Of a DNA stretch of 64,000 bases, positions 1 to 64,000 are shown piece after piece; position 1 is the stretch's first letter; the number at the start of each line of letters is the position of its first letter. The position numbers and the translations under genes were made by a program. The DNA is taken from the NCBI GenBank assembly GCA_002049455.2, contig KV918769.1, positions 541,090 to 605,089 of the forward strand, given 5' to 3'. Below the pieces are notes generated by a model, which made no database searches, was not told the origin of the DNA, and saw nothing but the letters and a program-made list of their open reading frames with translations. This DNA is from Porphyra umbilicalis (taxonomy: Eukaryota; Rhodophyta; Bangiophyceae; Bangiales; Bangiaceae).

Positions 1-977
1 GCGATTACAGTGATCACGATAACATGCGTTCGGAGGGATTTCAAGGGATAATGCATCGGGAAAAAAGAAGAAAACGGCTGCCCTACACGCGGCAGAGCCG
101 CCATTGACACCTCTGATGCCCTGGATGTGCGTATGACATTCTGCCGCCAGTGGGGCGTACCATGCATGACGTGCCAGTGCGATAAGGGACAGCACCAACT
201 TGATCCCGCGCGGCGCACGACGGCTGCAAACGTATCGCTGCATCCCCAAGAGACATTCTAGCGCGATGGCGCGGCGTGCAGAGCCCCGGAGAAGCCACTG
301 GAGCCGCAAACAGGTGCAATAGTTTGCGATAGTTTGCGATAGTTGGTAATAATTGGGATGGCAGTGCCCCGAGGCGGGCCACCTTCCCCGCCCGCCTGTG
401 CCATGCGCGAGCACCCGCGCGGCTGCCATACACGCGGTAGAGCCGCCATTGACACCTCTGACGCCCTGGATGTACGTATGACATTCTGCCGCCGGTGGGG
501 CGTGCCATGCATGACGTGCCAGTGCGATAACGGACAGCACCAACTTGCTCCCGCGCGGCGCACGACGGCTGCAAACGTATCGCTGCATCCCCAAGAGACA
601 TTCCCGCGCGATGGCGCGGCGTGCAGAGCCCCGGGGAAGCCACTGGAGGCGCAAACAGGTGCGATAGTTTGCGATAGTTTGCGATAGTTGGTAATAATTG
701 GGATGGCAGTGCCCCGAGGCGGGCCACCTTCCCCGCCCGCCTGTGCCATGCGCGAGCACCCGCGCGGCTGCCCTACACGCGGCAGAGCCGCCATTGACAC
801 CTCCGATGCCCTGGATGTACGTATGACATTCTGCCGCCGGTGGGGCGTGCCATGCATGACGTGCCAGTGCGGTAAGGGACAGCACCAACTTGCTCCCGCG
901 CGGCGCACGACGGCTGCAAACGTATCGCTGCATCCCCAAGAGACATTCCCGCGCGATGGCGCGGCGTGCAGAGCCCC
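1..977. repeat. 345-bp satellite array, left block
   Basis: Almost three tandem copies of a 345-bp unit. Each unit carries a short AT-rich patch with three near-copies of the 10-mer gatagtttgc followed by taataattgg, then a GC-rich body. The copies differ at scattered sites and carry the 'atgcatgacgtgcc' variant found also in the 11246-16162 block. The block is cut by an N at 978, where the satellite stops in mid-unit; this is an assembly join and not a natural boundary. I see no gene in it. Because 345 is a multiple of three, long open frames run through the array, but they are a property of the repeat. Confidence 0.95.
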
Positions 978-978
978 N
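978..978. other. Assembly join (single N)
   Basis: One ambiguous base separates satellite sequence on the left from unique coding-like sequence on the right. The chromovirus on the right lacks its 3' LTR, which should lie here, so the join probably hides at least that LTR (about 652 bp by comparison with the 5' copy) and the end of a satellite unit. Confidence 0.9.
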
Positions 979-3097
979 CGGCTCATCCCCACGACGCCGG
1001 CGGGGCCGCTGCCGTGTGGCGGGCCTTCAAGGAGTTCGCTAAGGTGGCGGGGTACGGCACCCGGCCGGCGGCCGAGCGCGACTTTGCTTCCTTCGTCCGC
1101 TCCGTTGGGGACAGCGCGGCGTGGCTACGCTGCATGTTGCGGTGGAACCCGGGTCGGGTGCTCTTGGTCCCGCATCCCGCGGCCGAGCTCCCGTTCGTCG
1201 CCGGCGAGGAGGAGTACGCCTACCTCGAGGATTGGCACACCCGCCTTCGCCACCGCCCTGCGGTCCCGTTCGGTCACTCCTTGGCGCTCGCCAACTTCGG
1301 GGGTGTGGGCCCCCTGATCGCCTTGGCGTCGGTGGGCCCCGCGACCGCCCCGGCGGACTTGGCGTTGGAGGCCGCGCGCCGCGCGCGCGGCGAGCTCGTA
1401 AGCGCCCGACGGGCGGGGCACGGGGCCATCTTCCTGTCCGTCCGCTCCGGCATCGCCTTGACGCCGGCGCGTGCTCCCTTGCCGCCGGCAATGGCCACGC
1501 GGTGCGCGACGCCGCGGCTGCTGACGTACGAGTACCCGCCCGTCGTGCACCAGCAGCAGTCGCTGCTTCAGGCGTTCCCGTGCCACCCTATCCAGGGCAC
1601 GGCCTACGTCATGCTGACGGCCGCCATCGTGTCGGGGTTGCTGCGTGCATTCCGCGAGACGCACCGCGTCTTCGAGCCGTCGCCGTGCTACTACGACTTG
1701 ACGCGGAAGTTCAAGGTCGACGACCTCGCGCCGGGCGACAGCGGTGCCGCCGACGCCCTTGAGGAGTACGATGCCATCGTGAGGGCTGTGCCCTGGGCGG
1801 CAGTCCATGACCTGCTGCCCTACCACCACGACACCACTCGTCAAGCCCCCAGCACCCTGCTGCCCCACCAAGTGGGTACTGTGGCGGACGGCCGGTGCCA
1901 CTACGTTCGCGTCGTGAACGTCTTGCGGACGCCGCAGACCCCGTTGGGGGTCATGCTCGCGGAGCCGCGGCTCGCGGACGTCGCCCCGCGGGCACTGCCC
2001 GTAACGACGGAGCCTTGGGCGATACCGGCCGGCTTCACTTCGCCCGACCCGGACGCCGTCCCGCCGTCGACGAGGGAGGCGGCCGCGTCGGCCGCGTACC
2101 GCGCGCGGAAGCGGCGCCACGCCGACATGGCGCGCGGCGGCCCGGCTCCGCCTGTACCCCACCACCCGGGGCCCCGGGACCCCGAGGGGGAGGAGGAGGA
2201 GGTCAGCGCCGGCGACCCCGGGGGTCCCGACGCCTACTCCCGCGGCTTCTCCTCGTCGACCCGTGTCGGCAATGCCGAGTGGGGCCCGCGAGAGGCGGGC
2301 CGCGAGGACCGAGCCGGCACGGCTCATGGCGAGCGCTGGGACGCGACGTGGCGCGGCGACCGCGCCGACACTGCCGGTGACCGGCCCGGGCGCGGGTGGG
2401 CGTCCGAGTCGGGCGGCGGCGCCGCTCGCCCCCGTCGCGACCACGACGACCGCTGGGGGGACGGCGGCCACGGCCGCCGTGCCGACGTGCGGGACGACCG
2501 CGTGTGGTCGGCGGCCGGTCCGGGTGACGGCCGCGGCTGTATGGCCGACGGCCGTGACGGGCCCGCGTGGCCCTCCGACGGCGGCCAGGGCCGCGACGGC
2601 GCCGCTAGCGGCTGGGGCTACGGGCGGTCCGAGTACCGCCCCGCCGGCGAAGCCGCGGCGCCCGCCGGTCCGCGCCCCGCGCGTTGGGATGCCGCCCCCG
2701 CCAGCGACGGTCCCGGCGGGGCGCCGATGGAGCTCGGGGTTGCCGGTCCCATCGTGACCCCCGTTCCGGGGCAACCGGACGTCGCCCACGATTGGTGGCT
2801 GTCCGCGTCGTGGACGCCCCCTACCCCGGTGACGGCCACGGAGTGGCGGACGCGCTGACGTCCGGGCAGGTTGTCGCCTTGTTCGGGTACGACCCGTCCA
2901 TCAACTGGTCCGAGGTGGGGCCGTGCGAGATCACCGCCGCGATGGTCGAGTACGCCCGCATCGGGCTCGCCGCCGACGTCCCCCCCTGCCTGGAGCCCCC
3001 GCGGACGCGGGCGAAGCGGTTCCACGCCGCCCTGCGGCGCGTCCTACGCAAGGCGGGTCGCCCCGTTCACGTATGGGAGTTTCGTCGCCGCGACTGA
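979..3097 (+). CDS. Unrecognised protein, 5'-truncated, one frame change; antisense to the chromovirus
   Basis: An open frame runs from the N join to a TGA at 2856-2858 and gives about 625 residues. The first ~370 look globular (many W, F, Y, H and P, for example VWRAFKEFAKVAGYG and LLTYEYPPVVHQQQ). The next ~240 are low-complexity and rich in R, G and D. Near 2760-2858 coding character passes to a second frame that ends at 3095-3097 with a compact segment including ALFGYDPSINWSEVGP. This suggests one indel, or a frameshift, near the end of one gene. The start is missing beyond the N. I do not recognise the family. It lies between pol and the expected 3' LTR, antisense to gag-pol. Antisense ORFs at this place are known in some plant gypsy elements, so it may be an accessory retroelement ORF; it could instead be an unrelated host gene. 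Confidence 0.5.
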
Positions 3098-3193
3098 GGG
3101 CATCGCCCTGGCCCGTAGGTGTGGCGCTTAGTCCGACGGCGTTCGGTCGTCTGCCGCCGTAGAATACAGCCGTGGGCTTGTCCTTAGTCCCAC

Positions 3194-6100
3194 TCAGCGT
3201 CCGCGGCCCGTTGTGGCCCCGCCACGTCTTGGCATATCCCCCAAAAACCCCAGAAAAACCCATCCCCCCCCCCGCCGCGTCCGGCCACCGCGCCGACCCA
3301 AGGGGTCAGGCACGGATGGCCGGGGGCGGCGCGGCGGCGCCGCCCAGGCGGCGCCGCCGTCGGGAGCCGAGGCTTGCGGGGCCGCCGGCCGCGGGTCGGC
3401 GGACGTGTGGGGCAGCCCCAGGCGCGCGGCGCGGCGCAGGTAGACGCGCAGCGTCTCGTGCGGGGCGTCCGCGGCGTCCATCCAGGTGGGCTGCGGGTAT
3501 CCGGTCCAGTAGACCTGGACCCGGAGGGTGCCGTCGGGCAGCGTCGCGTGGTCCGCGATGCGGTCCACGGCATACCGCTGGCCGTCGGCCTCCGCCCCGT
3601 GGAAGGAGCGCGCGGCCCGCAACGCGGGGTGTTGGGCAGGGGATGCGGCGGCCGTGCCCGAGGCGCGGACGACGTGCGCCACGTTCTCCCGTCGGTGCTC
3701 CCCGTCCACGTCCAGGAGGACCGTCGGGCCGTCCGTGGAAACCACGCGATACGGTCCGCGGGCGACGTGCGTCAGTTTGCCGCCGGCGCCCTCCTCCTTG
3801 GCGTGGTCACGCAGCCACGCGCAGCCCCCCACGGTGAGCTTCTCCGCGCGCAGCGCGAGGCGCTTGTCGTGGTCGCGCTTGTAGCGCCCCTGCGTGGCCT
3901 TTAGCGTTGCCTGCATCTGCGGGATGAGCTGAACGAGGCGGGTCAGCAGGGAGGCTTGCGCGCGCTTCTCGGCGGCGGTGCCGCGTTGCGCCGTGATGGG
4001 GTACGCCCCGGACTTCGGGATGTCCTTGAAAGCCCAGCTGGATACCCCCATGGGGTTGACCAGTTCCAGCGGGGCAACCCCGGTGCTACGGTGGGGGCGG
4101 CTGTTGTACGCCAGCGTCAGGGCCCCAAGGAGTTGGTCCCAGGACCGCGGATGCTCCGCCACGTAGTGGTTCAGGATCGTATGCATCGTGCGGTTGAACC
4201 GCTCCGTCTGCCCGTTCGTCTGCGGGTGTGACGGTGACGTCACCTTAGGCTCGATGGAGAGCAGGTTGCAAACCTAGCCCCAGAAGTGGCTCGTGAACTG
4301 GGGTCCCCCGTCCGAGAGCAGTCGGTCCGGCGGACCATAAGCGCCCACCCAGTAGTCCAGGACGGCCGAGGCGCAGTCCACCGCCGACGTACCGTCCATC
4401 GGGATGGCGCGCACCAGCTTGGTGAACCGGTCGGTGATCACCAGGATGAATCGATGGCCGGCGGCCGTTCGGTCGAGGGGCCCGTAGAGGTCCACAGCAA
4501 TGTCCTGGAAGGGCATGGTGGCGGGGAACAGGGTCAGGGGCGAGCGCCGTGCCAGCGGGCGCACGCGCTGCCGGGCACAGCTGTCGCATTTCCTAACATA
4601 GGAGACGACGTCGGCCGCCATGCCCACCCAGTAGTAGTACCGCCGCATCGCCGCATACATGCGGGATTCCCCGGGGTGCCCGGCGAGGGTCGCGTCGTGC
4701 TCCAGGTGGAGGACCTGCTCCTGCAAGGAGGTCGGGACCACCACCTGGTGGGCGCCATCGGGCGCCGCGCGTCGCCGGAGGACCCCATCGGGATCCTCGA
4801 AGAACGGGATGCGCCGCCCGTCATTCAGGGCTTTCACGATCTCCTTGCAGTACCCGTCGTCGGCTTGGGCCGCGAGCACCGCGTCGCGGTTGATGCCCCG
4901 GACCGTTGGGCCGCCAACGTAGTTGGCGGCGTCGAGCCCCCGGACCGTGTTGGCTCGCACGGCGAAGACAGGGACCGCGTCGTCGAACGCGGTCTCATCG
5001 CTGGCCCCGGACTCCAGGCGGGAGATGCTGTCGGCCATGTAGTGTGTCATCCCCGGCTTGTAGGCGACGTCAAACTCCAACTCGCTGAGGCGAAGGCGCC
5101 AGCGCGCCAAGCGGGGATTCCCCGAACCCTCAATGTTGAGGATCCACCGTAGGCAGTCGTGGTCCGTGCGCACAAGGAAACGATCACCCTCGAGGTAGGG
5201 GCGGAGCTTGAGCGACGCCCAGACGACTGCCAGGCACTCCTTCTCCGTGACCCCGTAGGGAAGCTCGTTCGTCGCCAGCCGCCGGCTGATGTACGCGACC
5301 GGCTTGAGTTTCCCGTCGTCTTGCTCCTGCAGCAGGGCGGCGCCCACCTGCGTCCCGCAGGCATCTACGTCGAGGACGTACTTCCGCCCGCGCCGCGGGA
5401 GTGCGAGGACCGGCGGGGTCGTGAGGGCCTCCTTGAGCCGGTCGAACGCCTGCTGCTGCAATGGCGTGGCAGGGGGCACCAGGACGGGGGCCGTGGACCC
5501 CATGAGGTCCGTCAATGGCGCTGCCATCCTTGCGAAGTTCGGCACGAACCGGCGGAAGACGTTGCACATCCCCACGAAGCTCCGCACTTGCGTGCGGGTC
5601 GTGGGGAAGTGCGCCTCGCGCAAGGCGCGCGTGTGCGCGTCCATCACACCGAGCCGGCCCGGCTTGATTTCATGCCCGAGGTATTCCACGGTCTTTCGAA
5701 AGAACCGGCACTTGGGCAGGCGGAGTGTCACTCCCGCGTCGCGAAGCAGGCGCAGAACGCGGTCGACGTGGCCGACGTGCTCCTCCTCCGTCTTGGAGTA
5801 CACGATGACATCGTCGAGGTAGATAAGGCAGCTTTGCCACTTCACGCCGGAGAGGATGATGTCCAGCGCCCGCTGGAACGTGGCCGGGGCGTTCGTTAGG
5901 CCGAACGGCATCTGTTTGTACTGGTACGCGCCCTCGTGGCACATGAAAGCCGTCTTCTCCCGATCTTCGGGTGCGATGGCAACCTGCCAGTAGCCGGCGT
6001 TGCAATCCAACGTCGAGAAGATGGTCGCCTCACCGAGGCTGTCGATGCATTCGTCCATTCGGGGCAGCGGGTACGAATCCTTCTTGGTGACGACGTTCAG

Positions 6101-7741
6101 CAGTCGATAATCGTCGCAGAAGCGGAGGGTGCCATCCTTCTTGGGGACGAGCACGACCGGGAAGCCCCATTCCGACGACGTCGGTTCGATGACGTCCGCC
6201 TCCAGCTGCCGCTTGACCTCGGCCGTCTCGGCCTCCCGCGCCGTGTGCCCAGCACGGCGCGGTGCGAAGCGGACGGGCCGGGCGCCGGCGTTGAGGTCGA
6301 TGCGGTGCTGGGTGGCTTTGATGACGCCGAGCGCCTGGCCCGTCCACATTGCCTTGTGCTGGTCCAGCATGCGGCGGATCCGGGTGTGCAGCGTCGGGTC
6401 GACGTCCGGCAGGTCCACGTCCTCCACTTGCGGGGGGGACGCGGGTGGCGCCGCGTTCGCCAGGGCGCTTTCTTCGCCCGGGTCCCGGGGTCGCGCGGGG
6501 GTCGCAGCCGTACCGCCTGAGGCCGTCGCTGGGTCCGGGCTCCGCCCCGGCGCGGGGTCGTCTCCGGTGCTTGACACCGCCGCCACGACGCCTTCGGCGG
6601 CTGTGGCCGGCGGGAAGGCCGCGGCGGCCGGTGTACCGGGAGGTGCCCCGGGGGGCACTTGTACGACCCCTGTCGTCAGCAGCTCAACGTAGCCGACGTT
6701 GGCCTTCTGCCGGAGGATGACCTCGCGCGCGCCAAAGTTGGTCACGATGACCGGAAAAGATAGCCCTGGCACGATATCGTGTACGCCGTTGGCGATGGTG
6801 ACCCCGTGCGTTGTGAAGAGGCGCGAGGCGCCGAATACCTGACCCAGGCCGCCCCACATGGTCCGCACCCAGACGACCGTGGCCGCCGACGGCGGAAGCC
6901 GCGTCTTGTGCGTCGCACGGAGGACGCAGGAGACGCCCATCGAGCGGTCGCCATCATCCAACGGTCCCCGTAGGATCGCCGTGACGGACCCGTCCGTCCA
7001 ACGGATGGACCTATCCTGAGGCAGGATGGCGTGGGCGTTGTCGTCGATGAACGTGCAGCCCAAGATGACCGGGACCGACAGGTCGTCGACGACGAGGAAG
7101 GGGACCGGGACGATCCGTGCGCCCGTCTGGAGCCACAGCGTGACGGTCCCGCTAGTGCGTAACCGTGCGTTGTTGGCGTCTCGCAGACGTACCTGTTCCT
7201 CCTTCTTAGAGGTGACCACCTGGCGGAGCCAGTCAGGAGCGAGGGCGTCCCGGCGGACCAAGTTGGGGCCCGCCCCCGTGTCGACGACGACGCCGAACGC
7301 GCGGAGGGCCAGCTTGTCCAGCCCCAGAGAGGCCACGATACGGTAGTAATGCAGGCTGAAGAGCAGCACTTCCCCGTTCCGGGGCGGGGTACCCGGCGCG
7401 TGCGTGGGGTCCGCGACGGCGGCGGCGTGCCGGAGAAAGCGGGTACGTTCGCGCCGGGCGCGTCCCCCGAGGCGCCGCCGGGGCCCTGGCCCGGTGCGCG
7501 CCCCGTTGGCGGGTCGCGCGAGGATGCGGGGGCAGAAGGCGGGCGCCGGCGGGAATCCCGCAGCGGCCCGCCGCTTGCGTACCTGGCGCAGGCGGGTCGC
7601 CGTGATGTAGCAGTGCCGGTGTGCCTTGAGACGGACGACGTCCGTGGGCAGCCCACTAAGGGGGCTGCCCCTTACTCGTTTCCCTGGGCGTGGCAGGGGC
7701 GGCCGTTCCCACGACTCGCGCCGTCGGCGCCCGCGATCCAC
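3194..7741 (-). pseudogene. pol: Chromovirus pol polyprotein with in-frame amber stop
   Basis: The frame opens at 7741, overlapping the end of gag by about 70 bases in a different frame, as is common in gag-pol elements that use frameshifting. In order: aspartic protease with DTGAGPN (around residue 154), reverse transcriptase with the YLDD active site (about residue 641, near 5810-5820), RNase H with LDVDACGTQVGAAL and RTDHDCLRWI, and integrase with an HHCC-type finger (about 4590-4690) and a DDE core whose first two Asp lie near 4480 and 4313. A TAG at 4274-4276 interrupts the core. The same frame continues to 3194 and holds the last catalytic Glu (NGQTERFN, near 4200), the integrase C-terminal region and a chromodomain (about 3440-3570, with YWTGYPQPTW). 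The C-terminal tail is Pro/Arg-rich. Apart from the TAG the frame is intact over 4.5 kb, so the copy is young or the stop is a base-call error. Confidence 0.93.
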
Positions 7742-10444
7742 TCCTCGGAGGAGCTCTCCCCCTCGTCGCCCCTTACGTCCGGGTACGCCCGGTCATCCGT
7801 TTCCACGGCGTGGACGAAGACAGCCGTGCCCGGCGGGACGGTCCCATGGTTGGCGCCGGTCGGCGGTACCGGTGGAACCGGCGGTCCCGTACCCAGGGGC
7901 AGGGGTGCCGGCGGAGCCGGTCCCCGCCCGTTACGGTGTGCCGCGACTGCTTCGCGCAGCGCGCGCCCGTGGGCCCGCACCTCGGGAGACTGGGCGGGGC
8001 ACTTCCACACCCAGTGCCCCAGGTGGCCACAGAACGAGCAGGCCCCCCGCCGACGTGGCGCGGGCCCCGCCTCGGGTGCCCCACTCCATCCGCCGCCACG
8101 CGGTGGAGGCGCCCCGCCTCGAAGAAACCGCGGGGGGCGATCCGAGTGCGGGAAGACGCTTCCCGGCCGTGGAGGCACCGGGCTGCCCGGCGCCAGGGTA
8201 CCGCGCCCACGCCCCGCCCCCGTATGCACGGGGTACAACTCCGGGCGCCCGCCCCACGCGGGCTGCTGTTGCCAGCCCGACGCGTGCGGGAGACTGTCCA
8301 CCGGTAGTACCGGGACGTCGCCCGAGGACCCATACTCACCGGGCGTCCCCGACGCGGCGAACACCGCGGCCCACTCGGCCCGCTCCGCCTCGGTCCCGTA
8401 GTCCGTGACGGACAGAGCAGCCGCGGCCGAGGCGGCTCTCACCGGGAGAGCGACGGATGCCGCCGGCCGGGCCCGACGGGCCTCCCGTTCTTCGCCGCCG
8501 ACCGACCGGGAGGCGCTCCCCTTGGGCTTGGCTTGGAGCTTGACCCCCCGGGCCTCCCGGGTAGCTGCTCCCGTGTTGGCAAGGAACTTGCGCAGCTTGG
8601 GGGAGGTCCGGCCCTGGGTATTGAAGTTCCGCCCCAGGGCCCGGACTTCCCGTCCAACGCCCTTGAGTAGGATACTCTTCAGCTCGGCCTCTTGTAGGAC
8701 CGAGCCCAAGGCACGGTTAGCATCGAGGATGCGGTTCGCAAACTCGTGTTCGTCTTCCCACTTCTCTTGGGATGCTTGCATGAGGGCCTGGAGGTGGTCC
8801 ACCAGGTCGTCCCCGTCGAGGTTCTCGTTGAGTAGAGCGTGGACCGCGCGCTTGTACGTGAGCTGCCGCGAGGCGTGGGTGTCCTTGGCGCGCTTGAGCA
8901 CGCCGAGCACCTCGCTCGTGACGAAGTACTGCAGCAGTGTCACTGCCGTCCCCTCGTTCAGCCCGCTGCCGTCGCATGCCGTCTGGAAGTTCCCAAGGAA
9001 CGCCACCAACCCCAACGGGGTATCGCCCGCAAACTGCCGCGAGGTGTGCATCAAGGCCTTGACGTCCGCGCGGATACCGCGGATGGAATTGCCTCGCGGG
9101 AGGTGTAGGCGGCCCCCTCGCTGTGCGAGTCGGTACCGTTCCGGCGACAGGAGCCCCTTGAAGCGGGGGTCGACCACCGTGTCCTCCCGCTGCTCCCGCC
9201 GGAAGGCGCGCAGCGCCTCTTGAACCAGGGCCCGGTGTGGCTGCTTGTCGGCAGCCCGTGCCCGCCGTCGGCGGCGCGCTGCGCCGGGGTCACTGCCGGT
9301 GGCGGAGGAAGAGGTCGAGCCGTCGCTGCTGTCCGTCGACTCCGCCCTACTGGCGGCGGACGACGAGCTTGACGGACTGTCGTCGCTCTCGGTCGACGAG
9401 GGGGGCCCCGACGAGGGGGCGACGGCGCCCGTCGGGCGTGGCGCCGCCGTCGGTGGCCCTTCGAGGGGGCGGCCTTCAGGTGTCGGCGCTCGGCGCCCCG
9501 CCGGGACCGAGACCGCGCAGGGCGCGCGCCCGGCGATGCAGTCACCGTCAAGGCGGCCCCGGTCCGGGTTGTGCCCCCCGTCCGGGTATGCTCCCTCAAC
9601 GTGCCTGACCCGGGTTCCGGGGGTGCCGGCCCCCCCGCGCTCGCGGTTCCGGGGGAAGGGCCCTGGGCCGCCGTCAGGGCCAGGGCCACGGCCGCGCCCC
9701 GCCCCGGGACCGGGGTCCCGTCCGAGGCCGCGGTCGACGCTTCCTCCGCGGCGTCGCGGAACACCTGAGCCAAGTGGCGTAGGTGCCCGGGGTCGGCCAC
9801 CGACCGAGGTGGTCCTGGGGCCGCGGCTCCGCCGATCCCCTGCAGGCTGGGCCCCGACCCGCCCGTCGCCGACGGCGCGTCCAGGGACCAGTGGTCCCGG
9901 GTGGTCCTCTGCCACCGGGCCCGGGCCACCTCCTCCGGGGTGACCCCGAACGCCCGCTGTAATTCCCGGCGCTGCCGCTCGTCCTCCTCGAGCGGCAGCG
10001 CGTCCATTGGTCGACGCGGCCCCCGGCTCGCGGGGGTCCCGCCAACTACAGTTCCCGATGAACCGCCCACCGCGTCCACTCGGGGAGGGCCAAAGGGCGG
10101 CGCCCCTTCCAGGCGCTGCCCGTCAGGGGGGAAGGGTGAACCCCCGCACCCCCTGCATGAGGCTCCATCAGCGTGGACGTCCGTCCCGCGCCGGGACGAG
10201 GACGAGCCCCGGTGGTCGGCGTGCGGCCGGGGTCCTCGGGCGGGGAGTTCGACTCACCCGCCACCGTACCGCCGCCGCCAACCGGGACCGCCCTTCCACC
10301 CCCCACAGGGGCCACGGCGCCCAAGGCCGGTGTTGCCCCGGGGTCTCCCGCCGGTGGCGCGTCCGTCACCCGGCTGATGCCAGGCATCTCAAACGGAGGA
10401 GCGCCCCCGTCGAGCGGGGAAGGTGAGGAAGATCCGCGAGCCAT
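7672..10444 (-). pseudogene. gag: Chromovirus gag with zinc knuckle, two frame changes
   Basis: A plausible start is the ATG at 10442-10444 (MARGSSSPSPLDGG). Coding character then moves between three frames: one ending at 10046, a second from about 10079 (MDALPLEEDERQRRELQRAFG in part) to roughly 9.5 kb, and a third ending at 7672. The third frame holds a Ser-rich linker, a helical capsid-like region (about 9200-8600) and a nucleocapsid CCHC knuckle, CSFCGHLGHWVWKC, near 7996-8040, with C-x2-C-x4-H-x4-C spacing. Gag packages element RNA into cytoplasmic particles. The two breaks lie in GC-rich runs and may be consensus indels. The exact start is uncertain. Confidence 0.8.
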
Positions 10445-10573
10445 GGAAGCGGGGCCCGCGTATCGATCGGATGTCCTCCTGTCACCGCACCGCAATAGAA
10501 CCAACGAGGGTCCCCCGAATCTTGGTACCGAAAGAGGTGTCGATCCGCGACGCGCACAGTGTGCGTACCGCGA

Positions 10574-10591
10574 GTCTCACCCGGAGCGCCA
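10574..10591 (-). promoter_or_regulatory. Chromovirus primer binding site
   Basis: On the element strand TGGCGCTCCGGGTGAGAC begins two bases after the LTR end. Its complement reads as a proper tRNA 3' end: seven acceptor bases, a discriminator G and CCA, preceded by a T-stem and a TTCGAGT-like T-loop continuation. Minus-strand DNA synthesis would be primed here by that tRNA. It is not the initiator-Met-type site (TGGTATCAGAG) common in plant elements. The exact tRNA was not identified. Confidence 0.8.
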
Positions 10592-10593
10592 AA

Positions 10594-11245
10594 TGTAGTA
10601 CCACAATCTAGGGGGTTACCTCAGAAGGAGGGAAGTAACGGCCGTCTCAGCCGCTCGCGTGACACCCGCTATGGGACTCGAGGTCCGGGAAGTCGGGCCG
10701 ATCGAAACGCCAAGACATCGAGACACGGTTTACTTGCCGGCGACGACGGTGCCTCCCACCGTCGTCGCCCTTCGTCCTAAAAGGGCGGAAACCGTCGCCC
10801 GGGCCCAATTTCCCCAAATGGGAATTGACCCGGGCCGTCACCAACCAATGCAGATAATTCCCTCCATGCACGTCAAGTCCCCCGAGGCGATCGTTACAGA
10901 CGAGGGGGAGAAACCGTCCCGCGCGCAACGCGCTGCACCCGCCGCGTGGCGCCCGGTCGGCCGTCGCCTGCCGCGCCCTCTCGGGCGCGCCAGCGCCCGC
11001 TCGGGCGCGCCAACCCGGGCCTCCCGCGGGGCCCGCGTGCCGGGCGCGGCGGATCGGGTGCGCTCCCTCAAGGGGCCCGAGCCGGGCAGCGGGGCCGCCC
11101 CCTCGCCCCGCCATCCCGCGTCGCCAACCCGTCGGCCACCACCGCCGCTGGCGTCGCCCCCACGCGTCGGGGACCGACGTCCCCCGCCGTCGCCGTCGTC
11201 CCCGCGGTGGCCCCCTGGCGCCTAGGGGGGCCCCGTGGTACTACA
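10594..11245 (-). repeat. Chromovirus 5' LTR (652 bp)
   Basis: Bounded by an 11-base inverted terminal repeat, TGTAGTACCAC at 10594 and GTGGTACTACA ending at 11245, so it starts TG and ends CA on either strand. It is followed inside by the primer binding site and flanked outside by satellite. It should hold the element promoter and polyadenylation signals; I could not place them with confidence. No second copy occurs in the window. Confidence 0.88.
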
Positions 11246-14200
11246 ATAGTTTGCGATAGTTTGCGATAGTTGGTAATAATTGGGATGGCAGTGCCCCGAG
11301 GCGGGCCACCTTCCCCGCCCGCCTGTGCCATGCGCGAGCACCCGCACGGCTGCCCTACACGCGGCAGAGCCGCCATTGACACCTCTGACGCCCTGGATGT
11401 ACGTATGACGTTCTGCCGCCGGTGGGGCGTGCCATGCATGACGTGCCAGTGCGATAAGGGACAGCACCACTTGCTCCCGCGCGGCGCACGACGGCTGCAA
11501 ACGTATCGCTGCATCCCCAAGAGACATTCCCGCGCGATGGCGCGGCGTGCAGAGCCCCGGGGAAGCCACTGGAGCCGCAAACAGGTGCGATAGTTTGCGA
11601 TAGTTTGCGACAGTTGGTAATAATTGGGATGGCAGTGCCCCGAGGCGGGCCACCTTCCCCGCCCGCCTGTGCCATGCGCGAGCACCCGCGCGGCTGCCCT
11701 ACACGCGGCAGAGCCGCCATTGACACCTCTGACGCCCTGGATGTACGTATGACATTCTGCCGCCGGTGGGGCGTGCCATGCATGACGTGCCAGTGCGATA
11801 AGGGACAGCACCAACTTGCTCCCGCGCGGCGCACGACGGCTGCAACGTATCGCTGCATCCCAAGAGACATTCCCGCGCGATGGCGCGGCGTGCAGAGCCC
11901 CGGGGAAGCCACTGGAGCCGCAAACAGGTGCGATAGTTTGCGATAGTTTGCGATAGTTGGTAATAATTGGGATGGCAGTGCCCCGAGGCGGGCCACCTTC
12001 CCCGCCCGCCTGTGCCATGCGCGAGCACCCGCACGGCTGCCCTACACGCGGCAGAGCCGCCATTGACACCTCTGACGCCCTGGATGTACGTATGACATTC
12101 TGCCGCCGGTGGGGCGTGCCATGCATGACGTGCCAGTGCGATAAGGGACAGCACCAACTTGCTCCCGCGCGGCGCACGACGGCTGCAAACGTATCGCTGC
12201 ATCCCCAAGAGACATTCCCGCGCGATGGCGCGGCGTGCAGAGCCCCGGGGAAGCCACTGGAGCCGCAAACAGGTGCGATAGTTTGCGATAGTTTGCGATA
12301 GTTGGTAATAATTGGGATGGCAGTGCCCCGAGGCGGGCCACCTTCCCCGCCCGCCTGTGCCATGCGCGAGCACCCGCGCGGCTGCCCTACACGCGGCAGA
12401 GCCGCCATTGACACCTCTGACGCCCTGGATGTACGTATGACATTCTGCCGCCGGTGGGGCGTGCCATGCATGACGTGCCAGTGCGATAAGGGACAGCACC
12501 AACTTGCTCCCGCGCGGCGCACGACGGCTGCAAACGTATCGCTGCATCCCCAAGAGACATTCCCGCGCGATGGCGCGGCGTGCAGAGCCCCGGGGAAGCC
12601 ACTGGAGCCGCAAACAGGTGCGATAGTTTGCGATAGTTTGCGATAGTTGGTAATAATTGGGATGGCAGTGCCCCGAGGCGGGCCACCTTCCCCGCCCGCC
12701 TGTGCCATGCGCGAGCACCCGCGCGGCTGCCCTACACGCGGCAGAGCCGCCATTGACACCTCTGACGCCCTGGATGTACGTATGACATTCTGCCGCCGGT
12801 GGGGCGTGCCATGCATGACGTGCCAGTGCGATAAGGGACAGCACCAACTTGCTCCCGCGCGGCGCACGACGGCTGCAAACGTATCGCTGCATCCCCAAGA
12901 GACATTCCCGCGCGATGGCGCGGCGTGCAGAGCCCCGGGGAAGCCACTGGAGCCGCAAACAGGTGCGATAGTTTGCGATAGTTTGCGATAGTTGGTAATA
13001 ATTGGGATGGCAGTGCCCCGAGGCGGGCCACCTTCCCCGCCCGCCTGTGCCATGCGCGAGCACCCGCGCGGCTGCCCTACACGCGGCAGAGCCGCCATTG
13101 ACACCTCTGACGCCCTGGATGTACGTATGACATTCTGCCGCCGGTGGGGCGTGCCATGCATGACGTGCCAGTGCGATAAGGGACAGCACCAACTTGCTCC
13201 CGCGCGGCGCACGACGGCTGCAAACGTATCGCTGCATCCCCAAGAGACATTCCCGCGCGATGGCGCGGCGTGCAGAGCCCCGGGGAAGCCACTGGAGCCG
13301 CAAACAGGTGCGATAGTTTGCGATAGTTTGCGATAGTTGGTAATAATTGGGATGGCAGTGCCCCGAGGCGGGCCACCTTCCCCGCCCGCCTGTGCCATGC
13401 GCGAGCACCCGCGCGGCTGCCCTACACGCGGCAGAGCCGCCATTGACACCTCTGACGCCCTGGATGTACGTATGACATTCTGCCGCCGGTGGGGCGTGCC
13501 ATGCATGACGTGCCAGTGCGATAAGGGACAGCACCAACTTGCTCCCGCGCGGCGCACGACGGCTGCAAACGTATCGCTGCATCCCCAAGAGACATTCCCG
13601 CGCGATGGCGCGGCGTGCAGAGCCCCGGGGAAGCCACTGGAGCCGCAAACAGGTGCGATAGTTTGCGATAGTTTGCGATAGTTGGTAATAATTGGGATGG
13701 CAGTGCCCCGAGGCGGGCCACCTTCCCCGCCCGCCTGTGCCATGCGCGAGCACCCGCGCGGCTGCCCTACACGCGGCAGAGCCGCCATTGACACCTCTGA
13801 CGCCCTGGATGTACGTATGACATTCTGCCGCCGGTGGGGCGTGCCATGCATGACGTGCCAGTGCGATAAGGGACAGCACCAACTTGCTCCCGCGCGGCGC
13901 ACGACGGCTGCAAACGTATCGCTGCATCCCCAAGAGACATTCCCGCGCGATGGCGCGGCGTGCAGAGCCCCGGGGAAGCCACTGGAGCCGCAAACAGGTG
14001 CGATAGTTTGCGATAGTTTGCGATAGTTGGTAATAATTGGGATGGCAGTGCCCCGAGGCGGGCCACCTTCCCCGCCCGCCTGTGCCATGCGCGAGCACCC
14101 GCGCGGCTGCCCTACACGCGGCAGAGCCGCCATTGACACCTCTGACGCCCTGGATGTACGTATGACATTCTGCCGCCGGTGGGGCGTGCCATGCATGACG

Positions 14201-16162
14201 TGCCAGTGCGATAAGGGACAGCACCAACTTGCTCCCGCGCGGCGCACGACGGCTGCAAACGTATCGCTGCATCCCCAAGAGACATTCCCGCGCGATGGCG
14301 CGGCGTGCAGAGCCCCGGGGAAGCCACTGGAGCCGCAAACAGGTGCGATAGTTTGCGATAGTTTGCGATAGTTGGTAATAATTGGGATGGCAGTGCCCCG
14401 AGGCGGGCCACCTTCCCCGCCCGCCTGTGCCATGCGCGAGCACCCGCGCGGCTGCCCTACACGCGGCAGAGCCGCCATTGACACCTCTGACGCCCTGGAT
14501 GTACGTATGACATTCTGCCGCCGGTGGGGCGTGCCATGCATGACGTGCCAGTGCGATAAGGGACAGCACCAACTTGCTCCCGCGCGGCGCACGACGGCTG
14601 CAAACGTATCGCTGCATCCCCAAGAGACATTCCCGCGCGATGGCGCGGCGTGCAGAGCCCCGGGGAAGCCACTGGAGCCGCAAACAGGTGCGATAGTTTG
14701 CGATAGTTTGCGATAGTTGGTAATAATTGGGATGGCAGTGCCCCGAGGCGGGCCACCTTCCCCGCCCGCCTGTGCCATGCGCGAGCACCCGCGCGGCTGC
14801 CCTACACGCGGCAGAGCCGCCATTGACACCTCTGACGCCCTGGATGTACGTATGACATTCTGCCGCCGGTGGGGCGTGCCATGCATGACGTGCCAGTGCG
14901 ATAAGGGACAGCACCAACTTGCTCCCGCGCGGCGCACGACGGCTGCAAACGTATCGCTGCATCCCCAAGAGACATTCCCGCGCGATGGCGCGGCGTGCAG
15001 AGCCCCGGGGAAGCCACTGGAGCCGCAAACAGGTGCGATAGTTTGCGATAGTTTGCGATAGTTGGTAATAATTGGGATGGCAGTGCCCCGAGGCGGGCCA
15101 CCTTCCCCGCCCGCCTGTGCCATGCGCGAGCACCCGCGCGGCTGCCCTACACGCGGCAGAGCCGCCATTGACACCTCTGACGCCCTGGATGTACGTATGA
15201 CATTCTGCCGCCGGTGGGGCGTGCCATGCATGACGTGCCAGTGCGATAAGGGACAGCACCAACTTGCTCCCGCGCGGCGCACGACGGCTGCAAACGTATC
15301 GCTGCATCCCCAAGAGACATTCCCGCGCGATGGCGCGGCGTGCAGAGCCCCGGGGAAGCCACTGGAGCCGCAAACAGGTGCGATAGTTTGCGATAGTTTG
15401 CGATAGTTGGTAATAATTGGGATGGCAGTGCCCCGAGGCGGGCCACCTTCCCCGCCCGCCTGTGCCATGCGCGAGCACCCGCGCGGCTGCCCTACACGCG
15501 GCAGAGCCGCCATTGACACCTCTGACGCCCTGGATGTACGTATGACATTCTGCCGCCGGTGGGGCGTGCCATGCATGACGTGCCAGTGCGATAAGGGACA
15601 GCACCAACTTGCTCCCGCGCGGCGCACGACGGCTGCAAACGTATCGCTGCATCCCCAAGAGACATTCCCGCGCGATGGCGCGGCGTGCAGAGCCCCGGGG
15701 AAGCCACTGGAGCCGCAAACAGGTGCGATAGTTTGCGATAGTTTGCGATAGTTGGTAATAATTGGGATGGCAGTGCCCCGAGGCGGGCCACCTTCCCCGC
15801 CCGCCTGTGCCATGCGCGAGCACCCGCGCGGCTGCCCTACACGCGGCAGAGCCGCCATTGACACCTCTGACGCCCTGGATGTACGTATGACATTCTGCCG
15901 CCGGTGGGGCGTGCCATGCATGACGTGCCAGTGCGATAAGGCAGCACCAACTTGCTCCCGCGCGGCGCACGACGGCTGCAAACGTATCGCTGCATCCCAA
16001 GAGACATTCCCGCGCGATGGCGGCGTGCAGGCCCGGGGAGCATGGAGCCGCACAGGTGCGATGTGCGATAGTGCGATAGTTGGAAAAGGATGCAGTGCCC
16101 CGAGCGGGCACCTTGCCCGCTGTGCCATGCGCGAGCACCCGCGCGGCTGCCCAGAGCCCCGG
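11246..16162. repeat. 345-bp satellite array, middle block (about 14 copies)
   Basis: Tandem 345-bp units between the chromovirus and the copia element. Units from 12302 to 15751 (ten full copies) look identical base for base, and the flanking copies carry a few substitutions or 1-bp deletions. All carry the 'atgcatgacgtgcc' variant. The last ~220 bases (about 15940-16162) lose many single bases and one longer segment. Two of the three minus-strand frames have no stop across the array, which creates apparent 1600-1769-residue ORFs; these are repeat artefacts unless expression is shown. Confidence 0.97.
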
Positions 16163-16578
16163 GGTGTTGAATCGCAGTGGGGATAGGGGTTGGGGGACCA
16201 CGGTGAATGGTTGAGTGGCTTGAGCTTGTGTGTGTGTGTGCGAACGTGCTTTGTTGGTTGTCCTAAGGTTCGCCGCCTCTCCCACCGAGAGCACCTCCAA
16301 ATAGTCCCCACCGGCCCAAGTGCTCCCCCCTCTCGCGCCCACACCGACGCCCACGCCCTTGCACCAAATCGAATCACTCACCAAATCAAAAGCCACCAGA
16401 GCAAAGCGAAGATCAAATCCAAAACATGCCAAAAGTAACGCCCCAAGATGACCCAACACAAATGTGTGCAACTTGACCACGTCTTGCAAATGTACCATGT
16501 GGGGTACCACAAGGGTCACCGACCATCATCCATCCGCGAACCGCCAGTGGAGTCGGCGACGAGCATCACAGTCCAACA
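16163..16578 (-). repeat. Copia 3' LTR
   Basis: 416 bp, nearly identical to the 20688-21105 copy. Differences I can see are about four single-base losses in this copy and one substitution. It contains a (TG)n run near 16230 and CT-rich stretches. Confidence 0.95.
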
Positions 16579-16610
16579 CTCCTCCTTGCTTGTTGCCGCG
16601 GCGGTTCTTG

Positions 16611-19600
16611 TATTCAGCAAAGCCCCATGGCCTCGACATGCTTGTCGTGCTTGGTCTTGCGGAGCTCCTTCGTCATCGGGTCCGCCACCATGTCGTCCGT
16701 TGCACAATGCTCCAGCGTCACCTTGTCCGTCGTGATGGCCTCGCGCACAAAGTGGTAGCGAATGTCGATGTGCTTAGTGCGCTTGTGCTCGATGGGGTTC
16801 TTGGAGAAGTCAATGCACCCGCTGTTGTCGACCTTGATGTTGATCGGCCCGCCCCAGATCGCTGTCCGCAGCCCTTGAGTTGCCACGCTTTGCACGAGCT
16901 TGTTGAGCCAAACAGCTTCCTTGCTGGCCTCACATAGAGCCATGTACTCGGCTTCCATCGTCGACAGCGCCACCGTCTTTGCAACTTAGAACCCCAGCTG
17001 ACGGCTGCTCCGCCAAAGATGAAGGTGAAGCCCGTCGTAGAACGTCGCGTCTCGTGGTCACCCGCCCAGTCGGCATCACTAAAGCCTTGTAGAACACAGG
17101 AAGAGTTCTTGTCAAGACCAGCCCCTTGTCCATCGAACCCTTGACGTACCGTAGAACGCGCTTGATCGCCGCCCAATGCTCCTTGCCGTAGCACGAAACA
17201 AACCGACTCAGCTTCCCGATAGCAAGGCGAGGTCAGGACGTGTCCCGACCATCAGGTACATCAGACTGCCGACGGCTTGCGGTAGGGCAGCGCGTCGTCG
17301 CTCTCGTCGGCCTTGACCAGCTGCAGGCCCACCTCCAGCGGCGTTCCGATCGGGTTGCACTCCGCCATCCCGAACTTCTCCAGCACTTGCGCCGCGTACT
17401 TGCCTTGCGACAGCTTGAGGGTGCCCAACGCCTTGTCACGCCTAATCTCCAGCCCGAGGATGACCTTCGCCTCGCCCAGGTCCTTCATCTCAAAACGCTT
17501 GTGCAGAGCGTCCTTAATCTTGTAGATCGCCGCCAGGCTTGATGCCACCAACAGGAGATCGTCGACGTACACCAGGACGATGATGATTTCGCCGTCATCC
17601 ATAGGAGGTAGAGGCATGCATCCGGGTCAATGTTGTCAAACCCCTGGACTTGAGGAAGTCGTCAAGCTTGGCGTACCACATCTTGGGAGCTTGCTTCAGC
17701 CCATACAGCGCTTGGAGGAGACGACACACTTTGTCAGGATACGTCGGATCGACATAGCCGTCTGGCTGCTCCATGTAGACCTCCTCGTCAAGGTCGCCGT
17801 TGAGGAATGCCGTCTTGACGTCCATCTGATGTAGCTCCCACCCGTTCGCCGCCGTCATCGCCAGGATGCATCGAATGGTGGTGAACTTGGCCACCGGCGC
17901 GAACGTCTCGTTGAAGTCGAGCCCCTTGATCTGCCGGTTCCCCATGAGCACAGGCGCGCCTTGTGCCGCGTCTTGTTGTTCCCGTTCTTGTCAACCTCGT
18001 TCTTGACCTTGTAAACCCACTTGCCCTTCAGCACGCGTCGACTGGCCGGGCGATCCGTCAAGCGCCAAGTCTTGTTCTTGCGGATGGCCTCCATCTCCTC
18101 GTCCATGGCAATCTGCCACTTAGCCGATTCCTGCCCTTGAACGGCTTGCACGTACGTCGTGGGCGCCTCGTGAGCAACCAGGCTCACCGGGCGCCAGTAC
18201 TCGACAGGGGTCGCCGCGCTCTGCCGCTCCGACGCAGGTGTCTTGAGAGCCGCCACAACCTTGATTGTCGTCCGCGGACTTGTCAGATCCATCGTCTGCT
18301 TGTCATCCTTGTCGTCATTGTCAGCATCACGTCTCCGCCGTCGCTTTAGAGCGCAAACCCGTCTCGACTTCGACGTTTTCGTCTCCGGGAAGCTCCTCTG
18401 CAACTTCTGCCACCTCGCTTACGTTCGTCTCGGCGAACACGACGCTTCGTGCCTTGACGACCTTGCCGTCGTCGAAGATGACCTTGTACGCCTTGCTGCC
18501 GTCGGGATAGCCTAAGAAGACGCCCTTCGCCGCCTTGTCGCCAAACTTGCCGTCGATGTGACTCTTGTGCAGCACCACCCAGCATGTCGACCCAAAAACC
18601 CGCATGTGGCTTACGTCGGGCTTATTTCCGGTCCACAGCTCAAAAGGCGTCTTGCCGACGGGAAGCGCCCGGCTGGTGACGCGGTTCTTGATTTAGACCG
18701 CCGTCTTGATGGCATCCGCCCAAAGGTCTTGATCGACGTCCTTGTGTCGCATCATGGTGCGAGCCATCTCCACGAGAACTCGGTTGAGCCGCTCAGCAAC
18801 GCCGTTCTGCTGCGGTGTGTCGGGCACTGTGGTCTGGTGCGTCGTGCCGTTCTCATCGTGAAGAGCCTTGAATGCATTCGACACATACTCGCCGCCATTA
18901 TCGGAGCGTAGGATCTTGATCTTGGTTCCCGTGTGCAGCTGGGCCTTCGTCAGCCACTTCTTGTACTCCGAGAGCAGATCGCTCTTCTTCTGCAGGAATA
19001 CCACGTCTGTCCAGCGGGAGAAGTCGTCAGTGAAGGTGCCAAAGTAGAGCGCACCGCCACGCGACGGCTCCGACATTGGCCCGCCCAGGTCCGAGTGCAC
19101 GAGCTGCAGGCGCTTGCTGACTCGACCTCCTCCTGCACTAGGCATAGGCGTCATAGCTGCCTTCCCATACACGCACGGCTCGCAGACGTCCTTGACCGCC
19201 ATGGAAGAGCACTTGAGTCCATTGATGTCCTTGTTCTTGATCATCCGCTTAACGCCAGCCACGTTGACGTGCCCAAGGCGCTCATGCCAAGCTGGAGGAG
19301 GCCACCGCAGCAATATCCAACAGTGGGGCCATGTCCAGGTGGTAGAGCCCACTCTTCCGCGTGCCGCACGCAGCGACCTTGTCGCTAATCTTGATGATCG
19401 TCTTACCGCCCTTGAATGACACTTCCGCACCACGTTCCTCCATCATGCCGACCGACATGAGGTTGAAGCCCATAGTAGGAACATGGAGTACCTTCTCCAA
19501 CTTGATCTTGCGCGTCTTGCCGTGAACGATGACATTGAGCACGACGGTTCCGACGCCCGCCGTGGCTACGGACCCCTTGTCACCCATGGTGACGCTGCGT

Positions 19601-20526
19601 CCCGTGGTCGTCTGGTAGTCTTCGAAGCACCCGCGCATCCAGCACATGTGTGCAGACGCCGCAGAATCGACAAGCCACGACTTGGAGATGTCATCGGTGT
19701 CAGCCGCATTGCCCACCAGACAGATGGCGTCGTCGCTGTCGCTACCAACGTCAGCCGCAATCGCGGCCACCTTGTCCTGTCTCTGCTTCTTGGCCTTGAG
19801 CTCTGGGCAATCGTGAGAGATATGCCCAAACTTATGGCAGTAGTAGCACTCGATCTTGGAGAGGTCACCACGGCGGCCTTGACCTCGATAGTTGGCGCCG
19901 ACGAGTGCCATGTCGCCAATGCGCTTCGTCGCCGGTGACTTGTCCGCCTGCCGCCGCTCCTCCTGAAGTAAGCGGCTCTTGACAAAGTCGAGGCTGAGCT
20001 CGTCCTCGCCCTTGGCGTCGAGAGCCACCAGCAGGTTCTCGTACTTGGACGTCAGCCCGTTCAGGACGCTCATGGCAACGTCCATCTCCGTCACCTCGCC
20101 GCCCATGGCCTTGAGGTTCTCGCCGAGGTTGCGCACGCGGTTGATGTAGCCCAGCATGCCCTCGCCGACGGTCATTTCGACGGTGTAGAACTCGCGTCGC
20201 GCCTTCATCTTGTTCATCAAACTCTTGCGCTGGAAGACACCTTGCAGCGTCGACCACATTTCCGCCGTCGTCTTGCAGCCCGCCACGTGCTCGAGCTGCT
20301 CAGATCCAAGGGTGAGCCCGATGATGGCGCTCGCCTTCGTGTCTCGACGCTTCCACACCGCCAACTCGCGGGCATCCGCGTCCGTCGGCTTGCCGTCTTC
20401 GTCAAGCATATCGTCCAGGTCGCGCAGCGCGAGGACCATCTTAATGCGCTGACGCCACTCGTGGAAGTTCGTCTCCGTCAACTTGTCGATCTTGATGCCG
20501 CCCATGCCGGCAGCGCCTCCGTCCAT
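16611..20526 (-). pseudogene. gag-pol: Copia gag-pol polyprotein, multiple frame breaks and one stop
   Basis: Start ATG at 20524-20526. The first intact frame (to about 19300) has a copia-type gag domain, the knuckle CYYCHKFGHISHDC (near 19830) and a protease-like motif WLVDSAASAHM, in which the usual DSGA is DSAA. Integrase follows in another frame (19.3-18.69 kb) with HERLGHVN and CEPCVYGK zinc ligands, HSDLGG, RSDNGGEY and an NGVAERLN catalytic Glu. A TAA at 18693-18695 interrupts it. RT spans about 18.2-17.3 kb in three frames, with MDVKTAFLNGDLDEEVYMEQP and the active site YVDDLLLVAS. RNase H (17.1-16.6 kb) has SDADWAGD and STMEAEYMAL. Frame changes occur near 19.30, 18.37, 17.94, 17.60, 17.2 and 16.97 kb. 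With near-identical LTRs, that many breaks suggest consensus errors as much as decay. Confidence 0.92.
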
Positions 20527-20674
20527 GATGTCTTCTTGTCGTAGCGCCCGACCTTGCCGAGCCGTGCGCCTTGACCGTCACGTCCTTGAACCACCTTGAC
20601 CTCGTCTTCTTCGCACTTGCCGCGACCGCCGCGACACCAGCTGGCACACCTTGCTCTTGTCACAGCCCCGGCTC

Positions 20675-20687
20675 TGGGCCCATAACC
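20675..20687 (-). promoter_or_regulatory. Copia primer binding site matching the initiator tRNA-Met anticodon arm
   Basis: The 13 plus-strand bases TGGGCCCATAACC directly abut the 5' LTR and equal the anticodon stem-loop of eukaryotic initiator tRNA-Met, with the CAT anticodon inside. On the element strand the site is complementary to that tRNA. Priming from an internal or cleaved half of tRNA-iMet is known for Drosophila copia and yeast Ty5. The match is to the anticodon arm and not to the 3' CCA end. Confidence 0.85.
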
Positions 20688-21105
20688 TGTTGAATCGCAG
20701 TGGGGATAGGGGTTGGGGGACCACGGTGAAGTGGTTGAGTGGCTTGAGCTTGTGTGTGTGTGTGCGAACGTGCTTTGTTGGTTGTCCTAAGGTTCGCCCG
20801 CCTCTCCCAACCGAGAGCACCTCTCAAATAGTCCCCACCGGCCCAAGTGCTCCCCCCTCTCGCGCCCACACCGACGCCCACGCCCTTGCACCAAATCGAA
20901 TCACTCACCAAATCAAAAGCCACCAGAGCAAAGCGAAGATCAAATCCAAAACATGCCAAAAGTAACGCCCCAAGATGACCCAACACAAATGTGTGCAACT
21001 TGACCACGTCTTGCAAATGTACCATGTGGGGTACCATAAGGGTCACCGACCATCATCCATCCGCGAACCGCCAGTGGAGTCGGCGACGAGCATCACAGTC
21101 CAACA
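20688..21105 (-). repeat. Copia 5' LTR
   Basis: 418 bp; starts TGTTG and ends CAACA. Followed on the element strand by the tRNA-iMet-type primer site and then by gag about 160 bases further in. Its outer flank is satellite sequence in mid-unit. Confidence 0.95.
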
Positions 21106-24100
21106 CGGGAAGCCACTGGAGCCGCAAACAGGTGCGATAGTTTGCGATAGTTTGCGATAGTTGGTAATAATTGGGATGGCAGTGCCCCGAGCGGGCCACC
21201 TTCCCCGCCCGCCTGTGCCATGCGCGAGCACCCGCGCGGCTGCCCTACACGCGGCAGAGCCGCCATTGACACCTCTGACGCCCTGGATGTACGTATGACA
21301 TTCTGCCGCCGGTGGGGCGTGCCATGCATGGCGTGCCAGTGCGATAAGGGACAGCACCAGCTTGCTCCCGTCCGGCGCACGACGGCTGCAAACGTATCGG
21401 TGCATCCCCAAGAGACATTCCCGCGCGATGGCGCGGCGTGCAGAGCCCCGGGGAAGCCACTGGAGCCGCAAACAGGTGCGATAGTTTGCGATAGTTTGCG
21501 ATAGTTGGTAATAATTGGGATGGCAGTGCCCCGAGGCGAGCCACCTTCCCCGCCCGCCTGTGCCATGCGCGAGCACCCGCGCGGCTGCCCTACACGCGGC
21601 AGAGCCGCCATTGACACCTCTGACGCCCTGGATGTACGTATGACATTCTGCCGCCGGTGGGGCGTGCCATGCATGGCGTGCCAGTGCGATAAGGGACAGC
21701 ACCAGCTTGCTCCCGTGCGGCGCACGACGGCTGCAAACGTATCGCTGCATCCCCAAGAGACATTCCCGCGCGATGGCGCGGCGTGCAGAGCCCCGGGGAA
21801 GCCACTGGAGCCGCAAACAGGTGCGATAGTTTGCGATAGTTTGCGATAGTTGGTAATAATTGGGATGGCAGTGCCCCGAGGCGGGCCACCTTTCCCGCCC
21901 GCCTGTGCCATGCGCGAGCACCCGCGCGGCTGCCCTACACGCGGCAGAGCCGCCATTGACACCTCTGACGCCCTGGATGTACGTATGACATTCTGCCGCC
22001 GGTGGGGCGTGCCATGCATGGCGTGCCAGTGCGATAAGGGACAGCACCAACTTGCTCCCGCGCGGCGCACGACGGCTGCAAACGTATCGCTGCATCCCCA
22101 AGAGACATTCCCGCGCGATGGCGCGGCGTGCAGAGCCCCGGGGAAGCCACTGGAGCCGCAAACAGGTGCGATAGTTTGCGATAGTTTGCGATAGTTGGTA
22201 ATAATTGGGATGGCAGTGCCCCGAGGCGGGCCACCTTCCCCGCCCGCCGTGCCATGCGCGAGCACCCGCGCGGCTGCCCTACACGCGGCAGAGCCGCCAT
22301 TGACACCTCTGACGCCCTGGATGTACGTATGACATTCTGCCGCCGGTGGGGCGTGCCATGCATGGCGTGCCAGTGCGATAAGGGACAGCACCAGCTTGCT
22401 CCCGTGCGGCGCACGACGGCTGCAAACGTATCGCTGCATCCCCAAGAGACATTCCCGCGCGATGGCGCGGCGTGCAGAGCCCCGGGGAAGCCACTGGAGC
22501 CGCAAACAGGTGCGATAGTTTGCGATAGTTTGCGATAGTTGGTAATAATTGGGATGGCAGTGCCCCGAGGCGGGCCACCTTCCCCGCCCGCCTGTGCCAT
22601 GCGCGAGCACCCGCGCGGCTGCCCTACACGCGGCAGAGCCGCCATTGACACCTCTGACGCCCTGGATGTACGTATGACATTCTGCCGCAGGTGGGGCGTG
22701 CCATGCATGGCGTGCCAGTGCGATAAGGGACAGCACCAACTTGCTCCCACGCGGCGCACGACGGCTGCAAACGTATCGCTGCATCCCCAAGAGACATTCC
22801 CGCGCGATGGCGCGGCGTGCAGAGCCCCGGGGAAGCCACTGGAGCCGCAAACAGGTGCGATAGTTTGCGATAGTTTGCGATAGTTGGTAATAATTGGGAT
22901 GGCAGTGCCCCGAGGCGGGCCACCTTCCCCGCCCGCCCGTGCCATGCGCGAGCACCCGCGCGGCTGCCCTACACGCGGCAGAGCCGCCATTGACACCTCT
23001 GACGCCCTGGATGTACGTATGACATTCTGCCGCCGGTGGGGCGTGCCATGCATGGCGTGCCAGTGCGATAAGGGACAGCACCAGCTTGCTCCCGTGCGGC
23101 GCACGACGGCTGCAAACGTATCGCTGCATCCCCAAGAGATATTCCCGCGCGATGGCGCGGCGTGCAGAGCCCCGGGGAAGCCACTGGAGCCGCAAACAGG
23201 TGCGATAGTTTGCGATAGTTTGCGATAGTTGGTAATAATTGGGATGGCAGTGCCCCGAGGCGGGCCACCTTCCCCGCCCGCCTGTGCCATGCGCGAGCAC
23301 CCGCGCGGCTGCCCTACACGCGGCAGAGCCGCCATTGACACCTCTGACGCCCTGGATGTACGTATGACATTCTGCCGCCGGTGGGGCGTGCCATGCATGG
23401 CGTGCCAGTGCGATAAGGGACAGCACCAGCTTGCTCCCGTGCGGCGCACGACGGCTGCAAACGTATCGCTGCATCCCCAAGAGACATTCCCGCGCGATGG
23501 CGCGGCGTTCAGAGCCCCGGGCAAGCCACTGGAGCCGCAAACAGGTGCGATAGTTTGCGATAGTTTGCGATAGTTGGTAATAATTGGGATGGCAGTGCCC
23601 CGAGGCGAGCCACCTTCCCCGCCCGCCTGTGCCATGCGCAAGCACCCGCGCGGCTGCCCTACACGCGGCAGAGCCGCCATTGACACCTCTGACGCCCTGG
23701 ATGTACGTATGACATTCTGCCGCCGGTGGGGCGTGCCATGCATGGCGTGCCAGTGCGATAAGGGACAGCACCAGCTTGCTCCCGTGCGGCGCACGACGGC
23801 TGCAAACGTATCGCTGCATCCCCAAGAGACATTCCCGCGCGATGGCGCGGCGTGCAGAGCCCCGGGGAAGCCACTGGAGCCGCAAACAGGTGCGATAGTT
23901 TGCGATAGTTTGCGATAGTTGGTAATAATTGGGATGGCAGTGCCCCGAGGCGGGCCACCTTTCCCGCCCGCCTGTGCCATGCGCGAGCACCCGCGCGGCT
24001 GCCCTACACGCGGCAGAGCCGCCATTGACACCTCTGACGCCCTGGATGTACGTATGACATTCTGCCGCCGGTGGGGCGTGCCATGCATGGCGTGCCAGTG

Positions 24101-27100
24101 CGATAAGGGACAGCACCAACTTGCTCCCGCGCGGCGCACGACGGCTGCAAAAGTATCGCTGCATCCCCAAGAGACATTCCCGCGCGATGGCGCGGCGTGC
24201 AGAGCCCCGGGGAAGCCACTGGAGCCGCAAACAGGTGCGATAGTTTGCGATAGTTTGCGATAGTTGGTAATAATTGGGATGGCAGTGCCCCGAGGCGGGC
24301 CACCTTCCCCGCCCGCCTGTGCCATGCGCGAGCACCCGCGCGGCTGCCCTACACGCGGCAGAGCCGCCATTGACACCTCTGACGCCCTGGATGTACGTAT
24401 GACATTCTGCCGCCGGTGGGGCGTGCCATGCATGGCGTGCCAGTGCGATAAGGGACAGCACCAGCTTGCTCCCGTGCGGCGCACGACGGCTGCAAACGTA
24501 TCGCTGCATCCCCAAGAGACATTCCCGCGCGATGGCGAGGCGTGCAGAGCCCCGGGGAAGCCACTGGAGCCGCAAACAGGTGCGATAGTTTGCGATAGTT
24601 TGCGATAGTTGGTAATAATTGGGATGGCAGTGCCCCGAGGCGGGCCACCTTCCCCGCCCGCCTGTGCCATGCGCGAGCACCCGCGCGGCTGCCCTACACG
24701 CGGCAGAGCCGCCATTGACACCTCTGACGCCCTGGATGTACGTATGACATTCTGCCGCCGGTGGGGCGTGCCATGCATGGCGTGCCAGTGCTATAAGGGA
24801 CAGCACCAACTTGCTCCCGTGCGGCGCACGACGACTGCAAACGTATCGCTGCATCCCCAAGAGATATTCCCGCGCGATGGCGCGGCGTGCAGAGCCCCGG
24901 GGAAGCCACTGGAGCCGCAAACAGGTGCGATAGTTTGCGATAGTTTGCGATAGTTGGTAATAATTGGGATGGCAGTGCCCCGAGGCGGGCCACCTTCCCC
25001 GCCCGCCTGTGCCATGCGCGAGCACCCGCGCGGCTGCCCTACACGCGGCAGAGCCGCCATTGACACCTCTGACGCCCTGGATGTACGTATGACATTCTGC
25101 CGCCGGTGGGGCGTGCCATGCATGGCGTGCCAGTGCGATAAGGGACAGCACCAGCTTGCTCCCGTGCGGCGCACGACGGCTGCAAACGTATCGCTGCATC
25201 CCCAAGAGACATTCCCGCGCGATGGCGAGGCGTGCAGAGCCCCGGGGAAGCCACTGGAGCCGCAAACAGGTGCGATAGTTTGCGATAGTTTGCGATAGTT
25301 GGTAATAATTGGGATGGCAGTGCCCCGAGGCGGGCCACCTTCCCCGCCCGCCTGTGCCATGCGCGAGCACCCGCGCGGCTGCCCTACACGCGGCAGAGCC
25401 GCCATTGACACCTCTGACGCCCTGGATGTACGTATGACATTCTGCCGCCGGTGGGGCGTGCCATGCATGGCGTGCCAGTGCTATAAGGGACAGCACCAAC
25501 TTGCTCCCGTGCGGCGCACGACGGCTGCAAACGTATCGCTGCATCCCCAAGAGATATTCCCGCGCGATGGCGCGGCGTGCAGAGCCCCGGGGAAGCCACT
25601 GGAGCCGCAAACAGGTGCGATAGTTTGCGATAGTTTGCGATAGTTGGTAATAATTGGGATGGCAGTGCCCCGAGGCGGGCCACCTTCCCCGCCCGCCTGT
25701 GCCATGCGCGAGCACCCGCGCGGCTGCCCTACACGCGGCAGAGCCGCCATTGACACCTCTGACGCCCTGGATGTACGTATGACATTCTGCCGCCGGTGGG
25801 GCGTGCCATGCATGGCGTGCCAGTGCGATAAGGGACAGCACCAGCTTGCTCCCGTGCGGCGCACCACGGTTGCAAACGTATCGCTACATCCCAAGAGACA
25901 TTCCCGCGCGATGGCGCGGCGTGCAGAGCCCCGGGGAAGCCACTGGAGCCGCAAACAGGTGCGATAGTTTGCGATAGTTTGCGATAGTTGGTAATAATTG
26001 GGATGGCAGTGCCCCGAGGCGGGCCACCTTCCCCGCCCGCCTGTGCCATGCGCGAGCACCCGCGCGGCTGCCCTACACGCGGCAGAGCCGCCATTGACAC
26101 CTCTGACGCCCTGGATTACGTATGACATTCTGCCGCCGGTGGGGCGTGCCATGCATGGCGTGCCAGTGCGATAAGGGACAGCACCAACTTGCTCCCGCGC
26201 GGCGCACGACGGCTGCAAACGTATCGGTGCATCCCCAAGAGACATTCCCGCGCGATGGCGCGGCGTGCAGAGCCCCGGGGAAGCCACTGGAGCCGCAAAC
26301 AGGTGCGATAGTTTGCGATAGTTTGCGATAGTTGGTAATAATTGGGATGGCAGTGCCCCGAGGCGAGCCACCTTCCCCGCCCGCCTGTGCCATGCGCGAG
26401 CACCCGCGCGGCTGCCCTACACGCGGCAGAGCCGCCATTGACACCTCTGACGCCCTGGATGACGTATGACATTCTGCCGCCGGTGGGGCGTGCCATGCAT
26501 GGCGTGCCAGTGCGATAAGGGACAGCACCAGCTTGCTCCCGTGCGGCGCACAACGGTTGCAAACGTATCGCTACATCCCAAAGAGACATTCCCGCGCGAT
26601 GGCGCGGCGTGCAGAGCCCCGGGGAAGCCACTGGAGCCGCAAACAGGTGCGATAGTTTGCGATAGTTTGCGATAGTTGGTAATAATTGGGATGGCAGTGC
26701 CCCGAGGCGGGCCACCTTCCCCGCCCGCCTGTGCCATGCGCGAGCACCCGCGCGGCTGCCCTACACGCGGCAGAGCCGCCATTGACACCTCTGACGCCCT
26801 GGATGTACGTATGACATTCTGCCGCAGGTGGGGCGTGCCATGCATGGCGTGCCAGTGCGATAAGGGACAGCACCAACTTGCTCCCGCGCGGCGCACGACG
26901 GCTGCAAACGTATTTCTGCATCCCAAAGAGACATTCCCGCGCGATGGCGCGGCGTTCAGAGCCCCGGGGAAGCCACTGGAGCCGCAAACAGGTGCGATAG
27001 TTTGCGATAGTTTGCGATAGTTGGTAATAATTGGGATGGCAGTGCCCCGAGGCGGGCCACCTTCCCCGCCCGCCTGTGCCATGCGCGAGCACCCGCGCGG

Positions 27101-28933
27101 CTGCCCTACACGCGGCAGAGCCGCCATTGACACCTCTGACGCCCTGGATGTACGTATGACATTCTGCCGCAGGTGGGGCGTGCCATGCATGGCGTGCCAG
27201 TGCGATAAGGGACAGCGCCAACTTGCTCCCGCGCGGCGCACGACGGCTGCAAACGTATTGCTGCATCCCAAAGAGACATTCCCGCGCGATGGCGCGGCGT
27301 GCAGAGCCCCGGGGAAGCCACTGGAGCCGCAAACAGGTGCGATAGTTTGCGATAGTTTGCGATAGTTGGTAATAATTGGGATGGCAGTGCCCCGAGGCGG
27401 GCCACCTTCCCCGCCCGCCTGTGCCATGCGCGAGCACCCGCGCGGCTGCCCTACACGCGGCAGAGCCGCCATTGACACCTCTGACGCCCTGGATGTACGT
27501 ATGACATTCTGCCGCCGGTGGGGCGTGCCATGCATGGCGTGCCAGTGCTATAAGGGACAGCACCAACTTGCTCCCGTGCGGCGCACGACGACTGCAAACG
27601 TATCGCTGCATCCCCAAGAGATATTCCCGCGCGATGGCGCGGCGTGCAGAGCCCCGGGGAAGCCACTGGAGCCGCAAACAGGTGCGATAGTTTGCGATAG
27701 TTTGCGATAGTTGGTAATAATTGGGATGGCAGTGCCCCGAGGCGGGCCACCTTCCCCGCCCGCCTGTGCCATGCGCTAGCACCCACGCAGCTGCCCTACA
27801 CGCGGCAGAGCCGCCATTGACACATCTGACGCCCTGGATGTACGTATGATTTTCTGCCGCCGGTGGGGCGTGCCATGCATGACGTGCCATGCATGGCGTG
27901 CCAGTGCGATAAGGGACAGCATCAACTTGCTCCCGCGCGGCGCACGACGGCTGCAAACGTATCGCTGCATCCCCAAGAGACACTCCCGCGCGATGGCGCG
28001 GCGTGCAGAGCCCCGGGGAAGCCACTGGAGCCGCAAACAGGTGCGATAGTTTGCGATAGTTTGCGATAGTTGGTAATAATTGGGATGGCAGTGCCCCGAA
28101 GCGGGCCACCTTCCCCGCCCGCCTGTGCCATGCGCAAGCACCCGCGCGGCTGCCCTACACGCGGCAGAGCCGCCATTGACACCTCTGACGCCCTGGATGT
28201 ACGTATGACATTCTGCCGCAGGTGGGGCGTGCCATGCATGGCGTGCCAGTGCGATAAGGGACAGCACCAGCTTGCTCCCGCGCGGCGCACGACGGCTGCA
28301 AACGTATCGCTGCATCCCCAAGAGATATTCCCGCGCGATGGCGCGGCGTGCAGAGCCCCGGGGAAGCCACTGGAGCCGCAAACAGGTGCGATAGTTTGCG
28401 ATAGTTTGCGATAGTTGGTAATAATTGGGATGGCAGTGCCCCGAGGCGGGCCACCTTCCCCGCCCGCCTGTGCCATGCGCGAGCACCCGCGCGGCTGCCC
28501 TACACGCGGCAGAGCCGCCATTGACACCTCTGACGCCCTGGATGTACGTATGACATTCTGCCGCCGGTGGGGTGTGCCATGCATGGCGTGCCAGTGCGAT
28601 AAGGGACAGCACCAACTTGCTCCCGCGCGGCGCACGACGGCTGCAAAAGTATCGCTGCATCCCCAAGAGACATTCCCGCGCGATGGCGCGGCGTTCAGAG
28701 CCCCGGGCAAGCCACTGGAGCCGCAAACAGGTGCGATAGTTTGCGATAGTTTGCGATAGTTGGTAATAATTGGGATGGCAGTGCCCCGAGGCGAGCCACC
28801 TTCCCCGCCCGCCTGTGCCATGCGCGAGCACCCGCGCGGCTGCCCTACACGCGGCAGAGCCGCCATTGACACCTCTGACGCCCTGGATGTACGTATGACA
28901 TTCTGCCGCCGGTGGGGCGTGCCATGCATGGCG
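21106..28933. repeat. 345-bp satellite array, right block (about 22.7 copies)
   Basis: Same 345-bp unit as the other blocks, but nearly every copy carries 'atgcatggcgtgcc' where the left and middle blocks have 'atgcatgacgtgcc'. Copies are more varied than in the middle block and show higher-order patterns: a 690-bp pair at 24264-24953 is repeated at 24954-25643. The final copy is cut at gccatgcatggcgt (28933), where unique sequence begins. No gene is supported. Confidence 0.96.
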
Positions 28934-29335
28934 TCCTATCTCCTTGATCGCGCCCACCTACTACCCCAATGGCGGCCATGGCGGGAGCGACGCAGTGATA
29001 GCCGTGCTTTCCGAGCTTCTCACCGGCTTTGCTGGTGGCGCCGGTGTCCGACGAGAGGCGCCACAGCTAGCAATCTCATGACGCTAGCAAAGGTCACTGA
29101 CACTGGGCGCCGAGCCGTTGTGGTGGTGCCATGACAAGCAGAGTGTCTGGCGCTTTGTTTTCGTCACTGCAGCACGCACGGTGGTACTGTGTCCCCCAAC
29201 AAGCCAGAAAAATACTGTGCTCACCCATACCCGGATCAGTGCTTGACATGGGTGTGCGAGAAGCAAGACAAGGTACAGATGGACAGTCTAAATAGCAGAA
29301 CAGACTATGGACTGAAACTGCTACAGAGGCTATAC
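28934..29335. other. Unique sequence beside the satellite edge, no gene seen
   Basis: Base composition falls to a more balanced level than in the satellite. Only short open frames without recognisable motifs are present. I see no clear promoter, RNA gene or repeat. Confidence 0.5.
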
Positions 29336-29930
29336 CTACACAGTGTGAAAAACACAAACACCCACACCGCCACCCTCGGACACCAAACCCAACAGCCGCG
29401 TCTGCAGGTCAGCGACCGCAATCCAGATGCCCGCCACATTGGCCGAGTGTGCGCCACACCAATCACGGAAGGCAGCCGAGTGTTTGCGGCGGCTACACAT
29501 CTCAATCAAAATCAGTTCCTCCCTCACCACCGCCTGTGACATGACGGTGGATGCGTCGGAAGACGCGCCGCCGCTTCTGCAAAGCCGCAGGCGCAAAGCC
29601 ACCGATGGAATGAAGGGGACCAGAAGGGGCTCGTCGCCGGCCGTCTGAGACAAAAAGGACACCCCGTACGCACCCGCAGCGGGGCCGGCCCTGGAGGGTG
29701 CGCCGATGTTGGCTGACGTGCCGCGCCCGCCACCGCCACCACCGCCAGTAGCCGAACCACCCCTCCCGGCAGGAGCGACACCGTTTGTCGGCGCGCCTCC
29801 CCCACCACCGCCACTGCCCCCGCCCCCGCCGCCAGCGGTCCAGCCGCAACCGGCGCTGCCACCGCGGATCATGACCGACGCGACGCCCCCGCCACTACCC
29901 GCGTCACAAGAGAAAGCGCTCACGTCGGGG
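29336..29930 (-). CDS. Hypothetical protein with Gly-rich N-terminus (doubtful)
   Basis: An open frame of about 200 residues without a clear ATG start. The N-terminal half is Gly/Ala low complexity (29700-29860). The C-terminal ~110 residues look more like a real protein, with hydrophobic and charged alternation such as VVREELILIEMCSRRK and WIAVADLQTRLLGLV. The opposite strand of the low-complexity part reads as a poly-proline frame, so strand choice is uncertain. A pyrimidine-rich TTTTTGTCTCAG on the minus strand near 29645-29656 could be a splice acceptor, making the second half an internal exon. No family recognised. Confidence 0.25.
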
Positions 29931-30000
29931 ATCGAACCCACTTCATTCGCTGTCTCGCATCCGAAGCGGGAGACGCATGCGCTGTAGACCCGCCACGGGG
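29917..30000 (-). other. tRNA-like sequence (possible relic)
   Basis: On the minus strand the segment contains CGCTTCGGATGCGAG, close to the anticodon arm of tRNA-Pro(CGG), and GGGTTCGATCCCC, a good B-box/T-arm. The acceptor stem does not close, and the spacing between anticodon arm and T-arm is too long for a class I tRNA. It may be a decayed tRNA, a tRNA-derived SINE head or chance. Not called as a gene. Confidence 0.3.
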
Positions 30001-30659
30001 AGTTTTTATTGCAGTTACTCTGGCTATTTATCGACTTGCAGCGCTCTGCTTCGTTTGCCAGTTTGCCTTAGCACTGTATTTAAACGTAATTCTGTATCGA
30101 TTAAGAGACATTTGTTGGACGTTTGGCTAGTGGGGGCGGAAGCTCTCCGGGCTGTCTTCTTGTCGTGACAGAGCCGTGACAAGCCGTGTCCTATTCTCAC
30201 CTGGACGGAGACGAGAAATCGGCCCTTGTCACGAGCCTGGCTTTAGTGAGCACTGCGCTGGGTGGGGGCCGACGCGCTCTGGGGCGGACGGCTCGGGCGC
30301 GCGCGCCACGCCCGGAGGGACATGAAAATAACAACCAATGCAGTACGTAAAAAATGTAGCCACGTGCCAAGTGAAGCGAGACGCAGCATGTTTCAAGCCC
30401 GAATAATACTTCGGAACTTACACAAAAAGATGGTCTTCGATCACAGCACAACTCCAGGCCAGCGTATTTTCGCGTACGCGCTTTCACTTGCAGAAGTACA
30501 ATGGCATGCTTCCAAGCTCATGGGTCCGACGTGGTGTGCCCTGCTCCTCTCGCGGGCCACCACCCCGAGGCGTGAGGGCGGCCGGGTCTCGCTCCCCACC
30601 CCCGCGCTCCGTCCGCCCGCCCCCCATCGACGCCCAGCGGCATCGCGGCGGTTGCCACC
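30001..30659. other. Upstream region of the NDUFS7 gene
   Basis: Mixed-composition DNA with an AT-richer part (30000-30120, 30320-30430). A CCAAT element lies at about 30337 (aacaaccaatgcag). It probably includes the promoter and 5' leader of the downstream gene. No TATA box is evident. Confidence 0.4.
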
Positions 30660-31911
30660 ATGACGCTCTCCCTCCTTCCCCGCATGGCGGCGCCACTACG
30701 CCTCGCCGCCCGCGCCGCGGCGCCTGCGGCGGCGCCGTCTGCGGGCATCCTGACCCGCTGGGCTGCCTCTGCCGCGACGCCGACGCCCGCGCCCGGGGCG
30801 CTCGTCACCGGCTCGACGACGGCTGGCCCGAGCTACGCAACGACCGCGACGTCGTCGGCGCGCAATGCGCCGGTGGCCAACTTGCAGGGCGCGCAGCCGA
30901 TCGGCAACTCGGAATACGTGGTACGTTTGTGGGTGGTTGGTGCTGGCGACGGCGGGGCGCTCCTGGTTACGAGCCTTGTCTTTTGGGGGGATGGATTGTG
31001 CTCTGTCCGCGTGCTGAGCTGTTTGGGCATGCGGGAATCGGCCTGTCGTTGCAAGAGGGTTCGTCTGTCAGCGGCCTGGCGGGGTGAGGGCCGCCCGCAC
31101 AGGTCTTAACCCGGTCCATCTATTGCACGTGTTTTTTGCATGGTGCCCCCTCTACTGCCCTGCCATAAATGGCGTTGCTTTTACCCCGTAGGTGACGCGC
31201 CTGGATGACTTGGTCAACTGGGCGCGCAACAACTCGCTGTGGCCAATGACGTTTGGGCTGGCCTGCTGCGCCGTGGAGATGATGCACGCCGGCGCCGCGC
31301 GGTACGACTTGGACCGCTTTGGTATGATCTTCCGCCCGTCGCCGCGCCAGTCGGACGTGATGATTGTGGCGGGGACGCTGACCAACAAGATGGCGCCCGC
31401 CCTGCGCAAGGTCTATGACCAAATGCCCGAGCCGCGGTGGGTCATTTCCATGGGCAGCTGCGCCAACGGGGGTGGGTACGTTTTTGCTCTCTTGCATCTG
31501 GTGGTTCCGAGCCTGGATGGGGCAGCGCCTGTCGAGCTGTGGTGCCTCGTCATATGCCGCCCTAGTGGTATAGGGAGCTGCTGAGTCCTACACGTTTGGT
31601 CCATGTTGGAGGATGCGTCGTCTTCTTTGATTTGTTCTGACTTCTGACCGCCTGCTTTCCATTTTGTTATCTGTGTCTCTCGACGTCCATTCCAACTCAT
31701 GTGCGTCTTGGTGCTGCCCTCTCCATGCCTTTCGACCCGCAGGTACTACCACTACTCGTACTCTGTCGTCCGCGGCTGTGACCGCATCGTCCCGGTTGAC
31801 GTGTACGTCCCGGGCTGCCCGCCGACCGCTGAGGCCCTGCTGTACGGCCTCATGCAATTGCAGAAAAAGGTACGGCGCCAGAACACGATGCTGTCGTGGA
31901 TGAAGAAGTGA
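30660..31911 (+). CDS. NDUFS7: Mitochondrial complex I subunit NDUFS7 (PSST / NuoB-type), three exons
   Basis: Exons 30660-30920, 31192-31475 and 31743-31911 join in frame to 237 residues. The protein is the nuclear-coded subunit that holds iron-sulfur cluster N2 and, with the 49-kDa subunit, forms the quinone site in the matrix arm of NADH:ubiquinone oxidoreductase. The four cluster ligands are present: C112 and C113 in [11 protein letters not shown]177 in [10 protein letters not shown] and C207 in [10 protein letters not shown]. Residues 1 to about 75 are Ala/Arg/Ser-rich with no acidic residues, as in a mitochondrial presequence. The conserved core starts at [15 protein letters not shown], which spans the first splice. 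Both introns (271 and 267 bp) begin GTACGT and end AG; the second splits a Gly codon. The exact initiator is inferred, since an in-frame Met also occurs at residue 9. Length suits the family. Confidence 0.96.
30921..31191 (+). other. NDUFS7 intron 1
   Basis: 271 bp; donor GTACGTTTGT and acceptor ttaccccgtAG. Phase 0. Removing it restores the conserved EYVVTRLDDL segment. Confidence 0.93.
31476..31742 (+). other. NDUFS7 intron 2
   Basis: 267 bp; donor GTACGTTTTT and acceptor cgacccgcAG. Phase 2, within a Gly codon of the GGGYYHYSYS motif. Confidence 0.93.
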
Positions 31912-32407
31912 GCGTCGTGCGGTGCATGTGACCCAAACGTGGTGGATGTAGGCTCGTTTTGGTTTCTCGTGCCTTGCCCCGCGTTTGTTGGGAGTTTTCT
32001 GCTCGGCCCCTGTACATGTCTGTGGCTGTTCAAGTCGCCTCTCTGCCGCCCGTTGTGCTTCATCGAGTTCGTGGTCTCCGAAAGGTGCCAACGACGCGGC
32101 CTGCAGTTACTGGCTAGCCTGCAATGGGCGCCAAGACTCCTGTGCGGTTGTGTACTTTGTTGCTTCGGGGTTTCTCACTCCCACACCCATCGACAGCCAT
32201 GTTTATCATCCGCTTTACTCTCGCGCGTTGGATACACTGGCACCACAGTACTGCGATTGTTCAGAGGTACAGTAAACGGCGAGGGACGGCATATTGCATG
32301 CAAGTCGGCCCTCTCCACAGCGTGGACGCGTGGTACGCGAAAGACGCCCGCGCCAGCCACAGGCAAGTCACCTGTCAACGCACCTTCCTGCGTCCGACTC
32401 GCGCGCT
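31912..32407. other. Intergenic between convergent NDUFS7 and P450 genes
   Basis: The two genes converge, so this stretch should hold both 3' untranslated regions. It is T-rich just after NDUFS7. No canonical AATAAA was located and no further gene is supported. Confidence 0.5.
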
Positions 32408-34276
32408 TCACGCCCGTCGCCGCCGAAAGTTGAGCCACGCCCCCCCCTCGGGCACGAGCGCCATGCGGATGGCGAGCTTGAGCTCCCGCCCCGGCACCGG
32501 GAGCAGCTCCCACCCCGCCCCGAGCACCTGCACGACAATGGCCTTGACTTGCGACAGCGCCACGGGCCGCCCGAGGCAGCTGCGGTCGCCGGCCCCAAAC
32601 GGCAGGTGTGCGTAAGCGGTGCGCTTCCCCCCCCCGCCGTCGGGGCCGAGCCACCGTTCGACGCAAAAGTCGGCGGGGGTGACGCCCGGCGACGGCGGCG
32701 GCCACAGGCCTTCGTCTTGACCCATGCGGAGGACGTTGATGATGACGAGGGTGCCGGCGGGGATGACCATGTCGCCGTGCGTAAACTGCTTGCGGGGCGT
32801 GCGGGGGATGGCAAAGGAGGTGGGGAGGAGGCGCGACGATTCCGATACGACGGCCGACAGCAGCGGCAGCGCCTCAAGCTCCGTCGCGTTGAGCTGCTTG
32901 CGGGGGTGCCTGCGGCCGCCGCGTGCGGCCGCCGCGCCCCGCGGGTTGGTGCTCCCCGTGTCGCTGTCGCCGTCCCCGCGGCCGTCGGCGGCGGTGACCG
33001 TCTCGATTTCGGCCACGAGGTCGGCTTGCACCTTGGGGTGCGTCGCCAGGTGGTAAAAGACAAACGCGAGCGTCGCGGCGGTCGTGTCCGTCCCCGCAAA
33101 CGCAATCGTCACTGCATTGTCCATGATGTCAGCCTCGGAGATGGGGTCGACGGGCGGCGGCGCGTCGCCCGTGTCGCCGCCCGCGTCGAGGAGCACATCA
33201 AGGAGGGGTACGGGGGGCAGCGGCGGCGCGCCCGCCGCCCGTGCCGCCACTCGAGCCGCCCGCCGCCGCGCGAGGATGCGTTCAAACTCGGCGCGGATGG
33301 TCGCCTGCGCCGCCCACACCCGCCGGTTCTCCGCGGTCGGGAGCGACCACCAGAGCCGCCACGGGCGGCTGATGCGGCGGGGGAGGCCTTGCGTGATGGC
33401 GTACATGGCTTCAAAGAGGGGGCGGTGCGTCGACGGGGGAGCGGTCGCGTCAGCCGCCTCCGCCGCCACCGTCGACCCCGCGTCGGCCGTCTCCGCCGCC
33501 GCCGTCGACGCCGCTTTGGCAGAGATGGTTGCCCCTTGTGGCGGCGCGTCGTCCGCGTACAGCCGCCAATCCTCCCCAAAGGCGTAGCCGCCGAGGGACT
33601 CAAACAGAATCTCTTGTGACCAGGCCATCGTATCGACCGGCATGCCACCATCAGCGCCGTCGCCGTCGGGGCCAGATGGCGAGCCTGCTGCGTCCGCCAT
33701 GGCGGCCGCCGTCAGGCGGCCAAGCCCCCGGTCGACCGCCGCGCGGGTCATTGGGAGGGCGCCCTCCTTGCCGCTCGGCCACGCCCCACCCCCCCCGCCG
33801 CCTGCCACAGCGCTGTGTAGCAGGCGACGGATGCGGCGCCACGGGGACCCCTCAATCACAATGGCCGACCGCGGGTAGAGTGGCCCAAACACAAAGCGGA
33901 ACAGGTCCGAGTTGGACCACCCCCCCCGGGAGGCGGTGAAGATGGCTTCCGCCAACCCCGCGTCGGCGACGCTAACCATCACGCGGGGGCCGAGGTGGAG
34001 CTTGACGACCCGCCCATAGGTGGTGTGGAGGGCGTTGAAGGACTTGGGCAGGTTGTGCGCGTCGATATGAAAGACGTTGCCGACAAACGGGTAGGGCGGC
34101 GGGCCCGCAATACCCGTCGGCGGCGGCCGCCGCGTGTAGGTGTAGAGGACGACCGACGAGAGGAGCAGCAGCAGCAGCGTCGCGCCGACGGCGGTGCCAA
34201 ACGAGGGGCTGGCAGGCGCCTTGGCCGACAGCGCGTCGCCTGCCGTAGCTGCCGAGAAGGCCAGAAAGGCCTCCAT
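32408..34276 (-). CDS. Membrane-anchored cytochrome P450, intronless
   Basis: 622 residues from the ATG at 34274-34276. P450s are haem-thiolate monooxygenases that take electrons from a reductase on the ER membrane. Visible features: an N-terminal anchor (residues 27-48, LLLLLLSSVVLYTYT) followed by a Pro-rich hinge (RRPPPTGIAGPPPYPFVGN), a helix C WRRIRR motif (146-151), the I-helix oxygen-binding motif AGTDTT (394-399), the ExxR motif ESSR (479-482), FCVERW near 540 and the haem signature FGAGDRSCLG (560-569) with ligand C567. It is longer than the usual ~500 residues because of Gly- or Ala-rich inserts at about 158-167, 195-212, 250-282 and 425-460, probably surface loops. The frame stays open upstream of the ATG, but that part is Arg/Gly/Ala low complexity, so I chose the Met just before the anchor. 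Substrate cannot be told; a sterol, fatty acid or carotenoid role would be a guess. Confidence 0.93.
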   Translation of the reverse strand: MEAFLAFSAATAGDALSAKAPASPSFGTAVGATLLLLLLSSVVLYTYTRRPPPTGIAGPPPYPFVGNVFHIDAHNLPKSFNALHTTYGRVVKLHLGPRVMVSVADAGLAEAIFTASRGGWSNSDLFRFVFGPLYPRSAIVIEGSPWRRIRRLLHSAVAGGGGGGAWPSGKEGALPMTRAAVDRGLGRLTAAAMADAAGSPSGPDGDGADGGMPVDTMAWSQEILFESLGGYAFGEDWRLYADDAPPQGATISAKAASTAAAETADAGSTVAAEAADATAPPSTHRPLFEAMYAITQGLPRRISRPWRLWWSLPTAENRRVWAAQATIRAEFERILARRRAARVAARAAGAPPLPPVPLLDVLLDAGGDTGDAPPPVDPISEADIMDNAVTIAFAGTDTTAATLAFVFYHLATHPKVQADLVAEIETVTAADGRGDGDSDTGSTNPRGAAAARGGRRHPRKQLNATELEALPLLSAVVSESSRLLPTSFAIPRTPRKQFTHGDMVIPAGTLVIINVLRMGQDEGLWPPPSPGVTPADFCVERWLGPDGGGGKRTAYAHLPFGAGDRSCLGRPVALSQVKAIVVQVLGAGWELLPVPGRELKLAIRMALVPEGGAWLNFRRRRA

Positions 34277-34837
34277 GGCGGTGAGGCTTGGGAGAGCGGG
34301 GGGGGGGGGGGAGGGGGTGGTGGGTGGGTGGGAAGCGTGGGGGTAACGCCGGTGCGACGGACCCGCAGCGCTTTGACCAGTTTTGTGACTTGAATCGACG
34401 GCGGCGGCGGCCGCCGCCACGTGCACCACGCCGGGCGGCCGATCTAGAGACGCCCGGCCCGCGCGGGCTGGCGACGCGGCGGCCCAGCGGATGGCGACCA
34501 CGCGGCTGCACACGTGTGGCCGCGGGGCCGCCCCCGCGGCCGTCGTGGACGGGCGGCGGGTGTGGACCTTTTTTGTGTCCGCCGCGTGCCCCCGCCCCGG
34601 CCCCCGTCTGTGCCGCCCGCAGCCGCCCGCCGCCCGGCCGTCGGCGCCGCCCGCCCGCGCGCGCCGCGGCGCGCGTCGGGAACCAGCCCCGCCCGAGCGC
34701 ACCAAGCGGCGCCGCCGGGCGGGCGGGTGATGGCGCTGCGCCGGCTCGACCAGCGCCAGCGGCGGGGGGGGGGTGGCGTAGAAACACTGCCCACCGGTTT
34801 GATCGCCGCCGCCCCCGCGCGGCAGCCATACACGTGC

Positions 34838-34870
<33 letters not shown>

Positions 34871-35980
34871 CGGCCGGTGCGACGGAACGAGGCGGGGCGA
34901 CACGGCGCGCTGCGACGCGGGCGGGCCAAAGGTGTGGGCACCCGCTATACCACACCCTCCCGCTCCGCCCCTCGTGACGGGCACTGCCCAGACGGGGCGG
35001 GCGAGAGACACTCAACCGCGTCGGGCCGGGCGCGCGCACGAGCCGCCGCGGGAGCACCGCCGCGCCGCCTGCGCGTCGGGTCGGCGGTCGATGACGTCAG
35101 GGCGCCGCCCGCCACCCGTTGCCAACGACGCGGCGGCCGCGCGAGGCCGCCGCGAGCCGCGCCGCCCGCTCCCCCCGCCGTCTCGAGGCGGGGGGCACGC
35201 CCGCGCGGTCGCCACCGCGCGGCCCACTTTACAGCCACGCCGGCGGCGCGGGTGGCGTCGTCGGTCCCCCCGCCGCCCGACGAGACGGATCTTTGCGGCA
35301 CGCGCGCCACCACCGCCTCGGCGGCGGGGAAGAGGCGCGCAAGTGGGGTGCGGCGGCGGCCGCCATTTTTGCGGTGTGCGAGGCCCTGACCACTCGCGCT
35401 CGTGTGTGCTTGGTTCTGTTGCGGGCGGTACACCGCGAGACAGTCGACGGCCAGAGCAATGCGACGGTAGCGTAATCGTCGTGTACGTGAGTAGTCAATT
35501 ACGAAGGGCTTGCATTGATAGCGGCCGACGTGAGCCCGATCTGCACGGCGCTTGCGCCATGAATCTCTCGTCTCGCCTTTGAACACTGTTCGTCAGAAGG
35601 GCCATCTGAGCCAATCAGTCCGCGATCGCCCACTGATCCGTCGCCCCCGCGCGGGGACCCTTTCTTGGGAAGCACAATAGCATGACCGTGTGATGCTTGG
35701 GAGGCCCCAATCACAGACGTGTTCGCTACGGCGGGGTGCACCCGCACAACTGACAAAAAAAAGGGCGAACAAAGGGCAGTCCACCCTCCCACACCCGTAG
35801 TGCAAACGTCAACCCGTAGTGGTTGGCAGCGTCGCGGCCATCGACCCCTGGGGCGTACACCAGACAGGCGCGGCCGCCCGTCGTTGCACCAAACAGGGGG
35901 GCACCCAAGCGCCCCGCCCCCCGCGTCAAAGCCGACCCCCTCCGTGGCCACCGCAGCGCCCGCCGCACGCCCGACCGCCC
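34277..35980. other. GC-rich intergenic region, promoter side of the P450 gene
   Basis: Contains a G-run just upstream of the P450 start (34302-34312), very GC-rich DNA to about 35400 and a run of 31 consecutive C at 34839-34869. Overlapping open frames on both strands are all Arg/Pro/Ala/Gly-rich with no motif, as expected from composition. From about 35400 to 35980 composition is more balanced and no gene is evident. Confidence 0.5.
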
Positions 35981-38495
35981 TCACTCGAGCAGCTCGTCCA
36001 CGCCCTTGGCCGGTGGGTGCGGAGGCGCGGCGCCCGGGCCCGCCGCAGCGGGCGACGCGGCGGCGGCGGCGGCGGCGGCGACCGCCGGGCGCGCGCCAGC
36101 GAGGTCGGCCAACCAGTCGTCGCGCGGCGGCGGCGCCGCGGGGCGCCGGCGGGCGGGCGCCGCGCGGGCGGGCGGCGGCGCCGCGGCCGCCGACGACGCC
36201 GCGCCGCTGCCGCCGCCGCCGCCAAAAAAGGCGTCCAGATCGACGCCGCCGCCGGTTGTGGTGGCGGCGGCGGGTGGCGCCCCCCCCCCTCCCTCTGCCT
36301 TGCCCTCCTCTTCCTCCGTCTCCCCCTCCTCGCTCGTCTCTTCTTCTTCCTCCTCCTCCTCCTCCTCCTCCTCCTCATCCTCCTCCCCGCCCTCGTCGTC
36401 GTACTCAGAGGTGCCCGACGTGGCCGACGCGTCCGTCCCCTCCTCGTCGGCGTAGAAGCGCTCGGGGTCGAGCAGCGCGTCTGCCGCCGCGCGCCGCTGG
36501 CGGGCCTCCCGCGCCCAGTCGCGGGAGCCATTCAGCCCGCCGTCGTCGTCGCCGCCGGCGCCCCCCCCCCCCCTGCCACCGCCATCCCCGTCATGGCCGT
36601 CGGCCGACGGCACGCCGTGCGCCGACACCCACTCGGAGCTAATGCCCGTCAAGCCGCCGCGCCCGCCGCCGCCGCCGGCGCCCAGGCGCCCCCCCCCCCA
36701 CCCCCCGCCGCCCAATCGGCCGACGACATGCCCGACCCGCCGAGGCCGACGGGCGTCGTCGGCTCGGCCTCTGCCGCCCGGTGGCGGTCTGCCGACGGGG
36801 TGGTCGTCCACGGGGGGAGGTCCCCCCCGGGGGGCGGCGCCGTGCCGAGCGCGTGCGCGAGGGAGCCGAGCACCACGCCGGGCGGGAGGGGGCGGCCGCC
36901 GCCGCCACCCCCCAGACCGCCGCCGCCGCCGCCCGCGTCGCCGTCGGCGCCGTCGGCGGTGGGGGCGCCGGCCGGCTTTTTGGCGAGCAACGCCCCGACG
37001 ACCGCCGCCCGGAGGGGACCGACGCCCGCGCCCCTCGCGCCGGCGGCGGCGAGCGCCGGCGACGGCGGGTCGACGAGCAGCGCGGAAAAGAGGCGCGCCT
37101 TGTCCCGCACGTCCCAGTCCGCGTCGAGCGCCGCGAGGGCGAGGACGTGGCGGAGCAGCCCGGCCGATACCGCCGCGAGGGCCGACGCCGGTGCCGGCAC
37201 CGCTGGCGCTGCCGCCGCGTCTGCGCCGCCCCCATTGGCCACCACCCCCGCCGCGGCGGCGGCGGCGGCGCTCTCCCCCACGGGGGGCAGCGACGCGAGT
37301 TTGGCGGCCAGGTTGACGACCTGCAGCTTGACCGCCGGCGCCTCGGCGCCAAAGCGGCCGACGAGCAGCCGCAGCGTCTCGGCAGCGACGCGGCGCGGGA
37401 GGAGGTCCCCCGCAAATTCACCGACCAGCCACACAATCGCCGCGCGGGCAGCAGGGGCGTCGACGCGCCGCGCGGCGGGGCGGGCCGTCGGGGCGTGCCC
37501 CCCCCCCCCCCCCCCCCCCCGCCGCCGCCGTCGGCCGCATCACCCCGCCGCCGCCGCCGCCGCCGACGGCCGGCGGCACCGTCGCCAGCGTCCGCGTCGC
37601 CCCCGTCCGCCCCCCCCCCCCCCCCACGTCGAGGAGGCGCACCCCGCCCGCGTCGGCCGCCCCGTCGCGACCACCAGCCGGCGGCGACGGCGGCGGCGGC
37701 CCCGCGTCGTCCCGCGGCGGCGCCTGCGCATACTCCCCCGCGAGCAGCGCGGCGGCGAGGTACTGCAACGCCCCCGCGTGCGCCGCGGGCGCCCGCTGGA
37801 GGAGGCGGCGGAGGACGCTGACCGCCTCGACAACGACGACCTCGGACGCGCCGGCGGCCACCACCCCCGACAGCCGCCGCACCGCCGCGGCCGCCGACGG
37901 CGGGTGGGCGGCGGCGAGGCCGCCGAGCCCCCCGCGCACGGCACCGCCACGGCCGCCTGGGGCGACGACAAGCCGACGGTGAGGGCGGTGAGCAGGGCGC
38001 CGCGCTGGGGCGGGGAGGCGACCCCCCCCCGCGGGCGGCGAGCGCCGCGAGCAGCCCCGCCTTGAGCGCCGCCACGGGCGTGCCGTCGGCGGTGGCGGGG
38101 AGGAGCTCGGGGACGTGCGGGAGGAAGGCGGTCGGCGCGCGGCGCGTGACGGCAATGGCCGCTTGGACGGCCACGGCGGCGGTGGCGGGGGAGCCCCGCA
38201 GCGCGAGGCGGAGGAGCGGCTTGGCGGCCGCCGCCGCGAGCAGCGGCGTCGGGGCGGTGTGGTAGAGCGCCGAGACGGCGGCCATGACGACGCCCGCGTG
38301 GGGGCTCCCCAGCAGCGGCTGGACCGACGCGAGGAAGAGATCGAGGTCGGCCGACCCGTCGGGGCGGGTGGGGAGGGCGCCCCCGCCGGCGGGGCGGCCA
38401 CCAAAGGCAGACGGCGGCGGCGGCAGCGGCGGCACGTCGGCGTAAAAGTCGTCCTCTGTCGGCAGGCCGTTGGCGCCGCCACCATCCGACGCCAC

Positions 38496-38527
<32 letters not shown>

Positions 38528-39302
38528 AGCCGTCCCCACCCCCCTCCGCGGGGAGACCCGGCAGTTGCGTGCGCGCGTACCGCAGCAGCGCCGTCACGAC
38601 GGTCCCCTGCCCCCACGGCTCCATGCCCGGCAGCGCCCGACACAGCCGCCGAAAGTGCGGGTGCAGCAAGTCGTACCGGCGCGGCGCCACCTCCGCCGCC
38701 GCCGCCACCGCGGCGGCCACGACCGCCATGGACGCGTCGCCGAGCAGGCGCGTCAGGGGCCCCATCAGCTCCTCCACCGCGTCCGCGTCCAGGGCGTACA
38801 CCTTGGCCACCGCCGCCGCCGCTGTCTGCCGCACGTACGGGGAGGCGTCGCCCGCGGCGGTCGCCACCGCCGCCGTTACCGTCGGGAGGACGGCGGCGAC
38901 GCGGACGGCCGAGAGGACGCGGAGGGCGAGCGCGCGGATGGCCGCGTTGGGGTGGCCGAGGTCCTTAAGAAAGGTGTTGACGGAGAGGAGGGCCAGCTCT
39001 GGTTCCCCCTCCGCATAGTGCACGAGGTAGAGGTAGACGAGCTTTTTGACGCCGAGGGCGGGGCACACAATGTTTTTGACGACCGCGGGGAAGAGCCGCG
39101 ACGCGTCCTTGCCGAGGGAGAGGAGCGCAACGACGCGCTTCATCGCGTCGAGCTTCTCCGCGACGGAGGTCGAGTCGAGCTGCCGCGCAATGTCAACCTC
39201 CCGCACCATGCTCGACTCAAAGTATTGGGCGTCGGAGAGGGCGGCGCCAAAGCGCGCCGCCGCCGCCGACGCGACGGACGAGGCGGTCGTCGACATGGAC
39301 AT
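35981..39302 (-). CDS. AP3B: AP-3 adaptor complex beta subunit, frame interrupted at homopolymers
   Basis: About 1100 residues from the ATG at 39300-39302 to the stop at 35981. Large beta subunits of AP-3 help sort cargo from endosomes or Golgi to vacuole/lysosome-type organelles. The N-terminus has the armadillo solenoid: LDAMKRVVAL (51-60), LFPAVVKNIVCPALGVKKLVYLYL in parts (70-93), HYAEGEPELALLSVNTFLKD and SPYVRQTAAAAVAKVYALD, then RKLC-like and YARTQLP motifs, a Gly-rich linker and EDDFYAD. Later parts carry VVVEAVSVLRRLLQ, IVWLVGEFAGDLLPRRVAAE and WDVRDKARLFSALL, all typical of beta solenoids. The tail has the long Glu run (about 36300-36400) characteristic of AP-3 beta hinges and ends DWLADL...GVDELLE. 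The reading frame changes near 38030, 37930, 37510 and 36690, each at a C/G run, so the gene is probably intact and mis-sequenced. No introns are evident. Confidence 0.82.
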
Positions 39303-40019
39303 GGTGGGCGCCCACGGGGGGGGGGGGGGGGGGAGCGGCAGCCACGGGAGGAGGGGAGGGGGGGGGGGCCCGACGCGCCCAGAGATGGGGAAGAGATGAA
39401 TCGCAAGGGGGAGGTGCGGCCAGTGCCGCCCGCCGGGCGCGGGCGTCGGCTGCGGCACCAGCGAGGAGGCAGCCGCGGCGAGGCAGCGTCCCATCCAGCC
39501 GGTCGCATCCACCCGCCTCGCTGCGGCTACAAAGCGGAGGAAAATAGACGAGCCACCGGCAGCGACCGGTTCGTTTGGTACTTGGTTCCAGAGATAAGAA
39601 AAGTACATACAGCCTTTTTTTTTTTTTTTTTTTTTTTGCCTGGGAGCTTGGGTGGAATGCACGAACAAATCACAGCCACGGCGTCGTTTCATGGTTTCTC
39701 GAGCCAAGTCCCGTTTGCGTGCGGCGAGGCAGTAATTCAGATCTATCCCCACCTAACGGGAAATCGGGTGGGTGGGGGGCTAGGAGGGAAGGACGTCAGG
39801 ACGGCACCTGGTGCACCCACGTGGCACCTCGGGCCCGGACGATCGGGACAGCGCCCGGCCGGGCCCGACACAGGGACGTACTTGAGCGTGGGTGTGGCCA
39901 GTCCACCCTGGCATACTTACCGCCTCTGGCTTCATTTGGTCCTTGACCCAAGCGCTCCTATTCCTCACCCCCTGGGAGACCATGCCTTCCCCCCTACCTG
40001 GTGGTGCGTACCGAGGCAG
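39303..40019. other. Intergenic, upstream of AP3B
   Basis: Includes G-runs at 39317-39370 next to the AP3B start and a run of 23 T at 39615-39637. The rest is mixed-composition DNA with no gene that I can support. Confidence 0.5.
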
Positions 40020-43000
40020 ACCCGGCCGTCTGCCGCCCCGTGGCCAGTCGCCACCCCCGCTCTCCGCTGCCCCCCCGTCGCCCTTCTCTGGCGGCTATCT
40101 CCCCGTCGCCTCGCCCGCCAATCCTGACGCCGCCCGCCACCCCCGCCGCCGCCCACAGCCCCATTCTCGCCCGCCGCCCCCGCCGCCGGCCACCCACGCC
40201 GCCGGCCGCCGTCGCCGGCCGTCGCCGCCACCCCCGCCTGCTGCCTTCTCCGCTGCCCGCTGCCCCAGTCACCAGACGCCACCCTCACCCCGCCGTGCGC
40301 CACCGCTACCCGCCACCTCGTCTACCGGCAGCCGCCCTCGCAGCTGGCCGCCGCCCCCGCCGCCACTCGCCGCCCCCGTCCCCGCCTGCCATCCCCACCC
40401 TCACCTGCCGCCTCCGCCGCTGGCCGCCGCCTCCGCCCCCGCTCACCACCCCTGCCGCTGGCTGCTGTCCCCGCCGCTGGGCACTGCCCCCGCCGCTGGG
40501 CACTGCCCCCGCCGCTGGCCATTGCCCCCGCAGCCGCCCGCCATCCCCACCGCCGCCTGCCGAGGCCGACCGCCGCCGCCGCCCCGGCCCGCCGCCTCCA
40601 ACCCTGTCTGCCACCCCCACCCCCGTCCGCCACCCCCACCCTCGCTCGCTGCCCTCGCTGCCGTCCGCCGCCCCCGCTCCCGCCCCCGTCCGCTGCCCCC
40701 GCCGCCGCCTGCCGTCGCCGCCGCTGGTCGCCGCCCCCTCCGCCGGCCGCTGCCCCGTTTTGTTCTCTCAAAACAGTGGTTCCTGCTTCGAGATGACAGT
40801 GCGTGTTATAGGTAGTCAAAAGGTATGTTGGTCGGCGTTGAGTGGACCCCGCAGCCTCGGACTGCTGGCATCTTGCCTGACAGAAAAAAGCATGACGGGT
40901 GGTTTTTTACGCCAAACGACGCGTACCATCGTGACCAGCGCACCAGAAAGCACCATGTGGGTTCCTTTGCAGAGGATGTATGTTTTAGTCGTTTTGCTCA
41001 TCTTTCACCGGGATGTGCCCAATGCACCCCCGGGAGAGACACAACTGCGGGCTGGTACAAACGAGGAGAGAGGTCCAACTGCACAGTTTCTTCTCTGGCT
41101 GTAGATACTCAGGAGGGATGGAGTGCCCCACAGGAGACAAGTGCATGTGCTTTTACGTGGAAAACTCCAAGGGAACTGCCGTAGGCGCGACGGGAAGCGC
41201 AACCGAGAGAGGCACTGGACCGTACAGTGTCAGCTGCGCATTGGCCAGTGTCAGAACCGATCTGCGGATCAGAACCGATCTGCGGATCACGCTGGCCAAT
41301 GCGCAGCGCGTGTGGCCCACAGCTGACACTGTACGGTCCAGTGCCTCTCTCGGTTGCGCTTCCCGTCGCGCCTACGGCAGTTCCCTTGGAGTTTTCCACG
41401 TAAAAGCACATGCACTTGTCTCCTGTGGGGCACTCCATCCCTCCTGAGTATCTACAGCCAGAGAAGAAACTGTGCAGTTGGACCTCTCTCCTCGTTTGTA
41501 CCAGCCCGCAGTTGTGTCTCTCCCGGGGGTGCATTGGGCACATCCCGGTGAAAGATGAGCAAAACGACTAAAACATACATCCTCTGCAAAGGAACCCACA
41601 TGGTGCTTTCTGGTGCGCTGGTCACGATGGTACGCGTCGTTTGGCGTAAAAAACCACCCGTCATGCTTTTTTCTGTCAGGCAAGATGCCAGCAGTCCGAG
41701 GCTGCGGGGTCCACTCAACGCCGACCAACATACCTTTTGACTACCTATAACACGCACTGTCATCTCGAAGCAGGAACCACTGTTTTGAGAGAACAAAACG
41801 GGGCAGCGGCCGGCGGAGGGGGCGGCGACCAGCGGCGGCGACGGCAGGCGGCGGCGGGGGCAGCGGACGGGGGCGGGAGCGGGGGCGGCGGACGGCAGCG
41901 AGGGCAGCGAGCGAGGGTGGGGGTGGCGGACGGGGGTGGGGGTGGCAGACAGGGTTGGAGGCGGCGGGCCGGGGCGGCGGCGGCGGTCGGCCTCGGCAGG
42001 CGGCGGTGGGGATGGCGGGCGGCTGCGGGGGCAATGGCCAGCGGCGGGGGCAGTGCCCAGCGGCGGGAACAGCTGGCGACGGCGGCGCCCGGCTGGAGGG
42101 AGGTGTCGGCTGGTTGCGGGGACGCAGGCCAGCGGCGGGGGCGGGGACCAGCGGCAAGGGCGGCGTGCGGCGGTGGCGGCGGCGTGGGGCGGTGGGAGCC
42201 GGCGGACGGGGTGGCGGTAGGCGGAGGGGCGGCGGCCAGCGGCGCGGGTAGCGGGCTGGGGCGAGAGCGTCTGCCAGCGGCGGGGGCGACGGTCGGCAGC
42301 GGGTGTGGCTGGCAGCGGCGGCGGGCGGCGGAGGTCGGGGTAGCGGCCGGTGCCCGGATGGCTGCCAGCGGCGGGTTTCAGCGCGTGGCGGCTGCTGCAG
42401 CGGCCAGCGGCGGGGGAATTGTTCAGCGGTGGGGGCAGTGGGCGGGGACGTGGGCGGGGCTGGCGGCCCGCGGCGGTGGAAGCTGGCCGGGGCGGGGGCG
42501 GTCGGCGGGGGTGGGCGTGGCGACTGGCGGCGGGGGGGCGGCTAGCGTCGAGGGTGGGGGGCAGGGACGAGGGTGGCGGGCGGGGGCGGAGACGGCGGAC
42601 GGAGGCGGTCGCGGCGGGCGGCGGCTGGGGCGGTGGGCGGTGGCGGCTGCCTGTGGCGGTGGGGTTCGCGGCCGGATGCGTGGGCGGCGGTCAGCGGCGG
42701 GGGCGGTGGACGGGGGCGGCGGCGGCGGCCAGCGGCGGAGGCAGCGGCCAGTGGCTGGGGCAGCGCGCGGGGGCGGGAGCTGCGGCCAGCAGCGGGGACA
42801 GCGCGCCGGGGTGAAGGCAGTGGCCAGCAGCGGGGGTGGCGGCCGTGAGCGGGGACGGTGGCCAGCCGCCGGCGGGGGAGGCGGGCGTGCGCGGGGCGGG
42901 GGGCGGCAGCGGACGCGGGGGGAGGCAGCAGACGCGGGGGGCGGCAGCGGACGCGGGGGCGGCAGCGGGTGCAGGGGGCGGCAGCGGGTGCAGGGGGCGG

Positions 43001-43090
43001 CAGCGGGTGCAGGGGGCGGCAGCGGGGGCGGCGGGTGGGGTGGCCAGCGGCAGCCTGCCGGCTGGGGCTGTGGCTGCCTGTTCTTAACAG
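40020..43090. repeat. Large palindromic region: 748-bp inverted-repeat arms in GC-rich low-complexity flanks
   Basis: Left arm 40489-41236 and right arm 41320-42067 are reverse complements; paired positions sum to 82556 along the arms, and I see no mismatch in the parts compared. The centre (41237-41319) holds a smaller inverted repeat (ctgcgcattggccag at 41234-41248 and its complement at 41292-41306) and a direct repeat containing gaaccgatctgcggatca. Outside the perfect arms, the left flank is CCG/CCC-rich and the right flank GGC/GGG-rich, so the two sides remain roughly complementary to about 40020 and 43090. The arms contain a ~600-bp balanced-composition stretch with short Cys-containing open frames that mirror each other; none is convincing as a gene. 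Confidence 0.92.
42953..43025. repeat. 19-bp minisatellite
   Basis: About three and a half tandem copies of ggcggcagcgggtgcaggg in the right flank of the palindrome. Confidence 0.85.
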
Positions 43091-43382
43091 CGGGTTAGGA
43101 ACACGAGCACTGGGGTTAAGGACAAGAGGTCGGCGAGCCGTTAAGTTGCTAGGGGCTCAGCAACTCCATCCCGAGGTGGCAGCACATGCGGTGCCCAGCC
43201 CCTCTACCACTGGCTCAGAACACTCGCAGGGCCGTGTTGTGGAAATGTCGATCTCCGTTTAAATCTGGGAGTCGGGCCCGGGCCCCTGGCCTGGAAGAAA
43301 AGGTGTCGCATGTGTGCCTCCACGTGTGTTGCGCAGAGGGCGTCTCCCGATCCGCGAGGAGCTCTGAGAAGCCAGCATGGGA

Positions 43383-43412
43383 CCCCACCTAGCCGAATTC
43401 GGTTAGGTGGGG
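43383..43412. repeat. 30-bp near-perfect palindrome centred on GAATTC
   Basis: ccccacctagccgaattcgg and the following ttaggtgggg form an inverted repeat with one mismatched pair. It sits in otherwise featureless sequence between the large palindrome and the duplicated segment. Confidence 0.85.
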
Positions 43413-43471
43413 ATGATTGTCGATTACTACATGCGTGCGGCCGTCGCCGCCGACGTCCGGCCGCGGCCCGC

Positions 43472-46400
43472 CCGCGTGAAGGAAACGGGTGCCGGTGTTT
43501 TCGCAGCTAGACCTGCGAAAGTGACCAGCGAAAATGAGTCCACCAATGAGATCGCAATACGGCCTGGCGATTGAGCCCTCCTGGCCGCAACCGATTGCCG
43601 CCAGCGCGCCGCGCGCCAGACCTCCATGCCACACTCTCGAGAGCTTCGGGTCAGTGTAGTTGCCGTCAGACCATTTTCTTGTCGACCCATTCTATCCCAT
43701 GTTTTTAATGGCAGCACTCCTATTCCTGTTCTTACCCCTCAATTAAGAATGCTCCCCCAGCCCAGCAGCCCCCGTGCCGCCACCCGGGTGGCGGGGGTAC
43801 CCCCGCTGCCCGCCGCCGCCCCTAGGACACTAGGGGCCCTGGTGCCGGCCGCCGCCCCCGCCGCCGCCCGCGGCTCCTGCCGCTCTCCGTCGGCCCCGCT
43901 GCTGGCCGCTGCCCCCACTGCTGGCCGCTGCCCCCGCTGCTGGCCGCTGCCCCCGCTGCTGGCCGCTGCCCCCGCTGCTGGCCGCTGCCCCCGCTGCTGG
44001 CCGCCGCCCCCGCTGCCGGACGCCGCCCCCGCTGCCGGACGCCGCCCCCGCTGCCGGCCGCTGCCCCCGCTGCTGGCCGCCGCCCCCGCTGCCGGCCGCT
44101 GCCCCCGCTGCTGGCCGCCGCCCCCGCTGCCCTCCGCCGCTCCTGCCGCTCGCTGCCGCCCCCTGTGCCGCCCGCCGACCCGGCTGCCGCCCGCCGCCCC
44201 CACCACCGGCCACCCGCTCCAGCCGCTTCCCGCCGCCCCCACTGCCGCCCGTTCCTCCTACCGCCCGCTGCCGCCGTTGCGGCCGGCTCCCACTTCTGCT
44301 ACCGCCCGTCGCCCACGCAGCCCGCCGCCGCCGCCGCTGCCGGCTCCCGCTTCTGCTGCCGCCCGCCGCTCGCGCGGCCGGCCGTCGACACCGCCGCCGG
44401 ACGTCGCCCCCGCTGCCGCCCATCGCCCCCGCTGTCGCCCGCCGCCCCTGCTGTTGCCCGCCGCCCCTGCCGCCCGCCGCCGCCCCCGCTGCTGGCCACC
44501 GTCCCCACCACCGTCCTCCGCTCCTGTCGCTGGCCATCGACCCCGCTGCCGGCCACTACTGGCTGCCGCTCCCGCTTCCGGCCGCCACCCCAGCCGTTTG
44601 CTGCGGCCCCCTGCCATTGCAGGCTTCTAGCTGTGTTGCTTTTCTCTTCTGCTTTGCATGTTAGCTAATGGATCTGGGGGCTTTACTGACTGACTTCAGA
44701 GGCTTGGCAGCAGGTCGTGGGCCAGGGAAGGTTGGGCATAGGTTGTTTGTTTCTGTCATGTTGAGAGGTAAAATTGAACATGATGCAGTTGTTTGTGCGC
44801 TTAGCCACCTATACCACGCTTCATAGCGCAGTCGATATACCCAGAAACGACCAAGAATAAAAACCGCGTTTCTCGTTCTCATGCATGTGTATCTTGCGCA
44901 CCCCTCGCCCCTACCGATCTGAGGCCCCTGATGGACCAATCCGGAACGATGGGTGGACCAATCGAGAACGATGGTGCATACGGCACATGATGTCACATCG
45001 ACATTGTACCTTTTCCCAGATGTGTCCGGGGCTCTTGAGGGCCCTGAGAACCATGGTATTACTGGCTAAGCTCGCAGACGATTTCTTCATCATGTTTTCT
45101 GCACTCCCAACAAAAACTTCTTGTCTGTCCTCACCACCCCGTTACCATGCCTGGCACTGCAGCTCTGCGGATGCTTGCATTGTTCAGAGACACCCAGTGC
45201 CCCACCTCCCCACCCCATCCACAACAGTTTTTGTAGAGGCGTTCGCGACAACGGCCGAATGCTGCGGTCGGCAGCAGCAGCAGTCGCTGGCAGTGGCGGC
45301 GGCTGCCGGCGGCGGCGGCAGCTGCCGGCCGCGGTGGCAGTGACAAGCAGCGGCGGCTGCGGACGGCGGCGGCGGCGGCGGCCGGCGGCTGCGGATGGCG
45401 GCGGCAGCGGCGGCCGGCGACGGCGGCGGCCAGCAGCGGCGGTGCAGCAAACGGAGAGGGTGCGGCCAGAAGCGGTGGAGGCGGCCGGCCGCAGCAGCGA
45501 TCGCCAGCGGCGGGGTTGGCGCCCGGTAGCGGGGGGTGGGCGCTAGCGACACGGGAGGCGGGCGGCAGCTGAGGCGGCGGCGGCCGGTAGAGGCGGCGGT
45601 CGGCAGTGGGGGCGGCGAGCGGCAGCGGGGGTGGCGGCACGGGGCTGCTGGGCTGGGGGATGAGTATTCTTAATTATGGGGCAGGAACAGGAATAGGAGT
45701 GCTGTCGTTAATGACATGGGATAGATTGGGTCGACAAGAAAATGGTCTGAAGGCAACTACACTATCTGCGAAGCTCTCGAGAGCTTGATCTGCATCTGGC
45801 GCGCGCAGCGCGCCGTAGGCACCCCCCCCCCCCCCCCCCCCCCGGTGCGGTGCAGATTTTCGCAGCTCATATTCGCGGATCTTCTGCGAAAACAAGGATG
45901 CCCGATTCCTACCTCCGGCTCCGAGACCGCCTGACGCGTCGGGCGACCCCGCGCCAACCGCGACGCCGCCGACCAGTCGTCGGCTCGCTCCGCATGACAG
46001 CTGCTGCCGGTCGCATCGTGCGGTCACCACCCCCGGCCGTTGACGGCCGGCCCAAGCGTGCGCTCGCCACGCGGGCATTGTGCATGGGCCGGACCGCTGT
46101 CCGCCGAGCGGACGGCGGCCCCGCACGTGCCCGGGTCGGTGGGGCCCCCGCCCCCACCCGGGTGGCACACAGCGGCTGCACATGGGCCGCCCGCATCTGC
46201 GCGTGCGTCCGCGGCCGCACGTGGTGGGCGACGCGGCCGCCGGCGGGAGCGTCCGCACCAGCGATGACGACGCCCGTGGGGCCGCCTTCATTCCCGCCCC
46301 TCTCCCCAGCAACTCGGACGCCCGCCCCGCCTCGCCATTGCGCCCGGTGCCGCCTGCAAGCGCCGGCGCCGAGTCGCCACGCCCGACCCGGTACGTCCGC

Positions 46401-47020
46401 CGACCATGTCCGCCACGTCTGATGCAACATGGACGCGGCCTGGGTGGTGGCCGCAGCTGTTGGGCAGCGTGCCACGCCCGAAACGCCGCGTCGTGTGTTG
46501 TCGACTGTGGTACGGAGGGGGGGGGGGGGCATCCGCCGTCGCGACGACTGGAGGATGAGAGGAGAAAAGACCCCCGCCTACCCCCTGTTTACCCGCGGGC
46601 TACTGCCGCGGGCCGTGGTCATGGGCGGGCGGCGCCTCCAACGGTGGGGTGGTCTCCCGCCACCACCCGGCGGCGTGCGTGAAACGGCTGGCTGGTGGGC
46701 GGCGGCGGTCGGCGGCAGCAGCGTCGGCGTGGGGCGGCGGTGGCGGCCGCTGTGGGGCTGCAACCCGGGCCAAAGAGCCGGTGCCTGTGTACAGCTGCCA
46801 AAGCCTGCGCGGGCGGTCTTTCTCCGTTCCTTTCCCGCTGGCGGCGGCGCCTGCGCGTGCCCCTTGAACGTGTGGGCGCCCTTGCCGACGCACGAACGCG
46901 CCCGCCGCCTCTCCTGGTGCCGCCGCGCTCCGGCTGTTACCCACCATCCCGCGTGCGCGCCGTCTCCGCGCTGCCCACTCCGCCGGCTCGGTCTGCTTTC
47001 GGCTGGCTCCCGCCTCTGCA
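43472..47020. repeat. Segmental duplication, copy 1 (about 3.5 kb)
   Basis: Closely similar, in the same orientation, to 60464-64000. Homology starts sharply at ccgcgtgaagg (43473 and 60464) and is still continuing at the right end of the window. The copies differ mainly by single-base gains and losses in GC runs. The right part of this copy reaches to within about 210 bases of the serine protease start codon. Confidence 0.93.
43479..45912. mobile_element. Foldback-like element with long imperfect terminal inverted repeats, copy 1
   Basis: The left ~270 bases (from ggaaacgggtgccggtgttt) are matched in reverse complement by the right end (to cccgattcct at 45901-45910). Shared blocks include tgttttcgcag, ctctcgagagctt, gaccattttcttgtcgaccc and cagcccagcagcccc. 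Inside the repeats come long GCC/GGC low-complexity tracts, also roughly complementary, flanking a ~600-bp non-coding core of balanced composition (about 44630-45240). No transposase is present, so it would be non-autonomous. A target duplication was not found. Confidence 0.65.
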
Positions 47021-47228
47021 ATTCTCTTTTCTTTTCCTTTTTTGCCCCGCGTCCCATTTCTTTCTCTCGCGGGTCCGTCTGGGTTGGTTACGGCGCCACC
47101 GACGCGCGGGTGCGCCGCCCCTATTTCGAGGGGCGACCCCGGTCTGCTGCCGCCACCGCTACTATCGCGTCCACGCTCTCCCCTCCCCTGCTCCCTTTGT
47201 CGTACCAGTTCACGGTGGGTTGGTGGCG
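45913..47228. other. GC-rich region upstream of the protease gene
   Basis: Shared with the second duplicate copy as far as about 47020. It includes a G-run at 46511-46520 and a CT-rich tract at 47027-47070 (ttctcttttcttttcctttt), typical of an algal promoter or leader. Overlapping Arg/Ala-rich open frames carry no motifs and I do not call them genes. Confidence 0.5.
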
Positions 47229-49841
47229 ATGGCGCGGCGGCGGTGCCTTTGCACCGTCCTGCTGGCCGCTGGGGCATGCGTAGTAGCGGTCCTGGCGGCA
47301 GGCAGCGCGTCGGCCAATGACAACGGTGGTGTTAGCGGCGGCGACGGTGGCGGTGACATTGACAGTGTGCAGCGACGGTCGGCGCTGACCCGCGACACGG
47401 CCGTGGATGTGTCTGGCCACCGGATACATGGGAGTTGGGGCGCCCAGGCGCCCGGCCCCCGCGGTCGCATCGTCAATGGGCGGGTGGTGGGGGCAACCGA
47501 AGGGGATGCGGGCGTGCAATTGTACGTTCGTGCAGAGGGGCCGTGAGAATGGAATGGCGTTTGTGTTGGCGCCGGCCGTTTGTGCGCCATCGGGTGCGGC
47601 TGCAGGGGTGGGATGGCCTGGTATCGTTTGCGCTATTGCGGCCTGCGGGGGTCAACTCTTCCGCTGGATATGATTTTGACGGGTGCTGCGTGGCTACTGA
47701 TCTGTTTGGGCTGCTCTCCCGTGCCTGCCTGCTCTCAACGGTGCACTTTTCTCGGCTGTTGCCATGTTGCATTGCTTCGTGTCTGGTGGTGGGGTGCGTA
47801 GTATGGCCAAGCTCTTCCTTCCCGGTGGCACGCGCTTCTACTGTAGTGGTACGTCCGAGGTGAGCTCACAACCGCGCTGCCGCTGACGTTGTCAGCGATG
47901 CAATCGCGGCCTTGGTGCGGTCAACTGCCGCCGTATCGCATGTGGAGCATGCTCCGAACAAACTGTTCTCACCGGCGGCCTCTCTCCACCTTGTCTGTCC
48001 GCGTTGTCTCATTGCATGATTTCATCACTGTACATTGTCTGCAGGCGCGATGCTGTCATATCGTACCCTCCTGACGGCCGCCCACTGCTTTACGGGGGGT
48101 ACCTCTACGCCCGTGTCGGCGGTCGGCGACGTTGTGCGAGTTGGTGGTAGGGGGCTTTTTGACGGCATTGTGACCTACGTACGTTACGTGCCCAACCACT
48201 CGCTCTGGCTCACCTGACCGTAACGTGCCACTCGACGGCCGTGTAAGCGTGTTGTATCGCCACCGGCTCAGGCGTGGGAATCTTGGTGCTGCTGTGTGTT
48301 GCCGTGCATCGAGGGACCCGGCAGCTGGACTAACGGCCCGCTTGCTTTTGTCCACTACGCAATCTGCCAATGTTGCTCCTCTTGTGTGCCTGTTGGCGTG
48401 CCACCCCCCTTCCCGTTCGGACCACAGATTGAAGATGTCCAGACCCACCCGACGTTTGACATCACCACATACCTGGGCGACATTGCCGTCGTGAAGCTCG
48501 CGGGCACTTTTACCCCGCCGAGGCGATTCGGATGGGCATGTACCCGGCCAAGCTCGGCACCCCCGACATGCTCGCCTCGGCACGCAGTTGACCCTGTCCG
48601 GATGGGGGTAACCAACACGATTGTCCCGCCAGAGGGTGACGTGAACGGCGATGCTGGCCCGGATACCACCTCGGACGCTGTGCATGGGGCGGGTGACGAC
48701 TGGGCTCTGGACGCGAGCCCTAGCTTGGACGCTGGATCGGATGATGGCGAGAACAGTAGCGAGGACAGTGCTTGGGCGCGGATCATGTTTCGGCCAGTGA
48801 TGCTGGAGAGGGCGGTAGCGAAGTTTCCCCGGCACCAGAGGTCACGGATGACGACTACTACTTCTACACGGCCGAACGATGGGCTGATGACGCGGTGGCG
48901 GCTGATGGCCGGCCAGCACCCGTTCGCCATCGCCCAGTGGACCCCACAGTCCGGGCAGGTGACGACGTGGTCGTCACGCCTGCCCCCGCTGTGCGGATGG
49001 AAGCGCTCTCCAAACCCGGGACGCTATTGACGGCCAAGGTGTTCTCACAACCAATGCACAAGTGCTCGACGTTTGCGGAAGAGGTCATTGGCGTCAGTAA
49101 CTATTCGACGTCGTTTTACGACGAGGCGCTCGAGGTGTGCTTGTCGCTCAACGACATGGTGGCGGCATGTGACGGAGACAGGTGCGTCGGTGGACGGATC
49201 AGAGGCGAGGAGGGGGAGAAGCAGCGTATTGCCAACTGTCTGTGTCTCAATGCCGTCCGAAGCTTGGGCGAGGCTCAGAGTGTGCTGCTCGAGACAGGTC
49301 GCTCGCGTACCGGTCGCCGTTGCCATTTGAAGAAACATCCAACTGACTGTCCTCTTGTTGTCCGTATCGGACTTCTGTCGACGAGCGTTCGTTGCTTGCT
49401 ATGGGCTTCCTCTATCGGCGGCGCCATGTTCTTCGCACCACTGTCAGTGGCTCCCCTTTTTTCACCCAAGCACCACACCCGCAAGGTTTCTACTCTTACT
49501 TCATTCATGCCGTCATGAGTGTACTTTGGTCTTTCTGCGCTCAGTTTGCCCATGCAAACGGTCTTTCCTGCTCAGTGAGGACATCCGCACGCTGTGATAC
49601 TTGCATCTGAGCCCTGTTGGCTCTCCTCGCTCACACCTGTTTCTTTCCCCGTGTTCCTTGTCATGTTGGCTCCTGTGGCCCTGCTTCCGGTGCAACGCTT
49701 CCCCCGTGCTCCAACTTGTGTGTGGAACCGCCACAGTTCAGCTATCCGTCTCCCACCGAGGACTGTCCTGTAGCCTATTTTGATATTGGGACCCGGGTGT
49801 CTGCGTACCACGATTGGATTGTGCCGCGGATAGTCTATTGA
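47229..49841 (+). CDS. Secreted trypsin-like serine protease (family S1), multi-exon, with frame breaks
   Basis: Start ATG at 47229. Residues 1-29 form a signal peptide ending at an Ala-Ser-Ala site; a propeptide follows to R80, and RIVNG marks zymogen activation. Exons 47229-47521, 47802-47848 and 48045-48178 splice cleanly to give QFMAKLFLPGGTRFYCSGAM (in part) and LLTAAHC with catalytic H127. Exon 4 (48428-49181) carries HPTFDITTYLGDIAVV with catalytic D176, then LTLSGWG, an acidic ~110-residue insertion and CSTFAEEV...EVCLSLNDMVAACDGD. It needs frame changes near 48513, 48588 and 48780. Exon 5 starts at 49448 and completes the catalytic Ser across the intron to give GDSGSPFF. The last exon ends DIGTRVSAYHDWI then VPRIVY and a stop at 49839-49841; the junction before it is unresolved. 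Acts outside the cell or in a vacuole. The breaks may be indel errors or a dying gene. Confidence 0.85.
47522..47801 (+). other. Protease intron 1
   Basis: 280 bp; donor GTACGTTCGT and acceptor gggtgcgtAG. Phase 2, splitting a Phe codon. Confidence 0.85.
47849..48044 (+). other. Protease intron 2
   Basis: 196 bp; donor GTACGTCCGA and acceptor ttgtctgcAG. Phase 1, splitting a Gly codon just after FYCS. Confidence 0.88.
48179..48427 (+). other. Protease intron 3
   Basis: 249 bp; donor GTACGTTACG and acceptor cggaccacAG. Phase 0, joining GIVTY to IEDVQTHP. Confidence 0.85.
49182..49447 (+). other. Protease intron 4, splitting the catalytic serine codon
   Basis: 266 bp; donor GTGCGTCGGT and acceptor caccactgtcAG. 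The upstream exon ends with AG and the next begins with T, completing the Ser codon of GDSGSP. Confidence 0.8.
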
Positions 49842-50127
49842 ATTGGGGTGTGGAGGGGTGGGCATCAAGGCGAGCGAAGGTCTGTGTTCGATGGGGGTGG
49901 GGAAACCGAAAAAGCCCTCGTGGCAAGCTCTTAAGGGGCTGCTGATAATCATGGCTGGCCTCAGACTCTGGACCACGCATCGTTGCCGAAGTGGGGCGGT
50001 GATGGTGAGATGCCGTATGACCTGAAATGTCATGCCTTTTTAGATGCAGACCAGAATACGAGTTAAATATCTGGAAGCTGCTCCAGAGACAGCACCTGCT
50101 GTCATCGTCCAACGTCGACGGCTATGA

Positions 50128-50328
50128 GGTGGGCTTGTCGCCACCGCAAAGGTGGCGTCCCTTCATCGGACGCTCACCATCGGCCGCACGGGCGTGCTCG
50201 ACGTGCAGACCCGCCACTCTCAGTCGGGCGCCGCCCCGCTCATCACCTCGCGCGGTGGGGACCTCAATGTTCTCTCCGCCACCGCGCAGCACGCAGCCAC
50301 GGCGGTGCTGCAGGGCCTCATCGGATGA
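50128..50328 (+). CDS. Possible terminal exon of an unrecognised gene
   Basis: A 66-codon open stretch without a start, VASLHRTLTIGRTGVLDV in part, ending HAATAVLQGLIG before a TGA at 50326-50328. Its composition is protein-like (Leu/Val/Thr with no low complexity), unlike its neighbours. It would need an acceptor AG at or just upstream of 50128 (ctatgag) or at ccgcaaag near 50151. Upstream exons were not found; it might belong to a gene overlapping the 3' side of the protease. No family recognised. Confidence 0.3.
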   Translation, partial: GGLVATAKVASLHRTLTIGRTGVLDVQTRHSQSGAAPLITSRGGDLNVLSATAQHAATAVLQGLIG

Positions 50329-50389
50329 GCGTGGCTCCTAAATTAGTCCCTTCAGAGGGACTGCTGCAGGTGCCCTCCATCATGGCCAA

Positions 50390-50985
50390 AACAGACAACA
50401 GCACCCCAGCCCTCCCCAGCCTGCGACATGCCGCCCAGCCACTGAAAGAGAGCCCAGTACGCGACGCGACACATTTAAGCCCTCCCCTCGGTTGCTTCCC
50501 CACCCACCCCGCCCGGCAGCCGGCACGTATGACCGCTTCTTGCCGTCCCCACCTGACGGAGCATCAAACATCCGCTTCAGCATGTCCAACCGCTCCTGTC
50601 TGGGGGCGCCCCCCCGTCGCCGCCACCATCGCCACCCCCGCTGCCCCCCCCCCCACCCCCACCGCCCTTCCTCCTCCTCGTCCTCTTCATCGTCCAGCAG
50701 CTCCATCTCGAGCCGTTGCGTACGGATGGCGCGCGACTTTTCCTCCCGTGCGAGTCGCTCGCACTCGGCGGCGACGCGGCGGCTTCCGCTTCGGGGTCCT
50801 CCCGTCGGGCAGAAACGACGCGCAGCACCACCGCCGCGCCCGTCACGGCCAGTAACGTTGCCGTCGCTGCCGACACGTCGCTGCCGGCATTGCGTCACGG
50901 CGTGGCTCGGCGCAGCCCCCACAGCCGTTGCCGCCCGGGGGGAGCCAAACGCCAGGGCGGCGGCCGCAAAGGCGGCAGCGACCAT
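50390..50985 (-). CDS. Small putative membrane protein with acidic coil (frame change)
   Basis: ATG at 50983-50985 starts MVAAAFAAAALAFGSPRAAT, a signal-like hydrophobic N-terminus. Coding character then moves to the frame with SAATATLLAVTGAAVVLRVV (about 50876-50815), a likely membrane helix, and back to the frame with AAECERLAREEKSRAIRTQR and LEMELLDDEEDEEEE (about 50770-50690), then QERLDMLKRMFDAPSGGDGK and a Gly/Arg tail. One indel pair in a C/G run would explain this. Family unknown; the two hydrophobic parts suggest an organelle or membrane protein. End of frame uncertain. Confidence 0.35.
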
Positions 50986-51644
50986 GGCACGTACAGGGAG
51001 GGGGAAGGGGGGGGTGTGTGGAGAGCGGCCACCGCGGTCGATCCCGCCACCCCGCCGTCGACGCGGCGATGGCAAAAGGCAATGGCAGCGGCGGTACGTG
51101 ACCGTCAGCCGACGCGCAGAGGGCAAACCGCGAGTGGCCCCGTGAGCGGTGGCCGAGTGCAACGACCAGCGTCAGCGCCGGACAGGTGCAATTATCGGTA
51201 GGGACGCGCCACCTGCTACCCGCGACCACAGAGGGTGTCCGCCACAGCTGGGGCGCAGCGAGGAAGGCAGCTACGGCGGTTGAGCGCACGCACCTGTTGG
51301 ACGGCGCCATTACAGCGAGGGGGGAAGGGAGGGAGGGGGGGGAGGAAGCGAAGTGAGAGAAAACGAGAAGCGCAGGGCAGGCGACCGCCAAGGGAGCGAG
51401 GCGACGGCGGGGGCGCGCACCGCGGTGGAGATTGGGTCGTCGGCGGGTGGTCACGAGCGACTTGGAAGGCTGATACCCGACGACGTGGTGCCGGCGTCTT
51501 GCATCGAATGGGACGGCACTTGCATGCGACTTACGCGCCGTCTGAGCATAGTCCAATAGCAGCGCAAGTACTCTGAGCACGAGTCCACATAGCTGGTTAA
51601 GTACAGCTCTCTGCCTGAGATCACTACACACAATACAGCGTTCT
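50986..51644. other. Intergenic, no gene seen
   Basis: GC-rich, with G-runs at 51000-51020 and 51320-51350. Short frames only. It includes the upstream side of the minus-strand small ORF. Confidence 0.5.
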
Positions 51645-53003
51645 TCCAATTCCAGGCACGTGCGTGCAATACCCCTGCCTTCAGGGCGGTGGCGCGCTTG
51701 GCGACGCATCGACACCGGGCACGCCGGCCGACTCCATAGCCGCGAGCGCGCATGGGGCACGTACAGCCACGTTGCCGTGGCGGGGGAAACGTGGGCGGGG
51801 AAAAGGGTGCCGCCGCCGGCACCGCAGCTGCGGCGGCTCGCCGGCGTCGCGCGACGCCGACGGGAGGGGCCTTCACTCCGCACACAGCGCACCTCTAATC
51901 GCGCCGCTAGATGGCAGGCCGACGGGCCGCCGCAACAGAAGCCGGCGCGCAGGCACGATCATCCGCGGGTCATCGCGGGCGCGTTCAACCCCCGTAGTCC
52001 GCTGCGCGCGGTCGCCGCGCCCAACTCGGGGCGGTGGGGGTGGTAGGGAGGCAGCACCGTCCGGGCCCTGTGACCCTTGTAGCAGGACAGTCCTTCTCAG
52101 CCACGTAACTCTATTCGCTTTTAGCGTCATCGCGACCCTTCCAACGTCGACACGCCCTCAGATCCCTGAGGACACGAATGCAGACTGCCATCTCTGAAAT
52201 GGAGAGCAAGTTTCGTGATCTAAATATATTGTGCATCACTACACTTTGAGAGCACCTGTCCTAAAGGCAGGGAAAAATCCCGCACTCCAATTCCAGGCAC
52301 GTGCGTGCAATACCTGGCCTTCAGGGCGGTGGCGCGCTGGGCGACGCATTGACACGGGCACGCCGGCCGGTTCTATGGCCGCGAGCGCGCACGGGGGCAC
52401 GTACAGCCACGTTGCCGTGGTGGGGGGGGCGTCGGGCGAGGAAAGGGGTGCCGCCTCCGCCACCGCAGCGGCGGCGGGCCGCCGGCGTCGCGCGGCGCCC
52501 ACAGGCGAGGCCGTCACTCCGCCGCGCAGCGCACCTGCGCACGGCGGGCAGGGCGGCCGACACGGCGCACGGGCGGGCGGGTGGGGACTGATCGCCGCGC
52601 GACGAGGCGCCTGTAAACCGCGCCGCTAGATGGCGTCAGCCAACCGCCGACGCGCCGCCGCAACAGAAGACGGCGCGCAGGCACGATCAACCGCGGTGTC
52701 ATCGTGGGCGCGTCAAGCCCCGGATTGTCGCTGCGCGCGGTCACCGCGCGCAACTCGGGGCGGTAGAGGGCAAGGCTCTGTCCGGGCCCAGTGGCCCCTG
52801 TGGCAGGAACCGTCCTTCTCAGCCACGTAACTCCATTCGTTTTTTAGCGTCATCGCGACCCTTCCAAACTGACACGCCCTCAGATTCCCTGAGGACTACG
52901 AATGCAGGCTGCCACCTCTGAAACGAAAGAGCAAGTCCCTTGATCTAAGTATATGTGTGCATCACTACACTTTGAGAGCACCCTGTCCTCAAGGCCAGGA
53001 ACT
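51645..53003. repeat. Tandem direct duplication of a ~642-bp unit
   Basis: Unit 1 runs 51645-52286 and unit 2 from 52287 to about 53003. Both start ccaattccaggcacgtgcgt and share, in order, gcacgtacagccacgttgcc, ctcagccacgtaact, agcgtcatcgcgacccttcc and gtgcatcactacactttgag. Divergence is moderate, with many substitutions and small indels, so this is an old duplication. No motif-bearing ORF lies inside. Confidence 0.9.
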
Positions 53004-53069
53004 GTTGCGAAAGAGTTCCAAATCGGCCTCTGCGGGTCGTAGAGGCCGATTTGGAACTCTTTTGGCAAC
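53004..53069. repeat. Strong hairpin (28-bp stem, 9-base loop)
   Basis: gttgcgaaagagttccaaat (and on to 53031) pairs with 53041-53069 with two minor defects. The loop is gcgggtcgt. It lies directly at the end of the second 642-bp unit. It could be a tiny MITE, a small-RNA precursor or a terminator-like structure. Confidence 0.85.
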
Positions 53070-53655
53070 TGTTGGAGTGCGGGGTTTTTGGGAGAACGGC
53101 TGTATGTCTCACAGCTACATCCATCCTCGCAAAGTCTTGCCATCCACTCCTCGTTCACTCTACACAGACCAGATGCCCAGAGTTGGGTAGCTCTCGCCTC
53201 AAACCATGCCTCTCATGCGCTTGCCCCACTTGTTCTTCCTACAGCCGCTACCCTCGCTGCCCGAAACCTCAAAAAGATACATGCTACCGAATAGGGCATG
53301 CCAAGGATGCGGTGGCCTGCGGATGCTCGAGTCAGTCTGTCCTACAGTCCTTTGCTGGTGATGGTCCAACTCTCGAGAGCAGCCAATGTGGGTGCGGTTG
53401 ACGGGACATCTCGCTAGTGGTGCTCTACAGAGCCCCATAGGCGTCCGTTTGCTGGAGTTCGTGCCTCTCCCCTCCTCTCTCCTCGCCCCGCTTACGCCAG
53501 GCGTGATACGGTCCGGGCACGCAAGAAGCACACGCCCACCGGATTGATTGACGCCAATGCTTCTGCTTCAATAACGTCGCGCAGCTGCCTGCATGGTCGC
53601 AAAGAACCAGTTTCAGTCGCTTCGCCGTCTCACGAGGATTCTATCAAGCCTCGCG
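53070..53655. other. Intergenic, no gene seen
   Basis: Balanced composition and short unsupported frames only. It lies downstream of the membrane protein gene that ends at 53656. Confidence 0.5.
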
Positions 53656-54753
53656 CTACACACTCGCTGCGCTTGGGACCACCTTGCCTCGGACACTTCC
53701 GATCAGCGGCAAGGCCTCCTCCTCTGCGTCTCTCACACCACTCACAATGGACACTCCGTCAACTCGGCCGAGCCACACAGAGACCGGGTGGATCAAGCGC
53801 AGCCCCACCACTACCGCAACACCCACCACCACCCCCACCGTAGCACACGTCGCTACCGCGACATCCATAGATGTAGCGGTGGGCAGCAACCTTCTGATCG
53901 AAACCGCAGCCGCCCATGCCACCGCAGCCCCACAGGTGTAGACGGTGACGAGCACGACGGTGGCAGTGACGGCGGACCCGAACTGAGTGCGTCGCATGGC
54001 CGTCCACGTCAACGCGGGGCCCGGTGGGTATGTACCGTCGGCCGCCAACAGGCCATCAGCGTCAAAGGCGCTTACAGATAATGGCACGCGCTGAGCAACG
54101 ACCACGAGTCCTGTCGCCTGGACAGCCATCCCGGCCGCGAGCAGCGTCAGGAGGGTGCGCCAAGAGGAGGCAGCATAGACTTGCAGGCTGCTGAGCGTTA
54201 TGAGCAGCGCCGCTTCGACACCAAAGAGCGTGAGCAAAATCTTGCGGGTGGCAGCAGCGCCAGCGTTACCACCGGCGCCGACCATCTGGCCCGTGGCCGC
54301 GGCATATGCCGTCCCGCGCGACCGCTCCCGGCCAGCAGCTTTCCACGCGCCAACCACCAGAACCTTGCACACGTGGAGGAGAAAAACGCAGACCGCTCCC
54401 GGCACTGCCATGGCGCTAGCAAGCGCCTGCTTGGCACCCATCGCCGCTAACCATACTGCCTCGGCCGCCACCGGCGCTTCACCCGGGGGCAGAGGCGGCG
54501 GGTCACCCCACAACGAGAACGAAGCTGCCGTCGCCATCGCCATCGAAAACGCCCAGTTGAGGTTCAGCCCAGCCGCTGTGGAACCGACGACAAATAATTG
54601 CAGGAGTGCGATGGCCCACGTCGGCGCCGCGGTCGCCACCATGCCCTTGAAACTGGCCGCCTCCTGTACGCCGAGTGCCGCGCACGGTATGGAGACGCGA
54701 GCACAGGAAGTTAAATCCCTGCGACAGGAAGGAGGAGGAGTGTGGCCGTTCAT
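53656..54753 (-). CDS. Multi-pass membrane protein of unknown function
   Basis: 365 residues from the ATG at 54751-54753. Hydrophobic segments lie at about 44-66, 103-137 (one long or two short helices), 171-195, 200-221, 259-286 and 296-321, separated by short polar loops. The N-terminal ~40 residues are Cys/Arg/Ser-containing, and the C-terminal ~40 are soluble and acidic (RDAEEEALPL). It is Ala/Val-rich throughout. I do not recognise a family and there is no conserved catalytic motif. The frame is open for 56 more codons upstream without a strong start; an upstream exon is possible. The intact 1.1-kb frame with clear alternation of helices and loops supports a real gene. Confidence 0.7.
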   Translation of the reverse strand: MNGHTPPPSCRRDLTSCARVSIPCAALGVQEAASFKGMVATAAPTWAIALLQLFVVGSTAAGLNLNWAFSMAMATAASFSLWGDPPPLPPGEAPVAAEAVWLAAMGAKQALASAMAVPGAVCVFLLHVCKVLVVGAWKAAGRERSRGTAYAAATGQMVGAGGNAGAAATRKILLTLFGVEAALLITLSSLQVYAASSWRTLLTLLAAGMAVQATGLVVVAQRVPLSVSAFDADGLLAADGTYPPGPALTWTAMRRTQFGSAVTATVVLVTVYTCGAAVAWAAAVSIRRLLPTATSMDVAVATCATVGVVVGVAVVVGLRLIHPVSVWLGRVDGVSIVSGVRDAEEEALPLIGSVRGKVVPSAASV

Positions 54754-55859
54754 CTCGAGCACACGAGCAGTGCGCACTCCCACAGGTCGACCGAAACACG
54801 CAAAGCACGCGGGGGGCGAGCAAGAGGGTGGGTGAATGCGGGCGAAACAAAACGTTGAGATGCTCACCCAGGAGTGGGAGATGCAGCCACAGCCGTAGAC
54901 TGCAGCCACAGAACTCGGCACATCGAGCGGAGACTACGATTGCCAGCACGAGTAACAGACCGCGGTCGCTGGCGACCTCGAGCAGGCCAAAGCCAGACGA
55001 CGTGAGGCGGGCCAGCGAAATCTCATCAATCTCGATGTAGTTCCCTGGCCTTTAGGTCAGGGTATCTATGTACCAACATGGTGAAGACCGCTTTTAATTT
55101 CTTTGAGAGCTAGTCCACTTTACGGGAGTACTTGTTGAGACCGCAAAGCACATCCTTTTCGCTCCCTCTGCAGCCCCTTAAAGTTTCGTCACCTTTTCTT
55201 TGCACTGGGAACGTTGGTACGCGTGGTCGGGTGCCTCGTACCAAGTTGGACGCCGTGGGAAGGTCTTGCTCGCGCGGGCGGTTCGCGACAGTGTACATAG
55301 CGCAAGAAGCTGGATGGAGAGGGTCGTGAGGCGGGGTGCACGGTCTACGGGGCACTCCGGCGGAGTGGCACGGAGTAATGTCGATGGTACTTTGAGAGCG
55401 GCGGTCCCAGATGTCTCTGAGGGCGTCTATCTCACATTCGAACGCTTGAAAGCAGAATGATGCGAGCCGCGCGACGTGACGGGTGAGACCGCACCACTGG
55501 GCGCGATGCGTGGGGCGGCGAGGACGGTGGGTGACTGAGAAACTGCAGGAGTGGCGGCCGGATGGCTCACTTGTCTGGTGTCCTCGACTAAAGGTCTATT
55601 CCATGCAACTAAAGCTTTAGGCGCATGAAGAAAGGGGTTTTCCTGCTGTTCTAGGCTTTTGATTAATCATGAGAAGTAAACAGAACTGGTCTCCGTGGCA
55701 TGGGTACCCAAGGAGAAACAAGAAGGCGCTCAAAGGAGCTTCTAGCGCTGAGATACACCTCGGTGTTTCTCTATCCCTCCAGAATCGCGCCGTTTTCTTC
55801 GTCTCTGCCGATCCGAAACTGGCTCTGACCAATTTCTGATGCAAGACACGTCAGTGTCT
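54754..55859. other. Intergenic, no gene seen
   Basis: Should include the promoter of the membrane protein gene. Balanced composition; short frames on both strands without motifs. Confidence 0.45.
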
Positions 55860-57880
55860 TGCCTGTTGGGAGTGGCGGGCACGCCCCCTCGGACCGGAAG
55901 GGGCGTCATCCGCCGGGGGAGGCGGTAAGTCTCCTACGTGGGGAGGCTGGTGGCCGGCGGGCGCGGCCGACGGTGGAGGCCGTGTCGATGGACCTAGGGT
56001 TGAAGGTGGGGTTCTTGTCCAGATCTGAGGTGGGGTTCAGATGTGGATAAGGGGAGTTGGGGGGACTTCCAAGTACGATACTATAGTTGCCACCTTGTAG
56101 TAAGATGCAGTGGGGTGGGGTTCAGTTCGTGCTCACTGTCAGCCCCAAAGCTGGGGTGGCGCCAAAAAAGCGCGCGCGCGCCCATATCGACCGCCCCAGC
56201 GATCGCCCCCCCCCACCCACCCCCGCCGCCGACCGCCGCGCCGCCACGCGCAGCGTCGTCGTCCCCCCCCCCCCCCCCCCCCCACCCCGTCGTCCGCTAT
56301 CACTCTCTGCATTTCTTTCCCGCTCCTGCTGTGGTCCATGTGGCAACCCCCGTCATTTTGCGGGCACCCATTGAAGCCCCCCTCACGGTCCGCTGCCACC
56401 TGCGCCGCCCCCGCCACGGCGACCGTCGCGGTGCCGTGCGGCGGCCGCGGGAGCGACGGTCGCCGACGTCGACGCCATTGGTGATCCCCCCCCCTGCTGC
56501 CGTCGCGGGTTGCGACAGCTGTCGTGGTCGGTATGTTGTCCCGTCAGTGTTCTATTACGTCTGTCAATGTGGCCGACCCTCTGCCCACGCTGCCTCGCTC
56601 ACAGATGGTTTCGCTCTCCTGCCCCAGTAGACGAGGTGCGTGTTTTTCTGTTGTCTTGGGGATTCTCTGCCTTTTTTTTCTGCAAGAATGTGCCGAACGG
56701 TGTATGGTTGTGATCGTCCTGCTCACCTTGTTTGCTGCTATGTTTCGATGTGTTCTTCTTTCTTCTTCTTCACCTTTGGTACCTGGTACATTTGTACTGC
56801 GCGGTTTATGTGCCTCTTTGCTGTCTGACGCTGTCGATGGAGAGACGGGGCACCCCACGAGGGCCCCGCTCCTTTTGATAGCTCGTTCTTGACGATTGCA
56901 GCGCTAGTGTGGGTGGGTGCCGGAATAGCTACCTGCTTTGACCTTATAGCGTACGTTTTCTTTCCACCGCCATGACCATGCACCTTTTCGACCCGCAGGT
57001 GCCTCTCCCTGCCCACACTCTGCTTCTATTTTTGTTTTCGTGCTCAGGACACACATACTACATGGCCTCGGCCACGCTCAGGAGCACGGGGCTGGGGCCC
57101 AGGTTGCATTCTCGGCTACCCCTCCCCCTCCTGGCACATCTGCTACTGTCTTCGATGAATGGCTTTCAACACGAGTAGAGAAAGTCGTTTTTAATGCAGT
57201 GGCGCATGTTCCTCTCTGTCCTGCCCTTTCGTGCACTCACACTCACGCGCAAGTCTCAAGGAACGTTGGCCTCGCCCACGACTTTCCCCCCCCCGGACTC
57301 ATCCCCCTCCCCCCGTGGCTCATTGACTTGGTCGTGGAGATGCATTCGCCTCGGTCCAGTATTGACTCCGTCTGTGGCGCGTTCCCTTGCCGAGCGCGCC
57401 TTCTCTGGTACGATTCTTACAGTGACTGCGAGGAGCGAGGAACTGAACCCCACCCCACCCCATCTTACTATACGGTGGAAGTTCGATCAAGTGCATGTGG
57501 CGAAGTATCTCCAATTCCCCACATCAGACATGAACCCCACCTCGGATCTGGACCTGAACCCCACCTTCAACCCGTGCCCGCGTGTCGATGGGCCACGCGA
57601 CGTGCGGAACCGGCGACGGTTTCCGCATTGGGCGAATCTTCCACAAGGACAGATTCGGCAATGGGATCTTTGCCGCAACGTGGCGGCTGGATCCGAGATG
57701 GAATTCGGGAACCGGCGCGACCGCTCAGCGGTGTGCGTGGCGCGCCGTGGGGCGTGGCCAGGCACCGGTGCTTGAGGGAGCACCGTGCGGGCGCGGCGAG
57801 CGGCAAGGCCATTGTGGCGGTCGGGGGTCTGACAGTTGGAAGGGGCGTGGCCCCTCAGCTGTGTAGCACGCCCCCCCCCG
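55860..57880. repeat. Diverged inverted-repeat pair bounding a ~2-kb segment
   Basis: Left end 56004-56145 and right end 57425-57575 share reverse-complement blocks: ggttgaaggtggggttc, tccagatc, ggtggggttca, acttccaa/acttccac, tagtaagatg and gtggggttcagttc. Similarity may extend out to gcacgccccctc (55890) and ggggcgtggcccctc (57842). Between them are a C-run at 56263-56282 and possible spliced gene pieces: a donor GTGCGT after cagtagacgag at about 56635 and acceptors ctttttcgacccgcAG and ttcgtgctcAG near 56998 and 57048. The whole may be an old transposon; no transposase was recognised. Confidence 0.5.
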
Positions 57881-57974
57881 CGGGCCGTCCCAAAATATCC
57901 CGATCCGGGCCAGCAAGGGAATGACCTGTCCAGATCTCGGGGATTGGATTGCCGGTCGGGGCGGGGCTTTTCCC

Positions 57975-57975
57975 N
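57975..57975. other. Assembly join (single N)
   Basis: An N in ttttcccNcaccc. As at 978 it probably marks a scaffold join, so contiguity across it should not be assumed. Confidence 0.85.
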
Positions 57976-59028
57976 CACCCGCTACAACGGCCTCCATCTT
58001 TTTGGTGGAAGCAACGGACACGCCGATCACCCTGATACGGCGTGGGGCCATCCAGCGCGTTGCTGACCCATCGTGATGCGGCGCCTGACTCCAGATCAAC
58101 CGGCGTCAGCACCACGCCACCAATGGGAGTCGGTGTCAGTTGTCTAGCCCTATAGGGACGCGACATCACTGTCCGCGTCCCGTACAATCCGTTAGGGCGA
58201 TCCGGTGCCAGCAGGGCTGGGCCGGTCATGCCCTGCTGTGGGGGCTGTCGAACGCCGCACTGTCCAATGGGAAGTGCCCGCAGTCTTCGACATTCGTGTC
58301 GAAAGCCTCCTGATTCTCCACGTTTCTTCACCTGCGTTTTGAGGCATCTGGTGCCGCGTTTTTGGCGGCACGCACCCGTTTACCCTTGTTTTTGGCCTAT
58401 CTGGTGCCGCGTTTTAGCGACACACGCCCGTCTCCCCTCGGTTTTGGCCCTTCTGGTGCCACACCGTGAGGACGACGAGCGCATGCATGATCTGGGGCAC
58501 CTGGGGTGCCCCGAGGAGAGTATATAGACGGACAGGAGGAGCTCCTCCGGGGGGATCGAGAGGGGCAGACTCGGTACCAAAAGACAACCTTTTCCCTCGT
58601 GACCCCTCTCGCCAAACCCGACCGTCGTCGCGCCCGCTGAGCTCCTCGGACCCCTCCTCCGTCGTGCCCATCGTCTTCCCCGGCGCCGCCTTCGGCGGTT
58701 TCGATTCCCCAAAGTACGTACGACCCGCCACGTGGCATCGCGGGTCTTACATGTCACTATGTGCTTGTTGACGTTGTCGCTGACGCGCCGGCACGGAGCG
58801 CGGACGTGGTTGTCGCCTCAGTTCCCGGTTGGAAACACCCGTGAGGGGGGTGGTGCGTTTACGCCGTCGTGGAGCGGGTCTGGGGTCGTAAGTTTCGGAT
58901 ACTTGGTGCATGGGCAAGGTGGGGGTGCTGGAGAGGGGGTCGTTCGTGGGAGGTCGTTTGAATTTGAACGGTGCGGGCCGAGCGGTCGCGGCAAGCGCGA
59001 AAGTGATTCTGACGCGGACCCGCCCAGT
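57976..59028. other. Region with a possible promoter and leader exon
   Basis: TATATAG lies at 58521-58527, and 187 bases downstream a GTACGT donor (58714) follows CT-rich sequence without an ATG, which would suit a TATA promoter with a non-coding first exon. No matching coding exon was found to the right, so this is weak. The remainder shows no gene. Confidence 0.25.
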
Positions 59029-59031
59029 TTA

Positions 59032-59199
59032 GGGTCATTCTACACCAGCCCGAACGCCCCGAACGTCCGAACGCTGAACGGCCATATCAAAATCTCATTG
59101 GGCGACGTGGCATCGGCTGGGATGCTTGGCCAATGGAATTTCAATATGGCCGTTCAGCGTTCGGACGTTCGGGGCGTTCGGGCTGGTGTAGAATGACCC
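59032..59199. mobile_element. Tourist-like MITE (PIF/Harbinger type)
   Basis: 168 bp made of two perfect ~55-bp terminal inverted repeats, GGGTCATTCTACACCAGCCC outward, with a short spacer, flanked on both sides by the 3-bp target duplication TTA (59029-59031 and 59200-59202). TTA/TAA duplications and GGG-starting ends are typical of PIF/Harbinger MITEs. It has no coding capacity. Confidence 0.9.
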
Positions 59200-59202
59200 T
59201 TA

Positions 59203-59933
59203 GTCTCTCGGTCGAGCGGGCATTTGCCAAGGCTTTCAGACTGGGTCTCATGGTCGCAGACGTGGGGTGCTGGGTGGGGGAGCGGGGGCGGGGCAGTGGT
59301 GGACATGGTGGTTGCCAAGGTACAGTTCGTGAGCTGATTGATGAGGACGAAGGTGGTGGTGGGAGCGCGTGGGGAGGGGGGGGGGGGACTGGGCTGTACG
59401 CTGGTTGTTGCCGAGGCGGACTGGGCAACCTGCGGAGCGCGCCCCCCGTCAAGGGGGGGCCGAGGGCGCGGGGCGGTGTCGCGACGGCCAGTCCGGCGGC
59501 GGTAGCGTCGGCGGCAGTGCGGCGGCGGTGACGCGGCGGCTGCGCCGCGGAGGTGGCAGCAAGGACGGGGTGGCCTCTGTTTGTCGCTCCCCGGTGCCAC
59601 AGCAGCGGCACGACGATGACGTCGCGGTCGCGGCGCGCCGATCGCCCGTGTGCGCGCGCTGCCGCGCCAACTGGCGGTCCAGCCGGCCGCCGTCTCAGCC
59701 GCCGCCTCCGCTAACCGTCGCGTCGCCGCCGCACGGCGCTGCCGCGCGTCGCTGGCGTGGTGGCCGCCGCAACCCCTTGCAGCCGCCGCACACCACCACC
59801 CCCACCCGCGCCGCCGCGCACGCACTCGCCACCCTCGCCGCCCCGCAGCGAAGCGCAACTCGGGGACGCGTCGGTGGTGCGGCGGCGGCGGCGGCAGCGG
59901 CGGCGGCGGCGGCCAGCAGCGGCGGCGGCGGCG

Positions 59934-59965
<32 letters not shown>

Positions 59966-60463
59966 GGCGGCGGCGGCTCCCACGTCTCGTGGCGGCGGCC
60001 GCCACGGGCGACGCTGCCGCCGGTCAGCCGCCGATTTTAAGTGGGGTGGGGGCGGCTGATGTACACGCCCGCAGCGTGTCTTGCGGCAGTCTGATTGCCT
60101 CGGAGGGGGGCTGGGGGTGGCCACCCGAGTGACGACGAGCATTGTTCCGCCGTGATGGACGCTTAGGACGTCGTTCACGGGGCAAAGACGGCGAAAAGAG
60201 CCAAGCCACAGTAGAGAAAGAAAAAACGGAGGCCACTCGCACGTTGTGCCGTTGGCTGGACTTTGCTTTGAATTACCTGAACACTTACTTTCTTTTGATT
60301 AGAAAATTAAGGCCATGGTATCTTCGCGAACGCGCCCGCAGTCTGCCTCCATCGGAAGCGGGGCGCCTCGGACAGAAATTGAAGCGCACTGCGAGGAACG
60401 TCAACTGACAGCCTTTCTGCGAACCGCCACCCCCAGATCGCTCCAGGCCCTGACAGCTCGGCT
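59203..60463. other. GC-rich intergenic with CGG-triplet tract
   Basis: Positions 59880-59975 hold a (GGC)n/(GGCGGCAGC)n triplet-type microsatellite. Around it, frames on both strands encode only Arg/Gly/Ala/Pro-rich strings. From about 60130 to 60460 composition is balanced with no supported gene. Confidence 0.5.
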
Positions 60464-63400
60464 CCGCGTGAAGGAAACGGGTGCCGGTGTTTTCGCAGCT
60501 AGACCTGCGAAAGTGGACCAGCGAAAATGAGTCCACCAATGAGATCGCAATACGGCCTGGCGATTTGAGCCCTCCTGGCCGCAACCGATTGCCGCCAGCG
60601 CGCCGCGCGCCAGACCTCCATGCCACACTCTCGAGAGCTTCGGGTCAGTGTAGTTGCCGTCAGACCATTTTCTTGTCGACCCATTCTATCCCATGTTTTT
60701 AATGGCAGCACTCCTATCCTGTTCTTACCCCTCAATTAAGAATGCTCCCCCAGCCCAGCAGCCCCCGTGCCGCCACCCGGGTGGCGGGGGTACCCCCGCT
60801 GCCCGCCGCCGCCCCTAGGGGCCCTGGTGCCGGCCGCCGCCCCCGCCGCCGCCCGCGGCTCCTGCCGCTCTCCGTCGCCCCGGTCGCCCCCCGCTGCTGG
60901 CCGCTGCCCCCGCTGCTGGCCGGCTTGGCCCCCGCGCTGCTGGCCGCTGCTCCCGCTGCTGGCCCGCCGCCCCCGCTGCTGGCCGCCGCCCCCGCTGCTG
61001 GCCGCCGCCCCCCGCTGCCGGACGCCGCCCCCGCTGCCGGACGCCGCCCCCGCTGCCGGCCGCTGCCCCGCTGCTGGCCGGCGCCCCCGCTGCCGGCCGC
61101 TGCCCCCGCTGCGGCCGCCGCCCCCGCTGCCCTCCGCCGCTCCTGCCGCTCGCTGCCGCCCCCTGTGCGCCCGCCGACCCGGCTGCCGCCCGCCGCCCCC
61201 ACCACCGGCCCACCCGCTCCAGCCGCTTCCCGCCGCCCCCACTGCCGCCCGTTCCTCCTACCGCCCGCTGCCGCCGTTGCGGCCGGCACCCACTTCTGCT
61301 ACCGCCCGTCGCCCACGCAGCCGCCGCCGCCGCCGCTGCCGGCTCCCGCTTCTGCTGCCGCCCGCCGCTCGCGCGGCCGGCCGTCAACCACCGCCGGACG
61401 TCGCCCCCGCTGCCGCCCATCGCCCCGCTGTCGCCCGCCGCCCCTGCTGTTGCCCGCCCCCCTGCCGCCCGCCGCCGCCCCCGCTGCTGGCCACCGTCCC
61501 CACCACCGTCCTCCGCTACTGTCGCTGGCCATCGACCCCGCTGCCGGCCACTACTGGCTGCCGCTCCCGCTTCCGGCCGCCACCCCAGCCGTTTGCTGCG
61601 GCCCCCTGCCATTGAAGGCTTCTAGCTGTGTTGCTTTTCTCTACTGCTTTGCATGTTAGCTGATGGATCTGGGGGCTTTACTGACTGACTTCAGAGGCTT
61701 GGCAGCAGGTCGTGGGCCAGGGAAGGTTGGGCATAGGTTGTTTGTTTCTGTCATGTTGAGAGGTAAAATTGAACATGATGCAGTTGTTTGTGCGCTTAGC
61801 CACCTATACCACGCTTCATAGCGCAGTCGATATACCCAGAAACGACCAAATATAAAAACCGCGTTTCTCGTTCTCATGCATGTGTACTTGCGCACCCTCG
61901 CCCCTACCGATCTGAGGCCCTGATGGACCAATCCGGAACGATGGGTGGACCAATCGAGAACGATGGTGCATACGGCACATGATTCACATCGACATTGTAC
62001 CTTTTCCCAGATGTGTCCGGGGCTCTTGAGGGCCCTGAGAACCTTGGTATTACTGGCTAGCTCGCAGACGATTCTTCATCATGTTTTCTGCACTCCCAAC
62101 AAAAACTTCTTGTCTGTCCTCACCACCCCGTTACCATGCCTGGCATTGCAGCTCTGCGGATGCTCGCATTGTTCAGAGACACCCAGAGCCCCACCTCCCA
62201 CCCCATCCACAACAGTTTTTGTAGAGGCGTTCGCCGACAACGGCCCGAATGCTGCGGTCGGCAGCAGCCAGTCCGCTGGCAGTGGCGGCGGCTGCCGGCG
62301 GCGGCGGCCAGCTGCCGGCCGCGGTGGCAGTGACAAGCAGCGGCGGCTGCGGACGGCGGCGGCGGCGCGCCGGCGGCTGCGGATGGCGGCGGCGCGGCGG
62401 CCGGCGACGGCGGCGGCCAGCAGCGGCGGTGCAGCAAACGGAGAGGGTGCGGCCAGAAGCGGTGGAGGCGGCCGGCCGCGCAGCGATCGCCAGCGGCGGG
62501 GTTGGCGGCCGGTAGCGGGGGGTGGGCGCTAGCGACACGGGAGGCGGGCGGCAGCTGAGGCGGCGGCGGCCCGGTAGAGCGGCGGTCGGCAGTGGGGGCG
62601 GCGAGCGGCAGCGGGGGTGGCGGCACGGGGCTGCTGGGCTGGGGGATGAGATTCTTAATTATGGGGCAGGAACAGGAATAGGAGTGCTGTCGTTAATGAC
62701 ATGGGATAGATTGGGTCACAAGAAAATGGTCTCAAGGCAACTACACGATCAGCGAAGCTCTCGAGAGCTTGATCTGCATCTGGCGCGCGCAGCGCGCCGT
62801 AGGCACCCCCCCCCCCCCCCCCCCCGGTGCGGTGCTGATTTTCGCAGCTCATATTCGCGGATCTTCTGCGAAAACAAGGATGCCCGATTCCTACCTCCGG
62901 CTCCGAGACCGCCTGACGCGTCGGGCGACCCGCGCCAACCGCGACGCCGCCGACCAGTCGTCGGCTCGCTCCGCATGACAGCTGCTGCCGGTCGCATCGT
63001 GCGGTCACCACCCCCGGCCGTTGACGGCCGGCCCAAGCGTGCGCTCGCCACGCGGCTTGTGCATGGGCCGGACCGCTGTCCGCCGAGCGGACGGCGGCCC
63101 CGCACGTGCCCGGGTCGGTGGGCCCCCGCCCCCACCCGGGTGGCACACAGCGGCTGCACATGGGCCGCCGCATCTGCGCGTGCGTCCGCGGCCGCACGTG
63201 GTGGGCGACGCGGCCGCCGGCGGGAGCGTCCGCACCAGCGATGACGACGCCCGTGGGCCGCCTTATTCCCGCCCCTCTCCCAGCAACTCGGACGCCCGCC
63301 CGCCTCGCCATTGCGCCCGGTGCCGCCTGCAAGCGCCGGCGCCGAGTCGCCACGCCCGACCCGGTACGTCCGCCGACCATGTCCGCCACGTCTGATGCAA

Positions 63401-64000
63401 CATGGACGCGGCCTGGGTGGTGGCCGCAGCTGTTGGGCAGCGTGCCACGCCCGAAACGCCGCGTCGTGTGTTGTCGACTGTGGTACGGAGGGGGGGGGGG
63501 GCATCCGCCGTCGCGACGACTGGGGATGAGAGAGAAAAGACCCCCGCCTACCCCCTGTTTACCCGCGGGCTACTGCCGCGGGCCGTGGTCATGGGCGGGC
63601 GGCGCCTCCAACGGTGGGTGGTCTCCCGCCACCACCCGGCGGCGTGCGTGAAACGGCTGGCTGGTGGGCGGCGGCGGTCGGCGGCAGCAGCGTCGGCGTG
63701 GGGCGGCGGTGGCGGCCGCTGTGGGGCTGCAACCGGGCCAAAGAGCCGGTGCCTGTGTACAGCTGCCAAAGCCTGCGCGGGCGGTCTTTCTCCGTTCCTT
63801 TCCCGCTGGCGGCGGCGCCTGCGCGTGCCCCTTGAACGTGTGGGCGCCCTTGCCGACGCACGAACGCGCCCGCCGCCTCTCCTGGTGCCGCCGGCTCCGG
63901 TGTTACCCACATCCCGCGTGCGCGCCGTCTCCGCGCTGCCCACTCCGCCGGCTCGGTCTGCTTTCGCTGGCTCCCGCCTCTGCAATTCTCTTTTCTTTTC
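60464..64000. repeat. Segmental duplication, copy 2 (runs off the window)
   Basis: Same orientation and order as 43472-47020, with many single-base losses in GC runs (for example the block after gccgcccctagg near 60815 is shorter). The copy includes a second foldback-like element (about 60471-62890) and continues to the last base, which corresponds to about 47033 in copy 1, some 196 bases before the protease start there. Confidence 0.93.
60471..62890. mobile_element. Foldback-like element, copy 2
   Basis: Ends correspond to 43479 and 45912 of the first copy, with the same inverted blocks (tgttttcgcag, ctctcgagagctt, gaccattttcttg) and the same non-coding core (about 61610-62230). No transposase. 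Confidence 0.62.

Follow-up and report, generated by a model that had tools for sequence, protein, structure and literature searches.

Does the long open reading frame on the plus strand at positions 979 to 3150 of this locus belong to the LTR retrotransposon beside it, and is it a gene? The locus was analyzed as a 64,000-nucleotide stretch of the Porphyra umbilicalis genome (contig KV918769.1, positions 541,090 to 605,089 of the forward strand), hereafter referred to as the window. A preliminary description had placed the ORF, antisense to pol, inside the element, provided that the element is whole, and had suggested that it perhaps encodes a new accessory factor.

The retrotransposon lies on the minus strand of the window and is embedded in a 345-bp satellite, which flanks it on both sides. 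Satellite arrays occupy positions 75-977, 11246-16152, and 21107-28934, with the retrotransposon inside and matches within arrays of 96-99%. The 5' LTR (10594-11245, minus strand; 652 bp, TGTAGTACCAC...GTGGTACTACA) is the only LTR of this element in the window. Two bases from it is a putative primer-binding site, assigned by sequence (10570-10591, minus strand; TGGCGCTCCGGGTGAGAC...), and this PBS-like site was nearly identical in the 12 copies that have both LTR ends. A search of the genome with one pattern found no matching tRNA gene. The gag open frame, measured from stop to stop, spans 7672-10122 (minus strand) and has a CX2CX4HX4C knuckle, read by eye; it matched no Pfam gag family at its cut-off. 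The main part of pol (4274-7792, minus strand) encodes a protease-like motif, also read by eye, then reverse transcriptase, RNase H, and the integrase zinc finger and core, with Pfam matches to RVT_1 (6.5e-35), RT_RNaseH, and Integrase_H2C2, and with rve below its cut-off. Stops in this part of pol were each confined to one copy among the 22 compared. An in-frame stop at 4271-4273, in the integrase of the window copy, separates this part from the last part of pol (3194-4273, minus strand), which encodes the integrase C-terminal part (PF13683, E 1.4e-6) and a weak chromodomain-like tail (PF00385, E 0.11). No Rfam family reached its gathering threshold in window 900-11300.

LTRs, a target duplication, and RT-RNase H ahead of integrase identify the element as Ty3/gypsy-type. 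The narrower label of chromovirus, given in the preliminary description, is unproven because the chromodomain-like tail scored 12.9 bits in the window copy against a Pfam cut-off of 25.1, and a second copy, L005, gave no PF00385 match at E ≤ 0.1.

As the preliminary description had stated, no LTR lies between the end of pol and a single N at position 978. The LTR edge was located 477-505 bp upstream of the equivalent of window position 979 in 28 of 29 other copies and was displaced in L004. The N at 978 is an assembly gap that, judged from the other copies, stands for roughly 1.2 kb. By comparison with these copies, the gap hides a little satellite, the 3' LTR (~650 bp), and ~480 bp containing the first 156 codons of the ORF, so that the ORF starts upstream, behind the gap, and not at 979. 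Each of the 29 other copies that were fetched (L002-L030) had an LTR past the start of the ORF, whole or nearly whole in 27 and partial in L004 and L026. For 12 copies, the loci fetched included both LTR ends, with 98.1-100% identity between LTRs, and in each of these 12 the ORF was within both LTRs. Exact 5-bp target duplications were found outside the LTRs in 10 of the 12, with one mismatch in L012 and no determination for L022. The LTRs beyond the ORF start, together with the 5-bp duplications, place the ORF inside a recently mobile element, as had been proposed.

In the window, a plus-strand open frame extends from 876 to 2858 (660 amino acids stop-to-stop, passing through the N) and is followed by a second frame that ends at a stop codon at 3095-3097. 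The gene is a single frame of 861 codons (protein P0001) in uninterrupted copies. When this protein was matched to the window by tblastn, residues 157-779 fell at 981-2849 (98% identity) and residues 780-861 at 2849-3094 (100% identity), with the stop codon bringing the second part to 3097. The C-terminus "in a shifted frame" of the preliminary description is, judged by these alignments, a frameshift near 2849 that is a defect of the window copy and not a feature of the gene. Fourteen of 55 scored genome-wide protein matches covered residues 1-861 without a stop, and one covered 1-860. The ATG was kept in 28 of 29 copies, with G at -3 in 28 of 29, and the stop codon was TGA in 29 of 30. The spacer between LTR and ATG comprises 15 bases and contains a short polypurine run on the sense strand of the element, and the ORF converges with pol. 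The protein consists of a Pro/Ala-rich N-terminus (residues 1-133), a conserved core (134-520), a basic motif, RKRRH (532-536), a G/A/R/D-rich middle (561-745), and a conserved C-terminal domain (746-861).

The genome (83.8 Mb, 665 contigs) has 11 matches to the phycobilisome family (PF00502), 10 of them on contig C665, which points to a red alga. We searched it with window 979-3193, and 40 of 111 candidates were scored; their identity was 90-100%, with near-full query coverage in 36 and partial coverage in four. Because an ORF-seeded search cannot reveal copies that lack the ORF, a second search was seeded with the end of pol only (window 3400-4273). Among the best 40 of 150 candidates, the C-terminal part of the ORF lay within 700 bp of the pol end, in the expected place and on the expected strand, in 35, and 1.1-11.4 kb away in four (C103, C247, C200, and C9:398169). 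One pol end (C124:50543) had no ORF; this copy is broken inside pol, and the 1.5 kb that follow contain no LTR. Copies with an LTR right after pol, which would speak against membership of the ORF in the element, were not seen among these 40 pol ends, with most of the sequence that separates pol from the ORF in the four distant-ORF copies unread. Nor was the ORF found alone as a host gene in any of the 29 other copies fetched, all of which have an LTR. In a complementary set of 40 5' ends found via LTR-side DNA, 28 had the C-terminal part of the ORF no more than 25 kb away on the same strand; of the remaining 12, five are close to a contig end (within 3 kb), and seven have no explanation. Two 5' ends on contig C247 (25357-26468 and 32556-33671) lie on opposite strands at a distance of ~6 kb, lack an ORF match nearby, and are perhaps a rearranged or nested pair.

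These distributions bear on the origin of the ORF, which could be a host gene or another mobile element that was captured by, or inserted into, the region between pol and the LTR. No homologue of the protein was found, and a capture far back in time is possible. Its occurrence in the same place at 35 of the 40 pol ends scored from the 150, and again in a diverged lineage described below, together with the LTR in 29 of 29 other ORF copies, makes capture improbable.

Long open frames are common in GC-rich DNA, and the antisense frame might be an accident of such sequence, or a mirror of a frame on the other strand, with no protein made. Stops were counted in all six frames of 28 copies, with L001 and L004 dropped, in the register of L005 and with indels ignored. 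The antisense frame contained 15 stops in total and none in 20 copies, whereas each of the other five frames, the mirror frame included, contained 74-461 stops and was stop-free in none of the 28 copies. We then compared nonsynonymous to synonymous changes (N/S) with expectation. Across 30 copies, the ratio for changes shared by at least two copies was 0.43 for the ORF as a whole, 0.19 for the core (residues ~156-520), and 0.59-0.62 for the other three parts (Pro-rich, G/A/R/D-rich, and C-terminal); singleton changes gave 1.05. This codon-level comparison among copies had been suggested in the preliminary description. In pol, used as a control with 22 copies (without L014, L015, L016, L018, L020, L021, L023, and L030), the ratio was 0.23 for shared changes and 0.72 for singletons. 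Frames of the LTR, analyzed without L001, L004, and L026, gave 0.91-1.14 for shared changes in four frames, and 0.76 and 1.52 in the other two.

The mirror frame, that is, the minus frame whose third positions coincide with those of the ORF, came close to the plus frame, with 0.47 over the ORF, and was slightly lower in two of the four parts (0.56 versus 0.59 in the Pro-rich part and 0.53 versus 0.62 in the G/A/R/D-rich part). For the whole ORF and for the core, where the mirror frame had 0.28, the plus frame nevertheless had the lowest ratio, and it is the core and the stops that tell the two frames apart. With start and stop codons conserved and protein-level similarity to a diverged lineage as well, an accidental or mirrored frame is extremely improbable. 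Short indels gave no support for coding: 13 of 16 distinct ones, and one of two shared ones, were not multiples of three. In many copies (L005, L014, and others), the antisense frame also continues without a stop across much of the LTR. An N-terminal extension of the ORF into the LTR was rejected, with some doubt, because shared LTR changes in that frame are unconstrained (1.14); singletons there gave 0.66.

The timing of constraint was examined on a tree of 29 copies, without L001. Internal branches carried 84 synonymous and 69 nonsynonymous changes and no stops, a ratio to expectation of 0.30 (p ~3e-13, treating sites as independent and taking the expectation from a simple substitution spectrum). 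In the core (residues 134-520), internal branches had 44 synonymous and 11 nonsynonymous changes (ratio 0.09), and the ratio in the C-terminal part was 0.33. At the tips, the ratio was 0.97, with 16 stops versus 23 expected. A ratio of 0.30 on internal branches against 0.97 with stops at the tips is the pattern expected if the protein matters during multiplication and copies decay after landing. The protein was thus constrained while copies multiplied, and evolution after insertion was neutral. Pairwise dN/dS between L005 and L030 was 0.07-0.18 in the core, and L005 and L014 gave 1.67 in residues 561-745 and 0.55 in 381-520. The overall value was 0.44 for L005 and the more distant L061. Another relative, L062 (C140), leaves the ORF frame partway, and its pairwise values beyond about residue 480 were discarded.

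Taken together, the ORF is almost certainly a selected gene of the element. Since selection has kept this gene intact, the element probably needs the antisense protein to spread. It has been proposed for other antisense ORFs that the antisense RNA is the functional product, controlling the element through dsRNA or siRNA (PMC7264820), in which case the protein would be incidental. The constraint observed here falls on amino acids, and in the core, third positions account for 50 of the 69 shared changes. An RNA product in place of the protein is therefore disfavored already and very improbable, while an RNA role beside the protein is compatible with the data.

What the protein does was approached through its sequence features. 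Consistent with its preliminary description as unrecognized, profile searches matched it to no family in Pfam, NCBIfam, or PHROGs; at E ≤ 10, Pfam gave no family for any of five antisense proteins. Neither single-sequence nor profile searches of the PDB found a sequence match. AlphaFold2 gave no usable model from single sequences (pLDDT 33.8 and 47.2). The suggested RNA-binding activity has little to stand on, because the middle region is net acidic, with 24 K+R and 32 D+E in residues 561-745. The RKRRH motif, which we take to be NLS-like, is kept in L005 and L030 and partly in L061. No membrane-like stretch was detected, the highest 19-residue Kyte-Doolittle mean being 1.51.

The location of the gene raises the question of whether the protein, instead of being nuclear, has a structural role, associates with the particle, or serves cell-to-cell passage as an env-like factor. 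Env-like genes are found in the interval between pol and the 3' LTR (PMC7264820), and a compartment other than the nucleus is compatible with the data. An env-like protein would be encoded in sense orientation, however, whereas this one is antisense, has no membrane-like stretch, and carries a basic motif. We consider such a factor unlikely.

Diverged relatives of the gene were found within the same genome. L061 (C216) is ~62% identical to the protein over its full length, but contains stops. Its C-terminal 223 codons had 99 matches in the genome, of which the least alike (33%) is on contig C307. There, the pol end has stretches 59% and 85% identical to that of the window, and an antisense frame lies beyond it on the other strand. 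This frame is 38% identical to the 861-amino-acid protein in the C-terminal domain and 40% identical in an upstream stretch, with a basic motif between them, and none of the other matches was of its kind. About 45 codons in frame with the diverged ORF (L064 ~1463-1599), covering about the first 45 codons of the C307 frame, match a dispersed repeat that occurs at many genome sites, mostly with stops. L065 (C16) matched well in the C-terminal part only (73% over 113 residues) and was left out of further comparisons. Outside the source genome, no relative was found in phage records or in viral contigs. The sole hit in bacterial genomes (L063), a match of ~30 residues in a frame that appeared glycosyltransferase-like by eye, was rejected as chance. 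Records near the window's genome are possibly missing from the collections searched.

Antisense ORFs in this position are known from other hosts. The aORF-3R class comprises additional ORFs that lie in antisense orientation between pol and the 3' LTR, including gene23 of maize Grande and ORFs of rice RIRE2, Silene Retand, bean PvRetro13, and Botrytis Boty (PMC7264820); the ORF of Boty, brtn, is also treated in PMC8365987. According to the account in PMC7264820, these ORFs are present in most copies and conserved, their function is unsettled, and a nuclear location is reported for the Grande protein. The preliminary description had mentioned a few plant gypsy lineages, which holds, and Botrytis extends the class beyond plants. 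The Porphyra ORF shares with this class its antisense orientation to gag-pol, its place inside the element between pol and the 3' LTR, its conservation, and its retention in most copies. It differs in its host, a red alga, in a start codon that nearly abuts the LTR, and in a protein that lacks both TRP28 and SMC. TRP28 (PF04195) was not found by Pfam in any of the five antisense proteins; the survey described in PMC11963269 found Retand elements, which carry TRP28 antisense ORFs, in eudicots and Liliopsida only. Deltaretroviruses also have antisense genes, such as HBZ of HTLV-1 (PMC7264820 and PMC11963269). Both genes are antisense and oriented to be read from the 3' LTR side, with no known homology between them; a nuclear product is an analogy, and what is seen here is the closeness of ATG and LTR. 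A figure in PMC2864245 shows an "additional ORF" of unsettled function for some elements, with its strand unstated. In the open-access literature, we found no report of an antisense ORF of this kind in red algae. With an antisense retrotransposon protein unrelated to those known, this red alga adds a third eukaryotic lineage to an established class so far represented by flowering plants and one fungus.

A nuclear role, in regulation or in integration, is conceivable from the analogy with antisense proteins treated in PMC7264820 and PMC11963269, and we hold it tentatively. Antisense activity of the 3' LTR would promote an mRNA whose first ATG is that of the ORF, and the RKRRH motif would take the protein into the nucleus. 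The conserved core and C-terminal domain may target host chromatin or the nucleic acid of the element itself and so aid expression, nuclear entry, or integration of the element. The Pro-rich N-terminus and G/A/R/D-rich middle would be fast-evolving linkers. As a whole, an antisense accessory gene of a Ty3/gypsy-type element with such a nuclear mechanism is the account that we favor with moderate confidence. A broader proposal is likewise speculative: that a 3'-LTR-driven antisense gene of red algal gypsy-type elements evolved independently of those of plants, fungi, and deltaretroviruses, that it encodes a new family of nuclear proteins that the element needs in trans for its own expression or integration, and that it is old enough to occur in lineages with only ~38% identity between the C-terminal domains of their antisense proteins.

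Selection on the protein during multiplication, ceasing after insertion, argues that such genes are useful to their elements and are not passengers. The borders of the protein are defined, copies have nearly identical LTRs, and the genome is small, which makes this system suited to testing that role. Elsewhere in the window, a second single N at 57975 is probably another assembly gap, and short GC-rich repeats occur in tandem at 43843-44554 and 60834-61549, their periods being 19 and 37-56 bp.
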